Positions 1 to 64,000 of a DNA stretch of 64,000 nt are shown in pieces. The notes under the pieces were generated by a model. That model was not told where the DNA came from, did not search any database, and saw only the letters and a program-made list of their open reading frames with translations. The stretch spans positions 1-64,000 of the forward strand of contig CABHOV010000010.1 of NCBI GenBank assembly GCA_902168185.1, written 5' to 3'. Position 1 is the first letter of the stretch; each line of letters begins with the position of its first letter. This DNA is from an uncultured Bacteroides sp. Lineage in GTDB: Bacteria; Bacteroidota; Bacteroidia; Cytophagales; Cyclobacteriaceae. The position numbers were made by a program, and so were the translations under genes.

Positions 1-100
1 TAACGTTTTGATGAATGCCAACGCTCTTCTCATCGTTTAATTGATTTGAAAGAGTTTGTAGTTTTGACATCAACTTAATGACTTGTTCTTTTGTCCTCAT
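1..100 (-). CDS. Partial hypothetical protein cut by the window edge
   Basis: A reverse-strand reading frame runs off the left edge. From the ATG at 100-98 it gives 33 residues beginning MRTKEQVIKLMSKLQ, an amphipathic, helix-like stretch with normal composition. The frame stays open upstream to a stop near 260, so an earlier non-ATG start is possible. I do not recognise the family. Too little is visible to assign a role. Confidence 0.35.
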   Translation of the reverse strand, partial: MRTKEQVIKLMSKLQTLSNQLNDEKSVGIHQNV

Positions 101-414
101 TGGAAAAGATTGGTAAAAGGCCGGACATGCTACATATAACCTAAATGTAAAATGAAGAGCTTCCTCTACGTTTCGCCGGCCTTTATGTCCTATGAAAATG
201 GTTGTACTAATTAGAATGACATATAGTTTGATGATCCTACCGTTGCTACCAAGATATTTTTGTTATGTGTATTTTTGGGCCCAATAGCAGCATCTATCTT
301 AATTCCATAAAGGTTAGTTTTGTTGTTGAATATGTCCGTATGAAAGCTGATCTATGCAGCATAATTGCCAGAATTCCGTCAAGGCATGACGGGATCGTCG
401 AGGCTACTTTTGAA
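101..414. other. Spacer with no recognised gene
   Basis: The stretch separates two reverse-strand genes. Part of it is the open frame upstream of the partial gene at 1-100. A short forward frame at 265-471 overlaps the 3' end of the XRE gene and looks like a shadow. No terminator, tRNA or repeat was seen. Confidence 0.4.
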
Positions 415-945
415 TTATTTTTTCCTGTATTGAAACTTCGATTTCTTGTCTGTTGGAAGCTTTTCAATTAGACCTTTCTTTCTGAGTCCTTCAAGTGCCT
501 GCGACAAAGCCGATGAAGTAAATTTCTCTTTATATTTTTCTTTTATATGTTCGGCTATCTCCTTTGAGTATCTCGGAACTGAAAGGAATTTTGAAGAAAC
601 TAAACACTCCTCTAAAACTGAAGTTAATCCTGTCTTAAAAAAATCTGCTGAATCGATGTTTTTCTTTTTTAAGAATTTCAGCACATTCTTCGTCAGAATT
701 TGCCCATCAGGTACTGAAGACTTGAAATTCAATATTTCATGATCTTCCAATCCAAAGAAGTCTGCGATAAGAAATATATAGTTAAGGCTTACGTTGACTT
801 GTCCTGCTTCTATTCTGGATAGATGAGATTGATCCATGCCTGTGACAAACTCTATTTGACGTTGCGAAATATTTGCCGCTTCCCTTAGCATTTTTAGTCG
901 TGCTCCAAGTGAAGAAAGTTTAGCATAATTGATTGTTGGTCTCAC
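415..945 (-). CDS. XRE-family transcriptional regulator
   Basis: This is a 176-residue DNA-binding protein. Residues about 12-68 form a Cro/C1-type helix-turn-helix, with the typical sequence NISQRQIEFVTGMDQSHLSRIE followed by an LNYIFLIADFFG segment. The C-terminal half (SALSQALEGLRKKGLIEKLP) looks like a winged-helix or second helical module ending in a basic tail. It is divergent from the ECF sigma gene at 1152, sharing a 206 bp upstream region, so local or autoregulation is plausible. Single XRE regulators of this type act as repressors in many settings, and the target here is unknown. Confidence 0.8.
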   Translation of the reverse strand: MRPTINYAKLSSLGARLKMLREAANISQRQIEFVTGMDQSHLSRIEAGQVNVSLNYIFLIADFFGLEDHEILNFKSSVPDGQILTKNVLKFLKKKNIDSADFFKTGLTSVLEECLVSSKFLSVPRYSKEIAEHIKEKYKEKFTSSALSQALEGLRKKGLIEKLPTDKKSKFQYRKK

Positions 946-1151
946 GAGGCCAAAATGCCTTTTGATTCAATCATTAAATATGTATTTATTGCATATTAAA
1001 ATGATTGTGTGTATTTTGTAACCATTCATTGTAAGCAAACGGTCATGAATTTTAAAGGCATGGAAACACTACGCGAATCAACTTTATTCCTCTTGGGTAA
1101 TTATTGTTACTGGAGCTTGAGCCCACAACTCAAAATCAATCTGGTTTTTGT

Positions 1152-1706
1152 ATGAATGCTTTGCTGGACCATACCGATATGGAACTGATGGCGCTTTTGA
1201 TAGGGGGAAGTGACAACGCTTTCCAGACCATCTATAGTCGATATGCTACTAAGTTATATAGTTACGCCCGGAAGAATATACCACAGAAAGAAGATTGTGA
1301 AGAAATTGTTCAGGAGGTCTTTGTATCGATTTGGGTACGGAGAGAGAATCTTACCAATGTTACCGCACTGGAATCATACCTGTTTAGAATGGTAAAGTAT
1401 AAAGTCATCCGCTATTTCCAGCATTCAACTGTAAAAAGAAAATACGAAGAACACTATAGGTTATATGAGGAGATATACGATGGTATAGAGGGCTTTGAGA
1501 GAGAGCCAAGTCTGTTTCAAAACGTCATTGACAAGGGTCTCGCTGATTTGCCTGAACGGGTTGGGATGGCGATGAGACTTCGACTAAGTGAAAATCTTTC
1601 CAACGAAGACATTGCCAAAAAAATGAACATCAAGAAAATCGTGGTGGAGAAATATATAGGTATAGCGAAAAAACACCTGAGAACATCTTATGATAATTTA
1701 ATTTAG
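1152..1706 (+). CDS. ECF-type RNA polymerase sigma-70 factor
   Basis: This is a 184-residue ECF sigma factor of the Bacteroidota family. Region 2 carries AFQTIYSRYATKLYSYARK and DCEEIVQEVFVSIW, which bind core polymerase and the -10 element. Region 4 carries LPERVGMAMRLRLSENLSNEDIAKKM, a -35 binding HTH. I place the start at ATG 1152, because the longer frame to 1104 needs a TTG and adds residues unlike the family. Such sigma factors are usually followed directly by a FecR anti-sigma gene and SusC/SusD. Here the next gene is a NUMOD protein, and the only FecR lies 26.5 kb downstream. Confidence 0.85.
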   Translation: MNALLDHTDMELMALLIGGSDNAFQTIYSRYATKLYSYARKNIPQKEDCEEIVQEVFVSIWVRRENLTNVTALESYLFRMVKYKVIRYFQHSTVKRKYEEHYRLYEEIYDGIEGFEREPSLFQNVIDKGLADLPERVGMAMRLRLSENLSNEDIAKKMNIKKIVVEKYIGIAKKHLRTSYDNLI

Positions 1707-1849
1707 TTAGTCATTCTACGAGTCATTTTATCCATATCCTTGTGAGCGGGAAATTGGGCATTGCGTAATATTCCGTTACTTCGCAATAGTTTTCGCTTCC
1801 AGCACTGGTATAACTTTTATAGTGCATGGAGTCGGAACGTGTGTAGCAT

Positions 1850-3796
1850 ATGCCTGAGAAGAAAAACAAACCTGCCCAATATCCCTATCAAAACCTGTCA
1901 CTCGATTCCATGAAAGGAGAGAAGTGGGCAGATATACCCGGCTTTGACGGGGCCTATGGTATATCAAACTTTGGCCGTATTTGGGCAGCACCGCGCCTGA
2001 TCATATCAGAGGATGGAAAGCAACTATATTTTACCAAAGAACGCATCCGGAAACAAGCGCTGACGAAGTATTACAATACTTATACAAAAGACTATATGTA
2101 CCAGTTATCGATTCACCTGCGGTACGAAGGCGGTGACTATAGCTTCAAAGTAAACCGCCTGGTATATCATGCTTTCGTAAAGCCTATTGATTTTAAGAAA
2201 GATAAACTTGTCGTTGTACATAAAGACGGTGATAACCAGAACAACCGGTATGATAATCTTTTGCTGATGAACGGCACCGAACTATATATACATGGCTTAA
2301 GGAGCGAGCGAAGACCGCGTTCGGGGCGGTTGATAAAAAAGGACAGGAAACAATCGAGGTCGGATGCAAATTCACCACGGCCTGTTGTAAAGTATTCGCT
2401 GGACGGAAAAATGGTAGAAGAATACAGCAGTCTTGCGGAAGCTGCCCAGAAAAATAATACACACCGTGGCACGATTCGTACGGTCGTACAGAAAAAACTC
2501 AGGCAGCTTCATGGTTTTGTGTATAGGTTTAAAGGAGATCGTTACACGGGGGAGTTTAGGGATTTCTCGTGTGAGAAGAAGGTCACACAGTATAGCATAG
2601 AAGGTAAGAAGATAACCGTATATCCCAGCGTAAAAGAAGCGGGAGGGAAGACCGGGAACGATCCGGATACCATCAGTAAATGTGCACTCCATAAAACGAT
2701 GACCTGTGGTGGCTATGTATGGCGCTATGATAGCGATATATACCGTGGCGAGTATAAAAACAAGATCAAGAGTAAACCAAGGCCGATCGTACAGTACAGC
2801 CTGCCGGGAAAGAAGATTGCGCAATTTGATAGTGTAACGGAAGGGGCACGGACGACAGGGTTCAATGCCACTACACTACTCGATTGTGCGCATAAGCGGT
2901 CGAAGACATCGCATGGCTTTGTATGGCGTTTCGCGGGTGATGCCTATAGAGGAGAGTATAGCAATCATCGCATTGGGAAACCGGTGACACAATATACCCT
3001 TGAGGGGAAAAAGCTAAAGGTATATGCAACGATTGAGGAAGCAGCACGTGTAACCGGACTTACTGCTGCTAACATTCAGAAGAATGTTAGCAGCAGTAAC
3101 AAGACCGCAGGAGGGTATATTTGGAAATTTTCCTCGGTAGATGAGGTGAAGAACCTGGAGGCTGTACCTAAAAGCTATCAAGATCGACAACCGCTGGCTG
3201 GTAAAGAAGTTATTCAATACTCGATGGAAGGTAAGAAACTGCATGTATTTAGCACTATATCGGAAGCTGCCAAGGCATTTGGCATGCATGCTTCTAATAT
3301 TTCCTTTGCCTTGAATAAAGAAGATCGTACAGCTGGAAACTATGTGTGGCGAACAAAAGGAAATATATACCGTGGTGCTCTCGCCAGGGCACCTCGTGCC
3401 AATCAGGCAAAGTCCGTGACGCAGTATGATATGAAAGGTCGCAAGATCAGAACATATGAAAGTGCACGACAGGCACAAAAGATAACCGGCATTTCTTCCG
3501 GAACTATATCGTTTGTTGCGAGGGATAAACTTAAAAGTACCGGTGGGTATATATGGAAGTATGATAGTATAGCAAAGAAAATAGATGTAGAAAAGCATTA
3601 TTCATCTACCACCGAAAGGGTCAGGCGTAGTAGTAAGCCTGTCGGTAAATATTCCGTGGAGGGCGAATTGTTAAAAAGATATTCGAGCATTCGCGTGGCT
3701 GGTAAGGAAGAGGGTATAAATCCGACACGTATCTCCTCCGTAATTAACGGAAAATCGAAATCTGCTGGAGGATTTTTATGGAAGTTGGACGGATGA
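1850..3796 (+). CDS. NUMOD4/HNH-like protein with seven NUMOD1-type HTH repeats
   Basis: This is a 648-residue protein. Residues about 23-46 (EKWADIPGFDGAYGISNFGR) match the NUMOD4 motif of homing-endonuclease-associated proteins. Residues about 122-138 (VVHKDGDNQNNRYDNL) match the core of an HNH-3 type nuclease, though the usual second His is replaced (VVHK rather than VHHI). Seven repeats of about 66 residues follow, starting near 176, 243, 310, 376, 451, 520 and 595. Each runs QYSxxGKKxxxYxSxxEAAxxTGxxxxxIxxxx...GGYxWR, the NUMOD1/IENR1 helix-turn-helix module. The family normally carries one to a few such modules. Likely a DNA-binding nuclease or regulator. Whether it cuts DNA is not settled by sequence. 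Confidence 0.8.
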   Translation: MPEKKNKPAQYPYQNLSLDSMKGEKWADIPGFDGAYGISNFGRIWAAPRLIISEDGKQLYFTKERIRKQALTKYYNTYTKDYMYQLSIHLRYEGGDYSFKVNRLVYHAFVKPIDFKKDKLVVVHKDGDNQNNRYDNLLLMNGTELYIHGLRSERRPRSGRLIKKDRKQSRSDANSPRPVVKYSLDGKMVEEYSSLAEAAQKNNTHRGTIRTVVQKKLRQLHGFVYRFKGDRYTGEFRDFSCEKKVTQYSIEGKKITVYPSVKEAGGKTGNDPDTISKCALHKTMTCGGYVWRYDSDIYRGEYKNKIKSKPRPIVQYSLPGKKIAQFDSVTEGARTTGFNATTLLDCAHKRSKTSHGFVWRFAGDAYRGEYSNHRIGKPVTQYTLEGKKLKVYATIEEAARVTGLTAANIQKNVSSSNKTAGGYIWKFSSVDEVKNLEAVPKSYQDRQPLAGKEVIQYSMEGKKLHVFSTISEAAKAFGMHASNISFALNKEDRTAGNYVWRTKGNIYRGALARAPRANQAKSVTQYDMKGRKIRTYESARQAQKITGISSGTISFVARDKLKSTGGYIWKYDSIAKKIDVEKHYSSTTERVRRSSKPVGKYSVEGELLKRYSSIRVAGKEEGINPTRISSVINGKSKSAGGFLWKLDG

Positions 3797-4098
3797 ATAG
3801 GAAACAGAAAACGTTATAAATTCCACTAATGCAGTTGAAAAGTATATCTGTGAAATAAATTACGACACTTCATCTGAGATTGTTTGTCGATTTTATATGT
3901 TTGTACATCGATGAAAGTGACTGTTCATCGACATCCTAATCTGTTACATATGAGTTTGGCAGCATTGTGTTTTATGCGATTTTTCGTTAGTACCTATATC
4001 CCATCTTTTAAAAGAATTACCTATTCTGTGACTAGGATGTAGTCGTGCTATTATTTAGCTGACTATACAATCTAATTTAGAATGACATTATCCCCAAT
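3797..4098. other. Intergenic region upstream of toxin cassette A
   Basis: This AT-rich spacer has no gene. It carries possible Bacteroidota promoter elements, marked separately at 3896-3903. A second partial match, TAATTTAG, lies about 30 bp before the cassette A start. No hairpin or repeat stands out. Confidence 0.5.
3896..3903 (+). promoter_or_regulatory. Candidate Bacteroidota -7 box (TATGTTTG)
   Basis: TATGTTTG fits the Bacteroidota -7 consensus TAnnTTTG, and it lies about 195 bp before the cassette A start codon. No well-spaced -33 TTG box was found at about 19-21 bp, so the call is weak. Confidence 0.3.
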
Positions 4099-7000
4099 AT
4101 GAAATTTTATTACTGCAACACCGTCTTTGTATTCATAGCCTTGTTTCTCTTATCGAGAGAGGGATGTGGGCAATCAGGCCCGTCTCTAAAAGTGGTTAGT
4201 CCCCCACCTCCAGACGTGAGTGCTATAAGTAAATTTGGTCAAATACCTGTGAGTAATTTTACGGGTGTACCAGATATATCTATTCCTATTCATAATATTA
4301 GCGACGGCACGCTTACATTTCCAATCTCTATCAAATACCACGCAGGTGGGGTGAAAGTTAAAGATGATGCCAGCGAAGTTGGTCTAGGGTGGTCACTGTC
4401 GGCAAGTGGCTCTATCACCGCCATTGTGCGTGGCAATCCTGATTTTCCAACAGGTTTTTCCAATACCTACATGGATATGCCAGATGCTCCATCGAATATA
4501 CTTGCAAGTAGATCGCCATTGGCGAGTATAAATGATTGGTATTACGCATGGGGTAATGATTTCTATAATTTTTCTTCAGTTTATAGTGGGCTAAATTTGT
4601 TACACGGGGGTATTGCGAAGGAGTATTTTTACTACTTCACCGTGGGAAGTGAAGGTAGCGCCCCGGATTTTGCATCGGACGTTTACATCTTAAATCTTGG
4701 CAACCGAAGTCTTAAATTTGTTTTTGATAACAACTTTACCCCAGTAATACTTGGAGATGGAAAGGTAAAGATAGAGATGATACCAAATGGTGCTTATCCC
4801 GACTGGAAAGTGACAGATGAAGCTGGAACAGCTTATTATTTTACAAAGCGGCAGTTCTCCTATAGTAATGTTGTGAATCCATACCAAACTGCTGGCACTC
4901 CAGCGAGTTTGAGTACATGGCATCTTACTAAAATGGAATCGGCCACGTACGGTAGTCTCGTTTTTAATTACCTACATTCTAATGCAACCTTCGTGCGTCC
5001 ATTGCCCAGTGTGACAGAAACATACCGGGTTGGAAATGCATCGCCTAATATCCAAGAGAATATAGAATCGGTCACTGCACACTATACTATATACGAGCAA
5101 CTTAATATTGACTATATCCAGTTTTCTTCTGGTAAGGTTAAGTTCCTTTATGATGATCAAAGACTTGACTTGCAAGGAGGAAGGCGTTTAAAATCAATTG
5201 AGGTGCGTGACGAATCTGATAAAGTTGTAAAACGAGTTAACTTGGATAACAACTCCTATTTCACGAATACACAGTCATACAGTGGAAATACCAACTTTAT
5301 TAATCTTTTTAACAGCCTGAGCGGTTACACAGCTGACAATCACAATAAGCGCCTGAAGCTAAACGGAGTCAGCGAGGTTGATGTTATTGAGAATCGCACT
5401 GATTATCAGTATACATTTACCTACAATGAGCAGGTGAAACTTCCTGGTAAATTGTCTTTGTCCATAGATCATTGGGGATTTTACAATGGTGCAATGAACA
5501 AGCAACTAGCGCCACCGGCTACGGTAAATCTTCCATCATCATCGTCTCCTATAGTTCTTGATGGTGCAAACAGAGAAGCTAATCCGTCTTATTCGACAGC
5601 CAATGTGTTGACCTCCGTTCGATATCCGACCGGAGCAACTTCAACATTTGGTTACGAAAACCATTCATATGATAGAATGGAGACTGTTATAACGTATCAT
5701 GATGAGGTAAGCAGTTTGTTTAAGGACGAGGGATCACCTACTGTATATAGTTCAGGCTTTGTTGATGCTAATGGTAATTTCACTGCTGATCCATCATGGA
5801 ATGGTAAAACACTACAAATGTTTTTTCTCGTATACAGTGATTTCAATCAGTACCCATCTAGTCAGTATAGTCTCGAACTCGTGGTTAAAAAGAACGGCTT
5901 GTTTTTAAAGAGAATGACTATACCGCGAGGAGGGACATCCTTTATCGATACTTCTATTACAATAGAAGGTGGAAGCACCTACAATATTTCCTTTGATCCG
6001 TCAACAATTGATTTTTTTAATAGCCTGGAGATCCGAAGAGAATTTTTTATTGCGAAAACATCAAGCACCTCCGAGCAGGTAATGAAAACGCATTATCTAG
6101 GCGGTTTGCGCGTTAGTTCAATCACCAACTACGACCCCGTTAACAAAACTACTTTTAAGAAAAAATATACATATAAAGATGGAACTGCGGATGATATACC
6201 AATTTACACATCGAAGGTGGGACATGACTATTATATAAATTCAAATAACAATATCGTTGATAATCCTTTTTGTTATCGTTATGGACAGTCTGTTTATTCG
6301 TTTTCCGATGGTCAGGACGCTCCATACTTCGGCTATGAAACAGTACAAGTTTCCGATCTCAATGCGGCTAATATTCCAAACGGTATGACAGAGTATAGCT
6401 ATAATAATTCAGGAAGTATCAATGTCAATACGATGCTACATTATGGTAATCAGTTAACGGTTAATGTTTCAAATCCGATTATGGTGGCTATCCCTTCTAT
6501 AACGCGCGGTAGGGGCGATTTGATGTACGTTAAGACTTTCAAATGGGTTAATAACACGATGAAGCCAGTTTTAATGGATAGATATTATTATACCCAAAAT
6601 AACTCAACGAAGATATGGCAGATGCTTTTTAATCAAGGATTGGGAGATTTTCTCTCTCCTGGCTATGATGGTGCCAGAGTTTTTAAAATCTATGCTCACC
6701 ATTTTGCCATTCCAGTAAACCGGAATACACTTGATCGGAAAGAATCTTATCAATATGATGAGCAAGGAAATGAACGATTAGTGAATGAGGAAAGCTATCA
6801 ATACGATGTTGCCAATGGGCACTATCAGATAATAAAGAAATCTACGAAACGATCGAATGGAGACACCGAGAATGTATACTATAAATATCCTCAGGACTAT
6901 ACTTCCTTAGCAGGGCAAGCGAACCTGGATGCTTTTTCGCAGGGCCTACAAACCTTGCAGAGCAGGCATATTGTAACTCCGGTAGAATCGTACAAGGAGT

Positions 7001-8523
7001 TGATCGATCCGGATTTCCCTGGTACCAAGAAGTATACAGAAGGTCTACTGAACACATTTAACAGCTCGTTGCCTACTTTAAAAGAAGTTTTGGCCATTGA
7101 ATCAAAGACACCGTTGAATACTTTTAGTTTCTCTACTGTTATCAACGGAACTTTCAATAAAGATTCACACTATACGTCACGGGTCGGTTTTACTAATTAT
7201 GATGAAACGGGCCGACTACTTCAGCAATCACTTAAAGCTAACTACTCAATATCCTATATCTGGGGGTATGGAAAACAATTAGTTATTGCGGAAATAAGAA
7301 ATGCTTCACTCAGCAATGTCTTTTATGAAAACTTTGAAGAAGGAAATGGAAATAGCAGCATTGACGATTGTAATACAGGGTTCTACAGTTTTTCAGGTAG
7401 CTACACAAAGCAGTTAACCGGATTACAAAACGGGACTTACACGCTCAGCTACAGGAGTAAAGTAAATGATTTCTGGCAATTGACTAAACAAGCGATTGTG
7501 GTTTCAAATGGTAGCTATAGCATCAATTTGCAAACAGGCCAGTATGATGATGTCCGATTTCATCCAAAGGATGCTGAAATGACAACGTATACCTATGATA
7601 AGATCAGAGGAATAACCAGTCAAAGCGATGTCAATGGCAATACTGCGTATTTTGAGTATGATAATCTAGGTAGGTTAAAAACAATACGTGATACTCGGAA
7701 GAATATGATTAAGAGTTATAGGTATACCTACGGAAGTCCAAGCTTTGTATTAACATATATATGTGAGCAGGAAGGAATAAAAGATAATCTTACTGTAGAG
7801 AATTCAGCAATACAAATGGTGAGTAAATCACTCCAATACTTGGATGGTTTGGGAAATCTGGTTCAAACCGTTGCTGTTCAATCCTCTCCCGGATTGAACG
7901 ACATGGTACAGGCCATTGTGATGGATGAGTATGGCCGTTTTCCCAAAGCTTATTTGCCGTACACTTCCGGCGATAATATCGGTACATATAAAACTGATCC
8001 ATTGGGAAGAGCGACCAACAACTATGCATTAAGTCCACAGTTTCTTTTTTATCAACAGACACCGAACGTTGCAAATGATTCCAAACCATTTGCAGAAACT
8101 ATTTTTGAAAGCAGTCCGCTGAACCGTGTTGTCAAGAAGGGTGCCTCCGGAGAACTCTGGCAACCAGACAATACGCAATCTTATATATCTTCCGACCGTA
8201 CTGTTAAGTACGACTACGTCTTAAATGAATTGGATGAGGTTATGCGTTTTACATATGATCCCTCGATTGGACAAGTGAGTTCAAACGAAAACTATGCAGC
8301 AAATCAGCTTTATGTCAATAAGACTTCAGATGAACATAATCATGAAGTGATCGAGTATGTCGATAAAGAAGGCAAGACTATCCTTAAGAAAGTAGAGTAT
8401 AAGGATGAAAACGGGGTGAAACTATATGCTGAGACATACTATATCTACGATGACTTTGGAAGCTTGGTAGTAGTTCTTCCACCTGAAGCTGTTAAGGCTA
8501 TCAAATCTTCCTCATCTAATTAA
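4099..8523 (+). CDS. Secreted RHS N-terminal component fused to DUF6443 (cassette A)
   Basis: This is a 1474-residue exported protein. A signal peptide of about 25 residues (hydrophobic VFVFIALFLL, then GCGQS) is followed by SpvB/TcaC-like segments such as FPISIKYHAGGVKV and VGLGWSLSASG, and by YD-type repeats (TYTYDKIRGITSQSDVNGN). Near residue 1250 the DUF6443 signature YLDGLGNLVQTV begins. The protein stops after YYIYDDFGSLVVVLPPEA. In one-piece DUF6443 RHS proteins that motif leads straight into the RHS core. Here the core lies in the gene at 8959. In cassette B the same region is two genes (16354 and 19787). It should form part of a toxin-enclosing shell, which is inference from the RHS family. 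Confidence 0.8.
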   Translation: MKFYYCNTVFVFIALFLLSREGCGQSGPSLKVVSPPPPDVSAISKFGQIPVSNFTGVPDISIPIHNISDGTLTFPISIKYHAGGVKVKDDASEVGLGWSLSASGSITAIVRGNPDFPTGFSNTYMDMPDAPSNILASRSPLASINDWYYAWGNDFYNFSSVYSGLNLLHGGIAKEYFYYFTVGSEGSAPDFASDVYILNLGNRSLKFVFDNNFTPVILGDGKVKIEMIPNGAYPDWKVTDEAGTAYYFTKRQFSYSNVVNPYQTAGTPASLSTWHLTKMESATYGSLVFNYLHSNATFVRPLPSVTETYRVGNASPNIQENIESVTAHYTIYEQLNIDYIQFSSGKVKFLYDDQRLDLQGGRRLKSIEVRDESDKVVKRVNLDNNSYFTNTQSYSGNTNFINLFNSLSGYTADNHNKRLKLNGVSEVDVIENRTDYQYTFTYNEQVKLPGKLSLSIDHWGFYNGAMNKQLAPPATVNLPSSSSPIVLDGANREANPSYSTANVLTSVRYPTGATSTFGYENHSYDRMETVITYHDEVSSLFKDEGSPTVYSSGFVDANGNFTADPSWNGKTLQMFFLVYSDFNQYPSSQYSLELVVKKNGLFLKRMTIPRGGTSFIDTSITIEGGSTYNISFDPSTIDFFNSLEIRREFFIAKTSSTSEQVMKTHYLGGLRVSSITNYDPVNKTTFKKKYTYKDGTADDIPIYTSKVGHDYYINSNNNIVDNPFCYRYGQSVYSFSDGQDAPYFGYETVQVSDLNAANIPNGMTEYSYNNSGSINVNTMLHYGNQLTVNVSNPIMVAIPSITRGRGDLMYVKTFKWVNNTMKPVLMDRYYYTQNNSTKIWQMLFNQGLGDFLSPGYDGARVFKIYAHHFAIPVNRNTLDRKESYQYDEQGNERLVNEESYQYDVANGHYQIIKKSTKRSNGDTENVYYKYPQDYTSLAGQANLDAFSQGLQTLQSRHIVTPVESYKELIDPDFPGTKKYTEGLLNTFNSSLPTLKEVLAIESKTPLNTFSFSTVINGTFNKDSHYTSRVGFTNYDETGRLLQQSLKANYSISYIWGYGKQLVIAEIRNASLSNVFYENFEEGNGNSSIDDCNTGFYSFSGSYTKQLTGLQNGTYTLSYRSKVNDFWQLTKQAIVVSNGSYSINLQTGQYDDVRFHPKDAEMTTYTYDKIRGITSQSDVNGNTAYFEYDNLGRLKTIRDTRKNMIKSYRYTYGSPSFVLTYICEQEGIKDNLTVENSAIQMVSKSLQYLDGLGNLVQTVAVQSSPGLNDMVQAIVMDEYGRFPKAYLPYTSGDNIGTYKTDPLGRATNNYALSPQFLFYQQTPNVANDSKPFAETIFESSPLNRVVKKGASGELWQPDNTQSYISSDRTVKYDYVLNELDEVMRFTYDPSIGQVSSNENYAANQLYVNKTSDEHNHEVIEYVDKEGKTILKKVEYKDENGVKLYAETYYIYDDFGSLVVVLPPEAVKAIKSSSSN

Positions 8524-8535
8524 TTAGGGCTATAT

Positions 8536-8946
8536 ATGACTAAATCAATACTATTTATGCTAGCCTTACTGGTGAGCATTACATTGCCGGCACAAAATAT
8601 AGCCACGGAGACCTTGATTTGGCAGATCTCTCATGTACAGGATGTCAATACGGGGGAGAGCCTGTCATCAGAGAATGAAACCCTTGTTTCCTATGGTTCT
8701 CAAAAGGTTGAATGGAAGAATGCAGTGGGTATAAAACATACCTATATAGTAAATAAAACCAGCGGTACGTGGAGCAATACAAGCCAGAGCGGCTCTATGA
8801 TTTACCAAGTTGACAGTGGAGAGAAGTCCGGCACGATCACTTTTGAACGTGCAAAGAACGAGATCACAGTTCGTATACTATTGCTGAAGGGCGATGAACT
8901 TCCGGAGATGTATGAAATTAAAATTGTAAAAGTTACCGCCCTATAA
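8536..8946 (+). CDS. Small secreted protein of the split-RHS cassette A
   Basis: This is a 136-residue protein with a clear signal peptide (ILFMLALLVSITLPAQ). The mature part is predicted beta-rich (TETLIWQISHVQDVNTGES, GTWSNTSQSGSMIYQV, TITFERAKNEITVRILLL). I do not recognise a domain. It starts 12 bp after the upstream RHS gene and ends 12 bp before the LRR-RHS gene, so it is co-transcribed. Its paralogue at 20680 is almost identical after the signal peptide. Conserved position in both cassettes suggests a structural or chaperone part that joins the two RHS pieces, but that is inference. Confidence 0.75.
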   Translation: MTKSILFMLALLVSITLPAQNIATETLIWQISHVQDVNTGESLSSENETLVSYGSQKVEWKNAVGIKHTYIVNKTSGTWSNTSQSGSMIYQVDSGEKSGTITFERAKNEITVRILLLKGDELPEMYEIKIVKVTAL

Positions 8947-8958
8947 TTAGCCGCCAAG

Positions 8959-11900
8959 ATGAGATCTACTTTACTTACTTTTTTATCGAGTATTCTGCTA
9001 ACAGGCGCATTGAGTTTGACAGCGCAGGCTACTACAACAGCGCCTGTGGATATAGTTCCGGATGCTGTTGAATTTGCTGCTTTGAAAGCTATATATGATA
9101 ACCTTGGCGGCAGTGGATGGACCACAAAAACAAACTGGCCAATAAGCGGCAGTTGGCCGTCATCGGCTACGAGTGCACAGTTTGGTACCTGGTACGGTGT
9201 AACGGTTGCCAATGGAGATATTACCAAGATCATTCTGAATGGCAATAAGCTAACAGGGGCAATCCCTGTTGAAATTGGATCGTTGCAAGCATTGAGTACA
9301 CTGTATATGTATAACAATGCCGGTATAACGGGGAGTATACCAGCGTCCATAGGGCAAATGACTGCGTTGCAATTCTTATCTCTTTATAGCTGCAACCTGA
9401 CGGGTACAATTCCTTCGTCTTTATTCGATATAGCTGGGTTACAATATGTTTCTCTTGCTATTAACAAACTAAGCGGCAGCATTCCTTCTAATGTCGGTAA
9501 TGCCACAGCGCTTACCTATCTAAGTTTTTATGACAATGCTCTTACAGGTACTATCCCTTCGAGTATTTGCAACCTGGTTAATCTTACCGGATTATATCTT
9601 TATGAAAATGCGCTCACCGGCAGCATTCCATCTAACATTGGAAACCTTTCAAAGCTTGTTAATCTTTGGTTATATACTAATAAGTTAACCGGAGACATCC
9701 CGAATTCTCTTTGGAACATAACTACTTTGGTAGATTTAAAATTGAGCACGAACCAGTTAACAGGTATAATCCCATCATCTGTAAAAAATCTAATCAATCT
9801 TCAAACTCTTACTCTTCATACCAATAAGTTGAATGGTTCCATCCCTTCTGAAATTGGTAGTCTAAGTAAGTTGCAATACTTGTATCTGTACAGTAATAAT
9901 TTCACTGGTGAATTGCCAGCTGAACTTGGCAATCTCAAGAACCTATTTTATTTCTATGTATATAATAATAAACTGAGCGGTACATTGCCGAATTCATTTG
10001 GTAGTATGGCTAAGTTACGCTACTTCCATATCTATAATAATCAGTTTACAGGCGCTATACCTGCATCGTTTTCTTCATTGAAAGATATAATTTCTTTTTA
10101 TATATATAATAACAAATTGAATGGTACACTTCCGACCAATCTATTTTCTGGTTGGTTAAAGATGACACATCTCGATGTGTCCAACAATCAGTTCTCGGGA
10201 GAATTTCCATCTTCAGTTTCTGAATGCACTTCGCTGGCGGCTATGAGCCTTCATAAAAATCAATTCACCAGCTTACCAACCGGTGTTCTCAGCTTGAATG
10301 TATTGACACGACTCAATTTAAGCTATAATGAGTTTACTTCACTACCGGATTTAACAACTCAACAGAACAAAGCTAATCTGACATTAGATATTTCGAGGAA
10401 CCGTCTTGATTTTGGTGCACTTCAGCCGTTGCTTACCGGAGGGATAAAAACAACTACACTCACACCGCAGAAGAACATACAGGACATTCTTTTTGTAACG
10501 CCTACCGTAGGAGCAACATTAACTATACTGGGTCGAGCGGCTGGCAGTAACGGTACGATTGTATGGGAGAAGCAAAAGAGTGGTGGTGACTGGGAGAGTG
10601 TCAATGCACAGAATGAAAACAGTACTCCACAGAATTATACCCGCAATGCATTCGCTGTAAGCGATGAAGCTATATACCGGATCAGAATGACGAATACTTC
10701 GTTTGCTGGTGTAACGATCATGAGTGGACCCATCAAGGTAAAGACAGCAATTAATCTTGCTATTGACAACTGGGGCTTCCAGTATAAATATGATGGAAGG
10801 AGACGGATGACGCATAAAAAGGTGCCTGGCGCTGACTGGGTATATATGGTGTATGATGAACGTGATCGGTTGGTGATGACTCAGGATGGTGAACAGCGCA
10901 AGAGTAATCAATGGCTGGTAACGAAGTATGATGCGTTGAATCGACCTATTATAACCGGTATATATACACATGCAACGGCAGTTGATCAATCAGCAATGGC
11001 TTCCCAGATCAGTACTACAGCCTTCTATGATACTTATAATGGAACAACAACTTTCCATGGTTATACGAATACTGTTTTCCCTTTTGACCTGACAAAGTTT
11101 GATGTGTTGACAGTGACGTATTACGATTCGTATGATTTTAAAGGTTTGCTCAACGATGATCGTTATAATTATAAATCAGATGAGTTAGATGAACAGTATA
11201 AATCCGATGCAGCGGGTAACAGTTTCCCCGGTGTAATAGGACAGGTTACATGTATCAAGACAAAAGTGCTTGACTACTATGGCACGGGCGGCGTTACCAC
11301 TTGGCTTACCAGTGTAAACTATTATGATGATAAATATAGGGTCGTTCAAACTGTAGCTGATAATTTTCAAGGCGGTAAAGATCGCATTACTAATATCTAT
11401 GATTTTACAGGTAAGGTTATGAAGAGCCGTACCAGCCACTATGGCATAAGCTGGACAAGCGTTGTCGGTGCCCAACGCAATGGTAACAGGCTTGATAAAA
11501 TCAGTACCACTAATGGTTGGGGCACGTCCTCGGGAGTATCTGTTGAGAAACTTCCCGCCAACAAAGATGGTTGGGTGGAGTTTACGGCAGCAGCTACCAA
11601 CAAGGCTATCATTGTAGGATTATCGACGTTGTCGGGGACTATATATCAACTTTACCTGACAAGTGGCGGTCAGTTTCAAATTAATGAAGGAGGTTCTTCA
11701 AATTTATTGGTGCCTTCACCTACCTATTCTGCTGGCCATGTCTTCAGAGTTGAAAGAAAATCTGGGAAGATAAAATTTTATAGAAATAACCTTTTGCTAC
11801 TTGAGCGACCGGCAACATCAAGTGAGCTAAGCGCTGTGTTTAATATTTATAATACAGCCGGTGTTATTTATAATATTCGCTCTTCCTTTGGCTCGTATAG

Positions 11901-14580
11901 TCCACAGAGTGTTACGCGTACTTTCGACTACGACCATGCAGGTAGGTTGAAAAAGGTATGGCACCAGGTAAATGATGGTGATAGGATTTTACTCGCTCAA
12001 AATGAATACAACGAGCTTGGCCAGATTATTACCAAGAAGCTTCATTCAGAAAATCAGGGTGGTACATTTAAGCAGCACGTAGACATGCGCTATAATATAC
12101 GCGGCTGGCTGACGCGTATCAACAACACAGATTTAGCAGCAGATGGAAGTGGTGATCCTCACGATCACTTTGGAATGAACCTTGTCTATAATGAACCTGT
12201 ATCGACACTGAACAATGCTCCTCAGTATAACGGAAATATATCGGCTATGACCTGGAGCAACAGCCAGGGGTATGATGATGTGAAGGCGAATGCCTATAGA
12301 TATAGCTATGATGCGATGAACCGTATCAGTGGAGCAGACTTCCTGCAAAAGCAATCCTCTGGATGGGATCTGCCACAACACAAGGATGCAAACGACAACA
12401 CGCTTGCCAGCGATGCCTTTAGCGAAACCGGTTATGATTATGATCTGAATGGCAACCTGCAACACCTTACCCGCAAGAGTACAAAGGGTGCCAGCATGGA
12501 TGTGCTAAGCTATGACTACGGCACAGGAGCAGCCAAGAGCAACAAGCTGTTGAGTGTAAGTGATGCAGGAGATATACGACAAGGCTTCACGGATGGAAAT
12601 GTAGGCAGTGAAGACTATAGCTACGATGCTAACGGCAGTATGAATGCCGACAAGAATAAGGACATTACAGCCATCACCTATAATCACCTGAATTTACCTG
12701 TACAAGTAACCAAGGTAAGCGGAGAGTATATTAAATACTTCTATGATGCAACAGGCAGAAAGTTATGCCAGCAAGTATTTAACGGCAGCAGTGCGCTAGC
12801 CAAGCAGACAGACTATGCTGGTGAATACTTCTATGAGAATGATACCTTGAAGTTTATCAACCATGAAGAGGGTCGCATAGTGATGACTGGCACTTCACCG
12901 GAGTACCAGTATCATTTGAAAGATCATTTAGGCAACGTACGCGTAACGTTTACTACGAAGGTTGAGGTTGATAGCCCTGTAGCCACGATGGAGACTGCTA
13001 ACGAAGAGACAGAGGGTCAAGAATTTCTATACTATGATGAAGCAGTAAAAGTTGACTTTGAATTATTTGACCATACTAACCAAGGCCCTACATATTATTC
13101 CACTCGCCTCAACGGTACGGCTAGTGAACGAACGGGATTGGCGAAGTCGTTGAGTGTTATGCCTGGCGATGTGATCAAGGCAGAAGTATATGCGAAGTAT
13201 CTGGACACGAATAAGAGCAACTGGTCAACAGCCGTAACTAACCTAATCGCTTCGATTGCCAATGGAACAGCAGCTGCCACCACCTATGTAGACGGAGGAG
13301 CTATAGGAAGCACAGGAGGTACAGTTAATCCATTTGGAAGCATCCTGAACAAAGGAAATGAAACAGGAACAGCCCCAAAAGCTTATCTGAACTACTTAGT
13401 CTTTGATAGAGATTACAACATACTGGATGCTGGTTTCGTACGCGTAAGTGAAGCTGCGATGGAGAGCGGTACAGGTATACAGCGTGAACACGAGTTGCTA
13501 TCAAAAGAACTTGTAATAAAGAAACCGGGATATGTTTATCTTTACCTGAGCAATGACAACGTGGCTTTAGGCGGAAACCCTGTTGAGGTATATTTTGATG
13601 ACTTTATGGTGGAGCATACGAAGTCACCTATTGTTCAATCAGATGAGTACTATCCATTTGGGTTAACGTTCAATAGTTATAGGAGGGAGAATAGTTTATT
13701 CAACAAGTATCAGTATAACGGCAAGGAATTACAAACAGCACTTGGCCTAAATTGGTCAGACTATGGTGCCAGAATGTATATGTCAGATATAGGGCGATGG
13801 GGTATACTCGATCCTTTGAGTGAGAAAGGTAGGAGATGGAGCCCCTATAACTACGCGCTAAACAATCCGATTCGTTTTATTGATCCGGATGGGATGTGGC
13901 CAGATTTACCAAGCTGGGGTGATGTTGCTAATTTTGCCAATGGTGTTGTCAATGCTGTAGTATCCAACAATACAACTGTATCAGGTGTTAATGGACAAGT
14001 TCTGGTGCAGGCAGTTGCACGAGAGTCCCGCAGCTCAACAGCCTACAATGTAGGGCAGACAGTTGGAGATGTAATTAGCGTTGCTCAAGGTGTAATAGAG
14101 GGTGTTGCTGGAGGCACTATAGCAACAGGCGGTACAGTTGCTGGTGTAGTCACAATGCCAACTGGTGTAGGAGCCGTTGCAGGTGGGGCTGTAGCCGTCG
14201 GCGGTACAGTAGTTGCTGCACATGGTGTTAGCGTTGCAAAGAATGCGTTGAATCACTTGGTGAATTCGGATAGTAAAAATTCAAATAATGGACAATATGC
14301 TCCTACAGATGAGAAAGGGAATAAGACTCCACTTGCCAAAGATCAAACTGGGAAACCGACAAAAGACAAAGAGGCAACCGGACCACATACAACCTTAGGG
14401 ACAAGAGAAGGTAGAAAAGATACCTATACACAAGGAGCTGAATTTGATGGTGATGGGAATTTAGTAAAGAGAATTGACTATACTGATCATGGTCGCCCGC
14501 AAAATCATACAAATCCACATCAGCACTCATGGTATGGAGATCAGGGCGGTTGGGGATCAGCGCAACCCCTTCCTAATTAA
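8959..14580 (+). CDS. LRR-Ig-RHS polymorphic toxin, toxin A C-terminus
   Basis: This is a 1873-residue exported protein. A signal peptide (LLTFLSSILLTGALSLTAQA) is followed by an LRR N-cap with the WTTKTNW and WYGVTV landmarks, then about 15 plant-type leucine-rich repeats (LTGxIPxxIGNLxxLxxLxLxxN) over residues ~89-475. An Ig-like domain covers ~513-595. The RHS core runs from FQYKYDGRRRMTHKKVPGAD at ~606 to NPIRFIDPDGM at ~1643. The variable tail ends DYTDHGRPQNHTNPHQH, which I associate with polymorphic toxin type 24. It is probably released from the shell by RHS-type processing at the DPDGM junction. The next gene is the likely immunity protein. Confidence 0.82.
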   Translation: MRSTLLTFLSSILLTGALSLTAQATTTAPVDIVPDAVEFAALKAIYDNLGGSGWTTKTNWPISGSWPSSATSAQFGTWYGVTVANGDITKIILNGNKLTGAIPVEIGSLQALSTLYMYNNAGITGSIPASIGQMTALQFLSLYSCNLTGTIPSSLFDIAGLQYVSLAINKLSGSIPSNVGNATALTYLSFYDNALTGTIPSSICNLVNLTGLYLYENALTGSIPSNIGNLSKLVNLWLYTNKLTGDIPNSLWNITTLVDLKLSTNQLTGIIPSSVKNLINLQTLTLHTNKLNGSIPSEIGSLSKLQYLYLYSNNFTGELPAELGNLKNLFYFYVYNNKLSGTLPNSFGSMAKLRYFHIYNNQFTGAIPASFSSLKDIISFYIYNNKLNGTLPTNLFSGWLKMTHLDVSNNQFSGEFPSSVSECTSLAAMSLHKNQFTSLPTGVLSLNVLTRLNLSYNEFTSLPDLTTQQNKANLTLDISRNRLDFGALQPLLTGGIKTTTLTPQKNIQDILFVTPTVGATLTILGRAAGSNGTIVWEKQKSGGDWESVNAQNENSTPQNYTRNAFAVSDEAIYRIRMTNTSFAGVTIMSGPIKVKTAINLAIDNWGFQYKYDGRRRMTHKKVPGADWVYMVYDERDRLVMTQDGEQRKSNQWLVTKYDALNRPIITGIYTHATAVDQSAMASQISTTAFYDTYNGTTTFHGYTNTVFPFDLTKFDVLTVTYYDSYDFKGLLNDDRYNYKSDELDEQYKSDAAGNSFPGVIGQVTCIKTKVLDYYGTGGVTTWLTSVNYYDDKYRVVQTVADNFQGGKDRITNIYDFTGKVMKSRTSHYGISWTSVVGAQRNGNRLDKISTTNGWGTSSGVSVEKLPANKDGWVEFTAAATNKAIIVGLSTLSGTIYQLYLTSGGQFQINEGGSSNLLVPSPTYSAGHVFRVERKSGKIKFYRNNLLLLERPATSSELSAVFNIYNTAGVIYNIRSSFGSYSPQSVTRTFDYDHAGRLKKVWHQVNDGDRILLAQNEYNELGQIITKKLHSENQGGTFKQHVDMRYNIRGWLTRINNTDLAADGSGDPHDHFGMNLVYNEPVSTLNNAPQYNGNISAMTWSNSQGYDDVKANAYRYSYDAMNRISGADFLQKQSSGWDLPQHKDANDNTLASDAFSETGYDYDLNGNLQHLTRKSTKGASMDVLSYDYGTGAAKSNKLLSVSDAGDIRQGFTDGNVGSEDYSYDANGSMNADKNKDITAITYNHLNLPVQVTKVSGEYIKYFYDATGRKLCQQVFNGSSALAKQTDYAGEYFYENDTLKFINHEEGRIVMTGTSPEYQYHLKDHLGNVRVTFTTKVEVDSPVATMETANEETEGQEFLYYDEAVKVDFELFDHTNQGPTYYSTRLNGTASERTGLAKSLSVMPGDVIKAEVYAKYLDTNKSNWSTAVTNLIASIANGTAAATTYVDGGAIGSTGGTVNPFGSILNKGNETGTAPKAYLNYLVFDRDYNILDAGFVRVSEAAMESGTGIQREHELLSKELVIKKPGYVYLYLSNDNVALGGNPVEVYFDDFMVEHTKSPIVQSDEYYPFGLTFNSYRRENSLFNKYQYNGKELQTALGLNWSDYGARMYMSDIGRWGILDPLSEKGRRWSPYNYALNNPIRFIDPDGMWPDLPSWGDVANFANGVVNAVVSNNTTVSGVNGQVLVQAVARESRSSTAYNVGQTVGDVISVAQGVIEGVAGGTIATGGTVAGVVTMPTGVGAVAGGAVAVGGTVVAAHGVSVAKNALNHLVNSDSKNSNNGQYAPTDEKGNKTPLAKDQTGKPTKDKEATGPHTTLGTREGRKDTYTQGAEFDGDGNLVKRIDYTDHGRPQNHTNPHQHSWYGDQGGWGSAQPLPN

Positions 14581-14593
14581 TATATAAGATTAT

Positions 14594-15016
14594 ATGGAGA
14601 AATATTTTAAAGAGTATATTTTGAACGAAGAGTGCCGACACGACTATAAATCGTTGTTTACATGTATTAATAGATTTGAAAAGGAATTGATATTGTTGGA
14701 CTTTGAATTTTTAGGAAAGCGGGGAAGTGATTTTAATTTTCCAGAATACGAAGAACTTGTTTTGAAAAACAAGTCAGGGTTAACATTGGAATGGAATACT
14801 TGGTTTGCCTTAGTAGCAGACACTGTCCAAATCATTAATTTATTGATAGCAAAACCGCTCACAAGCGTCAATGAAGTTGACTATGACGATTTGAAAGGAA
14901 CTACTTCGTTTTTTATAGAATGCGTAGACGGATATAACTGGAGCGTAGGTACTGATAATGAAAGACTTTTTGATGCATTGAATATCTACTTTACAAATAC
15001 TATTACCGCTCGTTAG
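14594..15016 (+). CDS. Putative immunity protein for toxin A
   Basis: This is a 140-residue soluble, acidic protein without signal peptide or membrane segment, beginning MEKYFKEYILNEECRHDY and containing SGLTLEWNTWFALVADT. It starts 13 bp after the toxin gene, has no counterpart elsewhere in the window, and is followed by an intrinsic terminator. Position immediately 3' of the toxin tip is the standard place for a cognate immunity gene in polymorphic toxin loci. The assignment rests on position, not on a recognised immunity family. Confidence 0.65.
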   Translation: MEKYFKEYILNEECRHDYKSLFTCINRFEKELILLDFEFLGKRGSDFNFPEYEELVLKNKSGLTLEWNTWFALVADTVQIINLLIAKPLTSVNEVDYDDLKGTTSFFIECVDGYNWSVGTDNERLFDALNIYFTNTITAR

Positions 15017-15072
15017 TGATTACTCAGCCATTCTCTCGGAGCGCAGGTTGATCTATATAGGCATACTGAAAG

Positions 15073-15102
15073 GGCAGGTTAAAAAACGACCTGCCTCTTT
15101 TT
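15073..15102 (+). terminator. Intrinsic terminator of cassette A
   Basis: The stem GGCAGGT / ACCTGCC (15073-15079 with 15089-15095) closes a 9-nt loop and is followed by TCTTTTT. It lies 56 bp after the immunity gene stop and ends the cassette A transcript. Confidence 0.8.
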
Positions 15103-15265
15103 ATGAGTAAGCTTTTCTAGTTTTAGCATCGCGTATATATGTATCGATGAGATCGAAGAGTGTTTTCTTTTTATCGTCTTCCAACAATTCTAAATCTTGT
15201 AGTCGTTTAAGCGCTTGCTTGTCGAGTTTAGATTCACCCAGATCATGCAACCTTTGATGCCATTT
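15101..15265 (-). pseudogene. Reverse-strand remnant of an XRE-type regulator C-terminus
   Basis: The reverse strand encodes about 54 residues with no start codon, interrupted upstream by a stop at 15268-15266. The text (ESKLDKQALKRLQDLELLED, then KTLFDLIDTYIRDAKTRKAYS) matches the C-terminal helices typical of Bacteroidota phage-type XRE regulators as I know them. The N-terminal DNA-binding half is gone. A comparable remnant follows cassette B at 27327-27590. Confidence 0.5.
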
Positions 15266-15371
15266 TTAGCATATTAACAAACACGAAGCTGTTGTAACTA
15301 AATATATACATGCAGGCAACGATGACTCAACTATTAGTTTGTATGTTGTACTGTGGTAAAACCAAAGAGAA

Positions 15372-15858
15372 ATGAAGAATTATGTTTTAATATTAATAAC
15401 AATTCTGCCATTAGTCGTGTAAACAACAACGCGGCGCTAGCAATCAAGTTGACGGAGAAGTAGTCTCTCCAAGTTCAAGCGGACCTAACCAGCAGGAGAT
15501 CGATCAATTGCTAGAAAGGGCAATCAAAGATGGAGACGAGCGTGCATACAATAGAGTTGCGGCTCACTATTTTCTTCACGAGAAGCGTGACGCTATCTTC
15601 TACTATGCATTTGTTATGGCTACAAAGTATAAAAATGCCGAAGCATACTTTCATTTATACTTGATAATGGGAGACAGAGATTCTGGTATGGTTAAGTCAA
15701 TTGATGAATTTGACGCAGCTACTCGAGATTTTACATTGTACTGCCTCCTTCGGTCATATGAGCTCAATAATGAAATTGCAAAATCTCGCGTAGAAGATCT
15801 TTTTCCAAAAGGTATTCCGTCATCGCAAACTTATTGTCAAGCGATCTGTGGGAAATGA
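15372..15858 (+). pseudogene. Frameshifted lipoprotein gene, possible orphan immunity protein
   Basis: From ATG 15372 the frame reads MKNYVLILITILPLVV and stops at 15420. One base further on, a second frame continues SCKQQRGASNQ and stays open to 15858. Removing one base near 15414 gives a perfect signal peptide and lipobox (ILPLSC), so this is a lipoprotein gene with a 1-nt insertion. The body (about 145 residues, ERAIKDGDERAYNRVAAHYF, then ATRDFTLYCLLRSYELNN) is helical and Sel1/TPR-like in feel, without a certain family. Translation could only restart weakly at TTG 15508. Its place between two toxin cassettes suggests a former immunity gene. Confidence 0.6.
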
Positions 15859-16055
15859 ATAACTCGAATGAACTGAAGAAGTATAAAGAGCTCGAAGAGG
15901 AAAATGGAAAGCTCAAGCAGATGTATGCTGATCTTGCTCTGGATAATAAAATGCTGAAGGACATTCTGGGGAAAAAATTCTAAGGCCTCCGAGAAGCGAG
16001 CACCGGTTGTCAAGGTTGGTAGACTCTCTTTACCCAAGAACTCGAATATACTAAT
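15855..16055 (+). mobile_element. IS3-family insertion sequence scrap (OrfA end, OrfB start)
   Basis: A 42-residue frame at 15855-15983 contains LKKYKELEEENGKLKQMYADLALDN and ends MLKDILGKKF, the leucine-zipper end of IS3-family OrfA. Shifted by one frame, the next 24 codons (KASEKRAPVVKV...) resemble a decayed OrfB start and end at TAA 16053-16055. No OrfB catalytic DDE region and no terminal repeats were found. The scrap directly abuts the broken lipoprotein gene, whose stop codon overlaps it. Confidence 0.65.
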
Positions 16056-16353
16056 GTAATAGTAATGAGGCGGAATGTATCCGCTGTAGGTGCTATGAGG
16101 ACGTACGCTAGCCCTAGCGTTGGGTAGGGAGGATGCATAAATGTCAAACGAATATCATCTACCGTTGGCGAAAGTTCAAAATCAATAGAGAAATTTACGT
16201 TGAAGTTAGGGGAAACGATAAGTTAAATCGAATGCAAAAAATGACGGCTAAAATATTGTTGAGATCATCAACTGGTATGTCTATTTGATTTATCTTTGAG
16301 CTACGAAAGCATTGCAATGGTGTTTTCGAATCTAACCTTAAAACTACCTGTCT
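16056..16353. other. Intergenic region upstream of toxin cassette B
   Basis: No gene is visible. The region holds a small inverted repeat (CGCTAGCCCTAGCG near 16106-16119) and a -7 box candidate at 16291-16298. The forward frame at 16296-16499 is a shadow of the cassette B start. Confidence 0.45.
16291..16298 (+). promoter_or_regulatory. Candidate Bacteroidota -7 box (TATCTTTG) for cassette B
   Basis: TATCTTTG matches TAnnTTTG exactly and lies 55 bp before the ATG at 16354. A TTG occurs about 30 bp upstream, further than the usual spacing, so only the -7 element is supported. Confidence 0.4.
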
Positions 16354-19300
16354 ATGATCATTCGACAGTTGTCGCGTGTAACCCTTGTAATGCTAATTTG
16401 CTTATCTACTACAAGAAATTTTGGTCAATCCCTAAATCCGAGTTTACAAAGTTATACACCACCGTCTCCAACGGCTGCATCAATTGGCAAATTTGGTAAT
16501 GTTCCGGTAGGTACCTCTACAGGAATTCCAACCGTAAGTGTCCCTATATATACCTATAGCCATGCGAGCACTGGTCTTCAACTGTCCGTTTCATTGGACT
16601 ATCATGGGGGTGGTATCCGGGTAGACGACCTTCCAAGTCCGGCCGGAAGTGGATGGATTCTTACATGTGGCGGAGTTATCAGTCGGAACATGAGAGGCGT
16701 CTACGATGAAATGATGGGCGCCGGTTTTCTGAATACTCCATCTTTGCCTGCCAATGAAAGTCAGGGCAATAGCCCGTATGATATATCTGCAAGACCCTAC
16801 AACGACATTGATGCCAATGAACTCGATAGTCAGAACGATATATTCTCTTACAATTTTTTGGGGCAATCTGGAAAGTTTGTGTATGGAAAGGATGGTAATA
16901 TACTATTGTTAAATAGAGGTAATGTAAAAGTCGAGAAGTTTGTTGGTCCTCTTCATGGTCCTACTTCAATATATACTCTGATCAGTAAATTCATCATTAC
17001 CGATGATCGGGGATTGAAATATATATTTGATGATGCGGAAATGACGATTAGTCAATCGATGGCTACAGCTGCTGCGCAGTATACCTCGTCCTGGTATTTG
17101 TCTAAAATTCAATCGCCTTCCGGTATTGACTTGGTCACTTTTATTTATGAGGATACAGATTTTCAATATTTGAACGGAAGGAATGCTTCACAGACAACTG
17201 CAATGCCTGGATTAGCAGGACTTCCATCGGGTATGCCGTATACGGTTAGTACTTCGTCAAGTAGGACACAGGGTAAACGATTAAAAACTGTCAGTTTCTC
17301 CAACGGTGTTACAATGACCGTTGACTATAGCACTACAGAGCGAATTGATCCCAAGCAAGCGAGTGCCTATCAGGGCGATTATCTGTTGAAAGATATTACC
17401 CTGACGAGCCCCTCTATGACGCGCGGATTTAAGCTGGTTCATGACAACTCAACAAACCGCCCCACACTTAAAAAAGTTATACCGTATGGAGGCACTGCTA
17501 GAGTTGAGGATAAATACTATGAGTTCTTTTATGACATAGCATTACCGGATCGTCTTAGTAGCCAGCAAGATCATTGGGGCTTCTATAACAGTAATACGGG
17601 ATCGCTTATTCCCACAGAAGTGATAGCCGTTGGAGTTAATGGTAACTATGGTCAATATCATTTGCTGAGTGGTGGGAATCGTAATACCGATCCAACGCGT
17701 TGTAAGGCAGGGTCACTCAAGCGTGTAAATTATCCAACAGGTGGTTATACAGAGTTTGAGATGGAGGTTAACCGAGCCGTCGACCCGCGGTTAAACCAGC
17801 AGACCTCATTTATACAGTATATATATTCTTACAATGGAAGTAAAACGGCGTATTGCACCAGTAATTCAAGTACTACCACCACGTTTGATTTCAATGGTGA
17901 TGCAAATTCTCAAACAGAATTCACCATTCAAATTCCAAGCAGTTCGAACATAACCTGCAATTCATCGTCCTGTAAAGTATTCATCGAAATAAGAAACGCG
18001 TCCAATCAACTAATTGATTTACGTTCGTATGATCCTCCAGTGGGATCTTTCTCTCCACAATATACTTTCACCAATGGAACGCTGGTGCCGGGTACCTACA
18101 AGGTCGTCACCTATACGCAAGGATTAAGCAACTACTTCACGTACATTGATTTTCGCTGGAAGGAAGTGCGGATGCAAAACCCTGTTGAAGTACCACAAAC
18201 CCTAGGCACTAACCAGCTTTATGTCGGTGGACTTAGAATGAAAACGATATCAGACTATGCAGCCGGTTCTACGACAGCAGCATCGATTCGGGAGTATTCA
18301 TATCTTTTAGGTGATAATGTAACGTCTTCCGGTACATTAGGATTCTATCCAGTGTATTCTAATAAGATTTGCTACTTGTGGGGAGAAGGTGGATCCAGCG
18401 GTGAAGTGTATGAAGGAGCGTGTAATAGTCCAAATTATATTTCACAATCCAGCTCGACCATCCATCCCATGATGTTTTCTAGTGGCAGCCCGGTGGCTTA
18501 CAAGCGAGTAGTGGAACGAATCAAAGGCAGTGATGGCACATACCTTGGAAGAACCGAATATTACTATAAATCTTTCGATGATGTGCCGGTAGTAATCCTG
18601 AAACCTTTTCCTTTTACCCCTCCCGAGTACAAAGAGTGGCGTAACGGGCTGCTTGATAGGGTCGAGGTATATAGCAATAGTGGTATACTGAAAAAAGAGG
18701 AATATTTTTATCAGTCATATGAGGAGCCATATTGGAATGACCCAGCACGCTTCGAAAGCCTTCGCTCTATAACAATTGCTCCTGTTAAATACAAACAATC
18801 ACCTGGTTGGTCGCAACCCCGTTATTTTAAAGCGAACGACTTTTTCCCTATAGCAGGGCGCGCGGACCTGATCGAGAAAATAACGACAGAATATACTCTC
18901 AATGGAGAGGTTGTTAACAGAGAAACCAAAGCCCTTCATTCTGAATATTTTTATGTTACGAATACGGAAATAAAAAACAGTTTGGATAAAACTATTAAGA
19001 AACAGTTTGTCTATCCAAAGGATAAAGTAACAGCATCACAGGACCCGACAGGTGTTTACCAGGCGATGGTTAATAATAATCAAACTTCCGCTGTAGTTGA
19101 GGAAGTGAAGTATATATCGGGTTTGCAGTCTGAGTCGGTTAAGGCGTCCTATGGCACTCCCAAACCACTACTCTATATGCCGACGACAATTGTATCAAAT
19201 TTGCAGGGAAGTCCACTCGTAACATCGTTTCAATTTCACGAGTATGATTTATATGGGAACCCGGTTACAGTGTCTAAACAAAACGACACTCAAAAAACTT

Positions 19301-19782
19301 ATGTGTGGAACTCCAATACCCAGTTTGTAGAGGCGGAGATAACAAACGCAAGCTCGTCGCAGGTATATATCAATAACTTCGAAAGTTCCGAAGGTACCAG
19401 TGCTTTTGGAGATTGCCATACCGGACAAAAAAGCAGGGTTAATGGTTTTATAAAGCAACTGAATAATATTCCCAATGGTAACTATATAGTAAGCTATTGG
19501 TCGAAGTCTAGCACTGTTTGGACGTTTACCCGGCAGGATGTTGTGGTGAATTCCTCGACTTACACAATCAACCTATCAGGCCAAATTGATGATATCCGGT
19601 TTTATCCCAAGACGGCGACTGTTGCGACATACACATATGATCCGTTGGCAGGAGTGACATCTGTCACAGACATAAATAATCTTACCACCCATTATGTCTA
19701 TGACAATTTTGGAAGATTGAAGTTGATAAAAGATTCCGACGGGAACATTATCCGTCAGCTTGATTATCATTATAAGAACTAA
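16354..19782 (+). CDS. Secreted RHS N-terminal component (cassette B)
   Basis: This is a 1142-residue exported protein starting MIIRQLSRVTLVMLICLS, with a signal peptide cleaved near NFGQS. It is homologous to the first ~1230 residues of the cassette A protein. Shared landmarks are SIGKFGNVPVGTSTGIPTVSVPI, SVSLDYHGGGIRV, SGWILTCGGVISR, DHWGFYN and a final YD repeat (YVYDNFGRLKLIKDSDGN). Unlike A it ends there and lacks the DUF6443 part, which is the next gene, 4 bp away. The sequence has diverged much more from A than the downstream genes have. Confidence 0.8.
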   Translation: MIIRQLSRVTLVMLICLSTTRNFGQSLNPSLQSYTPPSPTAASIGKFGNVPVGTSTGIPTVSVPIYTYSHASTGLQLSVSLDYHGGGIRVDDLPSPAGSGWILTCGGVISRNMRGVYDEMMGAGFLNTPSLPANESQGNSPYDISARPYNDIDANELDSQNDIFSYNFLGQSGKFVYGKDGNILLLNRGNVKVEKFVGPLHGPTSIYTLISKFIITDDRGLKYIFDDAEMTISQSMATAAAQYTSSWYLSKIQSPSGIDLVTFIYEDTDFQYLNGRNASQTTAMPGLAGLPSGMPYTVSTSSSRTQGKRLKTVSFSNGVTMTVDYSTTERIDPKQASAYQGDYLLKDITLTSPSMTRGFKLVHDNSTNRPTLKKVIPYGGTARVEDKYYEFFYDIALPDRLSSQQDHWGFYNSNTGSLIPTEVIAVGVNGNYGQYHLLSGGNRNTDPTRCKAGSLKRVNYPTGGYTEFEMEVNRAVDPRLNQQTSFIQYIYSYNGSKTAYCTSNSSTTTTFDFNGDANSQTEFTIQIPSSSNITCNSSSCKVFIEIRNASNQLIDLRSYDPPVGSFSPQYTFTNGTLVPGTYKVVTYTQGLSNYFTYIDFRWKEVRMQNPVEVPQTLGTNQLYVGGLRMKTISDYAAGSTTAASIREYSYLLGDNVTSSGTLGFYPVYSNKICYLWGEGGSSGEVYEGACNSPNYISQSSSTIHPMMFSSGSPVAYKRVVERIKGSDGTYLGRTEYYYKSFDDVPVVILKPFPFTPPEYKEWRNGLLDRVEVYSNSGILKKEEYFYQSYEEPYWNDPARFESLRSITIAPVKYKQSPGWSQPRYFKANDFFPIAGRADLIEKITTEYTLNGEVVNRETKALHSEYFYVTNTEIKNSLDKTIKKQFVYPKDKVTASQDPTGVYQAMVNNNQTSAVVEEVKYISGLQSESVKASYGTPKPLLYMPTTIVSNLQGSPLVTSFQFHEYDLYGNPVTVSKQNDTQKTYVWNSNTQFVEAEITNASSSQVYINNFESSEGTSAFGDCHTGQKSRVNGFIKQLNNIPNGNYIVSYWSKSSTVWTFTRQDVVVNSSTYTINLSGQIDDIRFYPKTATVATYTYDPLAGVTSVTDINNLTTHYVYDNFGRLKLIKDSDGNIIRQLDYHYKN

Positions 19783-19786
19783 GTAT

Positions 19787-20665
19787 ATGAAATATATAGC
19801 AAGTATAATTCTGTGGTGTTTAGGTATTTTAGGAGCGGTGTATGCTCAAACTCCACTGTCATCAACACCGAGTACAGATCGTAATTACATCATCACTAAT
19901 TCAACATTAGTAGAAGGTATAAAGGATGAATCCCAAATCAGCGGCAAAACAATTGAGGAGGTTAACCAAACGATTCAATATTTCGATGGCCTGGGGCGTC
20001 CTGTTCAGACTATAAATACTATGGGGAGCCCAGCGGAAAAAGATATTGTACAGCCCCAGGAATATGACGTGTACGGTCGTGAGGTGAAGAGGTTTTTGCC
20101 CTTTACTTCGCCGGTAACTCCTGGTGCCTTTAAGTCTAATGCGCTGTATGGAACCACCGGGCTGTATTCAGGTAGTGATCAATACCTTTTTTATCAGAGT
20201 ACAGTTAATGTTGAACATGATGATAAACCGCTAACGGAATCGGTGCTGGAAGCTTCACCGCTTAGCCGCGTATTAAAACAAGGCGCTGCGGGTTCGCAGT
20301 GGCAGCCACTGCCTGTTGGACAGAGCGATCGATCCATTAAGACAAGCTACAATTCAAATACGTCAAATGAAGTTTTACAATTTGGATATGACCCAGCGAC
20401 GAACAATGTCGTCTTAAACACACTTACCTATTATGCTTCGAATCAACTGTATGTGACAAGAACCACAGACGAACATGATCACGAAATGGTTCAATATACA
20501 GACAAAGAAGGAAGAGTGGTGCTCAAGAAAGTTGAATACCAAGAGGCGAACGGCTTAAAGGTTTACGCCGAAACATACTATATATATGACGATTTTGGAA
20601 ACTTAATCGTGGTACTTCCTCCTGAAGCGGTTGTTGCTATTAAGTCATCTTTGCCAGCGAATTGA
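19787..20665 (+). CDS. Separate secreted DUF6443 component (cassette B)
   Basis: This is a 292-residue protein with its own signal peptide (SIILWCLGILGAVYAQ), starting at ATG 19787 rather than at the in-frame codon 27 bp upstream. The mature part has the canonical DUF6443 opening (TDRNYIITNSTLVEG, then IQYFDGLGRPVQTI) and ends YYIYDDFGNLIVVLPPEAV. In ordinary one-piece RHS proteins this is the first ~300 residues and is covalently joined to the RHS core. Here the core is in the LRR protein at 21103. The equivalent in cassette A is the C-terminus of the 4099 gene. Confidence 0.82.
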   Translation: MKYIASIILWCLGILGAVYAQTPLSSTPSTDRNYIITNSTLVEGIKDESQISGKTIEEVNQTIQYFDGLGRPVQTINTMGSPAEKDIVQPQEYDVYGREVKRFLPFTSPVTPGAFKSNALYGTTGLYSGSDQYLFYQSTVNVEHDDKPLTESVLEASPLSRVLKQGAAGSQWQPLPVGQSDRSIKTSYNSNTSNEVLQFGYDPATNNVVLNTLTYYASNQLYVTRTTDEHDHEMVQYTDKEGRVVLKKVEYQEANGLKVYAETYYIYDDFGNLIVVLPPEAVVAIKSSLPAN

Positions 20666-20679
20666 GATTATAGATATAT

Positions 20680-21093
20680 ATGAAAAAAACAATATTTATA
20701 GGTGTAGTAATGTTGTTGCTCCCAACATCACTGCCGGCACAAAATATAACAAATGAAACCTTGACCTGGCAGATCTCTCAGGTTCAGGATGTCAATACGG
20801 GGGAGAGCCTGTCATCAGAGAATGAAACCCTTGTTTCCTATGGTTCTCAAAAGGTTGAATGGAAGAATGCAGTGGGTATAAAACATACCTATATAGTAAA
20901 TAAAACCAGCGGTACGTGGAGCAATACAAGCCAGAGCGGCTCTATGATTTACCAAGTTGACGGTGGAGACAAGTCCGGCACGATCACTTTTGAACGTGCA
21001 AAGAACGAGATCGCGGTTCGTATTCTATTGCTGAAAGGCGAAGAGCTTCCGGAGATGTATGAAATTAAAATTGTAAAAGTTACCGCCCTATAA
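20680..21093 (+). CDS. Small secreted protein of the split-RHS cassette B
   Basis: This is a 137-residue secreted protein, paralogue of the one at 8536. The signal peptides differ (IFIGVVMLLLPTSLPAQ here), but the mature regions are nearly identical, with about 285 bp of almost unchanged DNA. It lies 14 bp after the DUF6443 gene and 9 bp before the LRR-RHS gene. Function unknown. Its strict conservation beside diverged neighbours argues for a required role or for gene conversion. Confidence 0.75.
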   Translation: MKKTIFIGVVMLLLPTSLPAQNITNETLTWQISQVQDVNTGESLSSENETLVSYGSQKVEWKNAVGIKHTYIVNKTSGTWSNTSQSGSMIYQVDGGDKSGTITFERAKNEIAVRILLLKGEELPEMYEIKIVKVTAL

Positions 21094-21102
21094 TTAGCTG
21101 CC

Positions 21103-24100
21103 ATGATGAGATCTACTTTACTTACTTTTCTATCGAGTATTCTTCTAACAGGCGCATTGAGTTTCACAACACAGGCTACTACTACAGCACCTGTGGATGT
21201 AGTTCCGGATGCTGTTGAATTTGCTGCTTTGAAAGCTATATATGATAACCTTGGCGGCAGTGGATGGACCACAAAAACAAACTGGCCTATAAGCGGCAGT
21301 TGGCCGTCATCGGCTACGAGTGCACAGTTTGGTACCTGGTATGGAGTAACCGTAACCAATGGAGATATTACAAAAATCGTTCTGGGTAACAATAAACTAA
21401 CAGGAACAATCCCTTCTGAAATTGGATCGCTGCAAGCGATGAATACACTCAACCTGTATAACAATTTAGGTATTACCGGGAGTATACCAACCTCCATAGG
21501 ACAAGTAAGTGCCTTGCAGTTTATATACCTTTATACCTGCAATCTTACAGGCACAATTCCTTCATCTTTATTCGATATAGCTGGGTTGCAGTATGTGGCC
21601 CTTGCCAATAATAAACTGAGCGGTAGTATTCCTTCTAATATCGGTAATGCCACGGGGCTTACCTACCTCGGTCTTCATGCCAACGACCTTACAGGTACTA
21701 TACCTCCAAGTATTTGTAACCTGGTTAATCTTACTGGATTATATCTTTATGAGAATGCACTCACTGGAAGCATTCCATCCAACATCGGAAATCTTTCGAA
21801 ACTTGTTAATCTTAGCTTATACGATAACCAATTAACGGGTAAAATTCCATTCGATATTGGTAATCTTTCCAATCTGGTCAATCTTCAGCTTTATAGTAAC
21901 CAATTAACAGGTGATATCCCATCTTCTCTTTGGAACATAACTAGTTTGGTAGATTTAAGGTTGAGTATTAATCAATTAACTGGGGCTATTCCATCATCCA
22001 TAAAAAATTTAAGTAACCTGCAAACCCTGGTTTTACATACTAATAAACTGAGCGGCCCTATCCCTTCGGAAATGGGTGACTTGACTAAGTTAACGAGTTT
22101 ATATTTTCACAATAACCAGTTCACAGGCAATATACCCTCATCATTGGGTAACCTGGTTAACCTTGTCTATCTCCAGCTCCATAACAATAAGCTGAGTGGC
22201 GGCTTGCCCTCGACTTTAGCAAACCTTACCAAGGTCAAATACTTTTATGTTAACGATAATCAGCTTACGGGTAACATTCCGGCAGGCTTCTCAGCACTGA
22301 ACCAGATGATTACCTTCTATGTATATAATAATAAATTCAGTGGTGAACTTCCTGCAACCGTTTTTAATGGGTGGAATAAAGTAGCAGCCATCAATATTTC
22401 GAACAACCAGTTTTCCGGAGCATTTCCTTCGTCTATATCTACATGCGTAGCACTGGCTAGTATAAATGCATTAAAGAACCAGTTTACCAGTCTTCCTTCC
22501 GGGTTGCTATCGCTCCCCGTGTTTAACAGTACGAACTTCAGCTATAACGAACTTACTAGCTTACCGGACTTCACGGCTCATGTAAACAAGGCTAACCTAT
22601 ATCTGAATGTGTCTTACAATCGTCTTGACTTCGGAACCCTGCAACCTCTTGTAGGAGCGGGATTGCGTTCCGTAGTGTTAGCACCCCAGAAGAACATACA
22701 GGATATTCTTTTTGTAACGCCTACCGTAGGAGCATCATTAACTATACCAGGCCGAGCGGCTGGCAGTAACGGTACGATTGTATGGGAGAAACAAAGGAGT
22801 GGTGGTGACTGGGAAGGTGTCAATGCACAGAATGAAAACAGTACTCCACAGAATTATGCCCGCAATGCATTTGCTGCCAGTGATGAAGCTATATACCGAA
22901 TCCGAATGACGAATACTTCGTTTGCTGGTATAACGATCATGAGTGAACCCATCAAGGTGAAGACAGCAATAAATCTTGCTATTGATAACTGGGGCTTCCA
23001 GTATAAGTACGATGGACGCAGACGCATGACGCACAAAAAGGTACCCGGTGCTGACTGGGTATATATGGTGTATGATGAGCGTGATCGCCTGGTAATGACT
23101 CAGGATGGTGAACAGCGCAAGAGTAATCAATGGCTGGTAACGAAGTACGATGCCTTGAATCGACCCATTATAACCGGTATATATACCCATACAGCAGCCG
23201 TTGACCAGGCCGGAATGGCTTCCCTGATTAGCACTACAGCGCTCTATGACACCTTTGACGGTACCACGACATTTCATGGGTATAGCAATACGGTGTTCCC
23301 GAATGATCTGACAAAGTTGAATGTACTTACTGTAACGTATTACGATTCGTATGATTATAAAAACGTGATCAATGACAGTCGCTATAATTATAAATCGGAT
23401 GAGCTTACGGATCAATATAAATACGATCCAGCCGGCAACAGCTTCCTGGGCGTTATTGGACAAGTTACCGGAACAAAGAGTAAAGTGCTTGGGCAAAGCA
23501 ACTATATAATTACAGCGTCCTACTACGATGATAGATACAGAGTGGTACAATCCGTATCCAATGACATGCATGGCAGCATTGATCGCACCACAAATATATA
23601 TGACTTTGTAGGGAAGGCTAAGGAATCAAAAACTACGCATACTGATTATGGTGTGACATGGGCAAATGTGGTTGGTTCGGCAACGGTTAATAAATTAAAT
23701 AACACCTTGAGCACAACAGGGGTTGGCTGGACTTCAGGTGCATCTTCCCAGCAAGTTTTGCCTGCCGGTCAGGATGGCTGGATTGAAGTGACGGTTTCCG
23801 AACTTGGAAAGAGCCGTATGGTAGGACTTGCTTCGTCAGACCCTGATGGGGGATATACCAGTATCAATTATGCGTGGTATATGTATGGTGGTGTAAACCC
23901 GATGTGTATCTATGAGAGTAGTACGCTAAAGTATCAGGCTGCGGGCTTAGCTACCGGTGATGTTCTTCGCATTGAACGAAATGGTACAACGATTACATAT
24001 CGTTGCAATGGTAGAAAGATTACGCCAGCGGTGGCTTCGGCACAATCAAACACAGACCTGCGTATAGATGCTGCGTTGAATACAACGGGCTCAACACTCC

Positions 24101-26715
24101 TCGATGTACGCGCATCCTTTGCTGCACGCTCTACTAGTATCACCCGCACTTTTGAATATGATCATGCAGGTCGATTGCTAAAAGTATGGCATCAGGTAAA
24201 TGCGACCCCGAAAATATTACTTGTGAAAAATGAGTATAACGAATTAGGTCAGCTTATCACGAGGAAGCTTCACTCGGAAGATCAGGGCGGTACATTTAAG
24301 CAGCACGTAGACATGCGCTATAATATCCGTGGCTGGCTGACGCGCATCAACAACACAGACTTAGCAGCAGATGCAAGTGGTGATCCTCGTGATCACTTCG
24401 GGATGAACCTTGTCTATAATGAGCCGGTATTGGCACTAAACAATGCCCCTCAGTATAACGGAAATATATCGGCTATGACCTGGAGCAACAGCCAGGGCTA
24501 CGATGATGTGAAGGCGAATGCTTATAGATATAGCTATGATGCGATGAACCGTATCAGCGGAGCAGACTTCCGTCAGAAGCAATCCTCTGCGTGGGATCTG
24601 CCACAACACAAGGATGCAAATGACAACACGCTTACCAGCGATGCCTTTAGCGAAACCGGTTATGACTATGATCTGAATGGCAACTTGAAGAAGCTAACAC
24701 GAAAAAGTAAAGAAGGTATATCGATGGATGTGTTAAGCTATGACTACGGCACAGGTGCAGCCAAGAGTAACAAGCTGTTGAGTGTAAGTGATGCAGGAGA
24801 TATACGACAAGGCTTCACGGATGGAAATGTAGGAAGTGAAGACTATAGCTACGATGCTAACGGCAGTATGAATGCCGACAAGAATAAGGACATTGCAGCC
24901 ATCACCTATAACCACCTGAATTTACCTGTACAAGTAACCAAGGTAAGCGGAGAGTATGTTAAATACTTCTATGATGCCACGGGCAGAAAGCTATGTCAGC
25001 AAGTGTTTAACAGCAGCAGTGCACTGACCAAGCAAACAGACTATGCGGGTGAATACTTCTATGAGAATGATACTTTGAAGTTCATCAACCATGATGAGGG
25101 GCGTATTGTGATGACCGGCACCTCACCGGAGTATCAGTATCATTTGAAAGATCATTTGGGCAATGTTCGGGTGACGTTTACTGCTAAAGATGAAACAGAA
25201 AGCGCTATAGCTACCTTGGAGACTGCCAATGAAACTTTGGAACACGATAAATTTTTATACTATGATGAAGCCGTAAAAGTTGACTTTGAATTATTTGATC
25301 ACACTAACCAGGGGCCTACATACTATTCCACACGCCTCAACGGTACGGCTAATGAACGGACCGGTTTAGCCAAGTCCTTGAGTGTTATGCCGGGTGATGT
25401 GATCAAGGCAGAAGTATATGCGAAGTATCTTGATACGAACGCGAGCAACTGGTCAGCAGCTGTAAGCAACCTGATCACTTCGATTGCCAATGGAACAGCA
25501 GCAACCACCACCTATGTAGATGGAGGGGCTATAGGAAGCACAGGTGGTACACTTAATCCATTTGCAAGCATCCTGAACAAAGGAAATGAAACAGGCACTG
25601 CACCGAAAGCTTATCTAAATTATTTAGTATTTGACAGGGACTACAACATACTGGATGGAGGCTTTATGAGGATTACGGAAGCAGCGAAGGAAAGTGGTAC
25701 AGACGGACCTCATGAGTTGTTATCGAAAGAACTTGTTATAAAGAAACCGGGATATGTTTATCTTTACTTAAGCAATGATAACGTGGCTTTAGGCGGAAGT
25801 CAGGTTGAGGTATATTTTGATGACTTTAAGGTAGAGCATACAAAATCGCCTGTAATACAGACTGATGACTATTATCCGTTTGGTCTCGCCTTTAACTCTT
25901 ATAAGAGAGAGAATGCGACTTCGCAGAACGTCCTGTATAACAGTATGGAGTTGCAAGACGAGCTGGACCTTGGCTGGTATGATTACATTGCGCGCCAGTA
26001 TGATCCGGTTATTGGCAGATTCTTATCGGTAGATCCTGCTGCTGATTTGATGCGAAGGATTTCCCCTTATGCGTATGCGTTTAATAACCCAATAAGATTT
26101 ATCGATCCAGATGGCATGATCCCAGAGGACCGCGTTGGAAATTGTAATGGAGATCCAGATTGTGAAAAGAAGCAGAAAGCAGAAGAGGAAAAGAAGAAAG
26201 AAGAAGAGAAGAAGAAAGAAGAAGAAGAGAAGAAACAGGAAGAAGACAAGAAAAAGCAAGAGGAGAAGCAGGAGGAAGAGCAGAAGAACGAAGAGGATGA
26301 TGATGTGTTGGAAAAGGCCAGATGGCTGGCGCTCCGCCTGGTCGGCCTTGAAGAGCCGACAGAAAAAATGAAGGAGGAGTTTAGGAAGGGTAAAGAGGAT
26401 GGAACGATTCCAATTGAAGTCTCGGGAACAGTTGACGGTGTTGGACCGGCTCAAGCAGCCAAAGGGGTGGTGATGTTGGTGAAGAATAGTAAGGGAGTTT
26501 GGAAATGGTTAGTGAATGGTCGCGTAGCATCTAAGGAAACTTTGAAACGACTTGGATTAACAAATCCAAAAACGACAACTACATTAGGTAAGCCATTTAA
26601 GGGAGGAGCCTTTGAACAAACTATGAGCGGAGTTCCAAATAAAACCGGACCGATGTCCTTTTGGGAAAAGGTTAAGCACGTAGTTGCAACAGGAAGTCAA
26701 TTATTCGGGAATTAA
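21103..26715 (+). CDS. LRR-Ig-RHS polymorphic toxin, toxin B C-terminus
   Basis: This is a 1870-residue exported protein built like the one at 8959: signal peptide, LRR cap, about 16 plant-type repeats (one 24-residue repeat more than A, near 21835-21906), Ig-like domain, RHS core. The start may be the second ATG at 21106, which matches the paralogue. The two proteins are close until the YYPFGL region and then differ. After NPIRFIDPDGM (~1668) comes a Lys/Glu/Gln-rich segment of ~50 residues, likely a charged helix, and a tail (GTVDGVGPAQAAKGVVMLV, then KGGAFEQTMSGVPNKTGPMS) that I cannot assign to a toxin family. A membrane-anchored immunity candidate follows. Confidence 0.82.
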   Translation: MMRSTLLTFLSSILLTGALSFTTQATTTAPVDVVPDAVEFAALKAIYDNLGGSGWTTKTNWPISGSWPSSATSAQFGTWYGVTVTNGDITKIVLGNNKLTGTIPSEIGSLQAMNTLNLYNNLGITGSIPTSIGQVSALQFIYLYTCNLTGTIPSSLFDIAGLQYVALANNKLSGSIPSNIGNATGLTYLGLHANDLTGTIPPSICNLVNLTGLYLYENALTGSIPSNIGNLSKLVNLSLYDNQLTGKIPFDIGNLSNLVNLQLYSNQLTGDIPSSLWNITSLVDLRLSINQLTGAIPSSIKNLSNLQTLVLHTNKLSGPIPSEMGDLTKLTSLYFHNNQFTGNIPSSLGNLVNLVYLQLHNNKLSGGLPSTLANLTKVKYFYVNDNQLTGNIPAGFSALNQMITFYVYNNKFSGELPATVFNGWNKVAAINISNNQFSGAFPSSISTCVALASINALKNQFTSLPSGLLSLPVFNSTNFSYNELTSLPDFTAHVNKANLYLNVSYNRLDFGTLQPLVGAGLRSVVLAPQKNIQDILFVTPTVGASLTIPGRAAGSNGTIVWEKQRSGGDWEGVNAQNENSTPQNYARNAFAASDEAIYRIRMTNTSFAGITIMSEPIKVKTAINLAIDNWGFQYKYDGRRRMTHKKVPGADWVYMVYDERDRLVMTQDGEQRKSNQWLVTKYDALNRPIITGIYTHTAAVDQAGMASLISTTALYDTFDGTTTFHGYSNTVFPNDLTKLNVLTVTYYDSYDYKNVINDSRYNYKSDELTDQYKYDPAGNSFLGVIGQVTGTKSKVLGQSNYIITASYYDDRYRVVQSVSNDMHGSIDRTTNIYDFVGKAKESKTTHTDYGVTWANVVGSATVNKLNNTLSTTGVGWTSGASSQQVLPAGQDGWIEVTVSELGKSRMVGLASSDPDGGYTSINYAWYMYGGVNPMCIYESSTLKYQAAGLATGDVLRIERNGTTITYRCNGRKITPAVASAQSNTDLRIDAALNTTGSTLLDVRASFAARSTSITRTFEYDHAGRLLKVWHQVNATPKILLVKNEYNELGQLITRKLHSEDQGGTFKQHVDMRYNIRGWLTRINNTDLAADASGDPRDHFGMNLVYNEPVLALNNAPQYNGNISAMTWSNSQGYDDVKANAYRYSYDAMNRISGADFRQKQSSAWDLPQHKDANDNTLTSDAFSETGYDYDLNGNLKKLTRKSKEGISMDVLSYDYGTGAAKSNKLLSVSDAGDIRQGFTDGNVGSEDYSYDANGSMNADKNKDIAAITYNHLNLPVQVTKVSGEYVKYFYDATGRKLCQQVFNSSSALTKQTDYAGEYFYENDTLKFINHDEGRIVMTGTSPEYQYHLKDHLGNVRVTFTAKDETESAIATLETANETLEHDKFLYYDEAVKVDFELFDHTNQGPTYYSTRLNGTANERTGLAKSLSVMPGDVIKAEVYAKYLDTNASNWSAAVSNLITSIANGTAATTTYVDGGAIGSTGGTLNPFASILNKGNETGTAPKAYLNYLVFDRDYNILDGGFMRITEAAKESGTDGPHELLSKELVIKKPGYVYLYLSNDNVALGGSQVEVYFDDFKVEHTKSPVIQTDDYYPFGLAFNSYKRENATSQNVLYNSMELQDELDLGWYDYIARQYDPVIGRFLSVDPAADLMRRISPYAYAFNNPIRFIDPDGMIPEDRVGNCNGDPDCEKKQKAEEEKKKEEEKKKEEEEKKQEEDKKKQEEKQEEEQKNEEDDDVLEKARWLALRLVGLEEPTEKMKEEFRKGKEDGTIPIEVSGTVDGVGPAQAAKGVVMLVKNSKGVWKWLVNGRVASKETLKRLGLTNPKTTTTLGKPFKGGAFEQTMSGVPNKTGPMSFWEKVKHVVATGSQLFGN

Positions 26716-26716
26716 T

Positions 26717-27283
26717 ATGATGAACTTTATTATAGGCTTTTTAGCCGGTGCGGTAACACTTTTTTTATTAAGCTTTCTTTTTAAGAAAAACCGCGAAAGG
26801 AAAGGTAAGTACCAAAGAGAATATCAGTCAAAATATTTTACAACAAAGATCAAAGACACGCTTAGACATCTCATCTTTGAATACTCGATTAAGAGGAGTA
26901 ATAATGATTTTCTTTTAAATATAAATTTCAAAGGAAAGCGTTCAATGCAAATTATGCATAGAGCACATTTTCCAGAATTGTGCGCATCGGAGAAAGATAT
27001 CGAATTTGGCTTAGCGGTTTACATCCCGACCGAGTATTTAACGAATGATCAAGTGTTTAAATTGGAGTCAATATTAATCGAGGAGTCAGAAAAATTTGAT
27101 AAATCCGGAAGACCAGTACCTTACTATGTACTTGACTTGGGAAGGAGAGTCCGCTATGGCGGATACTTAATATCACGAATAGCGAAAGAATTATTTAATC
27201 CGCAGGATAGTGACATCAGCTTTGAATTATTCAGTGAAGGTGACCTTCCGTACTTTTCTACTCCACAGATACACCCGAATTAA
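26717..27283 (+). CDS. Putative membrane-anchored immunity protein for toxin B
   Basis: This is a 188-residue protein. The N-terminus (FIIGFLAGAVTLFLLSFLF, then KKNRERKGK) is one transmembrane helix followed by a basic stop-transfer patch, placing the rest in the cytoplasm. The body (FNLQ-free, alpha/beta in feel, ending DISFELFSEGDLPYFSTPQ) matches no family I know. The start is ATG 26717, one base after the toxin stop codon, so the frame upstream of it is a shadow. Position and a terminator directly after it support an immunity role. A membrane anchor suggests protection at the inner membrane, which is inference. Confidence 0.65.
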   Translation: MMNFIIGFLAGAVTLFLLSFLFKKNRERKGKYQREYQSKYFTTKIKDTLRHLIFEYSIKRSNNDFLLNINFKGKRSMQIMHRAHFPELCASEKDIEFGLAVYIPTEYLTNDQVFKLESILIEESEKFDKSGRPVPYYVLDLGRRVRYGGYLISRIAKELFNPQDSDISFELFSEGDLPYFSTPQIHPN

Positions 27284-27326
27284 TTGCCCCCGCCAATACC
27301 GGAATTTAAGAATAGCGTACCCGTGG

Positions 27327-27590
27327 TTACGGTTGTTTCACTTTCACATCAGAAAGGACGTTCGAAAGGGCGTCCTTTAGTTTTTTCTTGCTAATGAAGG
27401 CATCGAGCACTGCATAAGAAAGCGATCTTATCTTTTTTTGTCGAGCCCTTCGATGAAGGGCAAGTTTTTCTGCAAGTGATTGATCGAAGAAGTTTACGTC
27501 TTTTAGAATGACTTTTAAGAAACCGTCGAACTGTAAATGAGTATATTGAAGCCGTGCGCAGAACTCCTCCGTAACGTTGATGACCCCAAA
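27327..27590 (-). pseudogene. Reverse-strand gene remnant after cassette B
   Basis: A reverse frame of 87 codons lies between two stops and has no ATG. Its text (VTEEFCARLQYTHLQFDG, SLAEKLALHRRARQKKIRSL, then AVLDAFISKKKLKDALSN) is protein-like and ends in helices resembling the remnant at 15101-15265. It overlaps the cassette B terminator, so the 3' end may not be functional coding sequence. Probably a decayed regulator tail. Confidence 0.35.
27353..27386 (+). terminator. Intrinsic terminator of cassette B
   Basis: The perfect stem AAAGGACG / CGTCCTTT (27353-27360 with 27371-27378) closes a 10-nt loop and is followed by AGTTTTTT. It lies 70 bp after the immunity stop, mirroring the arrangement in cassette A. 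Confidence 0.8.
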
Positions 27591-27800
27591 CTAGAAAAAC
27601 ATATCAAAGCAGTCAGCTTGTGTCAAAAGGACTGTAACCGAGCGCTATCTGCCATTGAAAATAATCCAGAATAGCTACATGGAACAATGCCTATCTTATC
27701 ACATTCATTAAGGAAATGTATTGTGTCGTGCCGTCAGATTAAGCTGGATGTCTTTCAAAAAGCTATAATTACTTTGGGAGATTGTTTGGGTGAGTTTTAA
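27537..27800 (+). pseudogene. Small cysteine-containing gene with an in-frame amber stop
   Basis: From ATG 27537 a frame of 88 codons reads MSILKPCAELLRNVDDPKLE, continues with the CxxxC motif CQKDC, hits TAG at 27672, then goes on in the same frame with a second CxxxC (CIVSC) to TAA at 27800. Helical text with paired CxxxC motifs recalls small four-helix metal-binding proteins, but the match is loose. It overlaps the reverse remnant at 27327-27590, so only one of the two can be genuine there. Confidence 0.25.
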
Positions 27801-28257
27801 TATATATAATCGCGCGTTCTTCACTTTTAAGCATAGTTATACTTTCTATCGTCATCTGTTAATAGCTCAGTTGAGTTAGTGTTGGACTTAAGGTTCTCTT
27901 GCAAGGAATGGTATATACTATATAGATATGCATTATTAACTTCTCAATTTTTAAAAGGTTCGGTAAAGTAAAATAAAAAATAACGCCTTCGTCTATTTTT
28001 TTTCTCTGCCTATGTTTTTTCAGCCGTTTCGGGAGTAACCGGCCTACAGTCCCATATATGTATATATAATTTTCTTTTGTAGAAAGTACAGCACCTCTTT
28101 AAAATTTCCTTCTTTCGACGGCTTTTTAAAATCGATCGTGTAAATTAATGATGTTGCAAATTTATTCTTTGCACAGGTAGGTTACGGGCTTGTTCTGTCA
28201 TTATACTTCAAAGGCGTGCTCTATCTATTCAAAAATTGAAATTAAATATATACCGCG
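27801..28257. other. Intergenic region upstream of fecR, nothing recognised
   Basis: About 450 bp of AT-rich sequence rich in TATATA words. No open frame of note. A tRNA-like D-arm string near 27860 does not fold into a tRNA. No clear TAnnTTTG box next to the fecR start was found. Confidence 0.4.
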
Positions 28258-29232
28258 ATGGGAAGATCAAACTTTGATCAGCTGCTTAAGCGTTACCTGA
28301 CCAATCAGGTTTCTGAATCTGAAAAAATAAAGATTGAGGCCTGGCTGGAAATTATGAAGACAGAGGACACGAAAAACCTTGAGCTTAGTAAAGAAGATGA
28401 GGAGAAGTTATTTGAGAGAATAATAAACGAAAAGGATAATCTTAAAGAGATAGAAGCATTGAGACCGTTTAAAGATGCGAGTAAAGCAATTTCCAGAGCA
28501 GGTTGGTTCCTGCGTATAGCTGCTTCTATAGCCGCGGTGGTACTTATTATATACTCCATACAAAACTTTCTAGGAGGAGACGAAGTACTCCGCTTTAGCT
28601 CAAATAACAACACCGAGAAAATTATTCTAAATGATGGGACAATAGTTTGGCTTCACAAGGATAGCAAGCTGGTATATATCAATAAATCCAAAGAGAGTAT
28701 CCGGTATGCCGAGCTAGAGGGAGAAGCGCTCTTTGAAGTTGCTAAAGATCCGGCTCATCCTTTTCTCATCAAATGCAATGGAGCAATCGTCAAAGTTTTA
28801 GGAACAAGCTTCAGTTTGAAATCCAGTGCCAAAGAGATCCTTCTTAGAGTCTTAACGGGCAGAGTCAATCTTTCTACTGAGGCGAATGTAAGGGGAGCGG
28901 CTATTGAACCCTATGAAAAGGCTATTGTAAACAGTAACGGCGCAATTGACAAACGGTTGATGCGACCTGAGGAAGTAAAGGATATTATCTATGGTACTGA
29001 GTATATGATGAGTTTTAATAATGTCTCACTACATGAAGTATTAAAGAGGCTTGAGAAGAAGTTTGATTTACGCTTTCAATTGGACAATGTATTGGCGGGA
29101 CGATGTCGTGTTACTGCTGACCTGACAGATGTATCACTCGATGAGTCTTTGGAAACGCTTCAGGAAATATTGAATATAAAATTCCAGGAGAAAAATAATT
29201 ATATCGGTGTAACCGGCACTGGATGTGATTAA
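28258..29232 (+). CDS. fecR: FecR-family anti-sigma factor
   Basis: This is a 324-residue inner-membrane protein. A cytoplasmic N-terminal ~80 residues (FDQLLKRYLTNQVSESEKIKIEAW) bind an ECF sigma factor in this family. A transmembrane helix follows at ~84-104 (FLRIAASIAAVVLIIYSI). The periplasmic FecR domain has the usual LNDGTIVWLHKDSKLVY and GEALFEVAKDPAHPF motifs. The C-terminal DUF4974 region (FNNVSLHEVLKRLEKKFD) resembles an STN domain. It sits just before a SusC-like receptor with an STN signalling domain, as in trans-envelope signalling pathways. Its partner sigma gene is not adjacent. Confidence 0.9.
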   Translation: MGRSNFDQLLKRYLTNQVSESEKIKIEAWLEIMKTEDTKNLELSKEDEEKLFERIINEKDNLKEIEALRPFKDASKAISRAGWFLRIAASIAAVVLIIYSIQNFLGGDEVLRFSSNNNTEKIILNDGTIVWLHKDSKLVYINKSKESIRYAELEGEALFEVAKDPAHPFLIKCNGAIVKVLGTSFSLKSSAKEILLRVLTGRVNLSTEANVRGAAIEPYEKAIVNSNGAIDKRLMRPEEVKDIIYGTEYMMSFNNVSLHEVLKRLEKKFDLRFQLDNVLAGRCRVTADLTDVSLDESLETLQEILNIKFQEKNNYIGVTGTGCD

Positions 29233-29316
29233 GACTTAGTAGAATCCTAAACTCATAACCTATATATGACCTATCAAAGAAGACATCCGCCCTGGTTTAA
29301 GGCTATAAATAGAAAA

Positions 29317-29390
29317 CAGGAGTGATTCGACCACTCCTGCTCATACTCTCTTCCCGTTATCCGACCCTGGCATGGGCCGGGGGTGAGAGT
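29317..29390 (+). promoter_or_regulatory. Two hairpins in the leader of the SusC-like gene
   Basis: The first hairpin is CAGGAGTG / CACTCCTG (29317-29324 with 29332-29339) with a 7-nt loop. The second has ACTCTC / GAGAGT arms (29345-29350 with 29385-29390) enclosing a GC-rich core (CCCTGGC and GGCCGGGGG). No T-run follows either, so they are not standard terminators. They lie between fecR and the receptor start and may control the step from regulator to high-level receptor expression. Confidence 0.45.
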
Positions 29391-29439
29391 GCTTTGCCTC
29401 AAGTCCGATTATAAACCCTATTACAAAACACTTAAAGTT

Positions 29440-32400
29440 ATGAAGATTTTCTGCGTAGAAAAACTCTTTTGGCTAATGAGAACGTGTGCTATACAGTGGA
29501 TGATTGCATTAATAATTTGTGGCGTTTGCATGGCCTTTGAAAACAAGTCTCAAATTCTCGAAAAGAAACTCTCCATTGAAATCATCAATGTAGCCTTTCC
29601 AGAAGCCCTTAATAAAATATCTAATCTGGCCGCTATAAAATTCGCTTATAGCTCGGATCAAATTCCCGTTTCCGATTTGGTCACCATAAACGCTACAGAC
29701 AAGTCATTGAAAGAAATTCTTGATGCGTTGCTACTTCCCCGAAATATAGAGTACAAACTGAGGGAGCAGGCCAAGACTATATTTTTAAAGAAATCAGAGA
29801 CCAGCAGAAATCATAAAACGGATGATCATGGGCCTTCACATCTTCATGGGCGTATAATCACCGGTAGAATTTTCGATCTAAATAAAATACCGATGGCAGG
29901 GGTAAATATACTGGTTAAAGGAACAACGAATGGAACGACATCCGATAACGATGGTCGTTACTCGCTTACTGTAGAGGAACAAGACGTTTTGGTGTTTTCA
30001 TTTATAGGTTACAATACTGAAGAAGTTCGCGTGGGAAATCAGACAACAATGGATATTCTATTGATTGAAGACATCAGGAGTCTGAGTGAGGTTGTCGTCA
30101 ATGCTGGATACTGGGAAGTAAAGAATAGTGAAAAGACCGGTAACATTTCCAAGGTTTCTTCTGAGGAGATTAACAAGCAGCCTGTGTCCAATCCGTTGCA
30201 AGCATTTCAGGGAAGAATGCCGGGTGTTGTCGTAACACAGGAATCAGGTTTACCTGGAGGCGAATTTACGGTTCGCATTCGCGGACAGAATAGCCTGCGC
30301 AGTGATGGTAATGAACCACTATATATAGTGGACGGTGTTCCTTATAGCGGCACATCTTTTTCCGGTTCTGCTAGCAGCGAGATACTGCCAAATGGCAACC
30401 CATTCAATGCATTAAATCCGGATGATATTGCAAGTATAGAAGTGCTCAAGGATGCAGACGCAACGGCCATTTACGGATCACGTGGATCAAATGGTGTAGT
30501 ACTCATTACTACAAAGAAAGGAAAGGAGGGTAAATCCCATGTAGATATAGGTATATATTCAGGGTTCAGCAAGGTAGGCCATTTTTTAAACCTACTATCA
30601 ACACCACAATACCTTGAAATGCGCAAGGAGGCGCTCCGAAATGATGGCATGGAACCAGGCTTCTTCGATGCTGACCTGACGCAATGGGATTCTACACGCT
30701 ATACCGATTGGCAAAAGGAATTGATAGGAGGGACCGCGCGTATCACCAACGCAAAGGCATCCATATCGGGAGGCACAAAGGACACGCAATTTTTAATCGG
30801 TGCAGGATATTTGAAACAGACTACTGTGTTTCCTGGCGAATACAGTGATCAAAAAATCTCAGGACATGTAAACATAAACCATAATCCATCTTCGGGGAGA
30901 TTTGGTCTTTCGTTTTCGACATCCTATGTATTTGACAACAACAATCTTTTGCGGAATGATTTGACCCGGTATATAACGCTGCCTCCCAATACGCCAGATC
31001 CTTATGATGAATCTGGAAACCTGAACTGGGAAAATTCGACATGGCAAAATCCCTATGCTTTTTTAAAAAGACCTTATGAAGGGAAAACGAGTAACCTGAT
31101 CTCTTCTTTGACGCTGAAATATACTCTGCTAAAGGGCTTGATCCTGAAGACTAGCTTGGGATATAGTGATACACGTGTCAATGAATTTTCTTCCTTTCCA
31201 ACGGACTCCTATGATCCAGGCGATGGCGTTACAACGGGTACTTCGGTATTTAGTAATAATAATATCAGAACATGGAACATTGAACCGCAGGCGGAGTATC
31301 AAGTCGCTGTAAGCAAAGGTGTGTTGAATATACTCGTAGGCACCACCTTTCTGGAGAATGTAAGAAGGGGAGAAGATATAGAAGCCTCTGGCTTCACCAA
31401 CAACGCAACGTTGCAAAATCTTATGTCCGCCTCTCGGTTGCGGGTTAGTAATGCAAGAGATATAGACTACCGGTATACCGCGTTGTTTGGAAGAGTAAAT
31501 TTCAACTGGGACAAAAAGTACCTGATAAACCTTACGGCACGGCGTGATGGGTCGAGCAGATTTGGACCTGAAAACCGGTTTGCCAATTTCGGAGCAGTAG
31601 GTGCCGCTTGGATTTTTACAAATGAAAACTGGCTCATGGACAACACTGTTCTAAGTTTTGGAAAATTTAGAACCAGCTATGGTATAACCGGTAGTGACCA
31701 GATTGGCGACTACCAATATCTTGACACATATAGCGCTACTTCTCAAACCTATCAGGGCACGGTTGGCCTCATACCATCCAGGTTAGCCAATGCCTCCTAT
31801 TCATGGGAGACCAATAAAAAATTTGAAGCAGGCCTGGAAGTTGGATTCCTTAAAAATCAAATCCAGCTGTCAGCCAGTTGGTTCAGAAACCGGTCGTCCG
31901 ATCAACTTGTGGGACTTTCTCTGCCGGCTATAACAGGCTTCACTTCCATTCAATCAAACTTCCCTGCGACAGTTCAAAACCAGGGGTTGGAATTTGAGTG
32001 GCAATCCGTGAACATCACCAATCAGGACTTCTCATGGACGACCACTGCCAACTTTACTATACCTAGAAACAAACTCATCGACTATCCTAACCTGGAAGCT
32101 TCCTCTTATGCCAATACTTATGAAGTAGGAAAGTCACTATATATTAAGAAGATGTATCACTATACAGGAGTTGATTCGCAGACGGGACTCATTACATTCG
32201 AAGACAAAAACAATAATGGGAGCAGCACGGATTACCCCTCCGACCTGCAAGCACTAAAAGAAATTACTCAGCAGTATTATGGCGGGCTCCAGAATGCAAT
32301 TTCATTTAAGGGGCTTCAGCTAAGCTTCCTAATACAGTTTGTTAAGCAAACTGGCTTTTCCTATATAAACAGTTCCGCGTTTGTTGCACCCGGTCGTCAG

Positions 32401-32757
32401 GGCAACCAATTGACAGACGTTATGGATCGGTGGCAACAGCCTGGAGATATATCGGATCACCAACGCTTCACCAGTTTCTATGGATCAGAGGCAGCAGGCC
32501 TTTATTCAACCAGTACATATGCTGGGGATAACTCTGTAACGGATGCCTCCTTCGTGCGCTTGCAAAATGTTTACCTCGCATGGGACTTGCCACAGCCACT
32601 TCTCAACCGCCTTCACTTGAAGAGTGCAAGGTTATATACTCAAGGACAGAACCTCCTGACGTTTACAAAGTACAAAGGCCTAAGCCCGGAAACACAAAGT
32701 CAATCGGTGCTTCCTCCCTTAAGGACGATAACGATCGGTTTTCAGGTATCTATATAA
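29440..32757 (+). CDS. SusC/RagA-family TonB-dependent outer membrane receptor
   Basis: This is a 1105-residue receptor from ATG 29440. The longer frame to 29383 needs GTG inside a hairpin and is rejected. After the signal segment (WMIALIICGVCMAF) comes an STN signalling domain (INVAFPEALNKISNLAAIKFAYSS), a carboxypeptidase-D-like regulatory domain (GRIFDLNKIPMAGVNILVKG), the plug (NPLQAFQGRMPGVVVTQ, ATAIYGSRGSNGVVLITTKKG) and a 22-strand-type barrel ending in RTITIGFQVSI. It imports a nutrient, commonly a glycan or peptide, across the outer membrane with the SusD-like lipoprotein. The substrate is not evident: no hydrolase is encoded nearby. STN plus FecR implies substrate-responsive control. 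Confidence 0.93.
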   Translation: MKIFCVEKLFWLMRTCAIQWMIALIICGVCMAFENKSQILEKKLSIEIINVAFPEALNKISNLAAIKFAYSSDQIPVSDLVTINATDKSLKEILDALLLPRNIEYKLREQAKTIFLKKSETSRNHKTDDHGPSHLHGRIITGRIFDLNKIPMAGVNILVKGTTNGTTSDNDGRYSLTVEEQDVLVFSFIGYNTEEVRVGNQTTMDILLIEDIRSLSEVVVNAGYWEVKNSEKTGNISKVSSEEINKQPVSNPLQAFQGRMPGVVVTQESGLPGGEFTVRIRGQNSLRSDGNEPLYIVDGVPYSGTSFSGSASSEILPNGNPFNALNPDDIASIEVLKDADATAIYGSRGSNGVVLITTKKGKEGKSHVDIGIYSGFSKVGHFLNLLSTPQYLEMRKEALRNDGMEPGFFDADLTQWDSTRYTDWQKELIGGTARITNAKASISGGTKDTQFLIGAGYLKQTTVFPGEYSDQKISGHVNINHNPSSGRFGLSFSTSYVFDNNNLLRNDLTRYITLPPNTPDPYDESGNLNWENSTWQNPYAFLKRPYEGKTSNLISSLTLKYTLLKGLILKTSLGYSDTRVNEFSSFPTDSYDPGDGVTTGTSVFSNNNIRTWNIEPQAEYQVAVSKGVLNILVGTTFLENVRRGEDIEASGFTNNATLQNLMSASRLRVSNARDIDYRYTALFGRVNFNWDKKYLINLTARRDGSSRFGPENRFANFGAVGAAWIFTNENWLMDNTVLSFGKFRTSYGITGSDQIGDYQYLDTYSATSQTYQGTVGLIPSRLANASYSWETNKKFEAGLEVGFLKNQIQLSASWFRNRSSDQLVGLSLPAITGFTSIQSNFPATVQNQGLEFEWQSVNITNQDFSWTTTANFTIPRNKLIDYPNLEASSYANTYEVGKSLYIKKMYHYTGVDSQTGLITFEDKNNNGSSTDYPSDLQALKEITQQYYGGLQNAISFKGLQLSFLIQFVKQTGFSYINSSAFVAPGRQGNQLTDVMDRWQQPGDISDHQRFTSFYGSEAAGLYSTSTYAGDNSVTDASFVRLQNVYLAWDLPQPLLNRLHLKSARLYTQGQNLLTFTKYKGLSPETQSQSVLPPLRTITIGFQVSI

Positions 32758-34170
32758 ATGAATAGTCTTATGAAAGAAATCTATAGATCAACGAAGATAT
32801 TTTGCGTAATAGGATGCGCCATGCTGTTGTCATCCGCATGTTCTGATTTTCTTGATGTTGGCGTGCCTTCCACACAGGTGAGCAGTAGTACTGTTTTCCA
32901 AGATGACGCTACTGCAAACTCGGCAATGATTGGTATATATAGCGAGATGACATCCTCGTCAGGGTTTGCCAGTGGGGGATTGTCAAGTATCACATTATTA
33001 TCTGGAAAATCAGGAGATGATTTTATCAACTATTCTCAGAATGAGTCGGCTGAATTTGCTGCCAATGAACTTAGTGAGAACAATAGCTACGTACACAGCT
33101 ATATCTGGCAGGAAGGGTATACCTATATATATGATGCCAATCAAGTTCTTGAAGGGCTTAATGGGTCGAGCACGATTTCACCCTCTATAAAACAGCAATT
33201 AACGGGCGAAGCTATGTTCGTGAGAGCCTTCTGCTACTTCTACCTGGTTAATCTTTTTGGCAAGGTGCCACTGGTAACAACAACAGATTATCAGGTTAAC
33301 AGTGAAGCCCCCAGAGCGTCCAGTGAAGAGGTGTACGAGCAAATCATTGGCGATCTGGGGAATGCAAAATCTCTACTGGCTGATAATTATGCTGCTTCGG
33401 ATGGACAAAAAACAAGACCGAACCGATTAGCAGCAATGGCTTTACTCGCTCGGGTATATCTTTATAGTAAGAATTATGCTGCGGCCGAAGAAGAGTCTAC
33501 GCAGTTGATTGAATCTGATCTCGCCTTGGAAGATAATGTTGACAATGTATTCCTAAAGAATAGTTCAGAAGCAGTCTGGCAACTTATACCACCAACGGGT
33601 TCAAACAATACAAAGGAGGGATCTATATATATCCTCACATCGACTCCCACCGAAATCTCATTGTCAGATAATTTAATGAACGATTTTGAAGAAGGGGATT
33701 TGCGAAAGTCTCATTGGACCGGGCAAATTGAAGTAGAAGGGAGTATGTTCTTTTACCCCTTCAAGTACAGAGTAAAATCAGGCGCAACCCTAACGGAGTA
33801 TTCCATGGTGCTTCGCTTGGCAGAGCAATATCTGATAAGAGCAGAAGCCAGGGCACAGCAAGGTAAATTAGCTGAGGCTATACAAGATGTAGATGCCATA
33901 CGCTACCGGGCAGGATTACTGCTCTATCAGAATATAAATCCGCAGATTAGTCAAACGGATTTGCTGATGGCTATCGAGCATGAGCGGCGTATTGAGCTCT
34001 TTGGCGAATGGGGTCATCGATGGCTTGACTTAAAAAGAACAGGACGGGCAGATGAAGTCCTGCGAAATAAACCTCTCTCATCCTGGGAACAAACTGACGA
34101 TCTATACCCAGTTCCTTTATCAGAGATTCAAAATAATGCCAATCTGTTGCCTCAGAATCCAGGCTACTAA
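32758..34170 (+). CDS. SusD/RagB-family nutrient-binding lipoprotein
   Basis: This is a 470-residue surface lipoprotein with lipobox LLSSAC near residue 28. It begins at the base after the SusC stop codon; ATG 32770 is an alternative start. The TPR-like SusD fold is indicated by GEAMFVRAFCYFYLVNLFGKVPLV, LAAMALLARVYLYSKNYAAAE and the C-terminal RADEVLRNKPLSSWEQTDDLYPVP and LPQNPGY, the standard family ending. It captures substrate and hands it to the SusC-like barrel as a lid. The protein is somewhat shorter than many SusD proteins, and the ligand is unknown. Confidence 0.93.
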   Translation: MNSLMKEIYRSTKIFCVIGCAMLLSSACSDFLDVGVPSTQVSSSTVFQDDATANSAMIGIYSEMTSSSGFASGGLSSITLLSGKSGDDFINYSQNESAEFAANELSENNSYVHSYIWQEGYTYIYDANQVLEGLNGSSTISPSIKQQLTGEAMFVRAFCYFYLVNLFGKVPLVTTTDYQVNSEAPRASSEEVYEQIIGDLGNAKSLLADNYAASDGQKTRPNRLAAMALLARVYLYSKNYAAAEEESTQLIESDLALEDNVDNVFLKNSSEAVWQLIPPTGSNNTKEGSIYILTSTPTEISLSDNLMNDFEEGDLRKSHWTGQIEVEGSMFFYPFKYRVKSGATLTEYSMVLRLAEQYLIRAEARAQQGKLAEAIQDVDAIRYRAGLLLYQNINPQISQTDLLMAIEHERRIELFGEWGHRWLDLKRTGRADEVLRNKPLSSWEQTDDLYPVPLSEIQNNANLLPQNPGY

Positions 34171-34242
34171 TTCACAACTAAATATTTGCTTTTAACAAAA
34201 TGCGGCTCATAAGACATGAGCTACTATAAATCTATTATCTAT

Positions 34243-35574
34243 ATGAAACGTATATTTTTTATACTTACTTTTTTATCGGTGATTTTAACCCCGGGATATA
34301 GCCAAAATTCTAAAAAGTCAAGGTTTAAAATTGGTGAGGCCTTACCTGAAATTACATTAAAGAATCTCATCAACTATCCAAAGAGCGCTGAACAACTCTC
34401 TTCATTTCAGGGGAAAACCGTAGTGCTATATTTCTGGAACGAAGGCTGCTCTTCAAGTATTCAGGAGTGGCCAAGGCTTATTAAACTTCAAAATGAATAC
34501 ACCCGCTATATTCAGATTGTCCTGGTGAATGAATCGCAGAATGAAAAAAATGTAAAACGAATTCTCAATGACCAGAAACGAATTGCTCATGTGAACATGA
34601 CGCTTCCTATAGTATGCCTGGATGCAGATCTTAATAATTTGTTTCCCCGGAATTCTGTTCCTCACCTGGTTTGGATCGACCCTGCCGGAAACTTAATGGC
34701 AGTGACAGCCTCTGATCAACTCAATAATAAAAATATAAAGGCGCTTTCAATAGGAGAGAGGCTAAGTTTAAAACAGAAGGATGGTGTGCGGTATAAGGTA
34801 GATTACTCCAAACCCCTATATATAGGTTCAAATGGCGGAAACGGAGAACATGTGTTGTGGCAATCTGTGGTCTCGGGTTACTACCCTGGTATATATGCGA
34901 CGTTGGCTATAGATAGTTGTTCCGGAACGATGACCAATACAACGCTGGTAACCATGTTCCGGTTTTTGTTTAAAGGAGAAACCAATCGGTTCGGGGCATT
35001 GAATCTTTTTCCTGCCAGCCGGATAGAATTGAAGGTGGGTGATACATCCGCTTATTCTTTTAAAATAAATGGTGAATACAGGGATGATAATTTTTTCTCA
35101 TATCAGCTTTATTCGCGAAAAACGCTAAGCCGGGAAACTATGCGATCGATTATGCTCAACGATGTAAAGCGTTATTTTGGCTTGGATTGCTACTGGTCTA
35201 AATCAAGGAAGATGTGTTTGGTTTTAACGGCAAAAGATACTACTCAATTAGGTCACGGTATAGGTGAACCTATGGCCGCGATCCGCGCAACGGGCATGGA
35301 ATTAAATAATGTTACTATTTCAGAAGTACTCGAAAATTTAATGGCACTAACAGACTATAACCATTCGCGATATCCGTTGATTGATGAAACGGGCTTCAAC
35401 GGAAAAATAGGGAGCATTAAGTTTGAAGCAAACATTATGGACTATCATGACCTGAACAGGGCCCTTCGTGAGTTTGGCCTTGAACTGACTCTACGGCCAC
35501 GCGAGGTCAATACGCTGGTGGTATATGAAACCAACTACTTCAAGCCCGAGGGGAAGATTGATATAGCCAATTAA
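34243..35574 (+). CDS. TlpA/AhpC-like thioredoxin-fold protein with DUF3738 tail
   Basis: This is a 443-residue exported protein from ATG 34243 (signal IFFILTFLSVILTPGYSQ). The N-terminal thioredoxin fold (GEALPEITLKNL, then VVLYFWNEGCSSSIQEWP) keeps one active-site Cys but lacks the second of the CxxC pair, so classical disulfide exchange is unlikely. From about residue 250 on, the sequence (FGLDCYWSKSRKMCLVLTA, NVTISEVLENLMALTDY, LNRALREFGLELTLRPREVNTLVV) matches the soil-associated DUF3738/TIGR03435 region. It follows SusD by 72 bp and probably belongs to the same operon. A periplasmic thiol or binding role is inferred. Confidence 0.75.
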   Translation: MKRIFFILTFLSVILTPGYSQNSKKSRFKIGEALPEITLKNLINYPKSAEQLSSFQGKTVVLYFWNEGCSSSIQEWPRLIKLQNEYTRYIQIVLVNESQNEKNVKRILNDQKRIAHVNMTLPIVCLDADLNNLFPRNSVPHLVWIDPAGNLMAVTASDQLNNKNIKALSIGERLSLKQKDGVRYKVDYSKPLYIGSNGGNGEHVLWQSVVSGYYPGIYATLAIDSCSGTMTNTTLVTMFRFLFKGETNRFGALNLFPASRIELKVGDTSAYSFKINGEYRDDNFFSYQLYSRKTLSRETMRSIMLNDVKRYFGLDCYWSKSRKMCLVLTAKDTTQLGHGIGEPMAAIRATGMELNNVTISEVLENLMALTDYNHSRYPLIDETGFNGKIGSIKFEANIMDYHDLNRALREFGLELTLRPREVNTLVVYETNYFKPEGKIDIAN

Positions 35575-35582
35575 GGAGAATT

Positions 35583-36659
35583 TTATTGCTGGATGAAAGC
35601 CTGTGGAGAGATTTGATACACAAACAGATATTGTTCGTATAGCACTACCAGAGTCTGACCAAATACAGCAAAAGATGACAGGTGTTTTCCCCTTTCGAAA
35701 GGAAGGTAGAAACTAAACCAATACTCGTGTGTTGGTAAATGGTATACGTCTATAACTTCATAAAAATCTTGATCGTTCGCCGGCTGGTTATCGGCCAACA
35801 ATCCCGATTGGATATATAGCCAGTCACCACTTACGCTGCTTCTTTTGTTGACAACAACAGGAGGAACAGCAAGGGTTTTAGAATTTTGTGAATTAATACT
35901 GGCGATCTTGATTTTAGCCTTGGAGGTAGTATCAATTGTTCTGTGTCGTGATATATGTGTGAGATCATTATTTGATTCGATGTATTGGTTTCGGTAAAAG
36001 TAAACATAGATGATGCGCTGCATTGATTTTGAGTAATGGAGCATTCCATCGGTACAGAATATGCCATCCAGTTGTCGTTCCAATAGTGTAGTGTCTATGA
36101 CTATACTTTTGGGATTAGTGGATTGCCGGATGATAATATCCCGATGAGTCTTAGCGCTTTCCGATTTTAGTATGAATTTACTTTTTCCAATAGGCAAAGC
36201 ATCTTTAAAGTATATCGGCATTTCTGACACTTTTCTTGGACGTGTAGGTATGTGATGGCCCTCGTAAATGAAGGGAACTAATCCATTGAATACAAAATAT
36301 GCATTGCTATCTACGGCGATGCGTATTCTTCCTGAGGATAAGTTCTCTGCCGAGGCCAGACTAATTCTTTCTACGCTTGAGTCTCGTAAATCCAATGTGA
36401 CCGTCATCAAGGATAAGGGTGCCGTATAGTTTCCGAGGTATATTCCCTGATTGGCAAGACCAGCGATATAGAAAGAATTGTATTTGAGGTCTATTGATTT
36501 TAAAGAGTGCAAAGGAGAGGGGACGAAATTTCTTCTGAAGCCGCCTCCAATATATCCCCGATTCCAAATGCTTACAAATTGTAAGCCGATGACGAGTGCT
36601 ACGCTTGCTGCTGCAAGAAGTATTATCTTCAATATCGTTAACACAGGGAGATTCATCAT
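35583..36659 (-). CDS. Membrane-anchored protein of the kinase/MauE operon
   Basis: This is a 358-residue protein from the ATG pair at 36659/36656 with one N-terminal transmembrane helix (VLTILKIILLAAASVALVIGL), so the bulk is periplasmic. The body has repeated beta-strand pairs, each roughly a strand, turn and aromatic-rich strand (NSFYIAGLANQGIYLGNY, RQLDGIFCTDGMLHYSKS, QTLVVLYEQYLFVYQI), which reads like a beta-propeller. I do not recognise the family. It is the last gene of a reverse-strand operon, 49 bp after the small peptide gene, and converges on the TlpA-like gene. Confidence 0.65.
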   Translation of the reverse strand: MMNLPVLTILKIILLAAASVALVIGLQFVSIWNRGYIGGGFRRNFVPSPLHSLKSIDLKYNSFYIAGLANQGIYLGNYTAPLSLMTVTLDLRDSSVERISLASAENLSSGRIRIAVDSNAYFVFNGLVPFIYEGHHIPTRPRKVSEMPIYFKDALPIGKSKFILKSESAKTHRDIIIRQSTNPKSIVIDTTLLERQLDGIFCTDGMLHYSKSMQRIIYVYFYRNQYIESNNDLTHISRHRTIDTTSKAKIKIASINSQNSKTLAVPPVVVNKRSSVSGDWLYIQSGLLADNQPANDQDFYEVIDVYHLPTHEYWFSFYLPFERGKHLSSFAVFGQTLVVLYEQYLFVYQISPQAFIQQ

Positions 36660-36708
36660 AGAGTAAAAGAAGGGGCTGGCAATACGCCAACCCCCGCTCA
36701 AGTTTAGG

Positions 36709-36960
36709 TTATGGTCTCATTAAGGGTTGGCTTGGCGCAGAGATTTTATAGGCTGCGTTACTGCCGGAGGCGATGAGTGTACACTGCGATCCGCTGGATC
36801 GATCATTGTCACACACATTTTGTTCAACTGTTGAAAATACAGTTGATCCGTTTTGCTTGACACCATGGTTGGTGATGTCGGTAACTGTTTTTGAAACAAC
36901 AGCACCGGCAAATCCAATAACAAGTGCCACGATGCTCAGAAAAATTCTAATAGTTTTCAT
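36709..36960 (-). CDS. Small secreted DUF6520-like peptide
   Basis: This is an 83-residue protein from ATG 36960 with a signal peptide (IRIFLSIVALVIGFAGAVVS). The mature ~60 residues are rich in Ser, Thr and Asn and hold two Cys (VEQNVCDND, SGSQCTLIASG). This layout fits the DUF6520 family of short Bacteroidota exported peptides as I remember it. Such peptides often lie beside MauE/DoxX-like genes, as here. The two Cys probably pair or are modified. It may be the substrate of the neighbouring kinase-like enzyme, which is inference. Confidence 0.6.
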   Translation of the reverse strand: MKTIRIFLSIVALVIGFAGAVVSKTVTDITNHGVKQNGSTVFSTVEQNVCDNDRSSGSQCTLIASGSNAAYKISAPSQPLMRP

Positions 36961-37042
36961 AAAACTTAACATTTTGGTTTAATCGACATGCCTACTCTGT
37001 TTCAGGTTTTCGGCTTTCTCCTGCTTTACATGTAAAAGTCTT

Positions 37043-37951
37043 TCATGGAGACTCCGTGCCAACACTATTGGACTGGGTCTTATATTGGTTTAATCCATCC
37101 ACAATTATATTTAAGCCTGGCCTTTTAAGAGGGTAGGGGTCAAGACAGCGGATAATCAAATCCAGCATGTCCGGATATACTATATTTACAGCAAGAGCCT
37201 TTGCTACTTTTTTAAGATTGAGAAGATCAAGCGTCCTTGGGTGTGTATGTGTTAGTACATTAATAGCTAAGCATCCAATGGAGTATATATCGTCATAGAT
37301 AGTGGGACTTTCATTTCTGATTTGCTGAGGCGAGGAGTATCCTTTTGTCCACCCAGGAAAAAAAGCAGATGATTGAACGGAGTCTGATTGCCGTGCAGTT
37401 AGTTCCATATCTAATAAAAACAGGCTTCCGGTCTTTGCCAACATGAAATTAGAACCAGATATATCTCTATGTATATAACCTAAGCGGTGTACCTTCTGGA
37501 TAATTTCAATCACCTGCAAGAGAAGATCTATCAATTTTTGCTTGTTAGAGAGTGCAAGCGATTTGAATGAAAAGCCACCGTACAGTTTGTCTATGACTTC
37601 CTGAAGACTGGTTCCACTTACATATTCCAAAACAAGATATACCTTGTCCTCTATTTCAAAAAAATCGATAGATTTGGCAATAGGTAGTGTAGTGAGAAAT
37701 TTCTGATGTAGGGTATATTCCCAGGTCAACCGCTTGTAGCGATCTATTTCCGGATTTGTTTTTAATGCAAGAGTAGACTCTTTTAGTATACACCTTTTAA
37801 ACCAGAGATGTTTAAAGTAAATGGCAAGCAAGACTCTGTCTTGGGGAGTTGCTTTAAGAACAGCGATAACCCGATAGTTTCTGATAAACTTATTGGTCGT
37901 AGTAAATATAGGTAAAGGAACGTTTAATATAGGCTGCATATCTGTTCTCAT
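37043..37951 (-). CDS. Atypical protein kinase (Ser/Thr kinase fold)
   Basis: This is a 302-residue soluble protein. Kinase landmarks are an ATP-anchoring Lys about residue 57 (ILKEST), hinge text VYLVLEYVSGTSL, the catalytic loop HRDISGSN at 161-168 (Asp163, Asn168) and the metal site LLDMEL at 181, where DFG is replaced by DME. The activation segment GYSSPQQ stands for APE. A D-x-E metal motif is seen in LanKC-type lanthipeptide kinases and other atypical kinases. The glycine loop is poorly conserved. Its ATG overlaps the MauE-like stop by 4 bp, so the two are co-translated. Confidence 0.78.
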   Translation of the reverse strand: MRTDMQPILNVPLPIFTTTNKFIRNYRVIAVLKATPQDRVLLAIYFKHLWFKRCILKESTLALKTNPEIDRYKRLTWEYTLHQKFLTTLPIAKSIDFFEIEDKVYLVLEYVSGTSLQEVIDKLYGGFSFKSLALSNKQKLIDLLLQVIEIIQKVHRLGYIHRDISGSNFMLAKTGSLFLLDMELTARQSDSVQSSAFFPGWTKGYSSPQQIRNESPTIYDDIYSIGCLAINVLTHTHPRTLDLLNLKKVAKALAVNIVYPDMLDLIIRCLDPYPLKRPGLNIIVDGLNQYKTQSNSVGTESP

Positions 37952-38394
37952 GATTTTGCAGAAGCTGTGTTATTCAGTAAACGCGTCTTTGGTTGCTCTG
38001 AAAGAATAATTCCGTATAGGCTGATCAATACAAAAGCGGCATTGAAAAGAAAATGAGTTCTCCAGCCTAACTTTCCTAATATCCCGCCACAAGAGCAAGG
38101 GATATGATAACTATAATTCATGATGATAATAATGTAGGTAGTGAAGATTATCATCAGCCCGAAAGATAGGTATAACCCGACTGTTCTAAGTGGAAGAACA
38201 AATACCATCACTGAAAGTATGAGTTCCGTTGCCGGGACTATATAGGACAAGGGTATAGCTATAAAACTGACTAAAGGTGATTGCCCTAGCTCTACCTGGA
38301 ATTTCTGGACATCGAGTAGCTTGCTGGTGCCTGCATAGGTGAAGAGCAATGCCAATAAGAATGAAATAATATTTAGTTTTTTTTCACGGCTCAT
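37948..38394 (-). CDS. MauE/DoxX-family redox-associated membrane protein
   Basis: This is a 148-residue integral membrane protein with four helices (IISFLLALLFTYAGTSKLL, SFIAIPLSYIVPATELILSV, GLYLSFGLMIIFTTYIIII, TRHFLFNAAFVLIS-like last helix). The motif CSCGG between helices 3 and 4 is the hallmark Cys pair of the MauE/DoxX-like family, thought to pass electrons for disulfide formation on exported proteins. First gene of the reverse-strand operon. A likely client is the two-Cys peptide encoded two genes downstream. Confidence 0.82.
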   Translation of the reverse strand: MSREKKLNIISFLLALLFTYAGTSKLLDVQKFQVELGQSPLVSFIAIPLSYIVPATELILSVMVFVLPLRTVGLYLSFGLMIIFTTYIIIIMNYSYHIPCSCGGILGKLGWRTHFLFNAAFVLISLYGIILSEQPKTRLLNNTASAKS

Positions 38395-38500
38395 GGGACA
38401 ACTGATTTACAATGTGAAATTAGGTGTGCCCTATGAATAAATTGATTACCCGATGTTAAGACTTCATATGACGAAGGTTCAGACTTTCGCTTAACAATTG

Positions 38501-39079
38501 TTAAAAGTTTCCTTTTGTTCTTTTCATCCGACTGAGCGACTGAGGAGCTATACCTATATAGGATGCAATTTGTTCTTGGGAGAGAATTTGTTCGATCATT
38601 GGAAACATCGAGAGTAATTTATGGTACCGTTCCTGGGCGCTTAAATTCTTCATGTCAACAACTCGTTCACGACTTTGCTCAATGTATTTGTTCATTATGG
38701 CGCGTGTTAGGAAATGTGACTCAGGATAGGAGTCAAACAAGGTGAGCAGATTGCTATAGCTAATACAAAGAAGGTCGCAGGGAAGTACAAGTTGAATAAA
38801 TTCTGTCGCAGGTTGTTGCTCGAAAAAACTCTTGGCCGATACCATAATTTCGCCGTCAGCCCATAGTCGGTCTATACTTTTCTTTCCGTCCTCGTATGTG
38901 TATGAAATGGCAAAACCTTCTTCAATGAAGCAGGCGAAGGAGGCTACATTAGGAGGCTCCAAAAACATGTGGTTTTTAGGTAAAGAAAGTTCAACCAATA
39001 GTTTTGTAAGTGTCCCCCTAAATCCTGGTGACAACGGGTGAATACGAGCCAATAATTCAAAAAGCCTTTCAGTCTTCAT
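38501..39079 (-). CDS. Crp/Fnr-family transcriptional regulator
   Basis: This is a 192-residue regulator with an N-terminal cyclic-nucleotide-binding-like beta barrel (ELSLPKNHMFLEPPNVASF, FIEEGFAISYTYEDGKKSI, WADGEIMVSAKSFFEQQPA) and a C-terminal helix-turn-helix (LSQEQIASYIGIAPQSLSRMKR). Bacteroidota members of this class often lack the cAMP-contact residues and sense other signals. It lies 106 bp upstream of the MauE-like gene on the same strand, so it may control the kinase/MauE operon or be its first gene. Confidence 0.85.
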   Translation of the reverse strand: MKTERLFELLARIHPLSPGFRGTLTKLLVELSLPKNHMFLEPPNVASFACFIEEGFAISYTYEDGKKSIDRLWADGEIMVSAKSFFEQQPATEFIQLVLPCDLLCISYSNLLTLFDSYPESHFLTRAIMNKYIEQSRERVVDMKNLSAQERYHKLLSMFPMIEQILSQEQIASYIGIAPQSLSRMKRTKGNF

Positions 39080-39250
39080 ACGTTAGGTCAAATCTCTTTC
39101 ATGGGACTTCTATAAGCGATTCAGCCATGACATATACTATATATACTCTAAAAGGAAGTATATCCCCCTACCAACGTTGACTTAAAAATTTTTCAGACTA
39201 TCTGTTCTTAATTTCTTTAGATATTTTTTCATCTGACTGTGAGTGCTTTA

Positions 39251-39271
39251 CAAGGGGTATAATACCCCTTG
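39251..39271. promoter_or_regulatory. 21-bp perfect palindrome, operator candidate
   Basis: CAAGGGGTAT / ATACCCCTTG form 10-bp arms about one central base. It lies 58 bp before the HTH pseudogene and about 170 bp from the Crp/Fnr gene start. No T-run follows, so a protein-binding operator is likelier than a terminator. Confidence 0.5.
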
Positions 39272-39328
39272 CAACTGTTTTTAGAAAGTGTACTGTCGCT
39301 CCTTTGTGGAGCATTAACGAAAGAAGTT

Positions 39329-39553
39329 ATGGAGGCAACAGAAATCACTTTGAAAGACCTGGAAAAGTTAAAGACAGATCTGCTATCAGAATTAGAAACA
39401 CTGCTGTCAGAAAGGCAGGCGCAGCAAACTCACAGGGTAAGCTCCAAGTACTACGATTGAAGGGAATCCTTCCTTTTCGCCAAAATAGGAGGTAGCATCT
39501 ATTACGACATCACGGATGTCGAAAGGATGCTTAAATGCAATAGGAAGAATTAG
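39329..39553 (+). pseudogene. Decayed HTH (excisionase-like) gene at the element edge
   Basis: From ATG 39329 the frame reads MEATEITLKDLEKLKTDLL and stops at TGA near 39460. A neighbouring frame supplies GKLQVLRLKGILPF, and the original frame resumes with AKIGGSIYYDITDVERML to 39553. Pieced together this is the Bacteroidota helix-turn-helix family (usual text GTLQNLRxNGTLPFxKIGGxxYY), but the first HTH helices (SxEVRxMLGIS) are missing. Thus an internal deletion and two frame changes have broken the gene. Confidence 0.65.
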
Positions 39554-39628
39554 AATTGGCAAGTGGAACAACAAGTATAGGAAAAGAGAAGATATGAAAA
39601 ATGAATTGAAGCAAATTCAAGTGGGGCC

Positions 39629-39740
39629 GATGCCGTTTTTTCGGCATCAGCAAGATGTACAAATGTTAACACATTTGACTCTTGCCTCATCACGCTTTGC
39701 CGCGTGCTTCGGAAAAAAGAAAGCCTCGGAACTCGGCTTT
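39629..39740. other. Candidate origin of transfer (cluster of four inverted repeats)
   Basis: Four inverted repeats lie within 112 bp just before the mobilisation genes: GATGCCG/CGGCATC (39629/39642), AAATGT/ACATTT (39661/39671), CACGC/GCGTG (39691/39702), AAAGCC/GGCTTT (39720/39735). Such clusters beside a MobC-relaxase pair are typical of oriT. A 54-codon frame (39594-39758, MKNELKQIQVGPMPFFRH) overlaps the whole region and could be a small gene instead, but its composition is set by the repeats. Confidence 0.45.
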
Positions 39741-39770
39741 GTGGGAGACGATAATTGACAAGATATAGCC

Positions 39771-40169
39771 ATGAGAAAGTCTAAACAGAATGAACGGCTA
39801 ACCCGTGTGATAGGTATCCGGGTGTCTGAAATATACTATAGCAAGCTGGAGGGCCTGCGCAAGAACAGCAACTGTCAAACACTTGCGGAATTTACCCGTA
39901 TGATCTTACAGCGGGAAAAAATTATATGGTATCATAAAAATATAGGGCATGAGTCCATTGCTGTCGAATTGACAGCGATCCGCAAGGAGTTAAAATCCAT
40001 TGGTATCAACATCAATCAGGTTACAAAGTATTTTCATGGAACAAACCTGCCGAGCCAAAAGATTTTTGAGGCGCTGAAAATCCTGGATGAATACAAAAAG
40101 GTGCAAGGTAAGATTGATTCAATCTCTCTACTAGTCGGTAATCTTTTAAATACATGGTCGCCAAAATAA
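39771..40169 (+). CDS. MobC-like plasmid mobilisation/relaxosome protein
   Basis: This is a 132-residue protein. The N-terminus (RLTRVIGIRVSEIYYSKLEGLRK) is a ribbon-helix-helix-type DNA-binding segment. The middle (LTAIRKELKSIGININQVTKYFHG) is the MobC/BmgB signature found in relaxosome accessory proteins, which bend oriT and help the relaxase nick. It overlaps the relaxase start by 16 bp. Placement beside the candidate oriT fits this role. Confidence 0.85.
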   Translation: MRKSKQNERLTRVIGIRVSEIYYSKLEGLRKNSNCQTLAEFTRMILQREKIIWYHKNIGHESIAVELTAIRKELKSIGININQVTKYFHGTNLPSQKIFEALKILDEYKKVQGKIDSISLLVGNLLNTWSPK

Positions 40170-41410
40170 TGAGTGGAATGAATGTGCGAGGTGCATTAAA
40201 CTATAACGAACAGAAAGTCCTGGAAGGGAAGGCTGAATGCATTCAGGCCAATCTCTTTAAATGTCAGGTTCATCAGTTAACCTTTTCTGAAAAGCTGATT
40301 CGGTTCCAGGAACTGAATGAACGCAATCGGAGAACGAAAACAAATACACTCCATATTTCTTTGAATTTTGATACTAACGAGAAGCTCAGCATAGATATAC
40401 TCAATGGCATTGCCACCACCTATATGGAAAAAATTGGATTCGGTAATCAGCCCTATCTCGTATATGAACATCTGGATGCAGCACATCCGCATATTCATAT
40501 TCTTACAACGCTCATTCAAGAAGATGGTAAACGCATACCTATTCACAACCTGGGAAAGAATCAATCTGAGAAGGCAAGGAAAGAAATTGAACAGGAATTC
40601 CAGTTGGTGCAGGCTTCCGAAAAATCCAAGGGCATTGCAATGGACATCCGGCCCCTTGACATAGAGAAAGTTATATACGGAAAAAGTGAAAGTAGGAGAA
40701 GTATTTCAAATGTGGTAAGAGCAATTACGCGATCCTATACATATACCTCTCTTCCCGAATTGAATGCCGTCCTGGCGCTATACAATGTCAGGGCTGAGCG
40801 TGGCAAAGAGAACTCCAGAATGTTTGAGCGGAAAGGTCTTCTTTATAGTATAATTGATCAGAAGGGAAACTGTATTGGTATACCCCTAAAAGCAAGCGCC
40901 ATTTATGGAAAACCGACTCTCGCATTTCTTGAAAAACAATTCAAGCTCAATGACGCTCTCAGGCAGCCGCATAAAAGCAGAATGAGAGAAGAGATCGATA
41001 AGGCTATATATTCCGGGATAACGGATAAAAAAGGCTTGATTAAAAAGCTGTCTGAAAAAAGTATCGTGGCTTCATTCCGAACCAACTCTGCAGGGAGGAC
41101 GTATGGACTGACCTTGATTGATACCAAGCACCAAGTGGTGTTTAAAGGTAGCGATCTCGGAAAAGCCTATAGCACCAATTCCCTTCTGTCCAGACTTTCA
41201 GTGAATGAAGGTATAATTAAACCATTCGAGTCGGGAATTACGCAGGCTCCAGTTCCACAACGTATTGATTCAGAAAAATCTGCTGGAGGTCTTCATTTAT
41301 CTACAATCCTAAAGGATATAGTTTCCCCTGAACACGCAGACAGGACTTCACCGGAAGCTGCGTTGAGATTGAGTAAGAGAAGAAGGAAACGCAAAGGTCG
41401 CGGGCTATAA
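40154..41410 (+). CDS. Relaxase/mobilisation nuclease (MobA/VirD2 family)
   Basis: This is a 418-residue relaxase. The metal-binding three-His motif HPHIHI is at residues 111-116 (His111, 113, 115), preceded by the conserved NTLHISLNFD strand and YLVYEHLD. The Tyr nucleophile is likely in ALNYNEQKV near the N-terminus. The C-terminal half is basic with a final Arg/Lys-rich tail (LSKRRRKRKGRG), suitable for DNA or coupling-protein contact. It nicks oriT and pilots the strand. The protein is of usual length and intact. Confidence 0.88.
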   Translation: MVAKIMSGMNVRGALNYNEQKVLEGKAECIQANLFKCQVHQLTFSEKLIRFQELNERNRRTKTNTLHISLNFDTNEKLSIDILNGIATTYMEKIGFGNQPYLVYEHLDAAHPHIHILTTLIQEDGKRIPIHNLGKNQSEKARKEIEQEFQLVQASEKSKGIAMDIRPLDIEKVIYGKSESRRSISNVVRAITRSYTYTSLPELNAVLALYNVRAERGKENSRMFERKGLLYSIIDQKGNCIGIPLKASAIYGKPTLAFLEKQFKLNDALRQPHKSRMREEIDKAIYSGITDKKGLIKKLSEKSIVASFRTNSAGRTYGLTLIDTKHQVVFKGSDLGKAYSTNSLLSRLSVNEGIIKPFESGITQAPVPQRIDSEKSAGGLHLSTILKDIVSPEHADRTSPEAALRLSKRRRKRKGRGL

Positions 41411-41421
41411 ATTATAGTACT

Positions 41422-43359
41422 ATGCAAACTGGTGAAAACGAACAGGCCTTACGAAAGATTGTGGATTTGACGCGGATATGCAGTATCGTGCTGTTGCTGC
41501 TGCATATATACTATTATCTGCATCAGCCTCTTAGTGTGTGGGGGCTAACCCATGAGTTCATGGATCGGATCATGATCAATATAATCTCGACAGGATTATT
41601 TAAAAACATCTGGATATCTAAACTACTGTCATTGGGATTGCTGATTGTTTCCCTTATCGGCGCAAGAGGTAGGAAAGATGAAGACTTTAAATTGACAAGG
41701 TCCCTTAGTTTGCTGACTTCTGGCATCGTGATCTTTCTCTTGTCTCACATGATATTGTTAACAGACGGCTCAATTCATTTATTGTCTATAGTATATGTAT
41801 CGCTTCTTGGGACAGGATATATACTAACACTCACAGGCGGAACGTGGCTGTCGCGATTGATAAAGTTGAAGCTGGGCGGTGATATATTCAATTCTGTGAA
41901 CGAATCCTTTCCTCAGGAGGAACGTCTCCTTGAAAATGAGTATTCGATCAATCTTCCCGCGCAATATCTTTTGAAAGGTTCACTTCGCAAAAGTTGGATA
42001 AACTTCATCAACCCTTTTCGGGCATTGCTTGTGATTGGAACCCCCGGAGCCGGCAAGTCCTATTTTGTCATACGGCATATTATCACGCAGCATATCCAGA
42101 AAGGATTCTGCATGTTTATATATGATTTTAAATATGATGACCTCTCTATCATCGCCTACAATGCCCTTCTGAAATATACTGATGCATTCACGGTCAAGCC
42201 CAAGTTTTATGTTATAGAATTTGACAGGATTATGCACCGCTGCAATCCCCTTGACCCGGTGACGATGGAAGATATCACGGACGCAAGCGAATCATCGAGA
42301 ACCATTATGCTCGGGTTGAATCGTGACTGGATTAAAAAGCAGGGTGATTTCTTTGTAGAATCTCCGATCAATTTTGTCACCGCTATAATTTGGTTTTTGA
42401 GAAAACATGACGGCGGTAAATACTGCACGCTGCCTCACGTCATCGAACTCATGCAGCTTGAATATAGTATGCTCTTTCCATTGCTCAGAACTGAACCAGA
42501 AATAGACGTTCTTATCAACCCATTTGAGTCCGCTTATCACCACGAGGCTTGGGACCAGTTGGAAGGACAGATTGCTTCCGCAAAAATAGCGATGGCTAGG
42601 CTATCGTCACCTCAGCTATACTATGTGCTATCGGGGAACGACTTCACACTGGATATAAATAATCCAAAAGAGCCAAAGATTGTATGCATGGGAAATAACC
42701 CCCAGAAACAACAAATCTTTGGAGCCGTGTTGTCACTATATATATCAAGAGTAATAAAACTGGTGAATAAGAAAGGAAAGATGAAGAGCAGCTTGATCTT
42801 CGATGAGTTTCCGACTATATATTTCAATAGCATCGACAGTTTGATTGCCACTGCAAGATCTAACAAAGTAGCTACCACAGTGGCCGTTCAAGACTATTCG
42901 CAGCTCAAAAAAGATTATGGCCGCGATCAGGCGGAAGTGATTATGAATATAGTGGGCAATGTAATCAGCGGGCAAGTAGTAGGGGAGACCTCCAAGTTTC
43001 TTTCTGAAAGGTTTGGGAAGATAGTTCAGCAACGTGAAAGTATATCAATCAACAGGCCCGACACTTCCACGAGTAGGTCTACTCAACTGGATTTTGCTAT
43101 ACCTCAATCGAAAATAGCATCCCTCTCGTCGGGCGAATTCGTTGGGATGGTGGCTGATGACCCGGATCAGAAAATTGTGCTCAAGGTATTTCATTCGGAG
43201 ATTTTAAATGACCATGCTGCTTTAAAAAAGGAAGAAGAAGCCTTCCATCCTATACCGACAGTCCGGGAAATTGCGCAGGAGGAAATTCAACAGAATTATT
43301 TCAATATTAAGGAAGACATCAAAAGTATCATTTTGGACCGTTTGCAAAATGCATCATAA
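41422..43359 (+). CDS. VirD4/TraG-type coupling protein
   Basis: This is a 645-residue type IV coupling protein. Three to four N-terminal membrane helices (ICSIVLLLLHIYYYL, LLSLGLLIVSLIGA, LLTSGIVIFLLSHMILL, LSIVYVSLLGTGYIL) precede an ATPase domain with Walker A GTPGAGKS at 206-213 and Walker B LIFDEF near 458-463 (Asp461, Glu462). It links the relaxase-DNA complex to the secretion channel. It lies 12 bp after the relaxase, so mobC, relaxase and coupling protein form one unit. Confidence 0.9.
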   Translation: MQTGENEQALRKIVDLTRICSIVLLLLHIYYYLHQPLSVWGLTHEFMDRIMINIISTGLFKNIWISKLLSLGLLIVSLIGARGRKDEDFKLTRSLSLLTSGIVIFLLSHMILLTDGSIHLLSIVYVSLLGTGYILTLTGGTWLSRLIKLKLGGDIFNSVNESFPQEERLLENEYSINLPAQYLLKGSLRKSWINFINPFRALLVIGTPGAGKSYFVIRHIITQHIQKGFCMFIYDFKYDDLSIIAYNALLKYTDAFTVKPKFYVIEFDRIMHRCNPLDPVTMEDITDASESSRTIMLGLNRDWIKKQGDFFVESPINFVTAIIWFLRKHDGGKYCTLPHVIELMQLEYSMLFPLLRTEPEIDVLINPFESAYHHEAWDQLEGQIASAKIAMARLSSPQLYYVLSGNDFTLDINNPKEPKIVCMGNNPQKQQIFGAVLSLYISRVIKLVNKKGKMKSSLIFDEFPTIYFNSIDSLIATARSNKVATTVAVQDYSQLKKDYGRDQAEVIMNIVGNVISGQVVGETSKFLSERFGKIVQQRESISINRPDTSTSRSTQLDFAIPQSKIASLSSGEFVGMVADDPDQKIVLKVFHSEILNDHAALKKEEEAFHPIPTVREIAQEEIQQNYFNIKEDIKSIILDRLQNAS

Positions 43360-43374
43360 TTTAAATATATACTT

Positions 43375-44181
43375 ATGACTATAAATGAATTTGCTGAGCA
43401 GCTCCAGGGCCAAGTAAAAGACCAAGCTGACCGATTGAAATCAAATTATGAGGAAAGACTCATGATCGCATCACAAATGGTTCCTATGATACAGGAATTA
43501 ATTCATGAACTCCAGCAGTTCTCCTATGGCTATATCTTTTCAAACCAGGAAGAGGAAATTAAGTTTTTTAAGGAATCAAAACCGGTATTGCTTAGTCATT
43601 ACTATTTCTATAGAAAGGATCTAGCCATCTCCCTATATGACTCTTTTAAGGATATAGAATCAAGGCGAAAGTACTATGAATCTGTACTTGAACGGATGGG
43701 ACAATATGCGAGAAAGAACAGCGAGTTCTATCTTTATTGCATAACCGGACAAACTCATTTTGATGATAGATATTTCACAAGAAGAAGCGCTTCCTATAAA
43801 GGCTTGATAGATGTGAAGTTCTCAACCGGCTACGATGACAGGTTGGCCAGACTTTTGGCCAATGAGTTACTGAAAGTAAATGTTCATGAGCGGATATCAA
43901 GTTTGGATAGCAATACAAGTAAGAAATCATCAATGCGTTGGACTGGGAAAAAAACGGATGCTGTTGAGTTGCTTTTCGCACTACAAGCATCCGGTAGCGT
44001 AAACAACGGAGAGGTGGAAATTAAAAAAATGGTGGAATCCTTCGAAGAACTATTCAACATTCAACTAGGAAACTATTACGACTTTTTGCGGAAGATGCGT
44101 ATGCGGAAAAATAGCCAGCCAGCTTTCCTTGATTCGCTGAAGACAAAATTTCTATTGCGCATTGGTCAGATGGATGACTAG
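43375..44181 (+). CDS. rteC: RteC-family protein of conjugative elements
   Basis: This is a 268-residue soluble, helix-rich protein matching RteC in overall layout (helical N-half, then FYLYCITGQTHFDDRYFTR and KKSSMRWTGKKTDAVELLFAL, the family's central WTG-K-T-x-L-x-E-L-like block, then NIQLGNYYDFLRKMRMRKN). In CTnDOT RteC activates excision genes. Here it follows the coupling protein by 16 bp. With no integrase visible its usual target is missing, so it may act elsewhere or be relic function. Confidence 0.85.
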   Translation: MTINEFAEQLQGQVKDQADRLKSNYEERLMIASQMVPMIQELIHELQQFSYGYIFSNQEEEIKFFKESKPVLLSHYYFYRKDLAISLYDSFKDIESRRKYYESVLERMGQYARKNSEFYLYCITGQTHFDDRYFTRRSASYKGLIDVKFSTGYDDRLARLLANELLKVNVHERISSLDSNTSKKSSMRWTGKKTDAVELLFALQASGSVNNGEVEIKKMVESFEELFNIQLGNYYDFLRKMRMRKNSQPAFLDSLKTKFLLRIGQMDD

Positions 44182-44229
44182 TATAAACTTGGAGTCAAAC
44201 AAACCGAGCATATATCAGACTTAGTTCTG

Positions 44230-44982
44230 CTACCAGATCAAACCTGGTAGCGCCCCAATGCCGTCATGATCCAAGGTTATCTTGTCTATATCCCGGTAAT
44301 AGCTTTGTCTCCATATCCATAAGTATGGTTTATTATTTTTGAAGATCTTTAGCTCGCTGCAATTATTATGTTCATCGAACATCCTTGTTCCTTGTAGGGT
44401 GCTACCATCGGGCTCGAATTGAATGAAATTTCCAGTGCGGTCTCCTTGTTTGTATGTCATGATCTCATGCTTTACCAGTTTTTGATGCCGGTCAAAACTT
44501 TTAATCTCTTGCAACGTGTCAAGTGTTGAATTATAGATCAGCTCGTCAATTTCAATAATCCCACTTATACTTTTTTTTATCTTTTTCACCACGTTACCCT
44601 CAGTTTCAAATGATATTTCGAAAAAGCTTGAGTCGATGTGTTCAAGGGCAGTCAAAGAATCATAATATATCGTCGTTTTGCCTGCGGCGAAGAAGCGATT
44701 ATTAAATTGAACTATCGTGTCTAGTATGCGATCATCGTCAAATTTGAATTCATAGTTTTCTGAAGTCAGTGAATCCGGTATATACTTTAGGGTTGCGCTG
44801 TTGTTGCCATGTTCGGTCATAGTCATTCTCCATTCGATGACCTGGATAGGTCTGTCGTCTGGGGAAATAAAATAAGAGTCCAACAAATTCCGTTCAAAGC
44901 GTTCTTTATTTTCATTGGTGCACGAGAGTACTGTCAGTAGAAGTACCGCGAGAATTGGATTTTTCAAAGCTTTATTGCGCAT
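44230..44982 (-). CDS. Hypothetical lipoprotein, cargo of the conjugative module
   Basis: This is a 250-residue lipoprotein with lipobox LTVLSC (ILAVLLLTVLSCTNE). The body is rich in beta strands with alternating charged and Tyr/Phe residues (ATLKYIPDSLTSENYEF, NFIQFEPDGSTLQGTRMFDE), similar to toastrack-like secreted Bacteroidota lipoproteins, with no family recognised. It lies on the opposite strand inside the Tra region, convergent with rteC. A hairpin GCTACCAG/CTGGTAGC (44229/44244) overlaps its stop codon. Confidence 0.65.
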   Translation of the reverse strand: MRNKALKNPILAVLLLTVLSCTNENKERFERNLLDSYFISPDDRPIQVIEWRMTMTEHGNNSATLKYIPDSLTSENYEFKFDDDRILDTIVQFNNRFFAAGKTTIYYDSLTALEHIDSSFFEISFETEGNVVKKIKKSISGIIEIDELIYNSTLDTLQEIKSFDRHQKLVKHEIMTYKQGDRTGNFIQFEPDGSTLQGTRMFDEHNNCSELKIFKNNKPYLWIWRQSYYRDIDKITLDHDGIGALPGLIW

Positions 44983-45057
44983 GCCTAAAGATAGCGAAAA
45001 GGTATATCCGAGCTAGACAAACGGAAATCTAACAAACAAACTTAAGAAGAGCTTTCG

Positions 45058-45171
45058 ATGAGCCACAGCGAGAATCAACCAATTTTAATTGAACGACATA
45101 CATTGACTTCCATTGAACGCAATTTCAAGGTAGTGTATAAGCAGTTCCGGTTAAAGAACACCAGGAGCTAA
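45058..45171 (+). CDS. Possible 37-residue ORF in the spacer before the tra genes
   Basis: ATG 45058 gives MSHSENQPILIERHTLTSIE and a basic tail to TAA 45169. No family is recognised and no Shine-Dalgarno is seen. It sits in a 290 bp spacer with otherwise nothing notable. Confidence 0.2.
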   Translation: MSHSENQPILIERHTLTSIERNFKVVYKQFRLKNTRS

Positions 45172-45271
45172 TTTTTGGTCACTAAAAAAAATCTTTTCCA
45201 CTCGTCTTCTACTAGTACCATTTCAGACCTGCAATAGGTGACATTCGCTTTCGAATCAAACACGAAGGCAT

Positions 45272-45835
45272 ATGTTCAAAACAATCACCTGGGAAATATA
45301 TACGATCACGGCCCTCACTATTGGACTGGTATATTATGTCATCTCTGCATTGCTGCTGTATAGAAGTGAATTAATACGATGGCTCAAGTCTCAACCCTCT
45401 TCCTCTCAACCACCTTCGCGAGAAACTGAAAGTATAGCAACGCATGATAATGTCATGGGTGGAATAAACCCATCGGAAGCTGCTCAAAGAACATCTTCTG
45501 CTGATCCAGAAACTATAGCAGTGTCCACTCATGATGAAATCCCGGAAGATATAGTCCTGTCAAGCTCAAATTCAAGCTTGTCTAGGAATGATCATCTTCT
45601 CGTCGGCAGTGTTGCCGACCTACTAGAGGAGATTAAGACCCTTATTCAGGTCATAGCAGAATACAAATCAAGTAAACCGGAAAGCCGGGCATTCTTTCAT
45701 GCTCTTTTTATCCGGTATCCACAGTTAGCGGGAACATCCTATCAGGAGGCCATCTCCCTATACATCTGTGATGCAGCTAGAAATCAATTTTCATTTGAAT
45801 TGTCTTTCCCTGAAGTCACCTCCTGGTGGAAATAG
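45272..45835 (+). CDS. Membrane-anchored protein at the head of the tra operon
   Basis: This is a 187-residue protein with one N-terminal transmembrane helix (TALTIGLVYYVISALLLY), a Ser/Pro/Glu-rich disordered linker of ~80 residues, and a conserved-looking C-terminal domain (RNDHLLVGSVADLLEEIKTLIQVI, then PQLAGTSYQEAISLYICDAA). It directly precedes the TraE-like gene and occupies the place of TraD-type small proteins in CTnDOT-like elements. No specific family is assigned. Confidence 0.6.
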   Translation: MFKTITWEIYTITALTIGLVYYVISALLLYRSELIRWLKSQPSSSQPPSRETESIATHDNVMGGINPSEAAQRTSSADPETIAVSTHDEIPEDIVLSSSNSSLSRNDHLLVGSVADLLEEIKTLIQVIAEYKSSKPESRAFFHALFIRYPQLAGTSYQEAISLYICDAARNQFSFELSFPEVTSWWK

Positions 45836-45881
45836 TTCATATGCCAATTAAATATATACTTAAAAACAAAACCAGTTTTTT

Positions 45882-46208
45882 ATGAAACATCTACGATTCA
45901 CTCTCAGAAAAGCCAGGGCACTTGGAGTTGCTTTGGTAACCTATATGGCAACGTACATGTATGCCATGGCGCAGGACGGTAACGCCGGAATCAACGAAGC
46001 GAATACAGCAGTACGAGGGTACTTTGATACGGGAACAAACCTGATGTATGCCATCGGTGCAGTAGTAGGACTCATTGGTGCAGTGAAAGTATATCAAAAA
46101 TGGAATAGTGGTGACCCGGAAACCGGACGCATCGCGGCAGCATGGTTTGGTAGCTGCATTTTTCTTGTAATAGTGGCAACCGTATTGAAGTCCTTCTTTG
46201 GTGTATAA
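45882..46208 (+). CDS. traE: TraE (DUF4134), conjugation inner-membrane subunit
   Basis: This is a 108-residue protein with a signal-like first helix and two more hydrophobic helices (LMYAIGAVVGLIGAVKVYQKW and AAAWFGSCIFLVIVATVL). GDPETGRIAAAWFGSCIFL is the hallmark of DUF4134/TraE. It corresponds to VirB2/TrbC-like pilin or membrane subunits. The pilin role is inference from order. Confidence 0.88.
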   Translation: MKHLRFTLRKARALGVALVTYMATYMYAMAQDGNAGINEANTAVRGYFDTGTNLMYAIGAVVGLIGAVKVYQKWNSGDPETGRIAAAWFGSCIFLVIVATVLKSFFGV

Positions 46209-46219
46209 CCACACGCGAT

Positions 46220-46537
46220 ATGAATAGTGTTTATAAAATTAACAAGGGCATTAATAAACCTATTGAGTTCAAGGGATTAAAAGCACAGTATATCGGGTAC
46301 CTGGGCATAGGTGTCATATTGCTGTTAATTGTATTTGCCGTGCTATACATCTCCGGAGCAAATATGTTCCTCTGCCTTGGGATCATATTTATACTTGGAA
46401 CACTCCTTTTTATGGGAGTATATAAACTCAGCGATACCTACGGTGAGCATGGACTCATAAAGAAGCTCGCCAAAAGAAGTATACCAGCTTCACTCACGGG
46501 AAGAACGCGTAAGATTTTTATTCACCTAAAGAAGTAA
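46220..46537 (+). CDS. traF: TraF (DUF4133), VirB3-like subunit
   Basis: This is a 105-residue protein beginning YKINKGINKPIEFKGLKAQYI, the family signature, with two transmembrane helices (LGIGVILLLIVFAVLYI and FLCLGIIFILGTLLFMGV). It lies 11 bp after traE and 7 bp before traG, the usual VirB2-B3-B4 order. Confidence 0.88.
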   Translation: MNSVYKINKGINKPIEFKGLKAQYIGYLGIGVILLLIVFAVLYISGANMFLCLGIIFILGTLLFMGVYKLSDTYGEHGLIKKLAKRSIPASLTGRTRKIFIHLKK

Positions 46538-46544
46538 AATTGCC

Positions 46545-49019
46545 ATGTCACAATCCGTTCCGTTTTTTGAAACGTTCCCTATATATAAGGTTGAGCACGA
46601 TTGTATACTTTCCAAGCAGGGAGATGTTACCCTTGCCTTTGAGGCTGTCCTTCCGGAAATATTTACCCTTTCAGATCAGGACTATGAGGCGTTTCATCAG
46701 ATTTTAGTGAAAGCAATTAAAGTACTCCCAAAGAATTCCATCTTTCACAAGCAGGATTGGTTCTTCTCTCAAAAGTATAGTGCTGATTTTGAGAATGCAG
46801 ATTTGTCTTTTTTAACGCGCTCCAGTGAAAGGTTCTTTAACGAGCGCCCTTCTTTGGAGCATACATGCTATATCATGCTCACCCAAAAGCCTGCTGAAAG
46901 GAAGCGATCAAGCTCCATGTTCTCAAGCCTGATACGGCCAAGTATCATTCCCAGTGAATCCATTGATCCCATGCGCATCCAGGAATTTTTGGACAGCGCC
47001 GGACAATTCGAGCGGATTCTATCAGACAGCGGTTTTGTAAAGCTTAGACGAATTGATAATGAAGCGCTGGCGGGATCAAAACAAAAAGCCGGCCTTCTTG
47101 AACGATACTGTTTCTTATTATCCGAAAAGGCGACCCCTGTCATCAGAGATATACATTTCAAAGACGGTCTCAAGATTGGTGATCAGTATTGTCAGTTATA
47201 CTCTTTGTCAGACGTCGAAGACTTGCCTTCACTCTGTGGCTCACGAACGAATTACGACAAGTATTCAACTGACAAGACGAAATTTAGTGTAGGGTTTACT
47301 ACGCCTGTAGGACAGTTGCTTTCCTGTAACCACATCTTCAATCAGTATATATTCATTGAAGATGTAAACAAGACCATAAAGCAATTAGAAAGTAAACGGC
47401 TCCGACTACAATCTCTCTCCACCTACTCACGGGAGAACGCAATTAGCCGGGACGCTACTAACGACTTTCTCAATGAGGCGATCGGTTCACAGCGTCAACC
47501 TATAAAAGCGCACTTCAATGTGATGTTGTGGACAGACAACAAAACTGAGCTCAAGGAGCTTAAAACACAAGTGTCGTCTGCACTTGCGCAGATGGATGCT
47601 GTAGCACGGCAGGAAACGGACGGAGCGCCACAGATCTTCTGGGCTGGTATACCTGGCAACGCAGCAGACTTCCCCATGAATGAGACTTTTGATACGTTCA
47701 CCGAGCAAGCTACCTGCTTCCTGAATCTGGAGACGTGCTACCGGTCATCTGTAAGCCCCGTAGGCCTTCGCCTGGGCGATCGGCTCACTGGTAAGCCTGT
47801 TCATGTCGACATCTCTGATGAGCCCGTAAAACGCGGCATATGCACAAACAGGAACAAGTTCATCCTCGGACCCTCGGGTAGCGGAAAATCCTTTTTCACC
47901 AATCACATGGTTCGTTCGTACTATGAGCAAGGTACGCATGTCGTCCTGGTAGACGTGGGCCATTCCTACAAGGGTTTATGCGACCTGGTCAACGGCTATT
48001 ACTTTACCTATGATGAATCGAACCCGATCAAGTTCAATCCTTTCTTTATTGGTGCAGGCGATATACTTGACACTGAGAAGAAGGAAAGTATTAAAACGCT
48101 TTTGCTCGCGCTTTGGAAAAAAGATGATGAGACATTCAACCGCTCCGAATATGTAGCTCTCTCCATTTCTCTCCAGCGGTACTATGAACATCTCGATAGA
48201 AACAGGATGGTATTCCCCTGCTTCAATACCTATTATGAATTTCTTCGCGATGAGTTTATGTCTATACTCAAAGCCGATAAGGTCAAGGAAAAAGACTTTG
48301 ACGCGGAGAACTTTCTATATGTACTTCGACCATATTACAAAGGCGGTGAATTTGATTACCTCCTGAACGCTACGGAAAACCTGGATCTATTGCGTGAACG
48401 ATTTATAGTCTTTGAACTGGACAACATTAAGGATCACCCGATACTCTTTCCGGTTGTGACCATCATTATCATGGAGGTGTTCATCTCGAAAATGCGCAAG
48501 CTTAAGGGCATCCGTAAAATGATTCTCATCGAGGAAGCCTGGAAAGCTATAGCAAAAGAAGGGATGGCAGAGTATATCAAATACCTTTTCAAGACTGTAC
48601 GGAAGTTTTACGGCGAAGCTATTGTCGTCACTCAGGAAGTAGAGGACATTATTAGCTCTCCTATAGTAAAGCAAGCCATCATCAATAACTCGGATTGCAA
48701 GATACTGCTCGATCAAAGCAAGTATCAGAATAAGTTCGATCAGATCCAGGAATTGCTCGGGCTAACAGAGAAAGAAAAGGCACTTGTGCTATCGATTAAC
48801 AAAAGCAACGACCCCTCACGAAAATACAAGGAAGTATTTATCAGCCTCGGTGGTGTGCTCTCTAAAGTATATGCAACCGAGGTGTCATTGGAAGAATACC
48901 TGGCGTATACCACGGAGGAATCCGAAAAGGTGAGAGTGCAAGCCTATACCAAGAAATATGGAGACATCCGTAAAGGTATAGCAGCGCTTGCTCAGGATAT
49001 ACGAGACGGGAAACACTAA
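46545..49019 (+). CDS. traG: TraG, VirB4-type conjugation ATPase
   Basis: This is an 824-residue ATPase of the type IV secretion channel. The N-terminal half is the VirB4/CagE-like domain. Walker A GPSGSGKS is at 442-449. Walker B MILIEEAW is at 659-666 (Glu663, Glu664), followed by the usual VRKFYGEAIVVTQEVEDI sensor segment. It powers pilus subunit handling and transfer. Length and motifs are complete, so the protein is probably active. Confidence 0.92.
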   Translation: MSQSVPFFETFPIYKVEHDCILSKQGDVTLAFEAVLPEIFTLSDQDYEAFHQILVKAIKVLPKNSIFHKQDWFFSQKYSADFENADLSFLTRSSERFFNERPSLEHTCYIMLTQKPAERKRSSSMFSSLIRPSIIPSESIDPMRIQEFLDSAGQFERILSDSGFVKLRRIDNEALAGSKQKAGLLERYCFLLSEKATPVIRDIHFKDGLKIGDQYCQLYSLSDVEDLPSLCGSRTNYDKYSTDKTKFSVGFTTPVGQLLSCNHIFNQYIFIEDVNKTIKQLESKRLRLQSLSTYSRENAISRDATNDFLNEAIGSQRQPIKAHFNVMLWTDNKTELKELKTQVSSALAQMDAVARQETDGAPQIFWAGIPGNAADFPMNETFDTFTEQATCFLNLETCYRSSVSPVGLRLGDRLTGKPVHVDISDEPVKRGICTNRNKFILGPSGSGKSFFTNHMVRSYYEQGTHVVLVDVGHSYKGLCDLVNGYYFTYDESNPIKFNPFFIGAGDILDTEKKESIKTLLLALWKKDDETFNRSEYVALSISLQRYYEHLDRNRMVFPCFNTYYEFLRDEFMSILKADKVKEKDFDAENFLYVLRPYYKGGEFDYLLNATENLDLLRERFIVFELDNIKDHPILFPVVTIIIMEVFISKMRKLKGIRKMILIEEAWKAIAKEGMAEYIKYLFKTVRKFYGEAIVVTQEVEDIISSPIVKQAIINNSDCKILLDQSKYQNKFDQIQELLGLTEKEKALVLSINKSNDPSRKYKEVFISLGGVLSKVYATEVSLEEYLAYTTEESEKVRVQAYTKKYGDIRKGIAALAQDIRDGKH

Positions 49020-49032
49020 ATAATCTTGAACT

Positions 49033-49719
49033 ATGAAATATACCCAACGGATAACCATCGTCTTGCTGACAGCTTTCTTCATGACTGTAACGCCTCCTGC
49101 GCAGGAAGCTCAAGGTGCCATAGCCATTGCACAGATCATCAAGGAAGCTGTCAAGAAAGTGATCAAAGCAGTTGACCTGATGATTCAGCGATTGCAGAAT
49201 AAAACGATCTGGCTTCAGAATGCGCAGCGGGTTCTGGAAAACAAACTGTCTGAGTTAAAGCTTACTGAGATTGCCGAGTGGACAGAGAAACATCGGAAGC
49301 TTTTCAAGGAATACTATGATGAGCTCTGGAAAGTAAAGAACGCGCTGGCAACCTATCAACGAATCCGGCAAATCATGGACAAGCAGGTACGGATCGTAAC
49401 CGAATTTAATCGTGCCTGGACGCTGATCCGGAAGGATGATCATTTTACTGAAAATGAGATCGATTATATGTATAGGGTATATAAGGGTATACTCGACGAC
49501 AGCATTCGGAACCTGGATCAGCTTCTGTTGGTAATCAACTCCTTCACGACTCAAATGACCGATGCGCAGCGGCTAACCATTATCTCGCAGGCAGGAGAAC
49601 GTATCGAACAAAACCTGGTCGATCTGCTGGAGTTCAACATGAATGCCTACCAGTTAAGTTTAATTCGTGCCAGAACACAATATGAAATTGACAAGGTAAA
49701 AAAGCTATACGGACTTTAA
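49033..49719 (+). CDS. TraI-like exported conjugation protein
   Basis: This is a 228-residue protein with a signal peptide (TIVLLTAFFMTVTPPAQEAQG), then long amphipathic helices (AVKKVIKAVDLMIQRLQNKTIWL, LFKEYYDELWKVKNALATY). The C-half (GILDDSIRNLDQLLLVINSFTTQM) shares a pattern with the two following proteins. Position after TraG and helical make-up fit TraI of CTnDOT-type elements, likely VirB5-like. Confidence 0.72.
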   Translation: MKYTQRITIVLLTAFFMTVTPPAQEAQGAIAIAQIIKEAVKKVIKAVDLMIQRLQNKTIWLQNAQRVLENKLSELKLTEIAEWTEKHRKLFKEYYDELWKVKNALATYQRIRQIMDKQVRIVTEFNRAWTLIRKDDHFTENEIDYMYRVYKGILDDSIRNLDQLLLVINSFTTQMTDAQRLTIISQAGERIEQNLVDLLEFNMNAYQLSLIRARTQYEIDKVKKLYGL

Positions 49720-49729
49720 TGATCATCGT

Positions 49730-50380
49730 ATGAAAAGAAGTATAATGCTATTCGTCTTTTTGGTTATGGCGCTTACTGTTACAGCACAGGACACGCCAAA
49801 CTTTAATGAGTGGTTCCGCCAGAAGAAAACTCAGATTAAGTATCTGGTGCAGCAGATTGCAGCTTTACAGGCATATATAGGTTACTTAAAGAAAGGCTAT
49901 GAAATTGTTGACAAGGGTTTGACTATCATTGGTGATATTAAAGACGGCTCCTTCAATCAGGATAAAACATATCTGTATTCGCTGAAGGAAGTAAATCCTG
50001 CCATAAAGAAATCACCCCAGGTTAACGCAGTCTTGGTGTACCAGCAATCTATTGTCAGTGCATTCCAGCATCTGGAGAACTTTGTAGCTAATAATGAATA
50101 TGTATCACCTGCGGAGAAGGAGTATATCCGGGTAGTGCATGAGAATATGTTAGTGGAGTGTGATAATTCAATGGACGAATTGGCTTTGATACTGACGGCA
50201 GGCAGAACAGAAATGAAGGATGACGAGCGCTTGCTTCGCCTTGATAAAGTGCATGAAGAAATGCTCGATAAATATGCCTTCACAAAAAGCTTTGTTTCTT
50301 CTGCCGGGCTTTTAGCAATGCAGCGTGCAAAAGAAGAACAGGATCTTCGAAGCACTGGAAAATTATTTCGGGATGAATAA
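49730..50380 (+). CDS. Exported TerB-like/TraI-like conjugation protein, paralogue 1
   Basis: This is a 216-residue protein with signal peptide (LFVFLVMALTVTAQ) and an all-helical body. Shared with the next gene are KKGYEIVDKGLTIIGDIKDGSFN, the internal DELALILTAGRTEMKDDERL, and LLAMQRAKEEQ. Proteins of this type in Bacteroidota conjugative elements are often annotated TerB family. The location in the channel operon, 11 bp after the previous gene, argues for a pilus-associated role rather than tellurite resistance. Confidence 0.7.
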   Translation: MKRSIMLFVFLVMALTVTAQDTPNFNEWFRQKKTQIKYLVQQIAALQAYIGYLKKGYEIVDKGLTIIGDIKDGSFNQDKTYLYSLKEVNPAIKKSPQVNAVLVYQQSIVSAFQHLENFVANNEYVSPAEKEYIRVVHENMLVECDNSMDELALILTAGRTEMKDDERLLRLDKVHEEMLDKYAFTKSFVSSAGLLAMQRAKEEQDLRSTGKLFRDE

Positions 50381-50404
50381 ATATACTATAACTAATGGAT
50401 GGGC

Positions 50405-51034
50405 ATGAAAAGGATATTGATAATACTATTCATCGTGTTGGGGTGTATGCCGGTAAAAGCACAAAGCCAGGAGATTGCGCAGTTGATCCTCAACCTTGAA
50501 AAGTTAAAGCAGCTTGAGGAGATCCTGGATAACATGTATAAAGGTTATAAGATCTTAACCAAAGGCTACAATACAATTAAAGATATAGCCGAAGGAAACT
50601 TCAATATACACCAGGTCTTCCTGGATGGACTCTATGCTGTTAACCCTGCTGTGCGTGATTATAAGCGCATACCCTATATCATCAGCTATCAGGAATTTCT
50701 GATAGCAGAGTATAAGCGAGCGTTTGGGAAGTTTCGGTATGATCCCAATTTAACGACTCAAGAGATAAAGTATTTGGAAAGTGTATACGAATACTTATTC
50801 AAGGAGAGCCTACGAAACCTGGATGAACTGCTTATGATCATAACAGCATCCAAGCTGCGCATGAGTGATGAAGAAAGACTATCGGCGATTGATCGCATTT
50901 ACCTGGACATGCAAAACAAAGTGACTTTTCTCAAGCTCTTCAATAGCAGCACACAGTTGCTGATTATGGAACGTGCCAAAGAAGGTCATGAAGTCAGTAC
51001 GTTAGAGAAGCTCTATGATGATGTAACTCCTTAA
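50405..51034 (+). CDS. Exported TerB-like/TraI-like conjugation protein, paralogue 2
   Basis: This is a 209-residue protein from the second ATG at 50405 (the first is 50399), signal ILIILFIVLGCMPVKAQ. It is homologous to the preceding gene along its length (MYKGYKILTKGYNTIKDIAEGNFN, DELLMIITASKLRMSDEERL, LLIMERAKEG). Tandem duplication of an ancestral periplasmic component is the simplest origin. Which of the two serves the usual function is unclear. Confidence 0.7.
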   Translation: MKRILIILFIVLGCMPVKAQSQEIAQLILNLEKLKQLEEILDNMYKGYKILTKGYNTIKDIAEGNFNIHQVFLDGLYAVNPAVRDYKRIPYIISYQEFLIAEYKRAFGKFRYDPNLTTQEIKYLESVYEYLFKESLRNLDELLMIITASKLRMSDEERLSAIDRIYLDMQNKVTFLKLFNSSTQLLIMERAKEGHEVSTLEKLYDDVTP

Positions 51035-51044
51035 AAGCAAATCT

Positions 51045-52196
51045 ATGAAACAATCAATTTTCAAGATCGCTATAATGGCGATCACAGGACTTCTATTGCC
51101 TGTACTTTCCTTTGGCCAGACCTTTTCAGGAGAAATCCATAGTCTGCAAAGCGTACTGGATACGCTCTATACCGACATGCTGCCATTATGCAGTCAACTC
51201 ATTGGAGTAGGGCAGGGGATCGGAGGTTTTGCAGCACTTTGGTATATATCTTCAAGGGTTTGGCGCAGCATGGCCAACGCCGAACCAATAGACCTTTACC
51301 CACTGCTCCGGCCGTTTGCACTGGGGCTTGCCATCATGCTTTTCCCATATGTACTCCGTGTCATGAATGGTGTCCTACAGCCCACGGTTTCCGGAACATC
51401 AGCAATGATGAGTAATTCTAACAGTGCTATAGCGTATCTGCTAAAACAAAAAGAAGAGGCCATACGCAAGACCGTTACCTGGCAATTGTACGGCGATGAA
51501 GGATCGCATGGGAAATGGTATCGCTACACAAACCCGGATGGTGAGGACGAAGATCCGGATTTACTTACGAACGGTATACGGTTCCTGATGGCCAAGACTG
51601 CCTATGGTATTAAGAATGCTATCAAACAATGGCTTTCTGAAATACTGCATATACTATATGAAGCCGCCGCACTGTGTATAAATACCATCCGTACTTTTTA
51701 CCTCATTGTGCTGGCCATTCTAGGACCGTTGGTATTCGGGCTATCCATTTTTGATGGACTACAGAATACACTTAATATTTGGATAGCACGCTATATCAAT
51801 ATATTCCTGTGGCTTCCCGTAGCCAACATCTTCGGAAGCATCATTGCAAAAATACAGGAGAACATGCTGCGGATTGATATCGCTCAGATCGAACAATATG
51901 GTGACACTTTCTTTAGCTCTTCTGATGTCGGATACCTCATCTTCCTCATCATTGGAATCATTGGCTACTTCACTGTTCCATCGGTAGCCAACTATATAGT
52001 TCATGCCGGAGGCACAAATATGCTTCTGTATAAAACGACCCATGCCTTTTCAGGAGTTGCAACGGCAGTCGCTTCAGGGGCACGGTCGGCTACGAGTGTA
52101 TTCGGTTCCTCATTTCAGGAAAAATCAACTTCCAGTCATTCGAATTCACAGGGGCGCAACGACTTTATGCACAATAAACTTTCAGGCAATAAATAA
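51045..52196 (+). CDS. traJ: TraJ, VirB6-like polytopic membrane protein
   Basis: This is a 383-residue protein with a signal-like start (IAIMAITGLLLPVLSFGQ) and about six to seven hydrophobic helices (LCSQLIGVGQGIGGFAALWYI, PFALGLAIMLFPYVLRVM, TFYLIVLAILGPLVFGLSIFDG, YLIFLIIGIIGYFTVPSVANYI). The motif LYPLLRPFALG and the central AILGPLVFGLSIF are family marks of TraJ. It forms the inner-membrane core of the channel. Confidence 0.88.
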   Translation: MKQSIFKIAIMAITGLLLPVLSFGQTFSGEIHSLQSVLDTLYTDMLPLCSQLIGVGQGIGGFAALWYISSRVWRSMANAEPIDLYPLLRPFALGLAIMLFPYVLRVMNGVLQPTVSGTSAMMSNSNSAIAYLLKQKEEAIRKTVTWQLYGDEGSHGKWYRYTNPDGEDEDPDLLTNGIRFLMAKTAYGIKNAIKQWLSEILHILYEAAALCINTIRTFYLIVLAILGPLVFGLSIFDGLQNTLNIWIARYINIFLWLPVANIFGSIIAKIQENMLRIDIAQIEQYGDTFFSSSDVGYLIFLIIGIIGYFTVPSVANYIVHAGGTNMLLYKTTHAFSGVATAVASGARSATSVFGSSFQEKSTSSHSNSQGRNDFMHNKLSGNK

Positions 52197-52204
52197 GCTT
52201 TACC

Positions 52205-52822
52205 ATGTTTGAGCAACTTAAGAATATAGATAGTGCCTTCCGGCACATCAGACTCTTCTCAATCGCTGTTATTGCAGCCTGTATTTTGATCTGTTGCTAT
52301 ACGGTATATAAGAGCTTTGCTTTGATAACAGAGTCGCAGCAGCGGATATATATACTTTCCAATGCCAAGGCGCTGGAAGCTTATTCAGCAGAGCGTAAAG
52401 ATAATATACCGGTTGAGGCCCGCGACCACGTGAAGATGTTTCATCATTACTTCTTTACTCTCGATCCGGATGACAAGATGATTCAGGCGGGTATCGCCAG
52501 AGCACTATACCTGGCTGACATCTCGGCAAAGCTACAGTATGACGATTTGAAGGAAAGTCGCTATTACTCCAATATCATTTCAGGAAACATCAGCCAGACC
52601 ATTGAGCCGGATAGCATTCGTATTGACCTGGATAGTTACCCGTACTACTTCCGCTATTACTCCAGGCAACGCATTGTTCGTGCTACTTCCATTGTTATGC
52701 GAACGCTCATCACAGAAGGCTACTTGCGGAACGTATCGCGGTCTGACAATAACCCGCACGGGTTCCTCATCGAGCGATGGAATACGATTGAGAACAAGGA
52801 CATCAAGACACTTAACCGATAA
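52205..52822 (+). CDS. traK: TraK, VirB8-like conjugation protein
   Basis: This is a 205-residue protein with one N-terminal transmembrane helix (IAVIAACILICCYTVY) and a periplasmic alpha+beta domain. Landmarks are EARDHVKMFHHYFFTLDPDDKMI, then YFRYYSRQRIVRATSIVMRTL, and NPHGFLIERW at the C-terminus, the family signature. It bridges the inner-membrane complex. Confidence 0.88.
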   Translation: MFEQLKNIDSAFRHIRLFSIAVIAACILICCYTVYKSFALITESQQRIYILSNAKALEAYSAERKDNIPVEARDHVKMFHHYFFTLDPDDKMIQAGIARALYLADISAKLQYDDLKESRYYSNIISGNISQTIEPDSIRIDLDSYPYYFRYYSRQRIVRATSIVMRTLITEGYLRNVSRSDNNPHGFLIERWNTIENKDIKTLNR

Positions 52823-52828
52823 CTATAT

Positions 52829-53215
52829 ATGAATGTATCAAAAAGAATTGAGGCATTACTCAAAGCCGTTGCAAAGCGAATGAACAACCGGCTAAGCAAA
52901 GTATCAACACGAACAAAAAAGTACTGGTTGATAGTAACAGGCTGTAGTATGGCAATGCTATGCTTACTCACAACCATTGCGCCATTCACAAATGTGAAAA
53001 CGGTGACTCCTATACCTGTTGAAAAAATCATTACAACGGTGATCCCACCTGTCGAAGATCCATTGCTTTCACCTGAAGACCTGGACATGCTTCGCGATTT
53101 TAAGCACGTGATGGATAGTCTGAAGATTCATGACCTGGAGACTTATCAGGGTATACTTCAAGGCCGTGAAGGATTGCTGGACAGCGTAGAGCTGTTGCTC
53201 CGGTGGCATCAATAA
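52829..53215 (+). CDS. TraL-position small membrane protein
   Basis: This is a 128-residue protein with basic cytoplasmic start, one transmembrane helix (YWLIVTGCSMAMLCLLTTI), then a Pro/Val/Thr-rich linker and a helical C-terminus (LSPEDLDMLRDFKHVMDSLKI). It lies between TraK and TraM, as TraL does in CTnDOT-like operons. The sequence itself is not diagnostic. Confidence 0.6.
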   Translation: MNVSKRIEALLKAVAKRMNNRLSKVSTRTKKYWLIVTGCSMAMLCLLTTIAPFTNVKTVTPIPVEKIITTVIPPVEDPLLSPEDLDMLRDFKHVMDSLKIHDLETYQGILQGREGLLDSVELLLRWHQ

Positions 53216-53245
53216 GAAACCAGAACAAATCAAAACAATAAGATT

Positions 53246-54556
53246 ATGAAAATCCATTCACAAAAATTCTTACAGCAGCGCAGGTTCTATATGGTATTAC
53301 CTGTGCTCGTATTTCCATTTATCACAATGATCTTTTGGGCACTTGGCGGAGGACAAGGCACGCCGGTAAAAGCAGAAACAATACAGTCGGGTTTAAACTT
53401 AAACCTTCCCGGTGCCCATTTTAAAAAAGAAGACGAGTTGTGGGATAAGTTTTCTTTATACGAGCAGGCTAAACGAGACTCACTTAAGCATGAAGAGGCC
53501 AGAAGAAACGATCCCTACTATACCGTTGCAACTCTAAAAGGGAGTGCCACTGCCGACAGCATCCCGCATAGTTCCGGTAAGCTAAATACCTCACTTGGTG
53601 AAAAGGATAAATATAGCCAGATCAGTAAGCAGGAAGATTTGATCAACACCAAGATGGAACAATTGACTCTTCAAATCGCGCAGCCGGACCAACTGTCAGC
53701 AAAGGACACGGAAGGGAAGCACGCTACCTACAATGAAAGTAGTCAGACACCTTCTGACAACAATGACGTAGCACGCCTGGAAGCAATGATGCAGATGATG
53801 GCTTCGCCAACAGAGGGTGATCCGGAGATGCAGCAAATCGAAGGCGTCCTGGAAAAGATTCTAGATATCCAGCATCCCGAACGAGTCTCCGATAAAATCA
53901 AAACGCAAAGTCTGAAAAACAAAGAGCAGGTATATCCTGTATCGGTTGCCATGGAAGAGGAAAATATATCGCTGGTTGAACAAGAGGTATATATAGATTC
54001 TACACTGACCGGTGGCTATAGGGAAGAAATCCTGCAGACTCGAAATGATTTCTATGGTCTGGAAGAAACTGCAAGTGAAAGTTCTTTACCGAATGCCATT
54101 GAAGCTATAATCCATGACACCCAGACGATCGTAACAGGATCAACCATAAAAATGCGGCTTCTATCTGATGTATATATTAATGGAGAGCTTATCAAGAAAA
54201 ATCAGTTTCTGTACGGAACATGCTCCATTGCAGGAGAGCGATTGTCGATTGACATTGCTTCCATACGCGATGAGGATTCTCTTTTCCCAGTGTCATTGAA
54301 AGTATTTGATCTGGATGGAATGGAGGGTATATATATACCTGGAGCGATTACTCGTGATGCAGCCAAGCAGGCAACAAGTCAATCCATTCAGGATATGCAG
54401 TTGTATGCAACGGATAGTTCCTTAGGCGCACAGGCTGCATCAGCGGGTATAGAAGCCGCAAAAGGACTCTTTAGCAAAAAAGCAAAGCTTGTTAAGATAA
54501 CGGTAAAAGCAGGATACCAGATCTTGCTAAAGGATGCCAATCAAAAACAATCATAA
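53246..54556 (+). CDS. traM: TraM, VirB10-like conjugation protein
   Basis: This is a 436-residue protein with one N-terminal transmembrane helix (FYMVLPVLVFPFITMIFWALG) and a long charged, Gln/Ser-rich periplasmic linker (~residues 60-260). The C-terminal domain (AIIHDTQTIVTGSTIKMRLLSDVYI, NQFLYGTCSIAGERLSIDIASI, DLDGMEGIYIPGAITRDAAK) is the family's beta-rich core that reaches the outer membrane. It overlaps the shadow start of the next gene but not its real ATG. Confidence 0.9.
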   Translation: MKIHSQKFLQQRRFYMVLPVLVFPFITMIFWALGGGQGTPVKAETIQSGLNLNLPGAHFKKEDELWDKFSLYEQAKRDSLKHEEARRNDPYYTVATLKGSATADSIPHSSGKLNTSLGEKDKYSQISKQEDLINTKMEQLTLQIAQPDQLSAKDTEGKHATYNESSQTPSDNNDVARLEAMMQMMASPTEGDPEMQQIEGVLEKILDIQHPERVSDKIKTQSLKNKEQVYPVSVAMEEENISLVEQEVYIDSTLTGGYREEILQTRNDFYGLEETASESSLPNAIEAIIHDTQTIVTGSTIKMRLLSDVYINGELIKKNQFLYGTCSIAGERLSIDIASIRDEDSLFPVSLKVFDLDGMEGIYIPGAITRDAAKQATSQSIQDMQLYATDSSLGAQAASAGIEAAKGLFSKKAKLVKITVKAGYQILLKDANQKQS

Positions 54557-54629
54557 GCATTTTGTTCTACAGTCCTTGATGGATATAAATCAACGCACAA
54601 AACAATACGCCAATACAAAAACAAATACT

Positions 54630-55442
54630 ATGAGCCACAAATTAAAAATCATCTTCAGTGCTATACTTTGTGTTATATGCATACTGGAAAGTTCTGCACA
54701 GTCTCCGCTGGAAATAACTTATAATAAGACATCCAGTATTGTGTTCCCTGTCGCTATATCCGCTGTGGACCGTGGAAGCCGTGATATACTGGCACAAAAG
54801 GTCAAGGGCGTGGAGAATGTCCTGCAAGTCAAAGCTGGTAAGATCCACTTTAAGGAAACAAACCTGACCGTGATTACCATAGACGGTGCATTGCATCAGT
54901 TTTCTGTTCGATATACTGATGCTCCAAAAACATTGGCTATCAGAGTAGCAGATGATACAAAGGAAAAACCTGAAGTAACCTTTAGCCAGGAAACAACTGG
55001 TATTGATCTAAAGAAAAGTATAGACTTAATCCTTCGTGACAAAGACAACCATTCTATAAAGGCGACCTCTCATGATCAAATGAAGTTTGCTTTACGTGGT
55101 ATATACATCCATGACAATACCTTGTTTTTTTACCTGAGGGTAACAAACAATTCGAACATTCCCTTTCACACGGACATGCTCCGTTTTTACGTGCGCGACA
55201 AACAAAAGGTAAAGCGCACGGCTTCTCAGGAAGTAACGGAAGCTCCAATTATCCAGCATGGAAATAGTGATGTCTTTAAAGGTAGGAGCTCAGAAGACCT
55301 TGTCTTTGCCTTGCCAAAATTTACGATTCCAGATGCAAAGATTTTGGTCATCGAATTGACAGAACACCATGGAGGAAGACACCAGCGACTGCACATCAGG
55401 AACAGAGCTATTGTAAAAGCGCGCCTGGTACATACCGATTAA
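54630..55442 (+). CDS. traN: TraN, VirB9-like conjugation protein
   Basis: This is a 270-residue protein from ATG 54630, where a signal peptide starts (LKIIFSAILCVICILESSAQ). The longer frame to 54534 overlaps traM and adds an unlikely leader. The core has the TraN landmarks SIVFPVAISAVDRGSRDILAQ and VKGVENVLQVKAG, and the beta-rich C-terminal domain ends in ELTEHHGGRH. It probably forms the outer-membrane core with TraM. Confidence 0.88.
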   Translation: MSHKLKIIFSAILCVICILESSAQSPLEITYNKTSSIVFPVAISAVDRGSRDILAQKVKGVENVLQVKAGKIHFKETNLTVITIDGALHQFSVRYTDAPKTLAIRVADDTKEKPEVTFSQETTGIDLKKSIDLILRDKDNHSIKATSHDQMKFALRGIYIHDNTLFFYLRVTNNSNIPFHTDMLRFYVRDKQKVKRTASQEVTEAPIIQHGNSDVFKGRSSEDLVFALPKFTIPDAKILVIELTEHHGGRHQRLHIRNRAIVKARLVHTD

Positions 55443-55481
55443 TTCTTTAAGTATATAATAGCAACTAAACACTTTTCAATC

Positions 55482-56291
55482 ATGAACAAAGAAAACGCAG
55501 ACTATCTCAAGGAACGTCTTTTCTTCCTTGGCTTTGGAGATAAACTCAATGCCGAACTTGAAAGGAAAATGCAAGCAGGGGAGGAGAAGTTCAAACTTCC
55601 CATGGTCGCCGAATTCACCAAAGGCGATAAGAAAGACATCGTGGAGTATTCAGTGGACTTTGGGAAATCAAAACAGAACGATATATACTTTCTTAATAAC
55701 TATCGGGCGACTCTTGCAAAACCAGATCCGGAGCAGGAACGATCTCAGACTTTCTATATCAACAAAGGGAAAGGTATAACGGCTAAAGAAGCCTATAATC
55801 TTCTGGATGGTCGAGCCGTACATAAAGACCTTACCAACAAAGAAGGAGAGCCTTACCATGCATGGCTTGTGCTAAACACCAAGAAAGAGGAAAATGGAAA
55901 TCACAAAATTCAACAGTATCATTCTGCCTGGGGATACGATGTTGAAAAAAGCCTTCACAAACACCCTATAAAGGAACTCGCTGATACAACTAGTACAACA
56001 AACTTGGTGAAATCCATGGAAAAGGGAAATCTACAACAGGTGACGTTTAGCCGCGAGGGTAAAGAAGAGAAGATGTATATAGAGGCTAATCCCAAGGACA
56101 AAATCATCAACGTCTATAATGAAAGTATGCAAAAGCAATTTCAAGGAGTGAGAGAACATAAAGGTGAATCTGAAGGGAGGCGAAATGAAAATTCAAAAGA
56201 GGTGGGGAGTAAAAAGACTGATAAGAAAGAAAAACTGGATGAAGAAGATGGGAAAGAAAAAAAGTCTAAAGGACGAAAGATTTCAGTGTAG
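55482..56291 (+). CDS. DUF3945-like protein downstream of the tra operon
   Basis: This is a 269-residue soluble protein. The middle (VEYSVDFGKSKQNDIYFLNNYRATL, TFYINKGKGITAKEAYNLLDGR, VHKDLTNKEGEPYHAWLVL) matches the DUF3945-type repeat found in Bacteroidota mobile-element proteins. The C-terminus is a highly charged Lys/Glu tail of ~60 residues, probably disordered. Single-stranded DNA or primase-associated roles have been suggested for relatives. None can be shown here. Confidence 0.75.
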   Translation: MNKENADYLKERLFFLGFGDKLNAELERKMQAGEEKFKLPMVAEFTKGDKKDIVEYSVDFGKSKQNDIYFLNNYRATLAKPDPEQERSQTFYINKGKGITAKEAYNLLDGRAVHKDLTNKEGEPYHAWLVLNTKKEENGNHKIQQYHSAWGYDVEKSLHKHPIKELADTTSTTNLVKSMEKGNLQQVTFSREGKEEKMYIEANPKDKIINVYNESMQKQFQGVREHKGESEGRRNENSKEVGSKKTDKKEKLDEEDGKEKKSKGRKISV

Positions 56292-56400
56292 AAAAGTAGC
56301 ATTCACATACGTGATCATTCGATGATTTTTAGTGGCATGCCATTCTTTTTTTTACCCCACAAAAGTAAAATTATAAGCAAAGTTAGGTCAGCTTTATTCT

Positions 56401-56467
56401 CGGTGTCAAGGGCAAGCAGGTGCCGATAAGTGATATATATAGTTCTGCATCGACACCCTTGACACCG
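56401..56467. repeat. 12-bp perfect inverted repeat in the 3' flank of the tra genes
   Basis: CGGTGTCAAGGG (56401-56412) and CCCTTGACACCG (56456-56467) are exact inverted repeats with a 43-nt spacer. Inner stems (GTGCCGAT with ATCGACA) extend the pairing imperfectly. Outside it, a GGCATGCC palindrome and an eight-to-nine T run lie near 56334-56352. It could be a protein-binding site, a replication or resolution site, or a large bidirectional terminator. Confidence 0.6.
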
Positions 56468-56539
56468 AACCGCTGATCCTTGCTATATGCTATATTTTAC
56501 AATTCAACCCTTTGAAGGCATGGTAAAAATGAGAATGCC

Positions 56540-56959
56540 ATGCAAACACTAAAAATCAAAACACACCGAATGTCAGAGGAGTATGAAAGCTATCATTTCT
56601 TCATCCTGTCCAAAGGTTATAACGCTGGGAAACCTCTTGCTAAGCCTTGTCCAAACTGCTTTGTTATAGAAGCCAATTCGGAACAGGATAAGAACAAACT
56701 CTTCTGGATTTGTTATAGTCTTTGGAAAGCGGGTAAATATATTCCCCTACTTGTTGGTTCAGTAACTCCATTCCTTCATATTAAGGATGTACAACATGAA
56801 ATAACGAAAGCTGTTTCAAAAGCGATGAACAGACCTCAGGAATTTTCGAGGCTTGTAAAACAACTTCAGGAATTTCATAGAACGGAGCAGTGTCTTGATC
56901 TTCAGGTTAAGCTGATCTCCAGAATCAAGGCTCAGATCGTGAGGAAAATCCTCGAATAG
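56540..56959 (+). CDS. DUF6943-like protein of conjugative elements
   Basis: This is a 139-residue soluble protein with text typical of a small family I know from Bacteroidota mobile elements: HFFILSKGYNAGKPLAKPCPNCFVI, FWICYSLWKAGKYIPLLVGSVTPFL. The CPNC pair and the WKAGKY segment are its marks. No enzymatic role is known to me. It is the last intact gene of the element. Confidence 0.65.
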   Translation: MQTLKIKTHRMSEEYESYHFFILSKGYNAGKPLAKPCPNCFVIEANSEQDKNKLFWICYSLWKAGKYIPLLVGSVTPFLHIKDVQHEITKAVSKAMNRPQEFSRLVKQLQEFHRTEQCLDLQVKLISRIKAQIVRKILE

Positions 56960-57073
56960 TAATTTGTCGACAGGAATTCTCCAGTTTTGCATTATAGACG
57001 GCTGGATTCATATCAGTTCGATTGTTTAATGTATTATTGATGCGAAGCCGTATTGTTCCAAAATTTCCCAACC

Positions 57074-57280
57074 ATGGATTCAGATGTGATATTTCAATAT
57101 AGCCAAGATGAGTTTAAACCCTTGCTTAAAGAAACGCTGAGGGAAATTCTAAACGAAGATAGAGTTGAATCCTCATACGCTCGACATTGAAAAATACAGG
57201 AAGCAGCAGCGTTACTCAATCTGGCAGTGCTGGATAAACTATTCTCAGCATTTAGCGGTTCAAGCATTCAAGATTTTTAA
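57074..57280 (+). pseudogene. Nonsense-broken HTH/excisionase-like gene at the right edge
   Basis: From ATG 57074 the frame reads MDSDVIFQYSQDEFKPLLKE and stops at TGA 57188. The same frame then gives IQEAAALLNLAV, the first helices of an HTH-17 domain, and ends at 57280 without the recognition helix and C-terminal strands. It is a broken member of the excisionase-like family, matching the decayed gene at the left edge. Confidence 0.6.
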
Positions 57281-57745
57281 AAAGGCTGAATATCCTATCA
57301 GCAAAGTACCATTATTAGATTGGTGGTAATACGGCAAGACTATGGTGAAGGTAGACCACTTTGGAACGGCCACGTTGGTATATGTAGCAAAGTCATGTTT
57401 CCATGATCAATAGAAAGTAACATATAGGTCGGGCGTGAAGGGTATATAGTATATAAATAATCTAGATAAGGGCAGCACCCGGCAATTGAAAACTTGCCCT
57501 ATGTGCGCCAGGGCATGGGCTGTGATTTGGTTAGCAGACGATATTTTATTTCGCCCGCTGGCTACTACTTCAATAATCCGCGTCGGTGGTATAGCTCATA
57601 ATAGGAAGGTTTTCCTTTTTTAAAGAGCCTTAAACCAAGTGGAGTAGCTATGGCGTCTAACAATTATAAAAGTCATCCACGAATTGAGGCTGCTACATGG
57701 AGTTTTCTCACTCTTAACTTTGCCGTAATATCTGCCTTATGTTGA
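57281..57745. other. Intergenic stretch, remnants only
   Basis: No intact gene. The first part (to ~57330) may be further decayed HTH gene. The inverted repeat AGGGCA/TGCCCT lies near 57464-57500. A weak terminator is marked at 57603. Confidence 0.4.
57603..57621 (+). terminator. Weak hairpin with T-run
   Basis: The 5-bp stem AGGAA/TTCCT (57603-57607 with 57612-57616) is followed by a run of T. The stem is short and no gene ends close by, so function is doubtful. Confidence 0.3.
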
Positions 57746-58174
57746 TTGGTTAGCTTTCGGAAAACTATAAGCTATGAATATACCATTAAACTAATCTCTC
57801 TCATTTTTCTAATTCTTAGTTTCAATTCACTCCTCGCGCAAGATTCTTTGCAAGTTGCAACACCTCAACGGAAAACAGAAGTCGTGACTTCGCGTATGGA
57901 GCGTGAACTTTCACTCACAAAAGAGCAAACACAAAAAGTTGCAGCCATAGTATTGGAGCGGTTTGAAGCCTTGCAAAAAAGCACCAACAACAAAACAAAG
58001 CAGTTATCAGCAGCCAACGATGTGGCTGTAAAAAAACTCAATACGGTATTAACAACCCAACAGCTTACACTTTACAATCAAGTGAGAAGTGAGAGTAAAA
58101 AGCAAAAGGACGAATTCTTAAAAAAGAATCCGACTTACAAATTTTCTAATGAAGATAAAGAGTTGGACTTCTGA
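57746..58174 (+). CDS. Exported CpxP/Spy-like helical protein
   Basis: This is a 142-residue protein. The signal segment (IKLISLIFLILSFNSLLAQ) is followed by helices with LSLTKEQTQKVAAIVLERFEAL and VLTTQQLTLYNQVRSESKKQ, the pattern of small Spy/CpxP-like periplasmic stress proteins with LTxxQ motifs. The only in-frame start I find is TTG 57746. ATG 57774 is out of frame, so the 5' end may be damaged or uses a rare start. Confidence 0.55.
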   Translation: MVSFRKTISYEYTIKLISLIFLILSFNSLLAQDSLQVATPQRKTEVVTSRMERELSLTKEQTQKVAAIVLERFEALQKSTNNKTKQLSAANDVAVKKLNTVLTTQQLTLYNQVRSESKKQKDEFLKKNPTYKFSNEDKELDF

Positions 58175-58210
58175 TGAACTTACCTATTGAAGAAATTGAT
58201 TGCTACAAAC

Positions 58211-58744
58211 ATGCTAAAACCTAAACTGTTAATTTCATTTTTCTGCTTGTTCGCCTGCTGCCTTCAAAGCTGCGACTTGTTTGAGTCTGTATCAAAAAAA
58301 GAAGAACTACCACCCGCAACACAAGAAGGCAAAAACACTTTTGGCTGTTTTGTAAATGGAAAGCTGTGGTTGCCAAAAGGAAGTAATGGTACTTCGAATC
58401 TTGACGCTAGCTATGACCCGACTTTTGAGGATGGGGCATTTGATTTAAATGCTTATAGAATTCATGATGACACGGATCAATTTATTGCGTTGGGTGGTAA
58501 AAATGTAAACAAAGTTGGAAGCTACATATTCTCGCAAAATTTAGATTCACCAGGCGCACTTTTAAACGATAAGAAATCAAAATGTAGTTACAGTGAGCAG
58601 TCTAATATCATATCTGGAAGCTTCACTGTAAGCAAGTTGGACATCCCCAATCAGATTATCTCAGGCACATTTGAATTCACGCTCGCCAAGTTAGGTTGCG
58701 ATACTCTTAAAATTACGGATGGCCGTTTTGACATGAAATTTTAA
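58211..58744 (+). CDS. DUF6252-like lipoprotein
   Basis: This is a 177-residue lipoprotein from ATG 58211, with lipobox CLQSC (FFCLFACCLQSCDLF). The mature part (NTFGCFVNGKLWLPKG, IISGTFEFTLAKLGCDTLKITDGRFDMKF) has the start and end marks of the DUF6252 family of surface or periplasmic beta-rich Bacteroidota proteins. Starts 37 bp after the Spy-like gene, possibly in the same transcript. Confidence 0.75.
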   Translation: MLKPKLLISFFCLFACCLQSCDLFESVSKKEELPPATQEGKNTFGCFVNGKLWLPKGSNGTSNLDASYDPTFEDGAFDLNAYRIHDDTDQFIALGGKNVNKVGSYIFSQNLDSPGALLNDKKSKCSYSEQSNIISGSFTVSKLDIPNQIISGTFEFTLAKLGCDTLKITDGRFDMKF

Positions 58745-58765
58745 CATCCTAATCCATACACCTTT

Positions 58766-59399
58766 ATGAAAATTTTAGCTAGTAAAACACAGTGGATTAT
58801 TGTGCTATTACTTTTTAAGTAACTTTTTTGCCAGCAACGCTCAAGTTACCATCACTACCGGCCCAAGTTGGAAAGATGCCCTCCTGTTAAAAAGCCTTAA
58901 GACTAGCGAAGCATATATGGCCCCAACCAATTATGGAAGTTACCCACGAATTTCTTCCACGGCATGGACCCATTCCGGTCAGCAAATTTCCTATCGGTCT
59001 TTGCTGCATTTTGATCTTACTTCAATTTTACCGGGGTCTACCGTGCAAAGTGCGGTACTGTTCCTGAATGCTGATCCAGCTTATAGCAGTGGTGAATTGA
59101 GCTTCACTGTAGATTGTGGTAATTTAATAAGCTTTACTATTTCACCGAATCCGGCAAACGAGGTCTTGTCAATTTCACAGGTAGCACCAAACACAACTCA
59201 GAAAAGTACTTCAGATGATTCACAACAGAGTTTTGAAGTTAGCCTATTGGATGATTCAGGCTATCCCGCAATTCCATTAACTCAAAGCAAAGATGGAGCT
59301 CAACTTGACTTAGATATAAAAAGAGTTAAGAAGGGTCAGTATATATTGCAAATCAACCAAGGCTCCAAAACAAGTGTACACCATATTCAAATTGAATGA
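58766..59399 (+). pseudogene. Frameshifted and shortened T9SS-exported protein gene
   Basis: ATG 58766 gives MKILASKTQWIIVLLLFK and a stop at 58820. One base fewer in the TTTTT run at ~58811 restores the frame and yields a complete signal peptide (SNFFASNAQ) joined to VTITTGPSWKDALLL. The N-terminal beta segment (SYRSLLHFDLTSIL) looks like the start of a DNRLRE-type domain. It jumps abruptly into a T9SS C-terminal sorting domain (FTISPNPANEVLSIS). Most of the DNRLRE body is missing, so a deletion has also occurred. Confidence 0.55.
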
Positions 59400-59430
59400 T
59401 TGAATAGCAAAACACTAAAATATTTTTCTA

Positions 59431-59468
59431 AAAAAAGCCCAAGTACGTAATAGAGTTTGGGCTTTTTT
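59431..59468. terminator. Strong bidirectional intrinsic terminator
   Basis: AAAAAAGCCCAA (59431-59442) pairs with TTGGGCTTTTTT (59457-59468). It lies 32 bp after the T9SS gene and can end transcripts from either side. Confidence 0.88.
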
Positions 59469-59996
59469 CGCTTTGGTAAATACCCCGTAGCTCTGCACAT
59501 AGGAAAAGTTGTATCAGATCAAAAAATCGTATCATCGGTTTAATATCGATCCCGGCTTCAATCAAACTTTTGACGAGGAATGCGCTTATACTATTGTCGT
59601 ACGCGATCTGGTAAACTGCACTTCAAAGCCGTTCTTTATTCCCTTTTTAATTTTCATCTCCGTTATGCTATAGTTTTTCTAACCTGGCACATTTATACTA
59701 TATCAATATCTAAACGGTGTATGCATGGTGTTTTCCGGTTATTTATATTTAGCGTCTCTAAACTGCTATAAACCAATGAGTAGTCAAATGAACAATGTGC
59801 TCTATTCCCCGTTGAGATCATTGCATCCACGAGCGATCTTTAGTACATCGCAATTCGAGCCAATCGCACATTATTTATAATGTTTTAATTATCATGGCAC
59901 TTTTGGGGACTAAGTCTACTTGGTTCCTAATTTTCATATCTTTGATTTTAATATATAGATGCAAATGGAAAAGAAAGGAACTGGTTTTATTTGAAC

Positions 59997-60218
59997 ATGC
60001 TAGGAGCTTTGCTTGGAGTAAGTATGTTTCTCAAAAGCGCGTGGTATATAGTCAAGTCTGTGTTCCATGTGGGTAATCCCTTATCAGAATCTTTTGGGGA
60101 TTATTACTTTTCAAGTTTTCAATTCCTAAGCTTCAACTCGTTATTGATTTTGGGGGCAGCTTATATAATGATCCTTGTTGCTGTAAGTATGTTCGTCCCG
60201 GTAAGGAAAACCACCTAA
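59997..60218 (+). CDS. Small putative membrane protein
   Basis: This is a 73-residue frame from ATG 59997 with two hydrophobic helices (GALLGVSMFLKSAWYIVKSV, then LLILGAAYIMILVAVSMFV). Text after position 60070 is protein-like, but no family is recognised. A second frame at 59894-60076 overlaps it, so the gene may be a frameshifted remainder of a larger membrane protein. From 59469 to here no other gene is visible. Confidence 0.35.
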   Translation: MLGALLGVSMFLKSAWYIVKSVFHVGNPLSESFGDYYFSSFQFLSFNSLLILGAAYIMILVAVSMFVPVRKTT

Positions 60219-60331
60219 GAATACAGATCTGCTCGAAAGCGGAAAAAATCTTTTTAATAGCTACTGAAATACCAAAGCTATATTCTTAAAAGTAAAGTAT
60301 ACTTGGAAAGTTCACAGGAATTACTTTAATT

Positions 60332-60389
60332 CAAGTAAGGATTTCCTTGCCCCACCTGATCCAATCTGATCGTAGCCCACTTGGAGTCC
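60332..60389. repeat. Imperfect direct repeat, copy 1
   Basis: A ~57-bp unit starting CAAGTAAGGAT, then TCCTTG, TGATCCA and TCTGATCG, recurs at 60554-60609 with mismatches and a few small gaps. It lies in the 430 bp spacer before the protease operon, which otherwise holds nothing recognised. Confidence 0.55.
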
Positions 60390-60553
60390 TGAAAATCCGA
60401 ATGAACATATAGCGCGCAAGTACTGTGTTGTATTATATATATTATAACTCTTAATCCCTGCCTACAAATGAAAACCCTTATTATGGAAGTTATTGAAATC
60501 GACTTGATGATAGCAACGAATCTCTCCCTAATTTTTCGCAAAAGTGATATGTA

Positions 60554-60609
60554 TCAAGTAAGGATTCCTTGTTCCTCTTGATCCATTCTGATCGCTACCC
60601 CAAGAGAAT
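60554..60609. repeat. Imperfect direct repeat, copy 2
   Basis: Second copy of the unit at 60332-60389, ending 45 bp before the protease start. On the reverse strand this copy, unlike the first, opens a short frame (SDQNGSRGTRNPYLI to a stop near 60525), so it could be the end of a decayed gene that was partly duplicated. Confidence 0.5.
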
Positions 60610-60654
60610 CTCTTTATAAATTTTACTGTCTCATTCAAAAGACACTATACTGCT

Positions 60655-61521
60655 ATGGCTTATTCTCGAGAACAAGAACTAATTAGAGTTTTGAAAAAAC
60701 ATGAATCAAATTTATTGAAATTAAAAGGTGTACACCATGTTGATATTGGTTATCGCTATAAGAATAATGAGCGGACTGATGAAATGGTTATCCGGCTTCA
60801 TGTGTTTAATAAACTTCCAAAAAGTATTTTGAAGGATCAAATGGCTCCGAAACGAATTGAGGGGTATAGGGTAGATGTGATTACTTCAAACAGGAAAAAG
60901 GACTTTCAATACAGAGTAAGGCCTTTGACTGGTGGTTTAGCTATTCGAAACTTGTATGAAGGTTCGGGTGGAACATTAGGCGCAATTTTCACGAGTAAAA
61001 TCTATGGAACAGTTGGACTAAGTAATTACCACGTTTTATATGGAAGAAGAGGAGGAAATAACGATGCTGTTGTTCAGCCTGCAAATTCAACAGATACCGT
61101 GAATGACATTATTGGGACGTTAGTTGGTGGGATTGAGGAGCTTGATGCTGCGATATTTACGTTGAGAAATGCCAGTGATAGCGATGAAGGTATTATTGGC
61201 GTGACGGAAAGCTTTATTGATGCAATTGATCCCGAACGGGGTGACAATGTACTTAAGTATGGATCTACCACAGAAATTACCTATGGAACGATCGAAGGAA
61301 TATCACCTGATCGCAGAATTATAACAATTAGCCATGACAGGTTAAGACCAAATAACGGCAGGATCGCTGATAGCGGCGACTCAGGGTCAATTTGGATCAT
61401 CAACGAGGGGGAACGCAACTTCGGTATTGGATTGCATTACGAAAGCGAAATAGACGGGACCAAAGCATATGCTTACAACCTGTCCATGATCATGATTGCG
61501 TTAGAATTATCACACCTATAA
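60655..61521 (+). CDS. Trypsin-fold (NAL1-like) serine protease
   Basis: This is a 288-residue protein with no signal peptide. The chymotrypsin-type triad is readable: His126 in LSNYHVL, Asp164 in ELDAAIFTL, Ser243 in GDSGSIWI. The spacing and GGTLGAIFTS start fit bacterial NAL1-like trypsin-fold proteases. An N-terminal ~95-residue segment (helix, then VIRLHVFNKLPKSIL) precedes the domain. First gene of an operon with a secreted protein and a membrane protein. A cytoplasmic trypsin-like protease with such partners is unusual and recalls conflict-system proteases. Confidence 0.78.
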   Translation: MAYSREQELIRVLKKHESNLLKLKGVHHVDIGYRYKNNERTDEMVIRLHVFNKLPKSILKDQMAPKRIEGYRVDVITSNRKKDFQYRVRPLTGGLAIRNLYEGSGGTLGAIFTSKIYGTVGLSNYHVLYGRRGGNNDAVVQPANSTDTVNDIIGTLVGGIEELDAAIFTLRNASDSDEGIIGVTESFIDAIDPERGDNVLKYGSTTEITYGTIEGISPDRRIITISHDRLRPNNGRIADSGDSGSIWIINEGERNFGIGLHYESEIDGTKAYAYNLSMIMIALELSHL

Positions 61522-61532
61522 TCCTTAGCACT

Positions 61533-62405
61533 ATGAGAATCGTTATTTTAATTTTTCTTTGTATTGTACTAAACAGCTCAGTGTCTTTTAGTCAACTCTG
61601 TAATTTTGATTCAAAAGGATCAAAAACTCCTTTAAATTCTGAAACCATCATAGTTTCTGTTACTAAGCCAACAACCCAAAAAAACTCAGGCGGTGGGGCT
61701 ATTCTTGGAGCTATAGGTAGTCTCATCGGAATTGGAATAAATGCCTATTCAGCCCATCTCACCGCTAAACAAGAAAGTTACGCTGCTACCTATAAAGGCA
61801 GTTATTCCGGAAATGATTTTATGATCAAGAGCACCAGTTCAAGTGGGCCATATTTTCTCAACCTTAAAGAGGTCGTAATAACTCGCAAAACAGATCCTAA
61901 TTCTAAACCCTTTGCGAGTGAAATTAAACTTGCAATTGAAGACGACGGCCCACTCTTTCGCTTCAAGACAACTGCCATAACTTTTAATTATTCTAAAGCA
62001 AGAATTAAGAAAGGAGGCAGTAAAGGCAAGACTATCGATGTCAATATCAATGTAAAGGTCGATGTGACTTGGAAAAAATTTGACGAAAAAAAGGAAACCT
62101 TTGAACTTGAAAGTGCCGTTGTTGGAGAATCGAGTATAGTCGTGCCGGGAATTAAGCCAGATGGTGTAACTATGACGGCAGCTTTTTGGTCTGATTGGTT
62201 TAAAACAATACCAGCGAAAGACCTACCAGATAGTGAAGTTAGAGGAACTGGATGGTATACAATCACGATCACAGTAAGTGAAGCAAATCCTTATGGAGTA
62301 ACGTCAAAGAAGATAGCTGAGTTCTTTAAAGAAAATTCAGAGACGGTGACCAAAATTATCACAGGGTTCATTCCTTCGGAAGAAGAGGATAAGAAAAAAA
62401 AATAG
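61533..62405 (+). CDS. Exported protein of the protease operon
   Basis: This is a 290-residue protein from ATG 61533 (signal IVILIFLCIVLNSSVSFSQ). A Gly-rich hydrophobic stretch (GGGAILGAIGSLIGIGINAYS) at ~54-72 could insert into a membrane. The rest is beta-rich with strand pairs (KTIDVNINVKVDVTWKKF, TGWYTITITVSEA) and an acidic C-terminal end. No family recognised. It begins 11 bp after the protease, so the two are co-expressed. The longer frame from 61392 is an overlap artefact. Confidence 0.6.
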   Translation: MRIVILIFLCIVLNSSVSFSQLCNFDSKGSKTPLNSETIIVSVTKPTTQKNSGGGAILGAIGSLIGIGINAYSAHLTAKQESYAATYKGSYSGNDFMIKSTSSSGPYFLNLKEVVITRKTDPNSKPFASEIKLAIEDDGPLFRFKTTAITFNYSKARIKKGGSKGKTIDVNINVKVDVTWKKFDEKKETFELESAVVGESSIVVPGIKPDGVTMTAAFWSDWFKTIPAKDLPDSEVRGTGWYTITITVSEANPYGVTSKKIAEFFKENSETVTKIITGFIPSEEEDKKKK

Positions 62406-62435
62406 AAGTAAGTACCTATATATATTCTTAGTAAA

Positions 62436-62645
62436 ATGGCAACAAGTACTTGGTTAGCAAAATGTAAAAAGTGTGGAGGAGAAGTTTATTACTACCCTTC
62501 TAAAATTTTATTGGAATCTAAAAAAGCTCAAGAAGAAGATGACTTGCGTCCTCGTGTAGTTGATTGCAAATGCGAGGGAGATGCCAACGGGATTAAACAC
62601 CCTGCACGGTATAATTTCCCCAAGGAGTTTGAAAAAATTGCATAG
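62436..62645 (+). CDS. Small zinc-ribbon-like protein
   Basis: This is a 69-residue protein, with Cys pairs CKKC at ~10-13 and a CKC further on (VVDCKCEG) plus a His (IKHPARY), which could bind one zinc. Charged, soluble, unrecognised. Thirty bp after the exported protein gene and 2 bp before the next. Confidence 0.6.
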   Translation: MATSTWLAKCKKCGGEVYYYPSKILLESKKAQEEDDLRPRVVDCKCEGDANGIKHPARYNFPKEFEKIA

Positions 62646-62647
62646 CT

Positions 62648-63286
62648 ATGGCAGGCATTGATAGAGACTACTGGCTCGAATACGCAAAGGATGGTGTGTC
62701 AAAGTCAATCGAAAGTAGAGAAAAAGCCGCAGATCGGTTGGATACATTCCTTCTTTGGGTATGGGGAATATACACGACCATTTTCGTACTGGGCAGCATT
62801 TTGGAATTTCTAAGTACGGACTTCTGGCAGCTTGTAATTTGTGCACAACCAATTCTTGTTATCATGCTAGGTCGATTTGCTTGTAACATGGTGTCTATGC
62901 CAACATCTATAAATGCAGACCCTGCTGTTGTTGCTGAAATAATAGACGGACACACTAACATTGTTCTAGCTAGAAAGAAACGACTATCATTTGCTATACT
63001 AATGACCCTCTTATCTATCTTTTCTCTCTTTGTTGCACTAATTGGATACAATGCTCTCGACCCTCAGAAACAATTAAAAGCGGAACTTCAGAAGCAAAAA
63101 CTTTTGAGGGCAGTTAATACTGAAACAGTGGCACCGGTCGGCGTAAGCAAAAAAATCCTCGATAGTTTAACGCTTCGAAATCAAATTTTAGAGCAAGAGA
63201 TTAAGGCAATAATTAAAAACAAAAAGCAGGAAGACCTGAAAAAACGAAAGGTTCGACTTGATACACTTATAATTCTTGATAAATAG
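62648..63286 (+). CDS. Membrane protein with a coiled-coil tail
   Basis: This is a 212-residue protein with three to four transmembrane helices (TFLLWVWGIYTTIFVLGSI, FWQLVICAQPILVIMLGRFA, LSFAILMTLLSIFSLFVALIGY) and a cytoplasmic helical, Lys-rich tail (LRNQILEQEIKAIIKNKKQED). No family recognised. It closes the protease operon. Short membrane proteins beside proteases are often effectors in conflict systems, but this is not shown. Confidence 0.6.
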   Translation: MAGIDRDYWLEYAKDGVSKSIESREKAADRLDTFLLWVWGIYTTIFVLGSILEFLSTDFWQLVICAQPILVIMLGRFACNMVSMPTSINADPAVVAEIIDGHTNIVLARKKRLSFAILMTLLSIFSLFVALIGYNALDPQKQLKAELQKQKLLRAVNTETVAPVGVSKKILDSLTLRNQILEQEIKAIIKNKKQEDLKKRKVRLDTLIILDK

Positions 63287-63618
63287 GGACCATTCACCGT
63301 TGTATTGAAAAGGTCGAATCCAACGTTTAATGCTTTGGGTACAATCAATGATTTTGCCTGTGTAAGATTTAAACTTTACTCACCTTATGTATTAAGAGCA
63401 ATTTTCTTGCGCCAAAAGAAAGAAAATCAGATAGTTAACATCAGCTATTGTAATAAAAACACGGATAAATCAATGGCTTAAAATTTGGAGTGCAAATGTA
63501 TGGCGCTGGTGATTTTTTACAAATGAACTTAAAGATTTTTTATGGTATAAAATTTTATTTCATCGATCTACTATCTAAATTTAATCGTTTAATACTAACC
63601 CCCGTAAGGATCAGACAA
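63287..63618. other. Spacer before the last gene pair
   Basis: No gene visible. A long upstream extension of the next frame to 63490 needs an unlikely leader. No terminator after the protease operon was found here. Confidence 0.4.
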
Positions 63619-63855
63619 ATGGGAAATATTGAATTTTCAGAAACCGCAGCAGCCATTATGAGAAACAAAGCTTTGACAAGTTATCTTGTATCTAGACTGG
63701 CTAATATTACACCTGAAGAAGCTGCTGCTGGTGAGATTGAGGTTACGTTAAAAAATGGCAATGATATCCGTACTGTTAAATTTATCATTGGTCGTAAAAA
63801 TCAAAATCTGTTGGATCATTTACAAAGTAAAAAGGATAACCTACAGCCAGCATGA
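63619..63855 (+). CDS. Small hypothetical soluble protein
   Basis: This is a 78-residue protein from ATG 63619. It has two helices (AAAIMRNKALTSYLVSRL) and a short beta pair (GEIEVTLKNGNDIRTVKFII). No family recognised. Its TGA overlaps the ATG of the next gene by one to four bases, so the two are translated together. Confidence 0.55.
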   Translation: MGNIEFSETAAAIMRNKALTSYLVSRLANITPEEAAAGEIEVTLKNGNDIRTVKFIIGRKNQNLLDHLQSKKDNLQPA

Positions 63856-64000
63856 ATCTAGCCCTGGGAGCTGTCTTTTTAGCCATATTGTTGATAGCTC
63901 CACTAATTACCTTGTACTTTTACGGTACTGGTAATCATGCACGGCAAATGCCCAAGGTCACTCTCATAGAGTACTTTCTTATTTCGGCAGTACTCTCACT
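63852..64000 (+). CDS. Partial membrane protein cut by the window edge
   Basis: ATG 63852 begins MNLALGAVFLAILLIAPLIT, a transmembrane helix, and a second hydrophobic segment starts near residue 42 (YFLISAVLSL). The frame is open to the edge. Overlap with the preceding gene shows translational coupling. Nothing can be said about function. Confidence 0.6.
   Translation, partial: MNLALGAVFLAILLIAPLITLYFYGTGNHARQMPKVTLIEYFLISAVLS

Follow-up and report, generated by a model that had tools for sequence, protein, structure and literature searches.

Putative polymorphic toxin operons of Bacteroidota with an RHS strip divided between genes at recurrent cut points

The window analysed here, a stretch of 64,000 nucleotides from a Bacteroidota genome of 7.77 Mb, carries two gene cassettes, A and B, both on the forward strand. 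Cassette A comprises three ORFs at 4099-8523 (1474 aa), 8536-8946 (136 aa) and 8959-14580 (1873 aa), separated by gaps of 12 nt. The first opens with an N-terminal chain with a signal-like start, termed gene 1 (4099-7731; gene-1 model, 1-1147), here fused to the DUF6443 part of an RHS strip (7735-8523). This part, delimited by alignment and by a Pfam match to PF20041 at residues 1231-1360 (E 5e-32), stops nine residues past the motif LPPEAV, and the ORF ends in YIYDDFGSLVVVLPPEAVKAIKSSSSN directly before its stop codon. The second ORF encodes a small, secreted-looking protein that family searches left unmatched. The third begins with a signal-like start and an LRR region (8959-10458; LRR_1, E 4e-33), passes through a putative Ig-like stretch (10459-10758) and then carries the remaining RHS strip, from just before FQYKYDGRRR to the Rhs-associated core (10762-13893; Pfam RHS_repeat, TIGR03696 at E 9e-16, core model 1-1046), inside which lies a jelly-roll domain of SPRY/CBM66-like fold (11431-11901). 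It closes with a variable C-terminal tail, presumed to be the toxin (13894-14577), and is followed by an ORF at 14594-15016 that is presumed, from its position only, to be an immunity gene. A signal peptide, LRRs and an Ig-like domain had been assigned to this third chain in an initial annotation; the first two agree with a Sec-like start (by a crude script) and the LRR_1 match, and the Ig-like label found no counterpart in Pfam, the 109-aa stretch giving no match at E up to 5.

As had been claimed, the break is also present in cassette B, together with one more, its first chain being two genes: a separate gene 1 at 16354-19782, recognized by the gene-1 model, and a separate DUF6443 chain (gene 2) at 19787-20665, with its own signal-like start (PF20041, E 3e-39). 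The small secreted-looking protein follows at 20680-21093 (137 aa), then the toxin chain at 21103-26715, with a signal-like start, LRRs, an Ig-like stretch, the remainder of the RHS strip (22981-26115) and a tail (26116-26712), and finally an ORF at 26717-27283 with an N-terminal hydrophobic segment, again a presumed immunity gene by position only. Neither downstream ORF matched a family above cut-off. The domain assignments are well above threshold in both cassettes: DUF6443 scores 111.4 bits in A and 134.9 in B against a curated cut-off of 27.8, and Rhs_assc_core (TIGR03696) 58.2 and 62.7 bits against 32.5. The strip resumes at YKYDGRRRM in the next gene but one after LPPEAV, as initially described, though at residue 609 of the third ORF of cassette A rather than about 606, and at residue 634 of its counterpart in cassette B. 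Unlike in single-chain DUF6443 RHS proteins, DUF6443 and the RHS core are thus separate genes in both cassettes, and the RHS strip is therefore two chains in A and three in B, plus the small protein. Just upstream of cassette A, 1850-3796 encodes a NUMOD/HNH endonuclease-like protein with several NUMOD1 repeats, and ORF translations between 28258 and 34170 of the window read as proteins resembling FecR, SusC and SusD. PADLOC gave no clear match.

The initial annotation had called for a search of other genomes, regarding the break as a mere assembly error should the gene order be missing from all relatives. That condition does not hold: the same break, which we call split I, is present in 12 distinct Bacteroidota loci, namely cassettes A and B of the window, L013 (=L034), L014, L015 (=L033), L016 (=L036), L019, L035, L037 (=L103), L038, L043 and L102. 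Five profiles served for the searches, each built from sequences of the window and its relatives (seeds: DUF6443 10, gene 1 9, LRR 6, core 6, small protein 12), so some loci both seed and match. All split-I loci were detected via the small protein or the LRR-core chain, never via their own DUF6443-only gene; the LRR-core chain search returned 19 loci, seven of them split I. Throughout, the DUF6443 chain stops 0-5 residues past its model match and the core begins at model position 1 or 2 behind an LRR front. The exceptions concern other features: L038 has no small protein, genes 1 and 2 are swapped in L015, and L019 is cut by a contig start. A DUF6443-only ORF is present in all 15 split-I locus entries (11 after removal of duplicates, with both window cassettes in a single entry) and in one of 38 one-piece entries, where it is a fragment next to masked bases (L070). 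Gene 1 was found in 14 of the 15 split-I entries, fused to DUF6443 in cassette A and in L102, and in 36 of the 38 one-piece entries, the two others (L053 and L063) being cut by contig ends. Orphan RHS-core pieces with further tails, perhaps spare toxin tails, lie downstream of cassettes in L033, L037, L105 and L120.

The split genes can be set against the 38 one-piece ORFs that hold DUF6443 and core together. The initial statement that LPPEAV and YKYDGRRR lie close together in such proteins holds well, with 5-14 residues between the two models in 33 of 35 distinct ORFs (L116, with the same text as L115, and L052 and L053 are outside this count). The remaining two gaps are 56 residues in L117 and 159 in L059, the latter because its DUF6443 itself contains an insert. 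In L052 and L053, one-piece chains from the window's own genome, the break site is occupied by a jelly-roll-type segment, as judged by model matches. From these short gaps and inserts, the break site looks like a loop that tolerates inserts. The jelly-roll-type segment is also matched four times at the start of a chain in L101 (10166-16630) and several times in a 7,881-aa LRR protein in L042 (2426-26071).

Aligned separately to the one-piece chain L125, the DUF6443 rows cover residues 1-244 and the core rows run from 229-230 to the end region of L125, the first dozen or so residues of the core rows being Ig-side. When DUF6443 and core were aligned jointly, the core rows shifted at their start onto the DUF6443 repeats; joint alignments of this kind (gene 1 with DUF6443, and DUF6443 with core) slid onto wrong repeats and were excluded from structure work. 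The DUF6443 and core models also touch each other's repeats, an observation that carries no per-domain threshold and is therefore not counted. Taken with the distribution of DUF6443-only ORFs, the separate alignments lend indirect support to the view that the two halves make up complementary parts of a single RHS strip. Of 247 genomes sampled from the class, few of them from the family itself, 26 had matches to a query spanning the Ig-core junction. In the window's genome several matches extend over the junction; the matches listed for other genomes all begin on the core side, at query residue 80 or beyond, apart from two weak ones in genome G390 (starting at 55 and 56). One scan of viral contigs gave none, and others gave the contig of L125 and, in one case, also that of L127; among the matches listed for phage and plasmid collections, there were one-piece or unannotated relatives only.

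A second break, split II, occurs in L017, L018 (=L046), L040, L041, L045 and L101, of a related family. Here the second piece resumes the core at position 486-491 (474 in L018), again preceded by an LRR front, and the preceding gene stops at core position 485-486 in five of the six loci, that of L040 being matched by BLAST only. L113, L114 and L119 are unsplit at this site, and the split-II loci form one clade in the core tree. The two breaks can be compared within the window's genome, which contains both L017 (split II) and L019 (split I): their approximately 1,100 N-terminal residues are 63% identical and their small proteins 55%, but core identity is only 25%, and the cores begin at model positions 489 and 2, respectively. 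Such likeness in front and unlikeness in the core indicates that the same LRR-Ig module is used at two cut points. In L127, a single chain (4552-10155) carries an LRR front before DUF6443 and then the core, a possible intermediate.

The small protein was described at the outset as a secreted protein encoded exactly in the gap. A secreted-looking ORF does lie there, yet it is not specific to the gap. The 12-row profile gave at least 37 matches in 26 of 295 family genomes, with at most 14 candidates scored per genome, and the contexts of the 37 are nine split I, three split II, 19 one-piece DUF6443, three unsplit loci of the second family and three unclassified (L112, L122 and L124). Thus 19 of 37 directly precede unsplit DUF6443 chains, and a role as a gap filler was rejected because the protein also precedes unsplit toxin chains. 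These contexts indicate that the small protein is tied to toxin chains rather than to the break. No small gene was seen in L052-L071, 20 genus control regions chosen by DUF6443 (20 of 32 matches). Its dN/dS lies between 0.21 and 0.35 in six comparisons, and a search against PDB sequences gave nothing below E 0.1.

Purifying selection acts on the small gene, the LRR-Ig region and the core in the four loci tested, with dN/dS of 0.11-0.35 across 18 comparisons. At the DNA level, similarity of cassette A to its relatives starts at 8293 (against cassette B), 8434 (against L013) or 8590 (against L014) and stops near 13,690, so the small gene, LRR-Ig and core move as one block between differing front halves and tails. 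Cassette A and L013, for example, share 92% in the first core segment and 35% in DUF6443. Divergence of DUF6443 and of the core is only loosely correlated in split loci (Mantel r 0.33, p 0.005, and 0.19, p 0.09; n=12) compared with 24 of the 38 one-piece ORFs (r 0.60 and 0.67), which argues against a tight, specific interface; this weak co-divergence is compatible with reassortment of halves and also with chains that make no contact. In the tree, split-I cores are scattered among one-piece cores, with at least five forced changes. A single clade of split cores was rejected by the tree and by an AU test (p 3e-72), the latter run on a quick tree with the split and one-piece groups named by gene order. 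One of the two core trees left out L125 and L127 (long branches), and the other also L067, L047 and L123.

Beyond the shared front, the C-terminal tails vary in the manner of polymorphic toxins, a conserved front being followed by unrelated tails. Among 16 tails compared, four pairs are alike at E <0.1, none of them involving A or B. Toxin families were found above cut-off in four of eight other tails scanned: WHH and colicin DNase (L018), AHH (L102), EndoU (L017) and M91 (L043). The other four gave two domains of unknown function (DUF6973 and DUF4347), one C39-like peptidase below cut-off, and one tail without a match; the tails of A and B matched nothing above the curated cut-off, toxin families included. 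As for export, a crude script run without a negative control assigned a Sec-like start to 36 of 37 small proteins, all 20 LRR-core ORFs, 49 of 56 gene-1 ORFs, 10 of 13 DUF6443 ORFs lacking a core and 33 of 37 one-piece ORFs, several of the misses being ORFs with missing ends. SprA, a component of type IX secretion, is encoded twice in the window's genome; among the matches of the scanned chains, a set without the small protein of cassette B, there was no family of type IX sorting domains.

We think it probable, though not strongly so, that each operon encodes a polymorphic toxin with a TcB/TcC-like RHS shell made in exported pieces, which we infer would form one shell. The common form in relatives would be two chains, gene 1 in a TcB-like position and a DUF6443-RHS-core-toxin chain in a TcC-like position. 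In split loci, a block consisting of the small gene and the signal-LRR-Ig front would sit in the loop after DUF6443, so that the TcC-like chain becomes two genes. The chains would leave the cytoplasm one by one via Sec, and gene 1, DUF6443 and RHS core are likely to join outside it, forming a single cage that encloses the variable C-terminal toxin. The LRR-Ig part would hang from the seam as the target-binding part; the RHS strip is cut at defined points to which this probable binding module is attached. The small protein may aid the toxin chain, split or unsplit, for example as a chaperone or cap. A bolder form of this reading, which we offer tentatively, is a three-chain shell (gene 1, DUF6443 and core) assembled outside the cytoplasm, in which the seam would be a standard docking point, front and toxin-bearing back halves would reassort, and a receptor-binding LRR-Ig module would have been grafted at two seams of two shell families.

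Alternatively, the pieces may be independent secreted proteins, with the LRR-Ig-RHS chain building an open or smaller shell of its own, and the products of gene 1 and the DUF6443 gene acting separately, for example as adhesins. The weak co-divergence of the halves, the long N-terminal extensions of the DUF6443 chains in several loci and the separate signal-like starts would all suit such an arrangement, but the complementarity with one-piece chains, the fusions on both sides and the end-to-end mapping on a one-piece chain do not, and we regard it as unlikely. Less likely again is that gene shuffling produced the split incidentally, with the core chain taking the DUF6443 strip it lacks from any cluster in the genome and with no dedicated pairing. 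The block exchange in cassette A, the ten DUF6443 matches in the window's genome and the low correlation between halves speak for it; a DUF6443-only gene nevertheless stands in every split-I locus fetched, as expected of a kept partner.

Repeat-rich toxin loci are prone to misassembly, and some of the loci here have missing ends or are masked (L070, L040), so the genes might in principle be broken remnants left by decay or assembly error. We consider this very improbable: the same break is found in 12 distinct loci from different assemblies, the frames are open and tightly spaced, and the dN/dS values are those of maintained genes. Assembly error and decay were rejected because the break recurs and the parts tested are under selection. 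Should the shell of exported pieces be real, a cage cut inside its TcC-like half and exported piecewise would mean that an RHS strip can be built from parts after export, and the cut points would be natural sites at which to test how RHS shells close. The two defined, recurrent cut points occur in genomes that also encode one-piece relatives, and so offer ready-made natural comparisons.

In comparisons with known structures, core profiles matched the TcC chains YenC2, TccC2 and RHS2 (E between 9e-15 and 4e-13), over no more than the last ~90 positions; the best match in one such search, salivary gland surface protein 1 (3e-17), covers only the same ~90 positions. The gene-1 profile gave a weak match of 78 positions to the TcB protein YenB (E 0.012), and SpvB and TcdB_toxin_midN were each matched weakly by one of 11 gene-1 members (E 0.025 and 0.017). 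Among PDB sequences, A1 found none, the DUF6443 profile no RHS structure, and a single core sequence Tse5 only, at E 0.14. The sole structure model is poor (pLDDT 53, pTM 0.31) and its RHS Foldseek matches have TM-scores near 0.1; since the VIA rows fall on the jelly-roll region, they hardly probe the remainder of the model. Among the papers listed by the literature searches (judged by titles and starts of abstracts, in a collection without bioRxiv preprints and most subscription journals), we found no description of a split DUF6443 RHS shell, and the term DUF6443 was absent from that collection.

RHS cages are known as one-chain shells, and the type VI secretion Rhs effectors RhsA, Tse5 and RhsP are single chains. 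These share the RHS core with the present loci (RhsA and Tse5 by sequence matches, RhsA and RhsP by Foldseek), which differ in having several genes with Sec-like starts. In one-piece DUF6443 RHS proteins the core likewise follows DUF6443, and 36 of 38 such loci have a gene-1 ORF close by, but the two parts form one unbroken chain. The polymorphic toxins of the TcdB/TcaC pathway, which have a signal peptide, SpvB and a propeller and are reported from Bacteroidetes too (PMC3482391), resemble the cassettes in RHS repeats, secretion (here predicted) and variable toxins; the cassettes have no confident SpvB match and no propeller among the matches listed. A further known system is the TcB-TcC shell, in which TcB and TcC form a heterodimeric hollow RHS shell with a variable C-terminal toxin (PMC11067744). 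The initial view that a shell of separate chains would be a new architecture was accordingly overstated, because TcB-TcC is already two-chain. The loci described here differ from that shell in a further cut within the TcC-like part, in the LRR-Ig front found there, in the Sec-like starts of their chains and in a gene 1 with weak likeness to TcB.
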